In this document: positions 1 to 64,000 of the stretch, piece after piece
Position numbering within the stretch: the first letter of the stretch is position 1
How the letters are laid out: each line of letters starts with the position of its first letter
From: Chamaelirium japonicum
Taxonomy: Eukaryota; Streptophyta; Magnoliopsida; Liliales; Melanthiaceae
Direction of reading: 5' to 3'
NCBI GenBank assembly: GCA_947650365.1
Contig: CANTAL010000148.1
Coordinates: 496,001-560,000 of the forward strand
Length of the DNA stretch: 64,000 nt
Position numbers and translations under genes: made by a program
Notes under the pieces: generated by a model
The model's database searches: none
What the model was told of the DNA's origin: nothing
The model's input: only the letters and a program-made list of their open reading frames with translations

Positions 1-3000
1 CTAATTCATTCCTACGATCCATTCTAATTCATTCGCACGAATGTATCCATTCTAATTCATTCGTATGATCCATTCTAATTCATTCCTACGATCCATTCTA
101 ATTCATTCGAATGATCCATTCAAATTCTTTCGTACGATCCATTCTAATTCATTCGTACGATTCATTCTAATTCATTCGCATAAATGGATCGCTCGGATAC
201 ATCCATTCTAATTCATTCGTACGATCCATTCTAATTCATTCGTACGATCTATTCTAATTCATTTGCATGATCCTTTCTAATTCATTCGTACGATCCATTC
301 TAATTCATTCGTACAATCCATTCAAATTCATTCGTACGATGCAAACTAATTCATTCGCACAAATGTATCTATTCTAGCGAATGAATTAGAAGGGATTGTA
401 CGAACGAATTAGAATGGATCGTATGAACGAATTAGAATGGATCGTACGAATGAATTAGAATGGATACATTTGTGAGAATGAATTAGAATGGATCGTACGA
501 ATGAATTAGAATGGATACATTCGAGCGAATGAATTAGAATGGATCGTACGACGCAATCTAATTCATTCGTACGATCCATTCTAATTCATTCGTACGATCC
601 ATTCTAATTCATTCTCACAAATGTAACCTTTCTAATTCATTTGTACGATCCATTCTAATTCATTCGTACTATCCATTCTAATTCGTTCATACGATCCATT
701 CTAATTCATTCGCACGATCCATTCTAATTCATTCGTACGATCTATTCTAATTCATTCGCATGATCCATTCTAATTCATTCGTATGATCCATTCTAATTCA
801 TTCGTACAATCCATTCAAATTCATTCGTACGATGCAATCTAATTCATTCGCACAAATGTATCTATTCTAATTCATTCGTACAATGCATTCTAATTCATTA
901 GTACGATCCATTCTAATTCATTCGTACGATCCATTCTAATTCATTCTCACAAATGTAACCTTTCTAATTTATTTGTACGATCCATTCTAATTCATTCGAA
1001 CGATCCATTCTAATCCATTCGTACGATCCATTCTAATCCATTCGTACGATCCATTCTAATCCATTCGTATGATCCATTCTAATTCATTCGTACGATCCAT
1101 TCTAATTCATTCGCACGATCCATTCTAATTCATTCGAATGAATGTAGCTATTCTAATCCATTCTAATTCATTGAACGAATCCGTTCGAATTCATTCGCAC
1201 GAATGTATCCATTCTAATTCATTCATGCGAATGAATTAAAACGGATTCGTGCGATGAATTAGAATGGATCGTACGAATGAATTAGAATGGATCGTACGAA
1301 TAAATTAGAATGGATCGTACGAATGGATTAGAATGGATCGTACGAATGGATTAGAATGGATCGTACGAATGGATTCGAATGGATCGTACGAATGGATTAG
1401 AATGGATCGTACGAATGAATTAGAATGGATCATACAAATGAATTAGAAAGGTTACATTCGTGAGAATGAATTAGAATGGATCGTACGAATGAATTAGAAT
1501 GGATCATGCGAATGAATATGAATGGATCGTACGCTCCATTCTAATTCATTCGTACGCTCCATTCTTATTCATCGCACAAATGTATCCATTCTAATTCATT
1601 CGTACGATCTATTCTAATTCATTCGCACGATCGATTCTAATTCATTCGTATGATCCATTCTAATTCATTCATACGATCCATTCTAGTTCTTTCGTACGAT
1701 CCATTCTAATTCATTCGTACGATCCATTCTAATTCATTCGCACTATCCATTCTAATTCATTCGTACGATCCATTCTAATTCATTTGTATGATCCATTCTA
1801 ATTCATTCATATAAATGTATCCATTCTAATTCATTCGTACGATCCATTCAAATTCATTCATATGATCTATTCTAATTCATTCGCATGAATGTATCCATTC
1901 TAATTCATTCACACAATCCAATCTAATTCAAACATACGATCCATTCTAATTCATTCACATAATGTATTCTAATTCATTCGTACGATCCATTCCAATTCAT
2001 TTGTACGATCCATTTTAATTCATTCGCATGATCCATTCTAATTCATTCGTATGATACATTCATACGACTGAATTAGAATGGATTGTACGAATGAATTAGA
2101 ATTGATCATACGAATGAATTAGAATGGATCGTACGAATGAATTAGAATGGATCATGCGAATGAATTAGAATGGATCGTACAAATGAATTAGAATGGATCG
2201 TACGATTCATTCTAATTCATTCGTACGATCCATTCTAATGCATTCGTACGATTCATTCAAATTCATTCGCACGATCCATTCTAATTCATTCGTATGATCC
2301 ATTCTAATTTATTTGCACGAATATACGATCCATTCTAATTTATTCGCAAGAATGTAACCATTCTAATTCATTCCTACGCTCCATTCTTATTCATCGCACA
2401 AATGTATCCGTTCTAATTTATTCGTACGATCCATTCAAATTCAATCGTATGATCCACTCTAATTCATTCGCACGATCAATTCTAATTCATTCGTCCGATC
2501 CATTCTAATTCATTCGCACGAATGTATCCATTCTAATTCATTCGTACGATCTATTCTAATTCATTCGCACGATCCATTCTAACTCATTCGGTGGATCCAT
2601 TCTAATTTATTCGTACGATCCATTCTAATTCATTCGCACGATCCATTCTAATTTATTCGTATGATCCATTCTAATTCATTTGTACGATCTATTCTAATTC
2701 ATTCGCATGATCCATTCTAATTCATTCGTACGATCCATTCTAATTTATTCGTACAATCCATTCAAATTCATTCGTACGATGCAATCTAATTCATTCGCAC
2801 AAATGTATCTATTCTAATTCATTCGTACGATCCATTCTAATTCGTTCATACGATCCATTCTAATACGTTCGTACAAATGAATTAGAATGGATCGTACGAA
2901 TGAATTAGATTGGATCATGCGAATGAATTAGAATGGATTGTACGAATGAATTAGAATGGATACATTTGTGCGAATGAATTAGAATGGATCGTGTGAATGA

Positions 3001-5692
3001 ATTAGAATGGATCATACGAATGGATTAGAATGGATCGTACGAATGAATTAGAATGGATCGTACGAACAAATTAGAAAGGTTACATTCGTGAGAATGAATT
3101 AGAATGGATCGTACGAATGAATTAGAATGCATCATGGAAATGAATTTGAATGGATCGTACGAATGAATTATAATGGATCGAACGAATGAATTAGAATGGA
3201 TACATTCGAGCGAATGAATTAGAATAGATCATAGGAATGAATTAGAATGGATCATACGAATGAATTAGAATGGATCGTGCGAATGAATTAGAATGGATTG
3301 TACGAATGAATTAGAATGGATACATTCGTGCGACTGAAATAGAATGGATCGGACGAATGAATTAGAATGGATCGTACGATTCATTCTAATTCATTCGTAC
3401 GATCCATTCTAATGCATTCGTACGATTCATTCTAATTCATTCGCACGATCCATTCTAATTCATTCGTATGATCCATTCTAATTTATTTACACGAATATTC
3501 GATCCATTCTAATTTATTCGCAAGAATGTATCCATTCTAATTCATTCATACAATCCATTTAATTTATTCGTAGAAATGTATCCATTCTAATTCATTCGTA
3601 CGATCCATTCTAATTCATTCGTACAATCCATTCTAATTCATTCGCACGATCCATTCTAATTCATTTGTATGATCCATTCTAATTCATTCCTACGATCTAT
3701 TCTAATTCATTCGCTCAAATATATCCATTCTAATTCATTCGTTCGATCCATTCTAATTCATTCGTACGATCCATTCTAATTCATTCGTATGATCCATTCT
3801 AATTCATTCCTACGATCCATTCTAATTCATTCGCACGATTGTATCTATTCCAATCTATTCGTACGATCCATTCTAATTCATTCGCACGAATGTATCCATT
3901 CAAATTCATTTGTATGATCCATTCTAATTCATTCGTATAATGCGTTCTAATCCATTCGTACAATCCATTCTAATTCATTCCTATGATCCATTCTAATTCA
4001 TTCGTACGATCCATTCTAATTCAGTCGATCGAATGTATCCATTCTAATTCATTCGTACGATCCATTCTAATTCGTTCATACGATCCATTCTAATTCATTC
4101 GTTCGATCCACTCTAATTCATTCGTACGATCCATTCAAATTCATTCGCATGATCTATTCTAATTCATTCGTACGATCCATTCTAATTCATTCTCACGAAT
4201 GTAACCTTCCTGATTCATTTGTATGATCCATTCTAATCCATTCGTACGATCCATTATAATTCATTCTCACAAATGTAACCTTTCTAATTCATTTGTACGA
4301 TCCATTCTAATTCATTCGTACGATCAATTCTAATCCATTCGCACGATCCATTCTAATTCATTCGTACGATCCATTCTAATTCATTCGCACGATCCATTCT
4401 TATTCATTCATACGATCCATTCTAATTCATTCGCACAATCCATTCTAATTCATTCGTACGATCCATTCTAATTCATTCATATGATCCATTCTAACTCATT
4501 CGGTGGATCCATTCTAATTCATTCGTACGATCCATTCTAATTTATTTGCACGAATATACGATCCATTCTAATTCATTCGGTCAAATGTATCCATTCTAAT
4601 TCATTCGTACGATCCATTCTAATTCATTCATACAATCCATTCTAATTCATTCGCACGAATGTATCCATTCTAATTAATTCGTATGATCCATTCTAATTCG
4701 TTCGTACGATCCATTCTAATTCGTTCGTACGATCCATTCTAATTCATTCGCACGATCCATTCTAATTCATTTGTACGATCCATTCTAATTCATTCATACG
4801 ATCCATTCTAATTCATTTGCACGATCCATTCTAATTCATTCGCACAAATGTATCCATTCTAATTCATTCCTACGATCTATTCTAATTCATTCGTACGATC
4901 CATTCATTCTCACAAATGTAACCTTTCGAATTCATTCGTACGATCCATTCTAATTCATAGGAATGAATTAGAATGGATCGTGCAAATGAATTAGAATGGA
5001 ATCATTCGTGCGAAAGAATTAGAATGGATCGTAGGAATGAATTAGAATGGATTATATGAATGAATTAGAATGGATCGTACAAATGAATTAGAATGGATCG
5101 TGCGAATGAATTAGAATGGATCGTACGAACGAATTAGAATGGATCGTACGAACGAATTAGAATGGATCGTACGAACGAATTAGAATAGATACATTCGTGC
5201 GAATGAATTAGAATGGATTGTATGAATGAATTAGAATGGATCGTACGAATGGGTTAGAATGGTTGCATTCGTGCGAATGAATTAGAATGGATCGTACGAA
5301 TGGATTAGAATGGATCGTACGAATGGATTAGAATGGATCGTACGAATGAATTAGAATGAATTGTACGAATAAATTAGAATAGATCGTATGAATGAATTAG
5401 AATAGATACATTCGTGTGAATGAATTAGAATGGATCGTACGAATGAATTAGAATGGATCCACCGAATGATTTAGAATGGATCATACGAATGAATTAGAAT
5501 GGATCGTACGAATGAATTAGAATGGATTGTACGAATGAATTGGAATGGATTGTGCGAATGAATTAGAATGGATCGTATGAATGAATAAGAATGGATCGTA
5601 CGAATGAATTAGAATGGATCATGCGAACGAATTAGAATGAATCGTATGAATGCATTAGAATGGATCGTACGAATGAATTAGAATGAATCATA

Positions 5693-7976
5693 CGATCCAT
5701 TCTAATTCATTCGTCCAATCCATTCTAATTCATTCGCACGAAGGTATCCATTCTAATTCATTCGTACAATCCATTCTAATTCATTCGCACGATCCATTCT
5801 AATTCATTCGTATGACCCATTCTAATTCATTCCTACGATCTATTCTAATTCATTCGCTCAAATGTATCCATTCTAATTCATTCGTTCAATCTATTATAAT
5901 TCATTCGTACGATCTATTCAAATTCATTCGCATGATTCATTCTAATTCATTCGTACGATCTATTCTAATTCATTCTCACGAATGTAACCTTTCTAATTCA
6001 TTTGTATGATCCATTCTAATTCATTCGTACGATCCATTCTAATCCATTCGTACGATCCATTCTAATCCCTTCGTACGATCCATTCTAATCCATTCGTACG
6101 ATCCATTCTAATTCATTCGTACGATCCATTCTAATTCATTCTCACAAATGTAACCTTTCTAATTCATTTGTACGATCCATTCTAATTCATTCGTATGATC
6201 CATTCTAATTCATTCGTACGATCCATTCTAATTCATTCATACGATCCATTGTTATTCATTCATACAATCCATTCAGATTCATTCGCACAAATGTATCCAT
6301 TCAAATTCATTCGTACGAACCATTCTAATTAATTCGCACAATTCATTCTAATTCAGTCGTATGAATGTATCCATTTTAATTTATTTGTACAATCCATTCT
6401 AATTCATTCGTACGATTTAATTCATTCGTACGATCCATTCTAATTCATTCGAACGATCGATTCTAATTCATTTGCACGATCCATTCTAATTTATTCGTAC
6501 GATCCATTCTAATTCATTCGTATGATCCATTCTAATTTATTCTTTCAAATATATCCATTCTAATTCATTTGTACGATCCATTCTAATTCATTCGCACGAT
6601 CCATTCTAATTCATTCGTGCAATCCATTCTAATTCATTCGTATGATCAATTCTAATTCATTCGTACAATCCATTCTAATTCAGTCGTATGAATGTATCCA
6701 TTTTAATTCATTCGTACGATCCATTCTAATTCATTCATACGATCTAATTCATTCGTACGATCCATTCTAATTCATTCGTACGATCGATTCTAATTCATTC
6801 GCACGATCCATTCCAATTCATTCGTATGATCCATTCTAATTCATTCGTATTATCTATTCTAATTTATTCGTTCAAATATATCCATTGTATTTCATTCGTA
6901 CGATCCATTCTAATTCATTCGCACGATCCATTCTAATTCATTCGTACGATCCATTCTAATTCATTCGTATGATCAATTCTAATTCATTCGCACGATCCAT
7001 TCTAATTCATTCGTACAATCCATTCTAATTCATTCGCACGAATGTATCCATTCTAATTCATTCGTATGATCCATTCTAATTCATTCGCACAAATGTTTCC
7101 ATTTTAAATCATTCGTATGATCCATTCTAATTTATTCATACGATCCATTCTAATTCATTCGCACGATCCATTCTAATTCATTCGTACGATCCATTCTAAT
7201 TCATTCGCATGAATATATCTATTCTAATTCATTCGTATGATCCATTCTAATTTATTCGCACGATCTATTCTAATTCATTCGTACGATCCATTCTAATTCA
7301 TTCGTACGATCCATTCTAATTCATTCGCACGAATATATCATACGAATGAATTAGAATGGATCATGCGAATGGATTAGAATGAATTAGAATGGTTATATTC
7401 GTGCGAATGAATTAGAATGGATCGTGCGAATGGATTAGAATGGATCGTACGAATGGATTAGAATGGATCGTACGAATGAATTAGAATGGATCGTACAAAT
7501 GAATTAGAAAGGTTACATTTGTGAGAATGAATTAGAATGGATCGTACGAATGGATTAGAATAGATCGTACGAATAGATTAGAATGGATCGTACGAATGGA
7601 TTAGAATGGATCGTACGAATGGATTAGAATGGATCGTACGAATGAATTAGAATGGATCATACAAATGAATTAGAAAGGTTACATTCATGAGAATAAATTA
7701 GAATGGATCGTAGGAATGAATTAGAATGGATCATGCGAATGAATTTGAATGGATCGTACGAATAAATTAGAATGGATCGAACGAATGAATTAGAATGGAT
7801 ACATTCGAGCGAATGAATTAGAATAGATCGTAGGAATGAATTAGAATGGATCATACGAACGAATTAGAATGGATCGTGCGAATGAATTATAATGGATTGT
7901 ACGAATGAATTATAATGGATACATTCGTGCGAATGAATTAGAATGGATCGGACGAATGAATTAGAATGGATCGTAC
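5693..7976. repeat. Large satellite palindrome bounded by junction J in both orientations
   Basis: The plus-strand sequence running right from 5693 closely matches the reverse complement of the sequence running left from 7976. Shared landmarks in the same order are the CCTACGATCTATTC monomer, the CGCTC(A/G)AATGTATCC monomer, two CTCAC(A/G)AATGTAACC monomers and runs of CTAATCCATTC monomers. By eye the arms are at least 500-600 bp, separated by about 1 kb of other plus-strand monomers. This is a fold-back structure at a scale far above the monomer. Confidence 0.75.
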
Positions 7977-10900
7977 GATTCATTCTAATTCATTCGTATG
8001 ATCCATTCTAATTCATTCGTACGATTCTTTCTAATTCATTCGCACGACCCATTCTAATTCATTCGTATGATCCATTCTAATTTATTTGCACGAGTATACG
8101 ATCCATTCTAATTTATTCGCAAGAATGTGTACATTCTAATTCATTCGTACAATCCATTCTAATTTTGTTCGTACAAATGTATCCATTCTAATTCATTCGT
8201 ACGATCCATTCTAATTCATTCGTACGATTCATTCTAATTCATTCGCACGATCCATTCTAATTCATTCGTACGATCCATTCTAATTCATTCGCACGAATGT
8301 ATCCATTCTATTGCATTCGTAAGATTCATTCTAATTCATTCGCACGATCCATTCTAATTCATTCGTACGATCCATTCTTATTCATTCATACGATCCATTC
8401 TAATTCATTCGCACAATCCATTCTAATTCATTCGTACGATCCATTCTAATTCATTCGTATGATCCATTCTAACTCATTCCGTGGATCTATTCTAATTCAT
8501 TCGTACGATCCATTCTAATTCATTCGCACGATCCATTCTAACTCATTCGTACGATCCATTCTAATTCATTTGTACGATCCATTCTAATTTATTTGCACGA
8601 ATATACGATCAATTCTAATTCATTCGCACAAATGTATCCATTCTAATTCATTCGTACGATCCATTCTAATTCATTCATATGATCTATTCTAATTCATTCG
8701 CACGAATGTAACCATTCTAATTCATTCGTACGATTCATTCAAATTCATTCGTATGAGCAATTCTAATTCATTCGTACGATCCATTCTAATTCATTCGTAC
8801 GATCCATTGTAATTCATTCATACAATCCATTCAGATTCATTCGCACAAATGTATCCATTCAAATTCATTTGTACGATCCATTCTAATTAATTCGCACGAT
8901 CCATTCTAATTCAGTCATATGAATGTATCCATTTTAATTCATTCGTACGATCCATTCTAATTCATTCGTATGATCTAATTCATTCGCACGATCCATTCTA
9001 ATTCATTCGCACGATCGATTCTAATTCTTTCAAACGATCCATTCTAATTCATTCGTACGATCCATTCTAATTCATTCGTATGATCTATTCTAATTTATTC
9101 GTTCAAATACATCCATTCTAATTCATTCATACGATCCATTCTAATTCATTCGTATGATCAATTCTAATTCATTCGTACAATCCATTCTAATTCAGTCGTA
9201 TGAATGTATCCATTTTAATTCATTCGTACGATCCATTCTAATTTATTCGTACGATCTAATTCATTCGTACGATCCATTCTAATTCATTCGTACGATCGAT
9301 TCTAATTCATTCGCACGATCCATTCTAATTCATTCGTACGATCCATTCTAATTTATTCGTATGATCCATTCTAATTTATTGGTTCAAATATATCCATTCT
9401 AATTCATTCGTACGATCCATTCTAATTCATTCGCACGATCCATTCTAATTCATTCGTACGATCCATTCTAATTCATTCGTATGATCAATTCTAATTCATT
9501 CGCACGATCCATTCTAATTCATTCGTACGATCCATTCTAATTCATTCGCACGAATGTATCCATTCTATTTCATTCGTACGATCCATTCTAATTCATTTGT
9601 ATGATTAATTCTAATTCATTCGCACGATCCATTCTAATTCATTCGCACGAATGTATCCATTCTAATTCATTCGTACGATCCATTCTAATTCATTTGTACG
9701 ATCCATTCTAATTTATTTGCACGAATATACGATCCATTCTAATTCATTCGCAGAAATGTATCGATTCTAATTCATTCGTACAATCCATTCAAATTCATTC
9801 GTATGATCTATTCTAATTCATTCGCATGAATGTAACCATTCTAATTCATTCGTACGATTCATTCTAATTCATTCGTATGTGCTATTATAATTCATTCGTA
9901 TGATCCATTCTAATTCATTCGTACGATCCATTGTAATTCATTCATACAATCCATTCAGATTCATTCGCACAAATGTATCCATTCAAATTCATTCGTACGA
10001 TCCATTCCAATTAATTCGCACGATCCATTCTAATTCAGTCGTATGAATATATCCATTTTAATTCATTCGTACGATCCATTCTAATTCATTCGTACGATCT
10101 AATTCATTCGTACGATCCATTCTAATTCATTCGTACGATCGATTCTAATTCATTCGCACGATCTATTCTAATTCATTCGTACGATCCATTCTAATTCATT
10201 CGTATGATCCATTCTAATTTATTTGTTCAAATATATCCATTCTAATTCATTCGTACGATCCATTCTAATTCATTCGAACGATCCATTCTAATTCATTCGT
10301 ACGATCCATTCTAATTCATTCGTACATTCCATTCTAATTTAGTCGTATGAATGTATCCATTTTAATTCATTCGTACGATCCATTCTAATTCATTCGTACG
10401 ATCCATTCTAATTCATTCGTACGATCGATTCTAATTCATTCGCACGATCCATTTTAATTCATTCGTACGATCCACTCTAATTCATTCGTATGATCCATTC
10501 TAATTTATTCGTTCAAATATATCCATTCTAATTCATTCGTACGATCCATTCTAATTCATTCGCACGATCCATTCTAATTCATTCGTACGATCCATTCTAA
10601 TTCATTCGTATGATCAATTCTAATTCATTCGCACGATCCATTCTAATTCATTTGTACGATCTTTTCTAATTCATTCGTACGATCCATTCTAATTCATTCG
10701 CACGAATGTATCCCTTCTAATTCATTCGTACGATCCATTCTAATTCATTCGTACGATCCATTCTAATTAATTCGCACAAATGTATCCATTCTAATTCATT
10801 CGTACGATCCATTCAAATTCAATCGTATGATCCATTCTAATTCATTCGCACAAATGTATCCATTTTAATTCATTCGCACGATCCATTCTAATTTATTCAT

Positions 10901-13497
10901 ACGATCCATTCTAATTCATTTGCACGATCCATTCTAATTCATTCGTACGATCCATTCTAATTCATTCGCATGAATATATCGATTCTAATTCATTCGTATG
11001 ATCCATTCTAATTTATTCGCACGATCTATTCTAATTCATTCGTACGATCCATTCTAATTCATTCGTATGATTCATTCTAATTCATTCGCACGAATGTATC
11101 ATACGAATGAATTAGAATAGATCATGCGAATGAATTAAAATGGATCGTACAAATGAATTAGAATGGATCGTGCGAATGAATTAGAATGGATCGTACGAAC
11201 GAATTAGAATGGATCGTACGAACGAATTAGAATGGATCGTACGAATGAATTAGAATGGATACATTCGAGCGAATGAATTAAAATGGATCGTACGAATGAA
11301 TTAGAATGGATCATAGGAATGAATTAGAATGGATCGTGCAAATGAATTAGAATGGATACATTCGTGCGAATGAATTAGAATGGATCGTAGGAATGAATTA
11401 GATTGGATCGTACGAATGAATTAGAATGGTTACATTCGTGCGAATGAATTAGAATGGATCGTACGAATGGATTAGAATGGATCGTACGAATGGATTAGAA
11501 TGGATCGTACGAATGAATTAGAATGGATCGTACAAATGAATTAGAAAGCTTACATTTTTGAGAATGAATTAGAATGGATCGTACGAATGAATTAGAATGG
11601 ATCGTACGAATGGATTAGAATGGATCGTACGAATGGATTAGAATGGATCGTACGAATGAATTAGAATGGATCATAGAAATGAATTAGAAAAGTTACATTC
11701 GTGAGAATGAATTGGAATGGATCCTACGAATGAATTAGAATGGATCATGCGAATGAATTTGAATGGATCGTATGAATGAATTAGAATGGATCGAACAAAT
11801 GAATTAGAATGGATACATTCGAGCGAATGAATTAGAATAGATCGTAGGAATGAATTAGAATGGATCATACGAATGAATTAGAATGGATCGTGCGAATGAA
11901 TTAGAATGGATTGTACGAATGAATTAGAATGGATACGTTCGTGCGAATGAATTAGAATGATCGGACGAATGAATTAGAATGGATCGTACGATTCATTCTA
12001 ATTTATTCATACGATCCATTCTAATGCATTCGTACGATTCATTCTAATTCATTCGCACGATCCATTCGAATTCATTCGTACGATCCATTCTTATTCATTC
12101 ATACGATCCATTCTAATTCATTCGCACAATCCATTCTAATTCATTCGTACAATTCATTCTAATTCATTCGTATGATCCATTCTAACTCATTCGGTGGATC
12201 CATTCTAATTCATTCGTACGATCCATTCTAATTCATTCGCACGATCCATTCTAATTTATTCGTACATCCATTCTAATTCATTCGTACGATCTATTCTAAT
12301 TCATTCGCATGATCCATTCTAATTCATTCGCACGATCCATTCTAATTCATTCGTACAATCCATTCAAATTCATTCGTACGATGCAATCTAATTCATTCGC
12401 ACAAATGTATCTATTCTAATTCATTCGCACGATCCATTCTAATTCATTCGTACGATCCATTCTAATTCATTCGTACGATCCATTCTAATTCATTCGCACA
12501 ATCTATTCTAATTTAGTCGTACGATCAATTCTAATTCATTCGCTCGATCCATTCTAATTCATTCGTACGATCCATTCTAATTCATTTGTACGATCCATTC
12601 TAATTTATTTGCATGAATTTACGATCCATTCTAATTCATTCGTACAAATGTATCCATTCTAATTTATTCATACAATCCATTCTAATTCATTCGTATGATC
12701 TATTATAATTCATTCGCACGAATGTAACCATTCTAATTCATTCGTACGATTCATTCTAATTCATTCGTATGTGCTATTCTAATTCATTCGTACGATCCAT
12801 TCTAATTCATTCGTACGATCCATTGTAATTCATTCATATAATCCATTCAGATTCATTCGCACAAATGTATCCATTCAAATTCATTCGTACGATCCATTCT
12901 AATTAATTCGTACGATCCATTCTAATTCAGTCGTATGAATGTATCCATTTTAATTCATTCGTACGATCCATTCTAATTCATTCGTACGATCTAATTCTTT
13001 CGTACGATCCATTCTAATTCATTCGTACGATCGATTCTAATTCATTCGCACGACCCATTCTAATTGGATCGTACGATCCATTCTAATTCATTCGTATGAT
13101 CCATTCTAATTTATTCGCTCAAATATATCCATTGTAATTCATTCGTACGATCTATTCTAATTCATTCGCACGATCCATTCTAATTCATTCGTATGATCAA
13201 TTCTAATTCATTCGTACAATCCATTCTAATTCAATCGTATGAATGTATCCATTTTAATTCATTCGTACGATCCATTCTAATTCATTCGTATGATCTAATT
13301 CATTCGTACGATCCATTCTAATTCATTCGTACGATCGATTCTAATTCATTCGCACGATCCATTCTAATTCATTCGTACGATCCATTCTAATTTATTCGTA
13401 TGATCCATTCTAATTTATTCGTTCAAATATATCCATTCTAATTCATTCGTACGATCCATTCTAATTCATTCGCACGATCCATTTTAATTCATTCGTA

Positions 13498-13502
13498 CGA
13501 TC
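13498..13502 (+). repeat. Target-site duplication CGATC, left
   Basis: CGATC stands immediately before the LTR element and again at 22122-22126 immediately after it. Removing the element and one copy restores a normal satellite phrase, the same as the one near 22,354-22,400. Confidence 0.9.
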
Positions 13503-13725
13503 TGTTGGGGGTAGTCAAAAACCACATATCTTGGATAGCCCGTCCAGGAGTTGGAACCATCGCAAGGAGATCGCCCTCCAGCCCGCCAGGAGCTCGCCCT
13601 CTCAGCCCTTCAGGAGTTCGCCCCCACAGGGAGCTGGATGGACACCATGTATCTGAGTACAGCTCGCACCTCCAGTCCCCACAATGACACGCCCAAATTC
13701 GATAAATGGCTTAGACAAAGAGCGC

Positions 13726-14040
13726 GAAGGAGCTCACCCAAGCTCGTCCAGGAGCTCGCCATGCTCGCTCAGGAGCTCGCCTAGCTCGCACAGGAGCTCG
13801 CCCAAGCTCGTCCAGGAGCTCGCCATGCTCGTCCAGGAGCTCGCCATGCTCGCTCAGGAGCTCGCCTAGCTCGCACAGGAGCTCGCCCAAGCTCGTCCAG
13901 GAGCTCGCCATGCTCGCTCAGGAGCTCGCCTAGCTCACACAGGAGCTCGCCCAAGCTCGTCCAGGAGCTCGTCATGCTCGCTCAGGAGCTCGCCTAGCTC
14001 GCACAGGAGCTCGCCCAAGCTCACCCAGGAGCTCGCCCAT
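13726..14040 (+). repeat. 21-bp GAGCTCGCC minisatellite inside the LTR
   Basis: About 15 units of roughly 21 bp, each carrying AGGAGCTCGCC, alternate among forms continuing CAAGCTCGTCC, ATGCTCGCTC and TAGCTCGCAC. The three-unit pattern repeats at about 63 bp. The matching block in the 3' LTR lies 7,425 bp downstream (about 21,151-21,465). Open frames across it are repeat translations and are not called genes. Confidence 0.9.
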
Positions 14041-14492
14041 GCTTACTCATGAGCTCGCCAAAGCTCGCCTAGACCCCTGTTTATCGAAGAGGTTGCTCTC
14101 GCGAGGTCCAACTCTTGATAAATATGGGTGAAGGGACGGAGCCGTACCGGGCGAGCTGGCCTTTGCTTTTTCCCTGAGATCACCCCCAGTAAAAGCAGCA
14201 TAAAGATTAGCAGGTGTCGAGAACCCACTGAAGCTACGTGGACGATTGTAGTCCACGGAAGCCCGCCCGAGTCGGTTCGAGACCTTCCAAACTTGAACAT
14301 TCCAGAAGATCCACCTGGCAGCGACAAGACAGATACTCTCCCCCACTCCACCGCCTGGCGAGCTAGGCGACAAAGGTTGCCAGGGGCCTGATTCCCAAGG
14401 GTTGTCAGGGATCCATGTGGGCCGAAACGTGGGGGTCTAGAAGGTGCCGGAAGAAGCGGCCAGGTGTTGCATCCCGGTAGGTCGCAAAAGGC

Positions 14493-14498
14493 TATAAA
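14493..14498 (+). promoter_or_regulatory. TATA-like box of the 5' LTR
   Basis: TATAAA stands in the context GGCTATAAAGG about 200 bp before the LTR end. This placement is normal for the U3 promoter of a plant LTR element. The 3' LTR has the same site at 21,918. Confidence 0.65.
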
Positions 14499-14698
14499 GG
14501 TGCCACCCCCGGCTCCAAAGTACAGGTTCGAAATCCCTTTCCCTACCACTTTGGTATACAACAGCTCTCCGTTGTGCTACCATCACTGACTTGAGCGTCG
14601 GAGGGTCTGCGCTCCTAAGGGAGCCAGCCGTTCTCACGTTTCTATTTTCTTGGTCTTACAGGTGGCTCGCAAGGACCAGGAAAAATCCCCCAAACATT

Positions 14699-14716
14699 TG
14701 GTGCCGTCTGTGGGAT
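14699..14716 (+). promoter_or_regulatory. Primer-binding-like site
   Basis: TGGTGCCGTCTGTGGGAT starts 3 bp after the 5' LTR. It closely resembles the TGGCGCCGTC-type primer sites of plant Ty3/gypsy elements. The tRNA used cannot be settled from sequence alone. Confidence 0.6.
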
Positions 14717-14836
14717 CTTCGACTGGTTCCTGCGAGAACACCCACGGCCACGCGGTTGAACGCCGGAGGCTCTCGTACCCCAAAGATAGCTCCGGCGACA
14801 AGGGTGCGCAGGCGACCGACGACCCGTGCGAGATCT

Positions 14837-16285
14837 ATGCGCAGCGAGCCTCCTGTTGAGACCCCTCAGCCCCAGGTCCCGCTCAGTGACCAGCTCCTGT
14901 TGGAGATGTTGGCCACCCAGCGGGCCATGACGGAGGAACTGACGCGACTGCGTCAGGTTCCGGCGGCCAGCCGGCGGTCCGGGCCGGCGAAGACGGCATC
15001 TCCGGTGCGACCACCGGCATCAACATCGCATCCGCCCATGATCGTTCCGGCGCGGCAGGTTTCCTGCCAGGAACCCCCGGTCGAGAGAGCGGCCGTGCGC
15101 GGGGTGCCGGAAACCCCGCTTACGAGGTTGCAGAAGCTAGTAACCCAGCGGTCTAGCAACCAGGCGACCTCGCGGGCGACCATCCTTCACCGCCGCAGCC
15201 GGAGCGCCGATTCTGACGAGTCAGAGGCAAGGTCTCTAGGGCAGGATCGCGACCCGCGCCATCGGCGACGAGGGAAAGAGCCCACGGTGGCTATTCCTTC
15301 CGAAGCTCGAGAGGCAACGGCCTCCCACAGACCAACCGCCACGCCGAAGGAGTCCGCGGGCGAACAGCGAGGAGGCCGCCGACCGGTAGCCCACGAAGGT
15401 CGCCGCGGGGTGGATCCGAACCTCCCTCGAGGGAGCGTGCACGGCCGCCTGGGACCTACGCAGCAGCCTTTGGGAGTTTTCCCCGGGCACTGGCAGCGAC
15501 CCAACGCGACGGTTGACCTGCTGGAGGACCTCGCCGCCCGCGGGGGTAGCTCGCCCTTCACAAACGAGGTACACCAAGGAGGCTTTCCGCACCATTGGAC
15601 CCCCCCGAAGTTTATATTGTTCGACGGGTCACAGGATCCCGTTGACCATCTCTTGGCCTACCGAAAGCTTCTATTTTTCCGGGACCAGGACCACGTCCTG
15701 TGCCGAGCATTCCCGAGCAGTTTGACCAGCTCGGCATTGAACTGGTTCCACAAGTTGCCGCCCGGCATGATCCCCGACTTTCCAACTCTCTCTAGGCTAT
15801 TCCTGGAGCAGTTTCGCTGCAGTAGGCAGCCCCCGAAGAGAATCGAGTCCCTGTTTACCTTAGCCATAGGAGCTCGCGAGACGCTCCGGTGCTTCGCAAC
15901 GCGATTCCGAAGCGCCTATCTCGCTCTGGAAGACACGGCGGGCCAAGATCGTACCATGGTGAGTGCTTTCCGGAACGCCCTCCCCGAGGGGAGCAAGCTT
16001 CATGACGCGCTGGTGATCAAAGATCCTCGCACAATGGTCGAGCTTTTCACTCAGGTCCAGCAGCACATCAAGCTCGAAGATGCGGGTTTAGACCAGAAGG
16101 GAAAGGCAGTCGAGCAGCCACCTCCTCCGGTTCTGCGACCTCTTGTCGTTAAGGCTGTGGAAAGGAGGGAGGTGCCACTGGCGGTACCTTTGCCCGGACC
16201 GTCCGCAGCTCCTGCTGTACAGCCCGCAGAAGAGACCGGCATCCTTGGAGGCAGCCAGTGGGCGACCTTGAGCTTCCCGGGGTAG
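14837..16285 (+). CDS. gag: Gag-like protein of the LTR element
   Basis: The open frame extends upstream to 14591 inside the LTR. The Met at 14837 is a better start, because it lies after the LTR and primer site and opens a sequence typical of gag (MRSEPPVETPQP), giving about 482 residues. The N-terminal half is basic and low-complexity. The second half carries a retrotransposon gag domain with the order FILFDGSQDPVDHLLAYRKL, CRAFPSSLTSSALNWFHKLP, then the F..QF.CSRQPPKR segment and LRCFATRFRSAYL, as in plant Tat-lineage gags. No CCHC zinc knuckle is evident. The product would assemble virus-like particles in the cytoplasm. The C-terminal end runs into the 78-bp repeat. Confidence 0.8.
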   Translation: MRSEPPVETPQPQVPLSDQLLLEMLATQRAMTEELTRLRQVPAASRRSGPAKTASPVRPPASTSHPPMIVPARQVSCQEPPVERAAVRGVPETPLTRLQKLVTQRSSNQATSRATILHRRSRSADSDESEARSLGQDRDPRHRRRGKEPTVAIPSEAREATASHRPTATPKESAGEQRGGRRPVAHEGRRGVDPNLPRGSVHGRLGPTQQPLGVFPGHWQRPNATVDLLEDLAARGGSSPFTNEVHQGGFPHHWTPPKFILFDGSQDPVDHLLAYRKLLFFRDQDHVLCRAFPSSLTSSALNWFHKLPPGMIPDFPTLSRLFLEQFRCSRQPPKRIESLFTLAIGARETLRCFATRFRSAYLALEDTAGQDRTMVSAFRNALPEGSKLHDALVIKDPRTMVELFTQVQQHIKLEDAGLDQKGKAVEQPPPPVLRPLVVKAVERREVPLAVPLPGPSAAPAVQPAEETGILGGSQWATLSFPG

Positions 16286-16566
16286 TCCGCCGTTGTGCGG
16301 ACTTAAAGCAAGACCGGGATCCTCAGAGGCAGCCAGTGGGCGACCTTGAGCTTCCCGGGGTAGTCCGCCGTTGTGCGGACTTAAAGCAAGACCGGGATCC
16401 TCAGAGGCAGCCAGTGGGCGACCTTGAGCTTCCCGGGGCAGTCCGCCGTTGCGCGGACTTAAAGCAAGACCGGGATCCTCAGAGGCAGCCAGTGGGCGAC
16501 CTTGGGCTTCCTGGGGAAGTCCGCTGCCAAGTGGACTCTAAACCTAACCAGGATCCTTCGCGTTCA
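16255..16566 (+). repeat. 78-bp in-frame tandem repeat after gag
   Basis: CCAGTGGGCGACCTTGAG recurs at 16255, 16333, 16411 and 16489, exactly 78 bp apart; the fourth unit is more diverged. The period is 26 codons, so a second open frame (16258-16713) crosses all copies with a GDLELPG...ADLKQDRDPQRQ motif. The repeat is nearly identical between units and looks recently amplified. Confidence 0.92.
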
Positions 16567-16713
16567 CCTGCCATGAACGGAAGCATCCTGGCGTTGGCAA
16601 ACCCCTCAAAGGGCGAGCCCGCCGAACAGGATCATCGAGAGAAATTAACCGGGCAGGGGGCAGCTAGCACTTATCAGTTTCCTTTAAAAATAAAAAATGG
16701 TTCAAGTCTCTGA

Positions 16714-17000
16714 GTGTAGGGAAGTTTTTGAAGTCTTTTGGTTCGTTTAAACGTTTTCCGGGCTCAGAGACTATCGAGTTTTTGCGAGCATGCCGAGTTT
16801 TTCGTTTGCATATGTTTTAAAATAAAGGGTTGAATCGAATTAGCTGCCTCGCCCGGGGTATCACTCTCGAGGTCGCTGCGAACTCCTAAAGCGGACTCAT
16901 AAGCAACGCAGAGAAAGATAAGAGACACAAAGGCGAGCTCAAAAAGATGAAAATTTTATTGATGGACGAAAATCACAAAAACAGTTACAAGGCTGCGAGC
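16714..17000. other. Convergent 3' region between the gag and antisense units
   Basis: No coding frame is supported here. AATAAA on the plus strand near 16,820 could end a gag-side transcript. On the minus strand AATAAAA (16,954-16,960) lies about 40 bp beyond the antisense stop. Both are possible polyadenylation signals facing each other. Confidence 0.5.
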
Positions 17001-17528
17001 TCAAGGCTTGCTTGTCTCCGCCCCACTGTCGTCCCCTCGGCGCCGCTTCTTCGACCTTTCGGTTTTGTACTTCTCCACAGCGGCCAGGGCGCCTTTCTTG
17101 AGGAGATCGTCCAGTTGGGCTTGGAGGCGACCTTGCTGAGCCCGAAGGCCGTTGGCGTGTGTCTCCTTCAAGGCCGCGATCTCCGTCTTCAGAGCAGCGA
17201 CCTCGCCTTGAAGTTGAGCCGCCTCCCGCTGTGCAACCTCCCGGGCGGACACAGCTTCGTCTCGCTCCGCCTTGGCCTTGAAGAGGGCGGTAGTAGACAG
17301 GCCTTTGGCTACTTCGGCCATAGCGAGGCCTGACGCCAGGGTTTTAACCCTGCGGTGCAGTGCCTCCGACTCCGCCCTCAGCTCCTCGGAGCCTTTGGCT
17401 CGCTGGAGCTCGTGGATGTGCTCGTCCACCTTGCGCTCGGACCCCCGAAGGGAATCATCGAATAAGGCGGCCAGCGCCTTCCCGGCCCCAGCAACCTCCG
17501 CGGCCAGCGCCTGGCTCTGCTTCTCCGC
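17001..17528 (-). CDS. Antisense reading frame of the Tat-like element, distal coiled-coil part
   Basis: The minus-strand frame encodes an Ala/Glu/Lys-rich, strongly helical stretch (EVAQREAAQLQGEVAALK and similar) that reads as a long coiled coil. It ends in a basic KKRRRGDD segment that resembles a nuclear-localisation signal. Its upstream edge reads TTATGCAG and faces a GTACGC about 70 bp away, with intron-like ends and a GCTAAC branch-like motif between them. Function is unknown. Coiled-coil tails are common in hypothetical proteins from the antisense region of such elements. Confidence 0.6.
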   Translation of the reverse strand, partial: AEKQSQALAAEVAGAGKALAALFDDSLRGSERKVDEHIHELQRAKGSEELRAESEALHRRVKTLASGLAMAEVAKGLSTTALFKAKAERDEAVSAREVAQREAAQLQGEVAALKTEIAALKETHANGLRAQQGRLQAQLDDLLKKGALAAVEKYKTERSKKRRRGDDSGAETSKP

Positions 17529-17598
17529 CTGCATAAGGAAGGTAAAAAGGTTAGCAAGAATTGAGACTAAAATTTATCCAGACAGGTGCGGAGCGTAC

Positions 17599-17765
17599 CT
17601 CGACCAGACGCTCGCTTATGGATGCGAAGGGAGCTCGTGCGAAAACGTTGCGGCCCAGCAGCTGCCACACGTAGTGGGGCGCCCTCCCCTCCTCCGCAGA
17701 GGAGCCCGCGCTGGGACCACCGGGAGTTCCGGAAGGAGGGGGCACGTCGGGAGGAGTGAGGGCTA
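17599..17765 (-). CDS. Antisense reading frame of the Tat-like element, middle part
   Basis: A short minus-strand open stretch is Pro/Gly/Ser-rich at first, then has a compact segment HYVWQLLGRNVFARAPFAS and ISERLVE before a GTACGC donor-like site. It lies between the main and coiled-coil parts of the antisense region and is most simply one segment of the same transcription unit. No domain was recognised, and the exact edges are uncertain. Confidence 0.45.
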
Positions 17766-19649
17766 TCACCTCCCCCGGGCGAGCTTTGGCTCCTGGATGG
17801 CTCGGAGGTCCGCCGAGGCCCCCTTGGCCTCCGACTCCGAGCTGAAGGACTCAGAATCGGAGCAAATGTCTACAAAGCTAGGGGACCTGTAGACCAGGTC
17901 CCCTAAGCCCTGCTGGGAGCCCGCTCCTTCCGGGCCTTCTGCAGGAGGCGAGGCCAGAGGGGCGGGAGCTGGAGCGGCCGCCGGTGTAGAGGCCGCGGGA
18001 GCTGGAACGGCCGCCGGTGTAGAGGCCGCGGGAGCTGGAACGGCCGCCGGTGTAGAGGCCGCGGGAGCTGGAGTGGTCGCCGGTGTAGAGGCCGCAGGAG
18101 GTGGAGCCGACGCCGGCAAGGAGGTCGCAGCGACGGCGTCGGATTCACCCTGCTCGACCCCTGCCCCGCCAGCAGGAGGTGGAAGCTCCTGCTCGCTCGG
18201 TCCCACCTCTGGTGCGGGAGCTGATGCAGCTGCGGGCTTCTCCACTTGGGCGGGAGCGACAGGCTCCGCCCGAAGAGCTTGAGGGGCGGGCTCTTCCTCC
18301 TCGGAGCCTGTTGCCTCCTCCGCAGAGTTCGTCCAACTGGGCTCCGAGTCCAAGCCCGCCTCCTCCAGCGCTTTCCGCCGTTGCGCCGCCTGGACGTTAG
18401 AAGGCGCGGGCCCCGCACGCTTGGCCTTCTTCTTCCCGCGTGCCTCCATCTCCGGCGTCAGCACTGCTACACGAAGAGGGACGGTCAGATCGCCAGGGAA
18501 GTAGCCCATTAATATCTGGGCCATCCCGGATTTGACTTCCGCCATGGTTAGCGGGAGGTCGATGTTTGGGTCGTCGGGCTCGACCATCTGGATCTTGCGG
18601 CGGACAATGGGAGTTGGGGCAGGAGGCTGACCTGGATCGGCGTCAGGGCGAGGAGGTTGCGGAGGAGCAGAGGCTTCACCCTGGCGGAGCATCTCCAGGG
18701 TGTCGAGGTCGTTGAGGCGGATGGGCGAAGCCCGCCTCCGGACCGTCTTCTTGCGGGGGTTGCCTCCCGAGCTCCCGGCCCCCTTGCTGGCCCCTTTTGA
18801 GGGAGGAGGGGCGTTCTGCATCGGCGGAATAGCGCCGACCTCCTCCTCCTTCTTCTTCCGGACCACTTTCTGCTTCAGCAGAATAGCGCCGGTCTTCCCG
18901 TCCTTCAGCTGGAAGGCGAAGTCGGGAGCGGTGATCTTCTCTGGAGTCCGCCCACCGAGGTAGTGGAGGATCGCCTCGTCCAGAGATCGCTCCCGGTCGG
19001 GAGCGATGCACTTCTTCTTCCCCGCCTTGTAGAAGGAGATCTCCCGAAAGACCGCCGTCGGGGGAACCCCAGGGTGAGCCGGGACTCCGCTGTGCCGACC
19101 GCGCCAGTTGCCAACCGCCACGAAGGGATAGTCCTTCCAGTGGCGGTCCTTGCTCTCGACGGTGGAGAAGGGGAGCACCTCACCAGGCCGCCCGGCAAGG
19201 TAGAAGTAGCCGCAGCCCACGGTGCTGAAGACCGGCGAGGGCTTGAGGAGCCACTTTTTGAGCAAGTAGCTCAGTGGGACCCTCGCATTCAGAGCGGTCT
19301 CCAGCTGGGACAACCCGTAGAGTATCCCCCAGGAGTTTCCTGAGAGTTGGGCGGGGCAAAGCCCCGTCAACTCCAGGAGCTCCCCGGCGAGATGACTCAG
19401 GGGGAACCGCAGCCCGGACCACAGCAGCCCGACAGAAGCTACTGTGCCCTGGGGCGGCCTCCCCGAGAGTGGCATCTCGGTGACGACGATCTCCCGAGGG
19501 AGATCGATCGCGGCCCGGATACTGTCCCCGACGGGCACCCCGATCGGGTTCTGCAGCCATACCACCGCCCTCTCAGCGGCGGGCTCAGAGGCTTGGGCGG
19601 CGGCAGCAGCGGCGGCAACGGCAGCAGCAACGTTGGAAGCAGATGCCAT
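17766..19649 (-). CDS. Antisense reading frame of the Tat-like element, main part
   Basis: This minus-strand frame of about 627 residues starts at the ATG at 19649 (MASASNVAAAV). The frame runs further upstream only through a non-ATG stretch that overlaps the TATA box. The N-terminal 250 residues look folded: segments such as LRFPLSHLAGELLELTGL and LPFSTVESKDRHWKDYPFVA resemble plant hypothetical proteins encoded in antisense by Tat elements. The rest is charged and Pro/Ala-rich, including a basic VVRKKKEEE stretch and an 11-residue ASTPAAVPAP repeat. It has no catalytic motif that I recognise. Its role in the element's life cycle is not established. Confidence 0.65.
   Translation of the reverse strand: MASASNVAAAVAAAAAAAQASEPAAERAVVWLQNPIGVPVGDSIRAAIDLPREIVVTEMPLSGRPPQGTVASVGLLWSGLRFPLSHLAGELLELTGLCPAQLSGNSWGILYGLSQLETALNARVPLSYLLKKWLLKPSPVFSTVGCGYFYLAGRPGEVLPFSTVESKDRHWKDYPFVAVGNWRGRHSGVPAHPGVPPTAVFREISFYKAGKKKCIAPDRERSLDEAILHYLGGRTPEKITAPDFAFQLKDGKTGAILLKQKVVRKKKEEEVGAIPPMQNAPPPSKGASKGAGSSGGNPRKKTVRRRASPIRLNDLDTLEMLRQGEASAPPQPPRPDADPGQPPAPTPIVRRKIQMVEPDDPNIDLPLTMAEVKSGMAQILMGYFPGDLTVPLRVAVLTPEMEARGKKKAKRAGPAPSNVQAAQRRKALEEAGLDSEPSWTNSAEEATGSEEEEPAPQALRAEPVAPAQVEKPAAASAPAPEVGPSEQELPPPAGGAGVEQGESDAVAATSLPASAPPPAASTPATTPAPAASTPAAVPAPAASTPAAVPAPAASTPAAAPAPAPLASPPAEGPEGAGSQQGLGDLVYRSPSFVDICSDSESFSSESEAKGASADLRAIQEPKLARGR
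17960..18115 (-). repeat. 33-bp minisatellite within the antisense frame
   Basis: About four units of 33 bp (GCCGGTGTAGAGGCCGCGGG on the plus strand is the shared core) encode an 11-residue Ala/Pro repeat on the minus strand. The period keeps the reading frame. Confidence 0.8.
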
Positions 19650-19725
19650 CAGAGCAGAAAAGAGAGAGCGAGCTGGAGAGAAGGGAGAGCTGTTTTTACG
19701 CGACGGTAAAAATCGCCCCCATCCC

Positions 19726-19735
19726 CTATTTATAG
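19726..19735 (-). promoter_or_regulatory. TATA box for the antisense unit
   Basis: The minus strand reads CCTATAAATAGGGG, a textbook plant TATA box, about 80 bp upstream of the ATG at 19649. A start site about 30 bp downstream would give a leader of roughly 45-50 nt. This suggests the antisense unit has its own promoter independent of the LTR. Confidence 0.65.
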
Positions 19736-20042
19736 GCAAGTGAAAGACAGGTGAATCGATCCGCAGTTAATGCCCGAGCGCGCTCAGCGAGGCGACGTGA
19801 CGACAGACGAAGCGACAGCTCGTTTCCTTCCAATCGTCAAGCGCCACGTGGGCCACGCATGGGAAAAGCTGCGCCGGCGCCGACACTGTCATTTACTGAC
19901 AGAAGCAGAGCGAATGAGGAGGAGACACATGTCTCGCGCCGATCGGGATCTCATGATGAGATTCGCCGTATCGGCGTTGAGCCTCGCGTCGCATTTAAGG
20001 CGAGGCGACCGTTGGAGATTTGGTGCGATACCCAAGTCACAA

Positions 20043-20800
20043 GATCGCTCGCGGCTGGTGCCCGTAGCTCGCCCGAGGCAGACCCTGACCGCATGTGACA
20101 AGCTCGCACCGGAAGGAGATCGCTCGTGGCTGACGCTCTCGGCCCGCCCAGCGTTTGTGAAATACTGGCAGTCAAAGCTCTCGACACAGATCGCTCGCGG
20201 CTGGTGCCCGTAGCTCGCCCGAGGCAGACCCTGACCGCATGTGACAAGCTTGCACCGGAAGGAGATCGCTCGTGGCTGACGCTCTCGGCCCGCCCAGCGT
20301 TTGTGAAATACTGGGAGTCAAAGCTCTCGACGCAGGCCGCCCATGGCTGGTGCCCGTAGCTCGCCCGAGGCAGACCCTGACCGCATGTGACAAGCTCGCA
20401 CCGGAAGGAGATCGCTCGTGGCTGACGCTCTCGGCCCGCCCAGCGTTTGTGAAATACTGGGAGTCAAAGCTCTCGGCGCAGGCCGCCCATGGCAGGTGCC
20501 CGCAGCCCGCCCGATGCAGACCCTGACCGCGTGTGACATGCTTGCACCGGAAGGAGATCGCTCGTGGCTGATGCTCCCGGCCCGCCCAGCGATTGTTGCA
20601 GCAGCATCGTTCTCGAGGTCTCACTAAGGAGAGATAGCTCATAGCAGATGCTCGCAGCCTCGCGCCGTATTCAAGATGAAGCGACCACCAGAAGGAGATC
20701 GCCCCGGAAGGAGATCGCTCGTGGCTGATGCTCCCGGCCCGCCCAGCGTTCGTTGAAATACTGGCAGTCAAAGCTCTCGCCGCAGATCGCCCGTAGCTAC
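20043..20800 (+). repeat. 146-bp tandem repeat near the 3' LTR
   Basis: The unit opens GATCGCTCGCGGCTGGTGCC and includes ACCGGAAGGAGATCGCTCGT and GTGAAATACTGG. Starts at about 20043, 20189, 20335 and 20481 are spaced 146 bp; a fifth, rearranged unit runs to about 20,800. Open frames on both strands here are repeat translations. The block sits upstream of the antisense TATA box, so it could serve as a promoter-proximal enhancer array for that unit; this is inference. Confidence 0.9.
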
Positions 20801-20915
20801 TATCTCCGCCCCGTCAGGAAACTGTTGCAGCAGACATTGATATCAGGCACATTACGAGGGATAGGAACTTGCTAAGACTCCTGAGCAAGCGTCGAGTTTC
20901 CTCGATCACTCCCTC

Positions 20916-20924
20916 AGGAGGGGG
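20916..20924 (+). promoter_or_regulatory. Polypurine tract
   Basis: AGGAGGGGG lies 3 bp before the 3' LTR, the expected place for the plus-strand primer of reverse transcription. Confidence 0.8.
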
Positions 20925-20927
20925 TAA

Positions 20928-22121
20928 TGTTGGGGGTAGTCAAAAACCACATATCCTGGATAGCCCGTCTAGGAGTTGGAACCATCGCAAGGAGATCGCC
21001 CTCCAGCCCGCCAGGAGCTCGCCCTCTCAGCCCTTCAGGAGTTCGCCCCCACAGGGAGCTGGATGGACACCTTGTATCTGAGTACAACTCGCACCTCTAG
21101 TCCCCACAATGACACGCCCAAATTCGATAAATGGCTTAGACAAAGAGCGCGAAGGAGCTCGCCCAAGCTCGTCCAGGAGCTCGCCATGCTCGCTCAGGAG
21201 CTCGCCTAGCTCGCACAGGAGCTCGCCCAAGCTCGTCCAGGAGCTCGCCATGCTCGTCCAGGAGCTCGCCATGCTCGCTCAGGAGCTCGCCTAGCTCGCA
21301 CAGGAGCTCGCCCAAGTTCGTCCAGGAGCTCGCCATGCTCGCTCAGGAGCTCGCCTAGCTCACACAGGAGCTCGCCCAAGCTCGTCCAGGAGCTCGTCAT
21401 GCTCGCTCAGGAGCTCGCCTAGCTCGCACAGGAGCTCGCCCAAGCTCACCCAGGAGCTCGCCCATGCTTACTCATGAGCTTGCCAAAGCTCGCCTAGACC
21501 CCTGTTTATCGAAGAGGTTGCTCTCGCGAGGTCCAACTCTTGATAAATATGGGCGAAGGGACGGAGCCGTACCGGGCGAGCTGGCCTTTGCTTTTTCCCT
21601 GAGATCACCCCCAGTAAAAGCAGCATAAAGATTACCAGGTGTCGAGAACCCACTGAAGCTACGTGGACGATTGTAGTCCACGGAAGTTCGCCCGAGTCGG
21701 TTCGAGACCTTCCAAACTTGAACATTCCAGAAGATCCACCTGGCAGCGACAAGACAGATACTCTCCCCCACTCCACCGCCTGGCGAGCTAGGCGACAAAG
21801 GTTGCCAGGGGCCTGATTCCCAAGGGTTGTCAGGGATCCATGTGGGCCGAAACGTGGGGGTCTAGAAGGTGCCGGAAGAAGCGGCCAGGTGTTGCATCCC
21901 GGTAGGTCGCAAAAGGCTATAAAGGTGCCACCCCCGGCTCCAAAGTACAGGTTCGAAATCCCTTTCCCTACCACTTTGGTATACAACAGCTCTCCGTTGT
22001 GCTACCATCACTGACTTGAGCGTCGGAGGGTCTGCGCTCCTAAGGGAGCCAGCCGTTCTCACGTTTCTATTTTCTTGGTCTTACAGGTGGCTCGCAAGGA
22101 CCAGGAAAAATCCCCCAAACA
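20928..22121 (+). repeat. 3' LTR
   Basis: This 1,194-bp LTR matches 13503-14696 with about a dozen single-base differences and no length change. It is followed directly by the second CGATC target duplication at 22122-22126. Confidence 0.95.
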
Positions 22122-25040
22122 CGATCCATTCTAATTCATTAGTATGATCAATTCTAATTCATTCGCACGATCCATTCTAATTCATTCGTACGATCCATTC
22201 TAATTCATTCGTACGATCGATTCTAATTCATTCGCACGATCCATTCTAATTCATTCGTACGATCCATTCTAATTTATTCGTATGATCCATTCTAATTTAT
22301 TCATTCAAATATATCCATTCTAATTCATTCGTACGATCCATTCTAATTCATTCGCACGATCCATTTTAATTCATTCGTACGATCCATTCTAATTCATTAG
22401 TATGATCAATTCTAATTCATTCGCACGATCCATTCTAATTCATTCGTACGATCCATTCTAATTCATTCGTACGATCCATTCTAATTCATTCGTATGATCA
22501 ATTCTAATTCATTCGCACGATCCATTCTAATTCATTCGTACGATCCATTCTAATTCATTCGCACGAATGTATCCATTCTAATTCATTCGTACGATCCATT
22601 CTAATTCATTTGTATGATCCATTCTAATTTATTTGCATGATTATACGATCCATTCTAATTCATTCGCACAAATGTATCCATTATAATTCATTCGTACGAT
22701 CCATTCTAATTCATTCGTATGATCTATTCTAATTCATTCGCACGAATGTAACCATTCTAATTCATTCGTATGATTCATTCTAATTCATTCGTATGAGCTA
22801 TTCTAATTCATTCGTACAATCCATTCTAATTCATTCGTACGATCCATTGTAATTCATTCATACAATCCATTCCGATTCATTCGCACAAATGTATCCATTC
22901 AAATTCATTCGTACGATCCATTCTAATTAATTCGTACGATCCATTCTAATTCAGTCGTATGAATGTATCCATTTTAATTCATTCGTACGATCCATTCTAA
23001 TTCATTCGTACGATCTAATTCATTCGTACGATCCATTCTAATTCATTCGTACGATCGATTCTAATTCATTCACACGATCCATTCTAATTCATTCGTACGA
23101 TCCATTCTAAGTCATTCGTATGATCCATTCTAATTTATTCGTTCAAATATGTCCATTGTAATTCATTCGTACGATCCATTCTAATTCATTCGCACGATCC
23201 ATTCTAATTCATTCGTACGATCCATTCTAATTCATTCATATGAACAATTCTAATTCATTCGTACAATCCATTCTAATTCAGTCGTATGAATGTATCCATT
23301 TTAATTCATTCGTACGATCCATTCTAATTCATTCGTACGATCTAATTCATTCGCACGATCCATTCTAATTCATTCGTACGATCGATTCTAATTCATTCTC
23401 ACGATTTATTCTAATTCATTTGTACGATCCATTCTAATTTATTCGTATGATCTATTCTAATTTATTCGTTCCAATATATCCATTCTAATTCATTCGTACG
23501 ATCCATTCTAATTCATTCGCACGATCCATTTTAATTCACTCGTACGATCCATTCTAATTCATTAGTATGATCAATTTTAATTCATTCGCATGATCCATTC
23601 TAATTCATTCGTACGATCCATTCTAATTCATTCGTACGATCCATTCTAATTCATTCGTATGATCAATTCTAATTCATTCGCACGATCCATTCTAATTCAT
23701 TCGTACGATCCATTCTAATTCTTTCGCACGAATGTATCCATTCTAATTCATTCGTACGATCCATTCTAATTCATTTGTATGATCCATTCGAATTTATTTG
23801 CATGAATATACGATCCATTCTAATTCATTCGCACAAATGTATCCATTATAATTCATTCGTACGATCCATTCTAATTCATTCGTATGATCTATTCTAATTC
23901 ATTCGCACGAATGTAACCATTCTAATTCATTCGTACGATTCATTCTAATTCATTCGTATGAGCTATTCTAATTCATTCGTACGATCCATTCTAATTCATT
24001 CGTACGATCCATTGTAATTCATTCATATGATCCATTCAGATTCATTCGCACAAATGTATCCATTCAAATTCATTCGTACGATCCATTCTAATTAATTCAC
24101 ACGATCCATTCTAATTCAGTCGTATGAATGTATCCATTTTAATTCATTCGTACGATCCATTCTAATTAATTCGTACGATCGATTCTAATTCATTCGCACG
24201 ATCCATTCTAATTCATTCGTACGATCCATTCTAATTCATTCGTATGATCCATTCTAATTTATTCGTTCAAATATATCCATTCTAATTCATTCGTACGATC
24301 CATTCTAATTCATTCGCACAATCCATTCTAATTCATTCGTATGATCCATTCTAATTCATTCGTACGATCCATTCTAATTCATTCGTACAATCCATTCTAA
24401 TTCAGTCGTATAAATATATCCATTTTAATTCATTCGTACGATCCATTCTAATTCATTCGTACGATCTAATTCATTCGTACGATCCATTCTAATTCATTCG
24501 TACGATCGATTCTAATTCATTTGCACGATCCATTCTATTTCATTCGTACGATCCATTCTAATTCATTCGCACGATCCATTCTAATTCATTCATACGATCC
24601 ATTCTTTTTCATTCATACGATCCATTCTAATTCATTCGCACAATCCATTCTAATTCATTCGTACGATCCATTCTAATTCATTCGTATGATCCATTCTAAC
24701 TCATTCGGTGGATCCATTGTAATTCATTCGTACGATCCATTCTAATTCATTCGCACGTTATTCGTACGATCTATTCTAATTCATTCGTACGATCTATTCT
24801 AATTCATTCGCATGATCCATTCTAATTCATTCGTACGATCCATTCTAATTCATTCGTACAATCCATTCAAATTCATTCGTACGATGCAATCTAATTCATT
24901 CGCACAAATGTATCTATTCTAATTTATTCGTACAATGCGTTCTAATCTATTTGTACGATCCATTCTAATCCATTCGTACGATCCATTCTATACATTCGTT
25001 CGAATGAATTAGAATGGATCATACGAATGAATTAGAATGG
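22122..25040. repeat. Satellite array between the LTR element and the first rDNA insert
   Basis: Plus-strand monomers run to 24989, then about 50 bp of minus-strand monomers lead into the rDNA insert. The (C/A)GATTCATTCGCACAAATG landmark recurs at about 22,869 and 24,038, giving a sub-repeat of about 1.17 kb. No gene is present. Confidence 0.96.
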
Positions 25041-25084
25041 ATATGCTTAAACTCAGCGGGTGGCCCCGCCTGACCTGGGGTCGC
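25041..25084 (-). rRNA. 26S rRNA 5' fragment (left, minus)
   Basis: The reverse complement reads GCGACCCCAGGTCAGGCGGG and then CCACCCGCTGAGTTTAAGC, the conserved start of plant 26S rRNA. It stops at GCATAT and continues as satellite. Confidence 0.93.
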
Positions 25085-25329
25085 GTTGCGGGGGGGCCGT
25101 TGTCGCGCGGAGCACGGCGTCGGTCCCGGTTGGGTCACGGGGCCCTGCTGCGCCTCCGGGGCACGGGGACACGGCGTCCGGCTACTGATTCCACCACTCG
25201 CCGTGCCCGGCCCCGCTGGCAGCCCAAACTTTGACCCGCCGCGCACGGGGGCGCGGTGAGGCCAATCTCAGCGTCCATGCCGCGGCTGCACCCCCGGGCG
25301 GGGGGGCGGGCACGGAGCGACACGAGGCG
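25085..25329 (-). other. ITS2 spacer, copy 1
   Basis: This is the GC-rich spacer of about 245 bp between the 26S start and the 5.8S end. Its length is normal for an angiosperm ITS2. Confidence 0.85.
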
Positions 25330-25401
25330 TGACGCCCAGGCAGGCGTGCCCTCGGTCGGATGGCTTCGGGTGCAACTTGCGTTCAAAGACTCGATGATTC
25401 G

Positions 25402-25460
<59 letters not shown>

Positions 25461-25492
25461 ACCTAGATATCCGTTGCCGAGAGTCGTTCGTG
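25330..25492 (-). rRNA. 5.8S rRNA gene copy 1 (likely pseudogene)
   Basis: About 163 bp, close to the usual plant length of 164. The minus strand shows CGATGAAGAACGTAGC, the plant 14-mer GAATTGCAGAATCC and TTTGAACGCA, ending GGGCGTCAC. Against the usual plant sequence it has changes such as ATCTAGGTTCTCGC where ATCTCGGCTCTCGC is normal, and CGAATCATCGAG. These are mostly C-to-T or G-to-A type, as expected for a methylated, unselected copy. It has no rDNA promoter here and lies in satellite, so transcription as rRNA is unlikely. Confidence 0.9.
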
Positions 25493-25761
25493 TGTTGGAA
25501 TCTTTGTCAGGGCGGGTGACGTCATTCACCGGGTCCCCCCACATGAGGAGGTGGGGGTGCCCCGGCGGCGGCGGCGCGCCGCGTTCCGATCCGCTTGTTC
25601 CTTGGCGCTAGTCGCGCCGGGGTTCGTCCGTGCCCCGCCCGCGCCCCCCGGGGGGGTTGCGGGCGGGGGGCGCGGAGGTGGGGCAAGGGCGGGCCCCTCC
25701 TCTCTCCGCAGGATTCCGTTCACGCGTTCGCGGTCTTCCGGTCGTGTTTTCCGAGTCTCGA

Positions 25762-25762
<1 letters not shown>
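25493..25762 (-). other. ITS1 spacer, copy 1
   Basis: This is the spacer of about 270 bp between 18S and 5.8S. On the minus strand it holds GGCGC, five bases, then GCGCCAAGGAA (plus-strand 25598-25618), the conserved ITS1 core of flowering plants. Confidence 0.88.
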
Positions 25763-25823
<61 letters not shown>

Positions 25824-25870
25824 GTAAGGTTCAGTGGACTTCTCGCGACGTCACGGGCGGCGGACTGCCT
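25763..25870 (-). rRNA. 18S rRNA 3' fragment, copy 1
   Basis: The last 107 or so bases of 18S: the minus strand carries AGTCGTAACAAGGTTTCCGT and GTAGGTGAACCTGCGGAAGG before ITS1. The match stops abruptly in the GGCGGACTGCC region, where the plus-strand 26S piece begins. Confidence 0.92.
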
Positions 25871-25919
25871 GCAACGCGACCCCAGGTCAGACGGGGCCAC
25901 CCGCTGAGTTTAAGCATAT
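25871..25919 (+). rRNA. 26S rRNA 5' fragment (right, plus)
   Basis: GCAACGCGACCCCAGGTCAG and CCACCCGCTGAGTTTAAGC lie in plus orientation, the inverted twin of the left 26S piece. The next bases are satellite (AAGCATATCCATTCTAATTC across the joint). Confidence 0.93.
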
Positions 25920-28900
25920 CCATTCTAATTCATTCGTACGATCCATTCTAATTCATTCGCATAAATGTATCCATTCTAATGCATTCGTACGATTCATTCT
26001 AATTCATTCGCACGATCCATTCTAATTCATTCGTACGATCCATTCTTATTCAATCATACGATCCATTCTAATTCATTCACACAATCCATTCTAATTCATT
26101 CGTACGATCCATTCTAATTCATTCGTATGATCCATTCTAACTCATTCGGTGGATCCATTCTAATTCATTCGTACGATCCATTCTAATTCATTCGCACGAT
26201 CCATTCTAATTTATTCGTACGATCCATTCTAATTCATTCGTACGATCTATCTAATTCATTCGCATGATCCATTCTAATTCATTCGTACGATCCATTCTAA
26301 TTCATTCGTACAATCCATTCAAATTCATTCGTACGATGCAATCTAATTCATTCGCACAAATGTATATATCCTAATTCATTCGTACAATGCGTTCTAATCC
26401 ATTCGTACGATCCATTCTAATCAATTCGTACGATCCATTCAAATTCATTCGCACGAATGTAACCATTCTAATTCATTCATATGATCCATTCTAATTCATT
26501 CGTACGATCCATTCCAATTCATTCATCCGATCCATTCTAATTCATTCGCACGAATGTATCCATTCTAATTCATTCGTATGATCCATTCTATTTCATTCGT
26601 ACGATCCATTCTAATTCATTCGTACGATCCATTCTAATTCATTCGTAAGATCCATTCTAATTCATTCGTACGATCCATTCTAATTCATTCGTACGATCCA
26701 TTCAAATTCATTCGCACGAATGTATCCATTCTAGTTCATTCGTACGATCCATTCTAATTCATTCGTACGATCCATTCTAATTCATTCGCACGATCCATTC
26801 TAATTCATTCGTACGATCAATTCTAATTCATTCGTACGATCCATTCTAATTCATTCGCACGAATGTATCCATTCTAATTCATTCGTACGATCCTGAATTA
26901 GAATGGATCATACGAATGAATTAGAATGGATACCCTTGTGCATATGAATTAGAATGGATCGTACGAATGAATTAGAATGGATCATATTAATGAATTAGAA
27001 TGGATCATACGAATGAATTAGAATGGATACATTCGTGCGAATTAATTAGAATGGATCGTGCGAATCAATTAGACTGGATCGTGCGAATGAATAAGAATGG
27101 ATCATACGAATGAATTAGAATGGATTGTACGAATTAATTAGAATGGATACATTCGGGCGAATGAATTAGAAAAGATTATATGAATGAATTAGAATGGATC
27201 ATACGAATAAATTAGAATGGATCATACGAATTAATTAGAATGGATCATACGAATGAATTAGAATGGATCGTACGAATGAATTAGAATGGATACATTCGTG
27301 CGAATGAATTAGAATGGATAGTGCGAATGAATTAGAACGGATTGTACGAATGAATTAGAATGGATCGTGCGAATGAATTAGAATGGATCGTATGAATGAT
27401 TAAGAATGGATCGTAAGAATGAATTAGAATGGATCGTGCGAATGAATTAGAATGAATCGTACGAATGCATTAGAATGGATACATTCGTGCGAATGAATTA
27501 GAATGGATCATACGAATGAATTAGAATAGATCGTGCGAATGAATTAGAATGAATCGTACGAATGAATTAGAATGGATCGTACGAATGAATTAAAATGGAT
27601 ACATTTGTTCGAATAAATTAGAATAGATTGTACGAATGAATTATAATGGATTGTATGAATAAATTAGAACGGATCATACAAATGAATTAGAATTGATCGT
27701 GCGAATGAATTAGAATGGATACATTCTTGCGAATGAATTTGAATGGATCGTACGAATGGATCGTACGAATGAATTAGAATGATTACATTCGTGCAAATGA
27801 ATTAGAATGGATCGTACACATAAATTAGAATGGATACATTCGTGCGAATGAATTAGAATGGATCGTATAAATGAATTAGAATGGATCGTACGAATGAATT
27901 AGAATTGATCATGCGAATGAATTAGAATGGATTGTACGAATGAATTAGAATGGATACATTTGTGCGAATGAATTAGAATGAATCGTGCGAATGAATTAGA
28001 ATGGATCGTACGAATGAATTAGAATAGATATATTTATGCGAATGAATTAGAATGGATCGAACGAATGAATTAGAAAGGATACATTTGTGCGAATGAATTA
28101 GAATAGATCATACGAATGAATTAGAATGGATCGTACGAATGAATTAGAATGGATACATTTGTGCGAATGAATTAGAATGGATCGTATATTCGTGCAAATA
28201 AATTAATATGGATCGTACGAATGAATTAGAATGGATCCACCGAATGAGTTAGAATGGATCATACGAATGAATTAGAATGGATCGTACGAATGAATTAGAA
28301 TGGATTGTGCGAATGAATTAGAATGGATCGTATGAATGAATAAGAATGGATCGTGCGAATGAATTAGAATGGATCGTATGAATGAATTAGAATGGATCGT
28401 GCGAATGAATTAGAAACATTCGTGCGAATGAATTAGAATGTATCGTACGAATGAATTAGAATGGATCGTACAAATAAATTAGAATGGTTACATTCGTGCG
28501 AATGAATTAGAATGGATCGTACGAATCAATTAGAATGGATACATTCATGCGAATGAATTAGAATGGATCATAAGAATGAATTAGAATGGATCGTGCGAAT
28601 GAATTAGAATAGATCATACGAAGGAATTAGAATGGATCGTATGGATGAATTAGAATGGATAGTGCGAATGAATTAGAATGGATACATTCGTGCGAATGAA
28701 TTAGAATGGATCATACGAATAAATTAGATTAAAAACATTCAAATGAATTAGAATGGATACATTCGTGTTAAAGATTTAGAATGGATCGTATGAATGAATT
28801 AGAATGGATTGTACGAAAGAATTAGAATGGATCGTACGAATGAATTAGAATGGATCGTACGAAAGAATTATAATGGATCGTACAAATGAATTAGAATGGA

Positions 28901-31900
28901 TCGTACGAATGAATTAGAATAGATCGTGCGAATGAATTAGAATAGATAGTGCGAATGAATTAGAATGGATCGTACGAATGAATTAGAATGAATACATTCG
29001 AGTGAATGAATTAGAATGGATCGTGCGAATGAATTAGAATGGATAGTGCGAATGAATTAGAATGGATCATACGAATGAATTAGAATGGATACATTCGTGC
29101 GAATGAATTAGAATTGATCGTACGAATGAATTAGAATACATCGTACAAATAAATTAGAATTGATCGTGCGAATGAATTAGAATGGATCGTACGAATGAAT
29201 TAGAATGGATCGTACGAATGAATTAGAATGGATCATGCGAATGAATTAGAATGGATCATACGAATGAATTAGAATGGATATATTTGAACGAATAAATTAG
29301 AATGGATCATACGAATGAGTTAGAATGGATCGTACGAATGAATTAGAATGGATCGTGCGAAAGAATTAGAATCGATCGTACGAATGAATTAGAATGGATC
29401 GTACGAATGAATTAGATCGTATGAATGAATTAGAATGGATCGTACGAATGAATTAAAATGGATACATTCATACGACTGAATTAGAATGGATTTTACGAAT
29501 GAATTAGAATGGATCGTACGAATGAATTAGAATGGATCGTACGAATGAATTAGAATGGACCGTGCGAATGAATTAGAATGGATCGTACGAATGAATTAGA
29601 ATGGATATATTTGAACGAATAAATTAGAATGGATCATACGAATGAATTAGAATGGATCGTACGAATGAATTAGAATGGATCGTGCGAATGAATTAGAATC
29701 GATCGTACGAATGAATTAGAATGGATCGTACGAATGAATTAGATCGTACGAATGAATTAAAATGGATACATTCATACGACTGAATTAGAATGGATCGTGC
29801 GAATTACTTAGAATGGATCGTACGAGTGAATTTGAATGGATACATTTGTGCGAATGAATCTGAATGGATTGTATGAATGAATTACAATGGATCGTACGAA
29901 TGAATTAGAATGGATCGTACGAATAAATTAGAATAGCTCATACGAATGAATTAGAATGAATCGTACGAATGAATTAGAATGGTTACATTCATGCGAATGA
30001 ATTAGAATAGATCATACGAATGAATTAGAATGGATCATACGAATGAATTAGAATGGATACATTTGTGCGAATGAATTAGAATGGATCGTATATTCGTGCA
30101 AATAAATTAGAATGGATCGTACAAATGAATTAGAATGGATCGTACGAATGAATTAGAATGGATACATTCGTGCGAATGAATTAGAATGGATCGTACGAAT
30201 GAATTAGAATGAATCGTGTGAATGAATTAGAATTGATCATACGAATGAATTATAATAGATCGTACGAATGAATTAGAATGGATACATTCGTGCGAATGAA
30301 TTAGAATGGATCGTACGAATGAATTAGAATGGATCGTGCGAATGAATTAGAATTGATCATATGAATGAAATAGAATGGATCGTACGAATGAATTAGAATG
30401 TATCGTGCGAATGAATTAGAATGGATCGTACGAATGAATTAGAATGGATATATTTGAACGAATAAATTAGAATGGATCATACGAATGAATTAGAATGAAT
30501 TGTATGAATGAATTAGAATGGATCGTGCGAATGAATTAGAATCGATCGTACGAATGAATTAGAATGGATCGTACGAATGAATTAGATCGTGCGAATGAAT
30601 TAGAATGGATCGTACGAATGAATTAGAATGGATAATGCGAATGAATTAGAATAGATCGTACGAATGAATTAGAATGGATCGTACGAATAAATTAGAATGA
30701 ATCGTGCGAATGAATTAGAATGGATCATACGAATGAATTAGAATGGATTCACCGAATGAGTTAGAATGGACCATACGAATGAATTAGAATGGATCGTACG
30801 AATGAATTAGAATGGATTGTGCGAATGAATTAGAATGGATCGTATGAATGAATAAGAATGGATCGTACGAATGAATTAGAATGGATCGTGCGAATGAATT
30901 AGAATGAATCGTACGAATGTATCAGAATGGATCGTACGAATGAATTAGAATGAATCGTACGATCCATTCTAATTCATTCGTCCGATCCATTCTAATTCAT
31001 TCGCACGAATGTATCCATTCTAATTCATTCGTACAATCTATTCTAATTCATTCGCACGATCCATTCTAATTCATTCGTATGATCCATTCTAATTAATTCC
31101 TACGATCTATTCTAATTCCTTCGCTCGAATGTATCCATTCTAATTTATTCGTTCGATCCATTCTAATTCATTCGTACGATCCATTCAAATTCATTCGCAT
31201 GATCCATTCTAATTCATTCGTACGATCCATTCTAATTCATTCTCACGAATGTAACCTTTCTAATTCAATTGTATGATCCAATCTAATTCATTCGTACGAT
31301 CCATTCTAATCCATTCGTACGATCCATTCTAATCTATTCGTATAATCCATTCTAATTCATTCATACGATCCATTCTAATTCATTCTCACAAATGTAACCT
31401 TTCTAATTCATTTGTACGATCCATTCTAATTCATTCGTACGATCCATTCTAATCCATTCGTACGATCCCTTCTAATCCATTCGTACGATCCATTCTAATT
31501 CATTCGCATGAATATAACCATTCTAATTCATTCGTACGATCCATTCTAATTCATTCCTACGATCCATTCTAATTCATTCGCACGAATGTATCCATTCTAA
31601 TTCATTGGCACGATCCATTCTAATTCATTCCTATGACCCATTCTAATTCATTCGTACGATCCATTCTAATTCATTCGCTCGAATGTATCCATTCTAATTC
31701 ATTCGTACGATCCATTCTAATTCGTTCGTACGATCCATTCTAATTCGTTCGTACGATCCATTCTAATTCATTCGTATGATCAATTCTAATTCATTCGTAC
31801 AATCCATTCTAATTCAGTCGTATGAATGTATCCATTTTAATTATTCGTACGATCCATTCTAATTCATTCGTACGATCTAATTCATTCGTACGATCCATTC

Positions 31901-33593
31901 TAATTCATTCGTACGATCGATTCTAATTCATTCGCACGATCCATTCTAATTCATTCGTACGATTCATTCTAATTTATTCGTATGATCCATTCTAATTTAT
32001 TCGTTCAAATATATCCATTCTAATTCATTCCTACGATCCATTCTAATTCATTCGCACGATCCATTTTAATTCATTCATACGATCCATTCTAATTCATTAG
32101 TATGATCAATTCTAATTCATTCACACGATCCATTCAAATTCATTCGTACGATCCATTCTAATTCATTCGTACGATCCATTCTAATTCATTCGTATAATCA
32201 ATTCTAATTCATTCGCACGATCCATTCTAATTCATTCATAAGATCCATTCTAATTCATTCACACGAATGTATCTATTTTAATTCATTCGTACGATCCATT
32301 CTAATTCATTTGTACGATCCATTCTAATTTATTTGCATGAATATACGATCCATTCTAATTCATTCGCACAAATGTATCCATTATAATTCATTTGTACGAT
32401 CCATTCTAATTCATTTGTATGATCTATTCTAATTCATTCACACGAATGTAACCATTCTAATTCATTCGTACGATTCATTCTAATTCATTCGTATGAGCTA
32501 TTCTAATTCATTCGTACGATCCATTGTAATTCATTCATATAATCCATTCAGATTCATTCGCACAAATGTATCCATTCAAATTCATTCGTACGATCCATTC
32601 TAATTAATTCGCACGATCCATTCTAATTCAGTCGTATGAATGTATCCATTTTAATTCATTCATACGATCCATTCTAATTCATTCGTACGATCTAATTCAT
32701 TCGTACGATCCATTCTAATTCATTCGTACGATCGATTCTAATTCATTCGCATGATCCATTCTAATTCATTCGTACGATCCATTCTAATTCATTCGTATGA
32801 TCCATTCTAATTTATTCATTCAAATATATCCATTCTAATTCATTCGTACGATCCATTCTAATTCATTTGCACGATCCATTCTAATTCATTCGTACGATCC
32901 ATTCTAATTCATTCGTACGATCCATTCTAATTCATTCATACAATCCATTCTAATTCAGTCGTATGAATGTATCCATTTTAATTCATTCGTACGATCCATT
33001 CTAATTCATTCGTACGATCTAATTCATTCGTACGATCCATTCTAATTCATTCGTATGATTGATTCTAATTCATTCGCACGATCCATTCTAATTCATTCGT
33101 ACGATCCATTGTAATTCATTCGCACGATCCATTCTAATTAATTCATACGATCCATTCTTTTTCATTCATATGATCCATTCTAATTCATTTGCACAATCCA
33201 TTCTAATTCATTCGTACGATCCATTCTAATTCATTCGTATGATCCATTCTAACTCATTCGGTGGATCCATTCTAATTAATTCGTACGATCCATTCTAATT
33301 CATTCGCACGTTATTCGTACGATCTATTCTAATTCATTCGTACGATCTATTCTAATTCATTCGCATGATCTATTCTAATTCATTCGTACGATCCATTCTA
33401 ATTCATTCGTACAATCCATTCAAATTCATTCGTACGATGCAATCTAATTCATTCGCACAAATGTATCTATTCTAATTTATTCGTACAATGCGTTCTAATC
33501 CATTCGTACGATCCATTCTAATCCATTCGTACGATCCATTCTATACATTCGTGCGAATGAATTAGAATGGATCGTATGAATGAATTAGAATGG
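25920..33593. repeat. Satellite array between the two rDNA inserts
   Basis: Plus strand 25920-26893, minus strand 26894-30958, plus strand 30960-33542, then about 50 bp of minus strand before the second rDNA insert. The minus block is rich in 28-bp monomers (GGATACATTCGTGCGAATG). No gene is seen. Confidence 0.96.
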
Positions 33594-33637
33594 ATATGCT
33601 TAAACTCAGCGGGTGGCCCCGCCTGACCTGGGGTCGC
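33594..33637 (-). rRNA. 26S rRNA 5' fragment, copy 2 (left, minus)
   Basis: It has the same 26S start as in insert 1, with CTCAGCGGGTGGCCCCGCCT on the plus strand, and joins satellite at ATATGC. Confidence 0.93.
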
Positions 33638-33891
33638 GTTGCGGGGGGACCGTCGTCGCGTGGAGCACGGCGTCGGTCCCGATCGGGTCACGGGGCCCTG
33701 CTGCGCCTCCGGGGCACGGGGACACGACGTCCGGCTACTGATTCCACCACTCGACGTGCCCAGCCCCGCCGGCAGCTCGAACTTTGACCCGCCGCACACG
33801 GGGGCGTGGTGAGGCCTATCTCCGCGTCCATGCCACGACCGCACCCCCGGGGGGGGGGGGGGGGGGGGGCGGGCACGGAGCGACACGAGGC
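33638..33891 (-). other. ITS2 spacer, copy 2
   Basis: This is the spacer between the 26S start and 5.8S, with an uninterrupted run of about 21 G at 33,849-33,869 where insert 1 has a shorter, interrupted run. A run of this length is also where sequencing and assembly err. Confidence 0.82.
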
Positions 33892-33964
33892 GTGACGCCC
33901 AGGCAGGCGTGCCCTCGGTCGGATGGCTTCGGGCGCAACTTGCGTTTAAAGACTCGATGATTTG

Positions 33965-34017
<53 letters not shown>

Positions 34018-34053
34018 ACGGGAACCTAGATATCCGTTGCCGAGAGTCGTTCG
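33892..34053 (-). rRNA. 5.8S rRNA gene copy 2 (pseudogene)
   Basis: About 162 bp. It keeps CGATGAAGAACGTAGC and GAATTGCAGAATCC. It has TTTAAACGCA where TTTGAACGCA is nearly invariant, and GGTTCCCGTATCG where copy 1 has GGTTCTCGCATCG. The extra changes in highly conserved positions mark it as unselected. Confidence 0.88.
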
Positions 34054-34324
34054 TGTGTTGGAATCTTTGTTAGGGCGGGCGACGTCCTTCAACGGGTCCC
34101 ACCACGTGAGGAGGTGGGGGTGCCCCAGCGGCGGTGGTGTGCCGCGTTCCAATCCGCTTGTTCCTTGGCGCTAGTCGCGCCGGGGTTCGTCCGTACCCCG
34201 CCCGCGCCCCCCGGGGGGGTTGCGGGCGGGGGGCGTGGAGGTGGTGCGGGGGCGGGCCCCTCCTCCCTCCGCGGGATTCCGTTCACGCGTTCGCGGTCTT
34301 CCGGTCGTGTTTTCCGAGTCTCGA

Positions 34325-34325
<1 letters not shown>
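34054..34325 (-). other. ITS1 spacer, copy 2
   Basis: The spacer of about 270 bp retains the GCGCCAAGGAA core on the minus strand (plus-strand 34161-34181). Confidence 0.85.
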
Positions 34326-34408
<83 letters not shown>

Positions 34409-34432
34409 GGATGTCACGGGCGTTGGACCGCC
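34326..34432 (-). rRNA. 18S rRNA 3' fragment, copy 2
   Basis: It matches the 18S end of insert 1, including TCCGCAGGTTCACCTACGGA on the plus strand. It then breaks into the 26S piece at the same base. Confidence 0.92.
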
Positions 34433-34433
34433 T

Positions 34434-34482
34434 GCAACGCGACCCTAGGTCAGACGGGGCCACCAGCTGAGTTTAAGCATAT
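34434..34482 (+). rRNA. 26S rRNA 5' fragment, copy 2 (right, plus)
   Basis: This is the inverted twin of 33594-33637. It reads CCACCAGCTGAGTTTAAGC with one further change from the 26S consensus, then passes into satellite. Confidence 0.92.
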
Positions 34483-37400
34483 CCATTCTAATTCACTCGT
34501 ACGATCCATTCTAATTCATTCGCATGAATGTATCCATTCTAATGCATTCGTACGATTCATTCTAATTCATTCGCACGATCCATTCTAATTCATTCGTACG
34601 ATCCATTCTTATTCAATCATACGATCCATTCTAATTCATTCACACAATCCATTCTAATTCATTCGTACGATCCATTCTAATTCATTCGTATGATCCATTC
34701 TAACTCATTCGGTGGATCTATTCTAATTCATTCGTACGATCCATTCTAATTCATTCGCACGATCCATTCTAATTTATTCGTACGATCCATTCTAATTCAT
34801 TTGTACGATCTATTCTAATTCATTCGCATGATCCATTCTAATTCATTCGTATGATCCAATCTAATTCATTCGTACATTCCATTCAAATTCATTCGTACGA
34901 TGCAATCTAATTCATTCGCACAAATGTATCTATCCTAATTTATTCGTACAATGCGTTCTAATCCATTCGTACGATCCATTCTAATCCATTCGTACGATCC
35001 ATTCAAATTCATTCGCACGAATGTAACCTTTCTAATTCATTCATATGATCCATTCTAATTCATTCGTACGATCCATTCTAATTCATTCATCCGATCCATT
35101 CTAATTCATTCGCACGAATGTATCCATTCTAATTCATTCGTACGATCCATTCTATTTCATTCGTACGATCCATTCTAATTCATTCGTAAGATCCATTCTA
35201 ATTCATTCGTACGATCCATTCTAATTCATTCGTACGATCCATTCAAATTCATTCGCACGAATGTATCCATTCTAGTTCATTCGTACGATCCATTCTAATT
35301 CATTCGTACGATCTATTCTAATTCATTCGCACGATCCATTCTAATTCATTCGTACGATCAATTCTAATTCATTCGTACGATCCATTCTAATTCATTCGCA
35401 CGAATGTATCCATTTTAATTCATTCGTACGATCCTGAATTAGAATGGATCGTACGAATGAATTAGAATGGATACCCTTGTGCATATGAATTAGAATGGAT
35501 CGTACGAATGAATTAGAATGGATCATATTAATGAATTAGAATGGATCGTACGAATGAATTAGAATGGATACATTCGTGCGAATGAATTAGAATGGATCGT
35601 GCGAATCAATTAGACTGGATCGTGTGAATGAATAAGAATGGATCATACGAATGAATTAGAATGGATCGTACGAATTAATTAGAATGGATACATTCGGGCG
35701 AATGAATTAGAATAGATTATATGAATGAATTAGAATGGATCGTACGAATGAATTAGAATGGATCATACGAATTAATTAGAATGGATCATACGAATGAATT
35801 AGAATGGATCGTACGAATGAATTAGATTGGATACATTCGTACGAATGAATTAGAATGGATTGTGCGAATGAATTAGAACGGATTGTACGAATGAATTAGA
35901 ATGGATCGTGCGAATGAATTAGAATGTATCGTATGAATGAATAAGAATGGATCGTACGAATGAATTAGAATGGATCGTGCGAATGAATTAGAATGAATCG
36001 TACGAATGCATTAGAATGGATACATTCGTGCGAATGAATTAGAATGGATCGTACGAATGAATTAGAATGGATCGTGCGAATAAATTTGAATGAATCGTAC
36101 GAATGAATTAGAATGGATCGTACGAATGAATTAGAATGGATACATTTGTACGAATAAATTAGAATAGATTGTACGAATGAATTAGAATGGATTATATGAA
36201 TAAATTAGAACGGATCGTACGAATGAATTAGAATTGATCATGCGAATGAATTAGAATGGATACATTCTTGCGAATGAATTTGAATGGATCGTACGAATGA
36301 ATTAGAATGGTTACATTCGTGCAAATGAATTAGAATGGATCGTACACATAAATTAGAATGGATACATTCGTGCGAATGAATTAGAATGTATCATACAAAT
36401 GAATTAGAATGGATCGTACGAATGAATTAGAATTGATCATGCGAATGAATTAGAATGGATTGTACGAATGAATTAGAATGGATACATTTGTGCGAATGAA
36501 TTAGAATGAATCGTGCGAATGAATTAGAATGGATCGTACGAATGAATTAGAATGGATATATTTATGCGAATGAATTAGAATGGATCGAACGAATGAATTA
36601 GAATGGATACATTTGTGCGAATGAATTAGGATAGATCATACGAATGAATCAGAATGGATCGTACGAATTAATTAGAATGGATACATTTGTGCGAATGAAT
36701 TAGAATGGATCGTATATTCGTGCAAAGAAATTAGAATGGATCGTATGAATGAATTAGAATGGATCCACCGAATGAGTTAGAATGGATCATACGAATGAAT
36801 TAGAATGGATCGTACGAATGAATTAGAATGGATTGTGCGAATGAATTAGAATGGATCATATGAATGAATAAGAATGGATCGTGCGAATGAATTAGAATGG
36901 ATCGTATGAATGAATTAGAATGGATCGTGCGAATGAATTAGAAACATTCGTGCGAATGAATTAGAATATATCGTACGAATGAATTAGAATGGATCGTGCG
37001 AATGAATAAGAATAGATCATACGAAGGAATTAGAATGGATCGTATGGATGAATTAGAATGGATAGTGCGAATGAATTAGAATGGATACATTCGTGTGAAT
37101 GAATTAGAATGGATAGTGCGAATGAATTAGAATGGATAGTGCGAATGAATTAGAATGGATAGTGCGAATGAATTAGAATGGATACATTCGTACGAATGAA
37201 TTAGAATGGAACATACGAAGAAATTAGATTAAAAACATTCAAATGAATTAGAATGGATACATTCGTGTTAAAGATTTAGAATGGATCGTACGAATGAATT
37301 AGAATGGATCGTACGAAAGAGTTAGAATGGATCGTACGAATGAATTAGAATGGATCGTACGAAAGAATTAGAATGGATCGTACAAATGAATTAGAATGGA

Positions 37401-40400
37401 TCGTATGAATGAATTAGAATAGATCGTGCGAATGAATTAGAATGGATAGTGCGAATGAATTAGAATGGATCGTACGAATGAATTAGAATGAATACATTCG
37501 AGCGAATGAATTAGAATGGATCATGCGAATGAATTAGAATGGATAGTGTGAATGAATTAGAATGGATCATATGAATGAATTAGAATGGATACATTTGTGC
37601 GAATGAATTAGAATTGATCGTACGAATGAATTAGAATACATCGTACAAATAAATTAGAATTGATCGTGCAAATGAATTAGAATGGATCGTACGAATGAAT
37701 TAGAATGGATCGTACGAATGAATTAGAATGGATCGTGCGAATGAATTAGAATGGATCATACGAATGAATTAGAATGGATATATTTGAATGAATAAATTAG
37801 AATGGATCATACGAATGAGTTAGAATGGATCGTACGAATGAATTAGAATGGATCGTGCGAAAGAATTAGAATCGATCGTACGAATGAATTAGAATGGATC
37901 GTACGAATGAATTAGATCGTACGAATGAATTAGAATGGATCGTACGAATAAATTAAAATGGATACATTCATAAGACTGAATTAGAATGGATTTTACGAAT
38001 GAATTAGAATGGATCGTACGAATGAATTAAAATGGATCGTACGATTGAATTAGAATGGATCATGCGAATGAATTAGAATGGATCGTACGAATGAATTAGA
38101 ATGGATATATTTGAACGAATAAATTAGAATGGATCATACGAATGAATTAGAATGGATCGTACGAATGAATTAGAATGGATCGTGCGAATGAATTAGAATC
38201 GATTGTACGAATGAATTAGAATGGATCGTACGAATGAATTCGATCGTATGAATGAATTAAAATGGATACATTCATACGACTGAATTAGAATGGATCATGC
38301 GAATTAATTAGAATGGATCGTACGAGTTAATTTGAATGAATACATTTGTGCGAATGAATCTGAATGGATTGTATGAATGAATTACAATGGATCGTACGAA
38401 TGAATTAGAATGGATCGTACGAATGAATTAGAATAGCTCATACGAATGAATTAGAATGAATCGTATGAATGAATTAGAATAGTTACATTCGTGCGAATAA
38501 ATTAGAATAGATCATACGAATGAATTAGAATGGATCGTACGAATGAATTAGAATGGATACATTTATGCGAATGAATTAGAATGGATCGTATATTCGTGCA
38601 AATAAATTAGAATGGATCGTACAAATGAATTAGAATGGATCGTTCGAATGAATTAGAATGGATACATTCGTGCAAATGAATTAGAATGGATCGTACGAAT
38701 GAATTAGAATGGATCGTGTGAATGAATTAGAATTGATCATACGAATGAATTAGAATAGATCGTACGAATGAATTAGAATGGATACATTCGTGCGAATGAA
38801 TTAGAATGGATCGTACGAATGAATTAGAATGGATCGTGCGAATGAATTAGAATTGATCATATGAATGAATTAGAATGGATCGTACGAATGAATTAGAATG
38901 TATCGTGCGAATGAATTAGAATGGATCGTACGAATGAATTAGAATGGACATATTTGAACGAATAAATTAGAATGGATCATACGAATGAATTAGAATGAAT
39001 CGTACGAATGAATTAGAACGGATCGTGCGAATGAATTAGAATCGATCGTACGAATGAATTAGAATGGATCGTACGAATGAATTAGATCGTACGAATGAAA
39101 TAGAATGGATCGTACGAATGAATTAGAATGGATCTTATGAACGAATTAGAATGGATCGTGCGAATGAATTAGAATGGATCGTACGAATAAATTAGAATAG
39201 ATCGTGCGAGTGAATTAGAATGGATCGTACGAATGAATTAGAATGGATCGTCCGATCCATTCTAATTCATTTGCACGAATGTATCCATTCTAATTCATTC
39301 GTACAATCCATTCTAATTCATTCGCACGATCCATTCTAATTCATTCGTATGATCCATTCTAATTCATTCTTACGATCTATTCTAATTCCTTCGCTCGAAT
39401 GTATCCATTCTAATTCATTCATTCGATCCATTCTAATTCATTCGTACGACCCATTCAAATTCATTCGCATGATCCATTCTAATTCATTCGTACGATCCAT
39501 TCTAATTCATTCTCACGAATGTAACCTTTCTAATTCAATTGTATGATCCAATCTAATTCATTCGTACGATCCATTCTAATCCATTCGTACGATCCATTCT
39601 AATCCATTCGTATGATCCATTCTAATTCATTCATACGATCCATTCTAATTCATTCTCACAAATGTAACCTTTCTAATTCATTTGTACGATCCATTCTAAT
39701 TCATTCGTACGATCCATTCTAATCCATTCGTACGATCCCTTCTAATCCATTCGTACGATCCATTCTAATTCATTCGTACGATCCATTCTAATTCATTCCT
39801 ACGATCCATTCTAATTCATTCGCACGAATGTATCCATTCTAATTCATTTGCACGATCCATTCTAATTCATTCCTAGGATCCATTCTAATTCATTCGTACG
39901 ATCCATTCTAATTCATTCGCTCGAATGTATCCATTCTAATTCATTCGTACGATCCATTCTAATTCGTTCATACGATCCATTCTAATTCGTTCGTACGATT
40001 CATTCTAATTCATTCGCACGATCCATTCTAATTCATTTGTACGATCCATTTTAATTCATTCGCATGATCCATTCTAATTCATTCGTATGATACATTCGTG
40101 CAAATGAATTAGAATGGATCGTACGAATGAATTAGAATGGATCGTACGAATGAATTAGAATAGATCGTGCGAATAAATTAGAATGGATCATACGAATGAA
40201 TTAGAATAGATATATTCATGCGAATGAATTAGAATGGATCGTACGAATGAATTAGAATAGATCGTGCGAATAAATTAGAATGGATCGTATGAATAAATTA
40301 GAATGGATCGTACGAATGAATTAAAATGGATACATTTGTGCGAATGAATTAGAATGGATCATATGATTGAATTTGAATGGATCGTACAAACGAATTAGAA

Positions 40401-43400
40401 TGGATACATTTTGTGCGAATTAATTAGAATGGATCGTACGAATGAATTAGAATGGATCGGACGAATGAATTAGAATGGATCGTACGAATGAATTAGAATG
40501 GATAGTGCTAATGAATTAGAATGGATCGTACGAATGAATTAGAATGGATACATTCGTGCGAATAAATTAGAATGGATCGTACGAATGAATTAGAATAGAT
40601 CGTACAAATGAATTAGAATGGATCGTGCGAATGAATTAGAATTGATCATACGAATGAATTAGAATGGATCGTACGAATGAATTAGAGTGGATCGTGCGAA
40701 TGAATTAGAATGGATCGTACGAGTGAATTAGAATGGATATATTTGAACGAATAAATTAGAATGGATCATACAAATGAATTAGAATGGATCGTACGAATGA
40801 ATTAGAATGGATCGTACAAATGAATTAGAATCGATCGTACGAATGAACTAAAATGGATCGTACGAATGAATTAGAATGGATCGTACGAATGAATTAAAAT
40901 GGATACATTCATACGACTGAATTAGAATGGATTGTACGAATGAATTAGAATGGATCGTACGAATGAATTAGAATGGATCGTGCGAATGAATTAGAATGGA
41001 TCATACGAATGAATTAGAATGGATATATTTGAACGAATAAATTAGAATGGATCATACGAATGAATTATAATGGATCGTACGAATGAATTAGAATGGATCG
41101 TGCGAATGAATTAGAATCGATCGTACGAATGAATTAGAATGGATCGTACGAATGAATTAGATCGTACAAATGAATTAGAATGGATCGTACGAATGAATTA
41201 AAATGGATACATTCATACGACTGAATTAGAATGGATCGTGCGAATTAATTAGAATGGATCGTACGAATGAATTTGAATGGATACATTTGTGCGAATGAAT
41301 CTGAATGGATTGTATGAATGAATTACAATGGATCATACGAATGAATTAGAATGGATCGTACGAATGAATTAGAATAGCTCATACGAATGAATTAGAATGA
41401 ATCGTACGAATAAATTAGAATGGTTACATTCGTGCGAATGAATTAGAATAGATCATACGAATGAATTAGAATGGATTGTACGAATGAATTAGAATGGATA
41501 CATTTGTGCGAATGAATTAGAATGGATCTTATATTCGTGCAAATAAATTAGAATGGATCGTACAAATGAATTTGAATGGATCATAGGAATGAATTAGAAT
41601 GGATACATTTGTGCGAATGAATTAGAATGGATCGTACGAATGAATTAGAATGGATCGTGCGAATGAATTAGAATTGATCATACGAATGAATTAGAATGGA
41701 TCGTATGAATGAATTAGAATGGATACATTCGTGCGAATGAATTAGAATGGATCATACGAATGAATTAGAATGGATCGTGCGAATGAATTAGAATTGATCA
41801 TACGAATGAATTAGAATGGATCGTATGAATGAATTAGAATGGATCGTGCGAATGAATTTGAATGGAACGTACGAATGAATTAGAATGGATAATTTGAACG
41901 AATAAATTAGAATGGATCATACGAATGAATTAGAATGGATCGTACAAATGAATTAGAATGGATCGTGCGAATGAATTAGAATCGATCGTACGAATGAATT
42001 AGAATGGATCGTACGAATGAATTAGATCGTACGAATAAATTAGAATGGATCGTACGAATGAATTAAAATGGATACATTCATACGACTGAATTAGAATGGA
42101 TTGTACGAATGAATTATAATTGATCATACGAATGAATTAGAATGGATCGTACGAATGAATTAGAATGGATCGTGCGAATGAATTAGAATGGATCGTACGA
42201 ATGAATTAGAATGGATATATTTGAACAAATAAATTAGAATGGATCATACGAATGAATTAGAATAGATTGTACGAATGAATTAGAATGGATCGTGCGAATG
42301 AATTAGAATCGATTGTACGAATGAATTAGAATGGATCGTACGAATGAATTAGATCGTACGAATGAATTAGAATGGATCGTACGAATGAATTAAAATGGAT
42401 ACATTCATACGACTGAATTAGAATGGATCGTGCGAATTAATTAGAATGGATCGTAGGAATGAATTTGAATGGATACATTTGTGCGAATGAATCTGAATGG
42501 ATTGTATGAATGAATTACAATGGATCGTACGAATGAATTAGAATTGATCATACGAATGAATTATAATAGCTCATACGAATGAATTAGAATGAATCGTACG
42601 AATGAATTAGAATGGTTACATTCTTGCGAATGAATTAGAATAGATTATACGAATGAATTAGAATGGATCGTACGAATGAATTAGAATGGATATATTTGTG
42701 CGAATGAATTAGAATAGATCGTATATTCATGCAAATAAATTAGAATGGATCGTACAAATGAATTAGATTGGATCGTACGAATGAACTAGAATGGATCGAG
42801 CGAATGAATTAGAATTGATCGTACGAATGAATTAGAATAGATTGTGCGAATGAGTTAGAATGGATCGTACGAATGAATTAGAATGGATCTTGGGAATGAA
42901 TTACAATGGATCGTACGAATGAATTAGAATGGATCATGCAAATGAATTAGAATAGATACATTTGTGCGAATGAATTAGATTGCATCGTACGAATGAATTT
43001 GAATGGATTGTACGAATGAATTAGAATGGATCGTACGAATGAATTAGAATGGATCATGCGAATGAATTAGAATAGATCGTACGAATGTATTAGAATGGAT
43101 CGAACGAATAAATTTGAATGGATCGTGCGAATGAATTAGAATGGATCGTACGAATGAATTAGAATGGATTCACCGAATGAGTTAGAATGGATCATAGGAA
43201 TGAATTAGAATGGATCGTACGAATGAATTAGAATGGATTGTGCGAATGAATTAGAATGGATCGCATGAATGGATAAGAATGGATCCGAATGAATTAGAAT
43301 GGATCGTGCGAATGAATTAAAATGAATCGTACGAATGCATTAGAATGGATTGTACGAATGAATTAGAATGAATCGTACGATCCATTCTAATTCATTCGTC

Positions 43401-46400
43401 CGATCCATTCTAATTCATTCGCACGAATGTATCCATTCTAATTCATTCGTACAATCCATTCTAATTCATTCGCATGATCCATTCTAATTCATTCGTATGA
43501 TCCATTCTAAATCATTCTGACGATCTATTCTAATTCATTCACTCGAATGTATTCATTCTAATTCATTTATTCGATCCATTCTAATTCATTCGTACGATCC
43601 ATTCAAATTCATTCGCAAGATCCATTCTAATTCATTCGTACGATCCATACAAATTCATTCTCACGAATATAACCTTTCTAATTCATTTGTACAATCCATT
43701 CTAATCCATTCGTACGATCCATTCTAATCCATTCGTACGATCTATTCTAATTCATTCGTACAATCCATTCTAATTCATTCTCACAAATGTAACCTTTCTA
43801 ATTCATTTGTACGATCCATTCTAATTCATTCATACGATCCATTCTAATCCATTCGTACGATCCATTCTAATCCATTCGTACGATCCATTCTAATTCATTC
43901 GCACGAATGTAACCATGCTAATTCATTCGTACGATCCATTCTAATTCATTCCTACGATCCATTCTAATTCATTCGTACGAATGTATCCATTCTAATTCAT
44001 TTGCACGATCCATTCTAATTCATTCCTAGGATCCATTCTAATTCATTCGTACGATCCATTCTAATTCATTCGCTCGAATGTATCCATTCTAATTCATTCG
44101 TACAATCCATTCTAATTCGTTCGTACGATCCATTCTCATTCGTTCGTACGATCCATTCTAATTCGTTCGTACGATCCATTCTAATTCATTCGCACGATCC
44201 ATTCTAATTCATTTGTACGATCCATTTTAATTCATTCGCATGATCCATTCTAATTCATTCGTATGATACATTCGTGCGAATTAATTAGAATGGATCGTAC
44301 GAATGAATTAGAATGGATCGTACGAATGAATTTGAATAGATCGTGCGAATAAATTAGAATGGATCATACGAATGAATTAGAATAGATATATTCATGCGAA
44401 TGAATTAGAATGGATCGTACGAAAGAATTAGAATAGATCGTGCGAATAAATTAGAATGGATCGTATGAATAAATTAGAATAGATCGTATGAATGAATTAA
44501 AATGGATACATTTGCGCGAATGAATTAGAATGGATCATACGATTGAATTTGAATGGATCATACGAATGAATTAGAATGGATACATTTGTGCAAATTAATT
44601 AGAATGGATCGCACGAATTAATTAGAATGGATCGTACGAATGAATTAGAATGGATCGTACAATTGAATTAGAATGGATAGTGCGAATGAATTAGAATGGA
44701 TCGTACGAATGAATTAAAATGGATACATTCGTGCGAATGAATTAGAATGGATCGTACGAATGAATTAGAATAGATCGTACAAATGAATTAGAATGGATCA
44801 TGCGAATGAATTAGAATTGATCATACGAATGAATTAGAATGGATCGTACAAATGAATTAGAATGGATCGTGCGAATGAATTGGAATGGATTGTACGAATG
44901 AATTAGAATGGATATATTTGAACGAATAAATTAGAATGGATCAGACGAATGAATTAGAATCGTACGAATGAATTAGAATGGATCGTGCGAATGAATTAGA
45001 ATCGATCGTACAAATGAATTAGAATGGATCGTACGAATGAATTAGATCGTACGAATGAATTAGAATGGATCGTATGAATGAATTAAAATTGATACATTCA
45101 TACGACTGAATTAGAATGGATTGTACGATTGAATTAGAATGGATCGTACAAATGAATTAGAATGGATCGTACGAATAAATTAGAATGGATCGTGTGAATG
45201 AATTAGAATGGATCGTACGAATGAATTAGAATGGATATATTTGAGCGAATAAATTAGAATGGATCATACAAATGAATTAGAATGGATCGTACGAATGAAT
45301 TAGAATGGATCGTGCGAATGAATTAGAATCGATCGTACGAATGAATTAGATTGGATCGTACGAATGAATTAGATCGTACGAATAAATTAGAATGGAATGT
45401 ACGAATGAACTAAAATGGATACATTCATACGACTGAATTAGAATGGATCGTGCGAATTAATTAGAATGGATCGTACGAATGAATTTGAATGGATACATTT
45501 ATGCGAATGAATCTGAATGGATTGTATGAATGAATAACAATGGATCGTACGAACGAATTAGAATGGATCGTACGAATGAATTAGAATAGCTCATACGAAT
45601 GAATTAGAATGAATCGTAAGAATAAATTAGAATGGTTACATTCGTGCGAATGAATTAGAATAGATCATACGAATGAATTAGAATGGATCGTACGAATGAA
45701 TTAGAATGGATACAATTGTGCGAATGAATTAGAATGGATCGTATATTCATGTAAATAAATTAGAATGGATCGTACAAATGAATTAGAATGGATCGTACGA
45801 ATGAATTAGAATGGATACTTTCGTGCGAATGAATTAGAATGGATCGTGCGAATGAATTAGAATTAATCATACGAATGAATTAGAATGGATCGTACGAATG
45901 AATTAGAATGGATCGTGCGAATGAATAAGAATTGATCATACGAATGAATTAGAATTGATCGTACGAATGAATTAGAATGGATCGTGCGAATGAATTAGAA
46001 TGGAACGTACGAATGAATTAGAATGGATAATTTGAACGAATAAATTAGAATGGATCATACGAATGAATTAGAATGGATCGTACGAATGAATTAGAATGGA
46101 TCATGCGAATGAATTAGAATCGATTGTATGAATGAATTAGAATGGATCGTACGAATGAATTAGATCGTACGAAAGAATTAGAATGGATCGTACGAATGAA
46201 TTAGAATGGATCGTAGGAATGAATTAGAATGGATCATACGAATGAATTAGAATGGATTGTGCGAATGAATTAGAATGGATTGTATGAATGAATTAGAATG
46301 GATACATTCGTGAGAATGAATTATAATGGATCGTACGAATGAATTAGAATGGATATATTTGAGCGAATAAATTAGAATGGATCATACGAATGAATTAGAA

Positions 46401-49400
46401 TGGATCGTACGAATAAATTAGAATGGATCGTGCGAATGAATTAGAATCGATCGTACGAATGAATTAGAATAGATCATACGAATGAATTAGATCGTACGAA
46501 TGAATTAGAATGGATCGTACGAATGAATTAAAATGGATACATTCATACGACTAAATTAGAATGGATTGTACGAATGAATTAGAATGAATCGTACGAATGA
46601 ATTAGAATGGATCGTAGGAATAAATTAGAATGGATCGTGTGAATGAATTAGAATGGATCGTACGAATGAATTAGAATGGATATATTTGAGCGAATAAATT
46701 AGAATGGATCATACGAATGAATTAGAATGGATCGTACGAATGAATTAGAATGGATCGTGCGAATGAATTAGAATCGATCGTACGAATGAATTAGAATGGA
46801 TCGTACGAATGAATTAGATCGTACGAATGTATTAGAATGGATTATACGAATGAATTAAAAAGGATACATTCATACGACTGAATTAGAATGGATCGTGCGA
46901 ATTAATTAGAATGGATCGTACGAATGAATTTGAATGCATACATTTGCGCGAATGAATCTGAATGGATTGTATGAATGAATTGCAATGGATCGTACGAATG
47001 AATTAGAATGGATCGTACGAATGAATTAGAATAGCTCATACGAATGAATTAGAATAAATCGTAAGAATAAATTAGAATGGTTAAATTCATACGAATGAAT
47101 TAGAATAGATCATACGAATGAATTAGAATGGATCGTACGAATGAATTATAATGCATACATTTGTGCGAATGAATTAGAATGGATCGTATATTCGTGCAAA
47201 TAAATTAGAATGAATCGTACAAATGAATTAGAAAGGATCGTACGAATGAATTAGAATGGATACATTCGTGCGAATGAATTAGAATGGATCGTACAAATGA
47301 ATTAGAATGGATCGTGCGAATGAATTAGAATTGATCATACGAATGAATTAGAATGGATCGTATGAATGAATGAGAATGGATCGTGCAAATGAATTAGAAT
47401 TGATCATACGAATGAATTAGAATTGATCATACGAATGAATTAGAAAGGATCGTACGAATGAATTAGAATGGATCGTGCGAATGAATTAGAATGGAACGTA
47501 CGAATGAATTAGAATGGATAATTTGAACGAATAAATTAGAATGGATCATACGAATGAATTAGAATGGATCGTACGAATGAATTAGAATGGATCGTGTGAA
47601 TGAATTAGAAACGATCGTATGAATGAATTAGAATGGATCGTACGAATGAATTAGATTGTACGAATGAATTAGAATGGATCGTACGAATGAATTAAAATGG
47701 ATACATTCATACGACTGAATTAGAATAGATCGTGTGAATTAATTAGAATGGATCGTACGAATGAATTTGAATGGATACATTTGTGCGAATGAATCTGAAT
47801 GGATTGTATGAATGAATTACAATGGATCGTACGAATGAATTAGAATGGATCGTACGAATGCATTAGAATAGCTCATACGAATGAAATAGAATGAATCGTA
47901 CGAATGAATTAGAATGGTAACATTCGTGCGAATGAATTAGAATAGATCATACGAATGAATTAGAATGGATCCTACGAATGAATTAGAATGGATACATTTG
48001 TGCGAATGAATTAGAATGGATCGTATATTCGTGCAAATAAATTAGAATGGATCGTACAAATGAATTAGAATAGATCGTACGAATGAGTTAGAATGGATCG
48101 TGCGAATGTATTAGAATGGATCGTACGAATGAATTAGAATGGATCCACCGAATGAGTTAGAATGGATCATACGAATGAATTAGAATGGATCGTACGAATG
48201 AATTTGAATGGATTGTGCGAATGAATTAGAATGGATCGTATGAATGAATAAGAATGGATCGTACGAATGAATTAGAATGGATTGTGTGAATGAATTAGAA
48301 TGAATCGTACGAAGGCATTAGAATGGATACATTCGTGCGAATGAATTAGAATGGATCGTACGAATAAATTAGAATGGATCATGCGAATGAATTAGAATGA
48401 ATCGTACGAATGAATTAGAATGGATCGTACGAATGAATTAGAATGGATACATTTGTACGAATAAATTAGAATAGATTGTACGAATGAATTAGAATGGATA
48501 CATTCTTGCGAATAAATTAGAATGGATCGTATATTCGTGCAAATAAATTAGAACGGATCATACGAATGAATTGGAATGGATCGTGCGAATGAATTAGAAT
48601 GAATCGTACGAATGCATTAGAATGGATCGTACGAATGAATTAGAATGAATCGTACGATCCATTCTAATTCATTCGTCCGATCTATTCTAATTTATTCGCA
48701 CGAATGTATCCATTCTAATTCATTCGTACAATCCATTCTAATTCATTCGCACAATCCATTCTAATTCATTCGTATAATCCATTCTAATTCATTCATACAA
48801 ACTATTCTAATTCATTCGCTCGAATGTATCCATTCTAATTCATTCGTTCGATCCATTCTAATTCATTCGTACGATCCATTCAAATTCATTCGCATGATCC
48901 ATTCTAATTCATTCGTACGATCCATTCTAATTCATTCTAACGAATGTAACCTTTCTAATTCATTTGTATGATCCATTCTAATTCATTCGTACGATCCATT
49001 CTAATCCATTCGTACGATCCATTCTAATCCATTCGTACGATCCATTCTAATTCATTCTCACAAATGTAACCTTTCTAATTCATTTGTACGATCCATTCTA
49101 ATTCATTCGTACGATCCATTCTAATCCATTCGTACGATCCATTCTAATCCATTGGTACGATCCATTCTAATCCATTCGTACGATCCATTCTAATTCATTC
49201 GCACGAATGTAACCATTCTAATTCATTCGTCCAATCCATTCTAATTCATTCCTACGATCCATTCTAATTCATTCGCACGAATGTATCCATTCTAATTCAT
49301 TTGCACTATCCATTCTAATTCATTCCTATGATCCATTCTAATTCATTCGTACGATCCATTCTAATTCATTCGCTCGAATATATCCATTCTAATTCATTCA

Positions 49401-50859
49401 TACGATCCATTCTAATTCGTTCATACGATCCATTCTAATTCGTTCGTACGATCCATTCTAATTCGTTCGTACGATCCATTCTAATTCATTTGTACGATCC
49501 ATTTTAATTCATTCGCATGATCCATTCTAATTCATTCGTATGATATATTCGTGCGAATGAATTAGAATGGATCGTACGAATGAATTAGAATGGATCGTAC
49601 GAATGAATTAGAATAGATCGTGGGAATAAATTAGAATGGATCATACGAATGAATTAGAATGGATCGTACGAATGAATTAGAATGGATCGTGCGAATGAAT
49701 TAGAATGGATCGTATGAATAAATTAGAATGGATCGTATGAATGAATTAAAATGGATACATTTGTGCGAATGAATTAGAATGGATCATACGAATGAATTAG
49801 AATGGATACATTCGTGCGAATGAATTAGAATGGATCGTACGAATGAATTAGAATGGATCGTGCGAATGAATTAGAATTGATCATACGAATGAATTAGAAT
49901 GGATCGTACGAATGAATTAGAATGGATCGTGCGAATGAATTATAATGGATCGTACGAATGAATTAGAATGGATATATTTGAACGAATAAATTAGAATGGA
50001 TCATACGAATGAATTAGAATGGAACGTACGTATGAATTAGAATGGATCGTGCGAATGAATTAGAATCTATCGTACGAATGAATTAGAATGGATCGTACGA
50101 ATAAATTAGATCGTATGAATGAATTAGAATGGATCGTACGAATGAATTAAAATGGATACATTCATACGACTGAAATAGAATAGATTGTAAGAATGAATTA
50201 GAATTGATCATACGAATGAATTAGAATGGATCGTACGAATGAATTAGAATGGATCTTGCGAATGAATTAGAATGGATCGTACGAATGAATTAGAATGGAT
50301 ATATTTGAACGAATAAATTAGAATGGATCATACGAATGAATTAGAATGGATCGTACGAATGAATTAGAATGGATCGTGCGAATGAATTAGAATCGATCGT
50401 ACGAATGAATTAGAATGGATCGTACGAATGAATTTAAATGGATACATTCATATGACTGAATTAGAATGGATCGTGCGAATTAATTAAAATGGATCGTACG
50501 AATGAATTTGAATGGATATATTTGTGCGAATGAATCTGAATGGACTGTATGAATGAATTACAATGGATCGTACGTATGAATTACAATAGATCGTACGAAT
50601 GAATTAGAATAGCTCATACGAATGAATTAGAATGAATCGTACGAATGAATTAGAATGGTTACATTCGTGCGAATGAATTAGAATAGATCATACGAATGAA
50701 TTAGAATGGATCGTACGAATTAATTAGAATGGATACATTTGTGCGAATGAATTAGAATGGATCGTATATTCGTGCAAATAAATTAGAATGGATCGTACAA
50801 ATGAATTCGAATGGATCGTACGAATGAGTTAGAATGGATCGTACGAATGAATTAGAATG
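34483..50859. repeat. Satellite array between rDNA insert 2 and the LINE
   Basis: Plus-strand blocks are about 34483-35434, 39250-40090, 43379-44270 and 48656-49549; the rest is minus strand. Each plus block after 39 kb is 840-890 bp and opens at junction J, so J-to-J units of about 4.1 and 5.3 kb follow one another. Within minus blocks a cassette holding TTCATACGACTGAATTAG and GAATCTGAATGGATTG recurs at intervals of about 0.8-1.45 kb. No gene is seen. Confidence 0.95.
50854..50859 (+). repeat. LINE target-site duplication AGAATG, left (probable)
   Basis: AGAATG precedes the LINE, and (A)GAATG follows its A-tail at 54087-54091. Taking the LINE out restores the phrase TTAGAATGGATCCACCGAAT, which occurs intact near 48,137. 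Because the flanks are satellite and the tail is poly-A, the exact length is uncertain. Confidence 0.65.
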
Positions 50860-53859
50860 AATTCCGGAAACACTCTTGAAGAACCAGAAACTATCAAGGA
50901 TGAAGGAATAAATTTTTTCTCCAACTTGTTTAAGCATAGCCCTACAGAAAATTTGAGCTGTGCAAATATCAAGCAATTGACAGAGGCCCAATCAAATTGG
51001 CTTTGTTTGCCTTTTTCTGATGAAGAAATCTACAATGCTATTCATGAATCTTCTGCAAATAAAGCTCCTGGAGCTGATGGTTTCTCAGATTCTTTTTATG
51101 TTAAAAACTGGGAGACTATCAAAACTGATATTTTTGCTATGGTTAGATGGTTTTATGATCATCAGGATAAGATATCTATGCTTAACCATACATTGATTGC
51201 TCTGATTCCTAAAGAGGATCGTATTTCTAGCTTTGCTAGCTGCAGACCTATTTCTCTTTGTAATTTTTCCTACAAAATTATCTCTACTATCCTTGCAAAT
51301 CGAATGAAGATTGTGCTTCCTCCTCTTATTTCAGAGTATCAATTAGCCTTCCTAAATGGTAGACTTATCCAAGATGCAGTTATGATGGCCCATGAATTAC
51401 TAAATAACTATCATACACAGATTGGCACCCCCAGAATGTGTATTAAAGTGGATTTAAAAAAAGCTTTTGACACTGTCAGCCACTCTTTCATTCTTCAATG
51501 TCTCCAGGCTATGGCTTTCCCCAGAAAATGGATCTCTTGGATTGCATCTTGTATCACCTCAGTCAAATTTTCTGTTCTTATAAATGGAGCGGCAGCTGGT
51601 TTTTTCAAAGCTTACAGAGGGATCAGGCAGGGAGACCCACTTTCCCCCTATATTTTTACTATTGCAATGAATGTGCTCTCTTGTCTCATTTCAGATGCAG
51701 AGAATAACAAAAGGATCTCAGTTCCAGGACTTGGTAGCTTCCCTGTTTCTCATTTGGCCTATGCAGATGACTTGCTTCTCTTCAGTAATGCAAATATTCT
51801 TTCTGCTATTGAATGGAAAAGTATTCTTCATTCTTTCAACAAGCAATCAGGTTTGGAGATAAACCATGAGAAGTCTATGGTCTTTTTCAGTAGCAATGTT
51901 CAGAATAAGCAAGAGATTCTTGAAGTCCTAGGTTTCAGAGAAGAAAAACTACCAGTCAAATATCTTGGACTTCCTCTCATTTCGAAGGGGCTTAAATATA
52001 CAGACTGTCAGATTCTGATAGATAAAATCAGAGCTAAAATAGGCTCCTGGAATCAGAATTTTCTTTCACTAGCTGGCCGAGTAGAACTTATTAAATCAGT
52101 TCTTAATTCTCTGCACATCTACTGGTCGGGTATCTTTAGGATTCCTAAGTCTATTATAAATGCAATTGAGAGTATCTTCTGCAGATTTTTGTGGGGAGGG
52201 CCTTCTTTATCAAAGAAACTGATCCCTATAGCTTGGAAGAAACTTTGTTATCCTAAGAAAGAGGGTGGTCTTGGTCTTCGGAATTTGGTAGATTGGAATA
52301 TTGCATCTCTATCCAAGAATATCTGGAGAATTTGTTCAAATGATAATGCTTTGTGGCCCCGCTGGATTAGACAAAAATACTTAAAGCATAATGACATCTG
52401 GGACTGCAGAATCTGTGGTAATGCATCAGGTATTTGGAGGGGGATACTAAACATTAGGCATATTGTGAAACCTTTAATCTGTCATGTGGTGGGCAATGGT
52501 GAAAACACGAAGTTCTGGTATGACTTATGGCATCCAAATGGTAGATTCATTGATATATTCAATGATAGAGCTGTCTATGATATGGGTTTTGGCAAAGATG
52601 TCCTAGTGAGCAATTTCTTGCATGATAATAATTGGGATTTTCCTCATCCTAATTCAGCAGATTTGTGTGATATTTTTGAGATGGCAAAGCAAGTTGACAG
52701 TAGTTTCTCTGATTTTCAAGACCTCATTGTTTGGAAACCTTCTACAAATGGTGAATACACACTCAAATCAGCATGGGAAGCAATTCGGGTTAAAGGTAAT
52801 TCTTTTCCTGAACATAAATGGATTTGGCATAATCAGAGAATTGAAAAGCATGCTTTCTGTCTTTGGAGAGCAGTCCAGAAGAAGCTACTAACCTGTGATA
52901 AACTTCATAAGAGAGGAATAGTTGTTCACTCTCTTTGCTCTCTTTGTTGGTCTGATAGAGAAGATCATGAGCATCTTTTCTTCAAATGCTCCTACTCGAA
53001 TTGGATCTGGAAATCAGTTTTATCCAGATTTAATATTAAAGCTACTAGAGTTGGTACTTTAAATGAAGAAATTGCTAGACTTCAATCTAAATTCAAAGGC
53101 AAAGGTATGATTGCTTCTATTGCTCGTATTGCTACAGCTTGTGTGATCTATTACCTTTGGGAGGAAAGAAATAAGAGAGTCTTTGAGAAAATTACTAGGC
53201 ATAAGAGATATTTGATGGCTCAAATCACTAATTCAATTTGTCTCAGAATTGCTGAATCACATCTTGGTGATGTTGAAAATTATGATAACTCCCTATGTGC
53301 TGCTAAATGGGGTTGCTCCCTTAATATGACCAGTCATAATGTCAATCAAATTTCTTGGGAAAAACCGACTGAAGGATGGGTTAAACTAAATACTGATGGA
53401 GCTTTTAACCAAGGAAATGCTTCAATTGGAGGCATTTTCAGAAACAGTGAAGGAGATGCTGACTTTGGTTACTATGGTATGTCTAATTTTTCTGATATTC
53501 TGAACATTGAGCTGGAAGCTATTGAAGTTGGACTTTCTCATGCCTCTAATATGAAACTAAGTAAAGTTTGGATTGAGTCTGATTCTCTCCTAGCTGTTAA
53601 CTGCATCAAGGGTACTTACTCTATCCCATGGTCAGCTGTTCATCATATTTCAAAAATCAGAATGCAAATGCAAAAGTTTGATCATTCTAAACTCTCTCAT
53701 ATCTGGAGAGAAGGAAATCAGCCAGCAGATATATTGTCTAAGATGGGATTCCATTCATCAACAATTATCAAGTGCTACCCTCAAAACTTCAGGGAAAATC
53801 TTCGTATTGCCATTGGAGCTGATAAAATAGGTCGGATTTATGACAGAGTTTCTGACTAA
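50857..53859 (+). CDS. L1-type LINE ORF2 fragment: reverse transcriptase, zinc-binding region and RNase H
   Basis: This 1,000-codon open frame contains RT motifs in order: ANKAPGADGF (about 67-76), ALIPK (115-119), CRPISL (129-134), IKVDLKKAFDTV with the catalytic Asp (196-207), GIRQGDPLSP (255-264) and YADD (302-305). A plant RT zinc-binding motif CSLCW...EHLFFKC lies near 694-711. A plant-type RNase H begins near 840 with LNTDGAF, then IELEAIEVGL, ESDSLLAVNC and HIWREGNQPADILSKMG, so the acidic residues look present. The endonuclease and ORF1 of a full L1 are missing, as in a 5'-truncated insertion. The Met used is supplied by the flanking satellite (AGAATGAATTCC), so it is not the native start. 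Codons are AT-rich, unlike the gag of the LTR element. The enzyme would copy LINE RNA at a nicked chromosome. Confidence 0.93.
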   Translation: MNSGNTLEEPETIKDEGINFFSNLFKHSPTENLSCANIKQLTEAQSNWLCLPFSDEEIYNAIHESSANKAPGADGFSDSFYVKNWETIKTDIFAMVRWFYDHQDKISMLNHTLIALIPKEDRISSFASCRPISLCNFSYKIISTILANRMKIVLPPLISEYQLAFLNGRLIQDAVMMAHELLNNYHTQIGTPRMCIKVDLKKAFDTVSHSFILQCLQAMAFPRKWISWIASCITSVKFSVLINGAAAGFFKAYRGIRQGDPLSPYIFTIAMNVLSCLISDAENNKRISVPGLGSFPVSHLAYADDLLLFSNANILSAIEWKSILHSFNKQSGLEINHEKSMVFFSSNVQNKQEILEVLGFREEKLPVKYLGLPLISKGLKYTDCQILIDKIRAKIGSWNQNFLSLAGRVELIKSVLNSLHIYWSGIFRIPKSIINAIESIFCRFLWGGPSLSKKLIPIAWKKLCYPKKEGGLGLRNLVDWNIASLSKNIWRICSNDNALWPRWIRQKYLKHNDIWDCRICGNASGIWRGILNIRHIVKPLICHVVGNGENTKFWYDLWHPNGRFIDIFNDRAVYDMGFGKDVLVSNFLHDNNWDFPHPNSADLCDIFEMAKQVDSSFSDFQDLIVWKPSTNGEYTLKSAWEAIRVKGNSFPEHKWIWHNQRIEKHAFCLWRAVQKKLLTCDKLHKRGIVVHSLCSLCWSDREDHEHLFFKCSYSNWIWKSVLSRFNIKATRVGTLNEEIARLQSKFKGKGMIASIARIATACVIYYLWEERNKRVFEKITRHKRYLMAQITNSICLRIAESHLGDVENYDNSLCAAKWGCSLNMTSHNVNQISWEKPTEGWVKLNTDGAFNQGNASIGGIFRNSEGDADFGYYGMSNFSDILNIELEAIEVGLSHASNMKLSKVWIESDSLLAVNCIKGTYSIPWSAVHHISKIRMQMQKFDHSKLSHIWREGNQPADILSKMGFHSSTIIKCYPQNFRENLRIAIGADKIGRIYDRVSD

Positions 53860-54086
53860 TTGCATTCTTTGTTGGTCTGAAGGTCTGAATGCAGATTAGA
53901 GGATTGGGATGTCAGTCTTTCAGCTTGTTCTAAAGGAAGGGTGCAGATTTCTTTGTTGTTTGTTTTTCCTTTCTGTATTTTGATTGCCTTGTTTCTATAA
54001 AAGGCTTTGGATTCTTTGTAATATGATTACTTTCATGGGCGGGGTCCCAAATAAAATCCCCAAACTTTGAGTAAAAAAAAAAAAAA
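50860..54086 (+). mobile_element. 5'-truncated L1-clade LINE inserted in satellite
   Basis: This insert of about 3.2 kb begins abruptly inside ORF2 and ends in a 3' untranslated region with an A-tail. The long undamaged reading frame suggests a young insertion. It lies in a minus-strand satellite block. The inferred first nick is in the satellite sequence TTCT/AA, close to the L1 endonuclease preference TTTT/AA. Confidence 0.92.
53860..54086 (+). other. LINE 3' untranslated region and A-tail
   Basis: About 210 bp follow the stop, with AATAAA at 54050-54055 and 14 A at 54073-54086. This is typical of target-primed insertion of a polyadenylated RNA. Confidence 0.88.
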
Positions 54087-55730
54087 GAATGGATCCACCG
54101 AATGAGTTAGAATGGATCATACGAATGAATTAGAATGGATCGTACGAATGAATTAGAATGGATTGTGGGAATGAATTAGAATGGATCGTATGAATGAATA
54201 AGAATGGATTGTACGAATGAATTAGAATGGATCGTACGAATGAATTAGAATGAATCGTACGAATGCATTAGAATGGATACATTCGTGCAAATGAATTAGA
54301 ATGGATCGTACGAATGAATTAGAATGGATCGTGCGAATGAATTAGAATGAATCGTACGAATGAATTAGAATGGATTGTACGAATGAATTAGAATGGGTAC
54401 ATTTGTAGGAATAAATTAGAATGGATTGTACAAATGAATTAGATTGGATTGTATGAATAAATTAGAACGGATCGTACGAATGAATTAGAATTGATGGTGC
54501 GAGTGAATTAGAATGGATACATTCTTGCGAATGAATTTGAATGGATCGTACGAATGGATCGTACGAATGAATTAGAATAGTTACATTCGTGCAAATGAAG
54601 TAGAATGGATCGTACGAATAAATTAGAATGGACTGTACGAATGAATTAGAATGGATCATGCGAATGAATTAGAATGGACTGTACGAATGAATTAGAATGG
54701 ATTCATTTCTGCGAATGAATTAGAATGGATCGTACGAATAAATTAGAATGGATCATATGAATGAATTAGAATGGTTACATTCGTGCGAATGAATTAGAAT
54801 GGATCGTACGAATGGATTAGAATGGATCGTATGAATGGATTAGAACGCATTGTACGAATGAATTAGAATAGATACATTTGTGCGAATGAATTAGATTGCA
54901 TCGTACGAATGAATTTGAATGGATTGTATGAATGAATTAGAATGGATCGTATGAATGAATTAGAATGGATCATGCGAATGAATTAGAATAGATCGTACGA
55001 ATGAAATAGAATGGATCGTACGAATAAATTAGAATAGATCGTGCGAATGAATTAGAATGGATCGTACGAATGAATTAGAATGGATCCACCGAATGAGATA
55101 GAATGGATCATACGAATGAATTAGAATAGATCGTATGAATGAATTAGAATAGATTTTGCGAATGAATTAGAATGGATCGTATGAATGAATAAGAATGGAT
55201 CGTACGAATGAATTAGAATGGATCGTGCGAATGATCTAGAATAAATCGTACGAATGCATTAGAATAGATCGTATGAATGAATTAGAATGAATCGTACGAT
55301 CCATTTTAATTCATTCGTACGATCCATTCTAATTCATTCGCACGAATGTATCCATTCTAATTCATTCGTATAATCCATTCTAATTCATTTGCACGGTCCA
55401 TTCTAATTCATTCGTATGATCCATTCTAATTCATTCCTACGATCTATTCTAATTCATTCGCTCGAATGTATCCATTCTAATTCATCCGTTCGATCCATTC
55501 TAATTCATTCGTACGATCCATTCAAATTCATTCGTATGATCCATTCTAATTCATTCGTACGATCCATTCTAATTCATTCTCACGAATCTAACCTTTCTAA
55601 TTCATTTGTATGATCCATTCAAATTCATTCGTACGATCCATTCTAATCCATTCGTACGATCCATTCTAATCCATTCGTATGATCCATTCGTACGATCCAT
55701 TCTAATCCATTCGTACGATCCATTCTAATC

Positions 55731-58350
55731 CATTCGTACGATCCATTTTAATTCATTCTCACAAATATAACCTTTCTAATTCATTTTTATGATCCATTCT
55801 AATTCATTCGTACGATCCATTCTAATCCATTCGTATGATCCATTCTAATTCATTCGCACGAATGTATCCATTCTAATTCATTTGCACAAATGTATCCATT
55901 CTAATTCATTCGTACGATCCATTCTAATTCATTCCTACGATCCATTCTAATTCATTCGCACGAACGTATCCATTCTAATTCATTTGCACGATCCATTCTA
56001 ATTCATTCCTATAATCCATTCTAATTCATTCGTACGATCCATTCTAATTCATTCGCTCGAATGTATCCATTCTAATTCATTCGTACGATCCATTCTAATT
56101 CGTTCATACGATCCATTCTAATTCGTTCGTACGATCCATTCTATTTCGTTTGTACGATCCATTCTAATTCATTCGCACGATCCATTCTAATTCATTTGTA
56201 CGATCCATTTTAATTCATTCGCATGATCCATTCTAATTCATTCGTATGATACATTCGTGCGAATGAATTAGAATGGATCGTACGAATGAATTAGAATGGA
56301 TCGTACGAATGAATTAGAATGGATACATTCGTGCGAATGAATTAGAATGGAATGTAAGAATGAATTAGAATGGATCATACAAAGGAATTAGAATGGATCG
56401 AGCAAATGAATTAGAATTGATCGTATGAATGAATTAGAATAGATTGTGTGAATGAATTAGAATGGATCATACGAATGCGTTAGAATGGATCTTGGGAATG
56501 AATTAGAATGGATCGTACGAATGAATTAGAATGGATCGTGCGAATGAATTAGAATAGATACATTTGTGCGAATGAATTAGATTGCATCGTATGAATGAAT
56601 TTGAATGGATCGTGTGAATGAATTAGAATGGATCGTACGAATGAATTAGAATGGAAACATGCGGGCGAATGAATTAGAATGGATCGTACGAATGAATTAG
56701 AATGGATACATTCGTGCGAATGAATTAGAATGGATCATACGAATAAATTAGAATGGATCGTACGAATGAATTAGAATAGATACATTCGTGCGAATGAATT
56801 AGAATGGATCGTACGAATGAATTAGAATGGATCGTACGAATGAATTAGAATGGATCATGCGAATGAATTAGAATTGATCGTACATACGAATTAGTTAGAA
56901 TGGATCGTACGAATGAATTAGAATGGATCGTACGAATGAATTAGAATGGATAGTGCGAATGAATTAGAATGGATCGTACAAATGAATTAGAATGGATACA
57001 TTCGTGCGAATGAATTAGAACGGATTGTGCGAATGAATTAGAACGGATCGTGCGAATGAATTAGAATGGATCGCACGAATGAATTAGAATGGATCATATA
57101 AATGAATTAGAATGGATCGTACGAACGAATTAGAATGGATCGTACGAACGAATTAGAATGGATCGTACGAATGAATTAGAATGGATACATTCGAGCGAAT
57201 GAATTAGAATGGATCATACGAATGAATTAGAATGGATCATAGGAATGAATTAGAACGGATCGTGCGAATGAATTAGAATGGATCATACGAATGAATTAGA
57301 ATGGATACATTCGTGCGAATGAATTAGAATGGATCGTACGAATGAATTAGAATGGATCGTGCGAATGAATTAGAATGGATAGTGCGAATGAATTAGAATG
57401 GATCGTACGAATAAATTAGAATGGATACATTCGTGCGAATGAATTAGAATGGATCGTACGAATGAATTAGAATAGATCATACGAATAAATTAGAATGGAT
57501 ATATTTGTGCGATGAATAAGAATGGAGCATACGAATGAATTAGAATGGAGCGTACGAATGAACTAGAATGGATACATTCATGCGAATGAATTAGAATGGA
57601 TCATATGAAAGAATTAAAATGGATCGTGCGAATGAATTAGAAAGGATCGTACGAATGAATTAGAATGGATACATTCGTGCGAATGAATTAGAATGGATCG
57701 TACGAATAAAATAGACTGGATCGTACGAATAAATTAGAATGGATACATTCATGCAAATGAATTAGAATGGATCGTACGAATGAATTAGAATGGATCATAC
57801 TAATGAATTAGAATGGATCATACGAATGAATTAGAATGGTTACATTCATGCGAATGAATTAGAATGGATCGTACGAATGGATTAGAATGGATCGTACGAA
57901 TGGATTAGAACGCATTGTACGAATGAATTAGAATAGATACATTTGTGCGAATGAATTAGATTACATCGTACGAATGAATTTGAATGGATTATGCGAATGA
58001 ATTAGAATGGATCGTACGAATGAATTAGAATGGATCATGCGATTGAATTAGAATAGATCGTACGAATGAATTAGAATGGATTATGGGAATGAATTAGAAT
58101 GGATCGTACGAATGAATTAGAATGGATCCACCGAATGAGTTAGAATGGATCATACGAATGACTTAGAATGGATCGTACAAATGAATTAGAATGGATTATG
58201 CGAATGAATTAGAATGGATCATATGAATGAATAAGAATGGATCGTACGAATGAATTACAATGGATCGTGTGAAAGAATTAGAATAAAAATGGATTAGAAT
58301 GGATCGTACGAATGGATCATACTAATTCTTTCACACGATCCATTCAAATC
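55731..58350 (+). repeat. 2.62-kb HOR, copy 1 of 3
   Basis: It begins in the CATTCGTACGATCCATTTTA monomer and contains a plus block of about 0.5 kb, the switch GATACATTCGTGCGAATG, and a minus block of about 2.1 kb. It ends with GTGTGAAAGAATTAGAAT and the switch CATACTAATTCTTTCAC. Confidence 0.85.
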
Positions 58351-60965
58351 CATTCGTACGATCCATTTTAATTCATTCTCACAAATGTAACCTTTCTAAT
58401 TCATTTGTATGATCCATTCTAATTCATTCGTATGATCCATTCTAATCCATTCGTATGATCCATTCTAATTCATTCGCACGAATGTATCCATTCTAATTCA
58501 TTTGCACAAATGTATCCATTCTAATTCATTCGTACGATCCATTCTAATTCATTCCTACGATCCATTCTAATTCATTCGCACGAATGTATCCATTCTAATT
58601 CATTTGCACGATCCATTCTAATTCATTCCTATAATCCATTCTAACTCATTCGTACGATCCATTCTAATTCGTTCATACGATCCAATCTAATTCGTTCGTA
58701 CGATCCATTCTATTTCGTTTGTACGATCCATTCTAATTCATTCGCACGATCCATTCTAATTCATTTGTACGATCCATTTTAATTCATTCGCATGATCCAT
58801 TCTAATTCATTCGTATGATACATTCGTGCGAATGAATTAGAATGGATCGTACGAATGAATTAGAATGGATCGTACGAATGAATTAGAATGGATACATTCG
58901 TGCGAATGAATTAGAATGGAATGTAAGAATGAATTAGAATGGATCGTACTAATGAATTAGAATGGATCCATTCGTGCGAATGAATTAGAATGGATCATAC
59001 AAATGAATTAGAATGGATCGAGCGAATGAATTAGAATTGATCGTATGAATGAATTAGAATAGATTGTGTGAATGAATTAGAATGGATCGTACGAATGAGT
59101 TAGAATGGATCTTAGGAATGAATTAGAATGGATCGTACGAATGAATTAGAATGGATCGTGCAAATGAGTTAGAATAGATACATTTGTATGAATGAATTAG
59201 ATTGCATCGTATGAATGAATTTGAATGCATCGTGTGAATGAATTAGAATGGATCGTACGAATGAATTAGAATGGAAACATTCGGGCGAATGAATTAGAAT
59301 GGATCGTACGAATGAATTAGAATGGATACATTCGTGCGAATGAATTAGAATGGATCGTACGAATAAATTAGAATGGATCGTACGAATGAATTAGAATGGA
59401 TACATTCGTGCGAATGAATTAGAATGGATCGTACGAATGAATTAGAATGGATCGTACGAATGAATTAGAATGGATCATGCAAATGAATTAGAATTGATCG
59501 TACATACGAATTAGTTAGAATGGATCGTACGAATGAATTAGAATGGATCTTACGAATGAATTAGAATGGATAGTGCGAATGAATTAGAATGGATCGTACA
59601 AATGAATTAGAATGGATACATTCGTGCGAATGAATTAGAACGGATTGTGCGAATGAATTAGAACGGATCGTGCGAATGAATTAGAATGGATCGCACGAAT
59701 GAATTAGAACGGATCATACAAATGAATTAGAATGGATCGTACAAAAGAATTAGAATGGATCATACGAACGACTTAGAATGGATCGTACGAACGAATTAGA
59801 ATGGATCGTACGAACGAATTAGAATGGATCGTACGAACGAATTAGAATGGATCGTACGAATGAATTAGAATGGATACATTCGAGCGAATGAATTAGAATG
59901 GATCATACGAATGAATTAGAATGGATCATAGGAATGAATTAGAACGGATCGTGCGAATGAATTAGAATGGATCATACGAATGAATTAGAATGGATACATT
60001 CGTGCGAATGAATTAGAATGGATCGTACGAATGAATTAGAATGGATCGTGCGAATGAATTAGAATGGATAGTGCGAATGAATTAGAATGGATCGTACGAA
60101 TAAGTTAGAATGGATACATTCGTGCGAATGAATTAGAATGGATCGTACGAATGAATTAGAATAGATCATACGAATAAATTAGAATGGATACATTTGTGCG
60201 ATGAATAAGAATGGAGCGTACGAATGAATTAGAATGGAGCGTACGAATGAACTAGAATGGATACATTCATGCGAATGAATTAGAATGGATCATATGAAAG
60301 AATTAAAATGGATCGTGCGAATGAATTAGAAAGGATCGTACGAATGAATTAGAATGGATACATTCGTGCGAATGAATTAGAATGGATCATACGAATGAAT
60401 TAGAATGGATCATATGAATGAATTAGAATGGTTACATTCATGCGAATGAATTAGAATGGATCGTACGAATGGATTAGAATGGATCGTACGAATGGATTAG
60501 AATGGATCGTATGAATGGATTAGAACGCATTGTACGAATGAATTAGAATAGATACATTTGTGCGAATGAATTAGATTACATCGTACGAATGAATTTGAAT
60601 GGATTATGCGAATGAATTAGAATGGATCGTACGAATGAATTAGAATGGATCATGCGATTGAATTAGAATAGATCGTACGAATGAATTAGAATAGATTGTG
60701 GGAATGAATTAGAATGGATCGTACGAATGAATTAGAATGGATCCACCGAATGAGTTAGAATGGATCATACGAATGACTTAGAATGGATCGTACGAATGAA
60801 TTAGAATGGATTATGCGAATGAATTAGAATGGATCATATGAATGAATAAGAATGGATCGTACGAATGAATTACAATGGATCGTGTGAAAGAATTAGAATG
60901 AAAATGGATTAGAATGGATCGTACGAATGGATCATACTAATTCTTTCACACGATCCATTCTATTC
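58351..60965 (+). repeat. 2.62-kb HOR, copy 2 of 3
   Basis: It has the same start monomer and order as the first copy, 2,620 bp downstream. It has a few extra GAACGAATTAG monomers near 59,770 and lacks a group near 60,390, so units have gained and lost monomers since they formed. Confidence 0.85.
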
Positions 60966-63590
60966 CATTCGTACGATCCATTTTAATTCATTCTCACAAA
61001 TGTAACCTTTCTAATTCATTCGCACGAATGTATCCATTCTAATTCATTTGCACAAATGTATCCATTCTAATTCATTCGTACGATCCATTCTAATTCATTC
61101 CTACGATCCATTCTAATTCATTCGCACGAATGTATCCATTCTAATTCATTTGCACGATCCATTTTAATTCATTCCTATAATCCATTCTAATTCATTCGTA
61201 CGATCCATTCTAATTCATTCGCTCGAATGTATCCATTCTAATTCATTCGTACGATCCATTCTAATTCGTTCATACGATCCATTCTAATTCGTTCGTACGA
61301 TCCATTCTATTTCGTTTGTACGATCCATTCTAATTCATTCGCACGATCCATTCTAATTCATTTGTACGATCCATTTTAATTCATTCGCATGATCCATTCT
61401 AATTCATTCGCATGATACATTCGTGCGAATGAATTAGAATGGATCGTACGAATGAATTAGAATGGATCGTACGAATGAATTAGAATGGATACATTCGTGC
61501 GAATGAATTAGAATGGAATGTAATAATGAATTAGAATGGATCGTAGTAATGAATTAGAATGGATCCATTCGTGCGAATGAATTAGAATGGATCATACAAA
61601 TGAATTAGAATGGATCGAGCGAATGAATTAGAATTGATCGTATGAATGAATTAGAATAGATTGTGTGAATGAATTAGAATGGATCGTACGAATGAGTTAG
61701 AATGGATCTTAGGAATGAATTAGAATGGATCGTACGAATGAATTAGAATGGATCGTGCGAATGAATTAGAATAGATACATTTGTGCGAATGAATTAGATT
61801 GCATCGTATGAATGAATTTGAATGGATCGTGTGAATGAATTAGAATGGATCGTACGAATTAATTAGAATGGAAACATTCGGGCGAATGAATTAGAATGGA
61901 TCGTACGAATGAATTAGAATGGATACATTCGTGCGAATGAATTAGAATGGATCGTACGAATAAATTAGAATGGATCGTACGAATGAATTAGAATGGATAC
62001 ATTCGTGCGAATGAATTAGAATGGATCGTACGAATGAATTAGAATGGATCGTACGAATGAATTAGAATGGATCATGCGAATGAATTAGAATTGATCGTAC
62101 ATACGAATTAGTTAGAATGGATCGTACGAATGAATTAGAATAGATCTTACGAATGAATTAGAATGGATAGTGCGAATGAATTAGAATGGATCGTACAAAT
62201 GAATTAGAATGGATACATTCGTGCGAATGATTTAGAACGGATTGTGCGAATGAATTAGAACGGATCGTGCGAATGAATTAGAATGGATCGCACGAATAAA
62301 TTAGAATGGATCATACAAATGAATTAGAATGGATCGTACGAAAGAATTAGAATGGATCATACGAACGAATTAGAATGGATCGTACGAACGAATTAGAATG
62401 GATCGTACGAACAAATTAGAATGGATCGTACGAATGAATTAGAATGGATACATTCGAGCGAATGAATTAGAATGGATCATACGAATGAATTAGAATGGAT
62501 CATAGGAATGAATTAGAACGGATCGTGCAAATGAATTAGAATGGATCATACGAATGAATTAGAATGGATACATTCGTGCGAATGAATTAGAATGGATCGT
62601 ACGAATGAATTAGAATGGATCGTGCGAATGAATTAGAATGGATAGTGCGAATGAATTAGAATGGATCGTACGAATAAATTAGAATGGATACATTCGTGCG
62701 AATGAATTAGAATGGATCGTACGAATGAATTAGAATAGATCATACGAATAAATTAGAATGGATACATTTGTGCGATGAATAAGAATGGAGCGTACGAATG
62801 AATTAGAATGGAGCGTACGAATGAACTAGAATGGATACATTCATGCGAATGAATTAGAATGGATCATATGAAAGAATTAAAATGGATCGTGCGAATGAAT
62901 TAGATAGGATCGTACGAATGAATTAGAATGGATACATTCGTGCGAATGAATTTGAATGGATCGTACGAATAAAATAGACTTGATCGTACGAATAAATTAG
63001 AATGGATACATTCATGCAAATGAATTAGAATGGATCGTACGAATGAATTAGAATGGATCATACGAATGAATTAGAATGGATCATACGATTGAATTAGAAT
63101 GGATCATATGAATGAATTAGAATGGTTACATTCATGCGAATGAATTAGAATGGATCGTACGAATGGATTAGAATGGATCGTACGAATGGATTAGAACGCA
63201 TTGTACGAATGAATTAGAATAGATACATTTGTGCGAATGAATTAGATTACATCGTACGAATGAATTTGAATGGATTATGCGAATGAATTAGAATGGATCG
63301 TACGAATGAATTAGTATGGATCATGCGATTGAATTAGAATAGATCGTACGAATGAATTAGAATGGATTGTGGGAATGAATTAGAATGGATCGTACGAATG
63401 AATTAGAATGGATCCACCGAATGTGTTAGAATGGATCATACGAATGACTTAGAATGGATCGTACGAATGAATTAGAATGGATTATGCGAATGAATTAGAA
63501 TGGATCATATGAATGAATAAGAATGGATCGTACGAATGAATTACAATGGATCGTGTGAAAGAATTAGAATGAATCGTACGAATGCATTAG
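60966..63590 (+). repeat. 2.62-kb HOR, copy 3 of 3
   Basis: It starts 2,615 bp after copy 2. Its end differs: after GTGTGAAAGAATTAGAAT it passes to GAATCGTACGAATGCATTAG and then junction J near 63,625 rather than to the CATACTAATTC switch, so the tandem series stops here. Confidence 0.82.
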
Positions 63591-64000
63591 AATGGATCAT
63601 ACGAATGAATTAGAATGAATCGTACGATCCGTACGATCCATTCTAATTCATTCGTCTGATCCATTCTAATTCATTCGCACGAATGTATCCATTCTAATTC
63701 ATTCGTACAATCCATTCTAATTCATTCGCATGATCCATTCTAATTCATTCGTATGATCCATTCTAATTCATTCCTACGATCTATTCTAATTCATTCGCTC
63801 GAATGTATCCATTCTAATTCATTCGTTCGATCCTTTCTAATTCATTCGTACGATCCATTCAAATTCATTCGCATGATCCATTCTAATTCATTCGTACGAT
63901 CCATTCTAATTCATTCTCACGAATGTAACCTTTCTAATTCATTTGTACGATCCATTCTAATTCATTCGTACGATCCATTCTAATCCATTCGTACGATCCA

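What the first reader, a model, noticed from the sequence alone, without database searches (positions are those of the whole stretch)
24990..25970. rDNA fragment bounded by about 100-bp inverted ends made half of 26S and half of satellite
Left arm 24990-25089 and right arm 25871-25970 are reverse complements of each other. Each holds about 50 bp of satellite and about 49 bp of 26S start plus ITS2 edge. Between them lie minus-strand ITS2, 5.8S, ITS1 and the 18S end. Normal rDNA never has a 26S start next to the 18S end in opposite orientation. A simple reading is that one 26S-satellite joint formed first and was then duplicated in inverted form (fold-back or template switching), trapping a spacer of rDNA. 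The result has the outline of a fold-back element, although no transposase or target duplication is visible.
Basis: partly seen in the sequence, partly recalled or inferred. Interest (0 to 1): 0.75.

Follow-up and report, generated by a model that had tools for sequence, protein, structure and literature searches.

The report
rDNA fragment folded back in satellite
A broken piece of ribosomal DNA became joined to a plant satellite repeat, was copied back in inverted form at the joint, and is now found in several places together with large blocks of that satellite; it looks like a rearrangement scar carried along by the satellite, not a mobile element.

Summary
Arms 24990-25089 and 25871-25970 are inverted repeats (110 nt, 92%), each half satellite and half 26S start/ITS2 edge, around minus-strand ITS2, 5.8S, ITS1 and 18S end. 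A second copy sits at 33543-34533; at least ten copies lie on eight contigs of the 1.52-Gb plant assembly, two of them chromosome-sized. All ten found have both joints, the inner 18S/ITS2 junction and the outer satellite flip at the same places, apart from point changes and small gaps: one founding event; an assembly chimaera is very unlikely. Similarity does not end at the arms: 2.3 kb of satellite on one side is shared by all ten, and largely colinear homology reaches about 14 kb between some. Core and flank distances correlate (Mantel r 0.86; 0.72 without C69). The unit is a passenger of satellite blocks, not a fold-back element. Best reading: a 26S-satellite joint formed first, then fold-back/template switching copied it inverted and resumed ~524 bp upstream. 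The copies show CpG decay. Real and instructive, but a known kind of rearrangement.

The parts
24466..24989 (-). satellite segment X (one copy of the ~524-bp direct repeat flanking the insert)
   Evidence: 96.1% identical to 25918-26441 over 507 ungapped columns, 34 gap columns; shared variants seen in the C98 pair
24990..25044 (-). satellite half of the left inverted arm, in the opposite orientation to the satellite to its left
   Evidence: the flip at 24989/24990 is the same in 10 of 10 copies
25040..25089 (-). 26S start plus ITS2 edge of the left arm; joint with satellite at 25040-25044 (GATAT, i.e. ATATC on the rDNA strand)
25089..25329 (-). ITS2
   Evidence: lies between 5.8S and the 26S start; outer boundary from recalled plant rDNA landmarks
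25330..25485 (-). 5.8S rRNA pseudogene
   Evidence: Rfam RF00002, 134.9 bits
25486..25763 (-). ITS1
   Evidence: between 5.8S and the 18S end; boundary with 18S recalled
25764..25872 (-). 3' end of 18S rRNA; inner junction at the shared GC, 25871-25872
   Evidence: 18S sequence continuing past this point in fragments L023/L024 of the same genome
25871..25920 (+). inverted copy of ITS2 edge plus 26S start (right arm), ending at the second 26S-satellite joint
25918..26441 (-). satellite segment X, second copy; its first ~53 bases are the satellite half of the right arm
33543..34533 (-). second copy of the cassette (5.8S at 33893-34048)
33019..33542 (-). segment X of the second copy, lower-coordinate side
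   Evidence: 95.3% identical to 34481-35004 over 507 ungapped columns, 34 gap columns
34481..35004 (-). segment X of the second copy, higher-coordinate side
22444..40097 (.). tandem duplication of a satellite block (22444-31569 and 30955-40097) carrying one cassette each
   Evidence: 9269-column alignment, 92.1%

Best explanation
A rearrangement scar that became a passenger of satellite DNA. (1, inferred) A stretch of 45S rDNA reaching from the 18S end to the 26S start became joined to the 23-bp satellite at a shared ATATC. (2, inferred from anatomy) While that chimaera was replicated or repaired, the new strand ran from satellite through the joint and 49 bp of rDNA, switched at a shared GC to the opposite strand at the 18S end, copied 18S-ITS1-5.8S-ITS2-26S back over the same joint and about 53 bp of satellite, then returned to satellite in the first orientation about 524 bp upstream of where it had left. 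This leaves inverted arms with an rDNA spacer, flanked by a ~524-bp direct satellite repeat. (3, shown) One founding structure is present in at least ten copies. (4, shown as shared flanks and genealogy; the route is inferred) The copies lie in homologous satellite blocks, in pairs on C160 and C7 and singly on six other contigs, including chromosome-sized C11. (5, shown as pattern) The copies differ mostly by transitions, with excess change at CpG, as expected of methylated DNA decaying independently. It has no evident function.
For: Same joints, inner junction and outer flip in 10 of 10 copies apart from point changes and a 5-base gap in C55. Right flank 60-2300 bp differs by 3.4-5.6% between copies (0.27% for C190/C69), rDNA cores by 5.2-9.6% (0.8% for C190/C69). 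Same-orientation satellite segments elsewhere in the window align at 87-93% in 14 of 15 control pairs; the fifteenth, 98.9%, looks like a recent local duplicate. On the right side largely colinear homology reaches about 14 kb for C98/C190 and C98/C55 and about 10 kb for pairs with C11, although some 500-bp pieces match best elsewhere in the array (4 of 10 copies). Core and right-flank distances correlate, r = 0.86, p = 0.0001 with all 10 copies and r = 0.72, p = 0.0002 without C69; both trees contain (C31,C11), (C160a,b), (C190,C69) and (C7a,b). The two flanking X segments differ by 4.4% on average against 6.4-6.5% from 12 other X copies, and in the 227.7 kb held no two X copies lie 480-570 bp apart at any of five identity cut-offs (20 to 57 X copies). 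CpG change is 7-10.7% in 18S, ITS1, 5.8S, ITS2 and the 26S start.
Against: The order joint-then-inversion is inferred: no copy with a single joint and no inverted arm was found; the ten other rDNA fragments looked at lack the satellite joint. The 524-bp repeat could instead be a ~2-kb skip to the next higher-order unit (X recurs about every 2.5-3.1 kb); three array copies of X are as close as 3.5-4.7% to the flanking ones, and within a single copy the two X differ by 3.0-6.7%. One cassette-free X pair 1.42 kb apart exists on C7, so X spacing varies without rDNA. In C7a and C7b the left flank leaves the common sequence within about 250-500 bp and the left X-like segment is only about 92% like the right one. 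Breakpoint overlaps of 5, 2 and 1 bp were not tested against chance and are too short to name a pathway. A full palindrome trimmed asymmetrically at its centre gives the same arms and is not excluded. CpG change in the left-arm rDNA is only 4.8% (3 of 63).
Confidence: 0.72

Rival explanations
1. A non-autonomous transposable element with ~100-bp terminal inverted repeats (fold-back/MITE-like) that moves by a transposase supplied in trans.
For: Inverted ~100-bp arms around a spacer; ten copies on eight contigs.
Against: Homology between copies runs past the arms on both sides; flank and core share one genealogy; the outer 50 bp of one arm is simply the continuing flank satellite; all ten copies found sit in satellite; no short target duplication that differs between copies.
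Confidence: 0.04
2. Palindrome route: a broken end with the rDNA-satellite joint was duplicated into a large palindrome, and asymmetric deletion of its centre removed nearly all of one rDNA arm, leaving 49 bp of it.
For: Gives the same arms and spacer; the satellite changes orientation 34 times in the window by motif count, four of these at the two cassettes, so inverted intermediates look common here.
Against: Needs an extra deletion ending at the GC overlap, and does not by itself give the ~524-bp direct repeat.
Confidence: 0.2
3. Assembly chimaera or contamination.
For: Intact 45S arrays seem to be absent from this assembly (0 exact hits to the 26S start; one search found only fragments and cassettes but scored 39 of 25,644 candidates), so rDNA is handled badly here.
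Against: Ten copies with different substitutions on eight contigs, same joints, concordant flanks.
Confidence: 0.02

Closest known systems
Fold-back inversions / inverted duplications with a spacer (human: PMC3907307, abstract read; yeast: PMC7467729, abstract read)
   Same: Inverted duplication around a single-copy spacer with short inverted sequences at the turn (human), formed through single-strand hairpins (yeast).
   Different: Those are chromosomal rearrangements seen in patients or selected in yeast; here the arms are ~100 bp, the duplicated template is an rDNA-satellite joint, and the product was later multiplied with satellite.
rDNA-derived satellite repeats, e.g. the IGS-derived satellite of tomato (PMC2679016, abstract read)
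   Same: rDNA sequence changes and is multiplied as repeats, with segmental duplication.
   Different: Here the rDNA (18S end to 26S start) is not the repeat unit; it is a rare insert, ten copies found, in an existing 23-bp satellite.
Dispersed rDNA fragments of the same genome
   Same: Same source sequence, mutated fragments.
   Different: Ten other rDNA-fragment places inspected lack the satellite joint and the inverted arm.
Foldback (FB) transposons and MITEs (recalled)
   Same: Outline of inverted ends around a spacer.
   Different: No independent insertions among the ten copies; flanks shared between copies.

Membership tests
Foldback/TIR DNA transposon or MITE | Homology between copies stops at the terminal repeats; flanks are unrelated | tested here: not met
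   Flanks homologous for at least ~250 bp on the left and 2.3 kb on the right in 10 of 10 copies
Foldback/TIR DNA transposon or MITE | Short target-site duplication, different at each insertion | tested here: not met
   The same outer junction is present in 10 of 10 copies; the flanking repeat seen is ~524 bp of satellite
Foldback/TIR DNA transposon or MITE | Transposase in the element or a related autonomous copy | not tested
   No ORF listing or transposase search was run; the unit reads as rDNA and satellite throughout
Fold-back inversion / template-switch product | Inverted copy of a pre-existing junction with spacer between | tested here: met
   Same 26S-satellite joint in both arms of 10 of 10 copies, exact over 20 bases in both arms of 9
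Fold-back inversion / template-switch product | Microhomology at the switch points | tested here: inconclusive
   ATATC at the joint, GC at the 18S/ITS2 junction (18S reference L023/L024; junction), 1 bp at the outer flip; not tested against chance
Fold-back inversion / template-switch product | Precursor carrying the single joint | tested here: inconclusive
   None found among the rDNA matches inspected; intact rDNA arrays seem not to be assembled
rDNA-derived satellite | rDNA part is the tandemly amplified unit | tested here: not met
   Ten copies found, at most two near each other, against 451,579 exact hits of a satellite 38-mer
Functional 45S rRNA gene | rRNA regions conserved relative to spacers | tested here: inconclusive
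   CpG change is alike in 5.8S (7.05%) and ITS (7.85%, 7.97%); non-CpG change is lower in 5.8S (1.71%) than in ITS1 and ITS2 (2.72%, 3.45%). A truncated unit with 18S end to 26S start cannot be a complete gene.

The most novel reading that the evidence does not exclude
The rDNA cassette is a natural bar code showing that this satellite spreads between chromosomes in long blocks (about 14 kb or more) copied as units, perhaps through extrachromosomal circles or long-tract break repair, rather than only by local unequal exchange; and the same fold-back copying that made the cassette also makes the satellite's many orientation flips.
Probability: 0.3. Interest if true: 0.6.

Novelty: new variant of a known kind. 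Interest (0 to 1): 0.38.

Why it matters
Satellite arrays are hard to trace because their units all look alike. A distinctive rDNA-satellite scar with about ten comparable copies makes the block size and route of satellite spread between chromosomes measurable, and shows at base resolution how a fold-back or template-switch event inside a satellite can be fixed and then multiplied.

Tried and rejected
Transposable fold-back element: rejected because copies share flanks beyond the arms and core and flank genealogies agree. Assembly chimaera: judged very unlikely. The joint hit at C6:14506796 looked like a possible precursor but is satellite without rDNA. The rDNA fragments at C7:48546335 and C227:381118 also looked like possible precursors; both run on into 26S and show no satellite in the stretch read. 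(up to 3 mismatches) printed 100 of 11,770 matches, most of them plain satellite; its 15 exact rows omit the four C7 joints although these are exact in the fetched sequence, so that listing is incomplete. One-mismatch hits at C15:810346 and C252:185637/214891 were not inspected; the rDNA search lists no rDNA there, but that search scores only its best candidates, so ten copies is a lower bound. An apparent 10-bp repeat at the insert edges (note) was dropped as a sign of transposition because the satellite is 23-bp periodic; the ~524-bp register repeat replaced it. Identifying the species or the satellite in print failed: a 14-base satellite string gave 0 papers and one search gave 0; the listings (20 of 26 shown; 5 of 5; 15 of 25; 15 of 46) show no title or abstract start that describes an inverted rDNA-satellite cassette. 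(12 of 21 shown) and the abstracts supplied the comparisons.

Rows dropped: C69 from one of two Mantel runs and; C69 and C7b. One search used 28 of the 32 best of 1,794 X hits (at most 200 per sequence); left out were three C69 segments and the X-like segment left of C7a (92.2%); the one left of C7b (91.6%) ranked 33rd. One search used 4 of 10 copies, right side only. The arm comparison printed was out of register and is not used (replaced). The count of flips holding TCGTACGA (13 of 14) is not used, because each consensus monomer holds that octamer.
Full report
What is there. The window is C160:496001-560000 of a 1,518,659,071-base assembly of 3,253 contigs; that it is a plant is judged from the rDNA and satellite, not from a record. 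Most of the window is a 23-bp satellite (consensus near TCGTACGATCCATTCTAATTCAT) interrupted by other insertions. At 24990-25970 an inverted repeat of 110 nt (92% complementary) encloses 761 nt. Reading the minus strand, the order is 49 bp of inverted 26S start/ITS2 edge, then the 3' end of 18S, ITS1, 5.8S (Rfam hit), ITS2 and 26S start, then satellite (ITS and rRNA boundaries other than 5.8S rest on recalled landmarks). Both ends pass from 26S to satellite at the same base (TTTAAGCATATC|CATTCTAATTC).

It is not alone. A second copy lies at 33543-34533, inside an ~8.5-kb tandem duplication of the satellite block. Exact search of the whole assembly gives 20 joints and DNA search gives ten cassettes: two each on C160 and C7 and one each on C31, C98, C11, C190, C69 and C55. 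Ten is a lower bound, since that search scores only its best candidates. One C7 copy has lost part of 5.8S and ITS2. C190 and C69 are almost identical (0.8% in the core, 0.27% in the flank) and may be two haplotypes of one locus. Aligned, all ten show the left joint, inner junction, right joint and outer satellite flip at the same places, with point changes and, in C55, a 5-base gap in the left arm: one founding structure. In 9 of 10 both arms carry the exact 20-base joint; C11 has one arm with one mismatch. Apart from C190/C69, copies differ in the core by 5.2-9.6%, mostly transitions.

How it spread. If the arms were the ends of a mobile element, similarity should stop there. It does not. 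In one search (nine copies, without C69) the first 250 bp of left flank match at 95-99% of ungapped columns in pairs without C55; pairs with C55 give 90-97% with 0-102 gap columns. C69 behaves like C190. On the right side the ten copies align over the first 2.3 kb with 0.3-5.6% difference. Between C98, C55 and C190, right-hand homology stays largely colinear to about 14 kb, and with C11 to about 10 kb; some 500-bp pieces match best elsewhere in the array, for instance about 4.1 kb away. The left flank agrees for about 3 kb or more except in C7a and C7b, which leave the common sequence within about 250-500 bp. Same-orientation satellite from other parts of the window aligns at 87-93% in 14 of 15 control pairs and at 98.9% in one. 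Distances of rDNA core and flanking satellite correlate (r 0.86, p 0.0001; r 0.72, p 0.0002 without C69) and the same four sister pairs appear in both trees. The cassette travels with its satellite surroundings.

How it arose. The satellite on the far side of the insert restarts about 524 bp upstream in register: 24466-24989 and 25918-26441 are 96.1% identical, and the second copy shows the same at 95.3%. Such a pair, 1.45-1.54 kb apart with the cassette between, is found at 8 of 10 copies at 92% identity or more to the query segment X; at C7a the left partner is 92.2% alike and at C7b 91.6%. In other parts of the arrays X recurs about every 2.5-3.1 kb. In the 227.7 kb held, no two X copies lie 480-570 bp apart, whether 20 copies (94% or more) or 57 (88% or more) are counted; one cassette-free pair 1.42 kb apart exists on C7. 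The two flanking segments differ by 4.4% on average (7 x 9 comparisons; 3.0-6.7% within one copy), close to the 3.8-3.9% within each side and below the 6.4-6.5% to 12 other array copies, though three of these come as close as 3.5-4.7%. A duplication at about the time of the founding event is the simplest reading; a ~2-kb skip to the next higher-order unit is not excluded. Breakpoints share short overlaps, not tested against chance: ATATC between 26S and satellite; GC between 18S (continuing past this point in L023/L024) and the ITS2 edge; one base at the outer flip. Because the two arms carry the same artificial joint, the joint most likely existed before it was copied in inverted form. A strand that crossed the joint, turned onto the opposite strand at the 18S end, copied back over the same joint and re-entered satellite upstream explains every piece. 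A trimmed palindrome would give the same arms but not the direct repeat.

Context. The satellite itself changes orientation 34 times by a simple motif count in the window (four of the counted changes belong to the two cassettes). Of the 15 reverse-to-forward changes away from the cassettes, nine read as near-perfect 22-bp palindromes of the type GAATGGATCGTACGATCCATTC, centred on the self-complementary TCGTACGA of the consensus monomer. These flips are partly copies of each other, so no probability is attached. They make fold-back copying in this satellite plausible.

Decay. Relative to the majority sequence, substitution at CpG is 7-10.7% in 18S, ITS1, 5.8S, ITS2 and the right 26S piece, and 4.8% in the left-arm rDNA (3 of 63). 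Non-CpG change is 1.0-3.5%. Most changes are C>T and G>A (8 of 10 copies used). This fits methylated, non-functional DNA. Non-CpG change is lower in 5.8S (1.71%) than in ITS1 and ITS2 (2.72%, 3.45%), which is what some past or residual constraint, or base composition, could also give. The assembly holds no exact match to the normal 26S start, so the functional array is apparently not assembled and the donor cannot be compared.

Known relatives. Fold-back inversions with spacers are documented in human disease (PMC3907307, abstract) and yeast (PMC7467729, abstract); an rDNA-derived satellite is known in tomato (PMC2679016, abstract). Paper searches (listings only) showed no description of an inverted rDNA-satellite cassette spread with satellite blocks; they cover open-licence papers only. 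Verdict: real, single origin, passenger; a new variant of known rearrangement types, of moderate interest mainly as a tracer of satellite spread.

Noticed in passing
window 13503-22121: An element with two ~1194-bp direct terminal repeats (99.0% identical, TG...CA ends) and an apparent 5-bp target duplication CGATC: looks like a young LTR retrotransposon in the satellite.
   Followed up: partly
window ~50863-54086: AT-rich non-satellite island ending in a poly-A run next to satellite, perhaps a 5'-truncated LINE.
   Followed up: no
whole assembly G000: One satellite 38-mer has 451,579 exact hits, nearly equal on the two strands. Scaled by its density in this window (35 hits in ~50 kb) this gives ~650 Mb of satellite, a rough figure that would be lower if other arrays are more homogeneous: an unusually large share of a 1.52-Gb genome.
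   Followed up: partly
window, nine sites, e.g. 2191, 7964, 30948, 43366: Reverse-to-forward satellite flips centred on near-perfect 22-bp palindromes around TCGTACGA; orientation flips occur about every 1.5 kb.
   Followed up: partly
L023 / L024 (C2:104914656, C765:23413): An 18S-ITS1 fragment lies between two copies, by eye about 300 bp or more, of an unrelated sequence, at two places that may be alleles: another rDNA fragment flanked by a direct repeat.
   Followed up: no
L050 / L051 (C7:48546335, C227:381118): Another rDNA fragment in two places, ITS2 running into 26S, preceded by unrelated sequence.
   Followed up: no
assembly G000: No exact normal 26S start and only cassettes or fragments among the 15 5.8S hits (39 of 25,644 candidates scored): functional 45S arrays appear to be missing from the assembly.
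   Followed up: partly
L047 1264 and 2687 (C7): Two copies of satellite segment X 1.42 kb apart in reverse orientation with no rDNA between, left of the C7a cassette.
   Followed up: no
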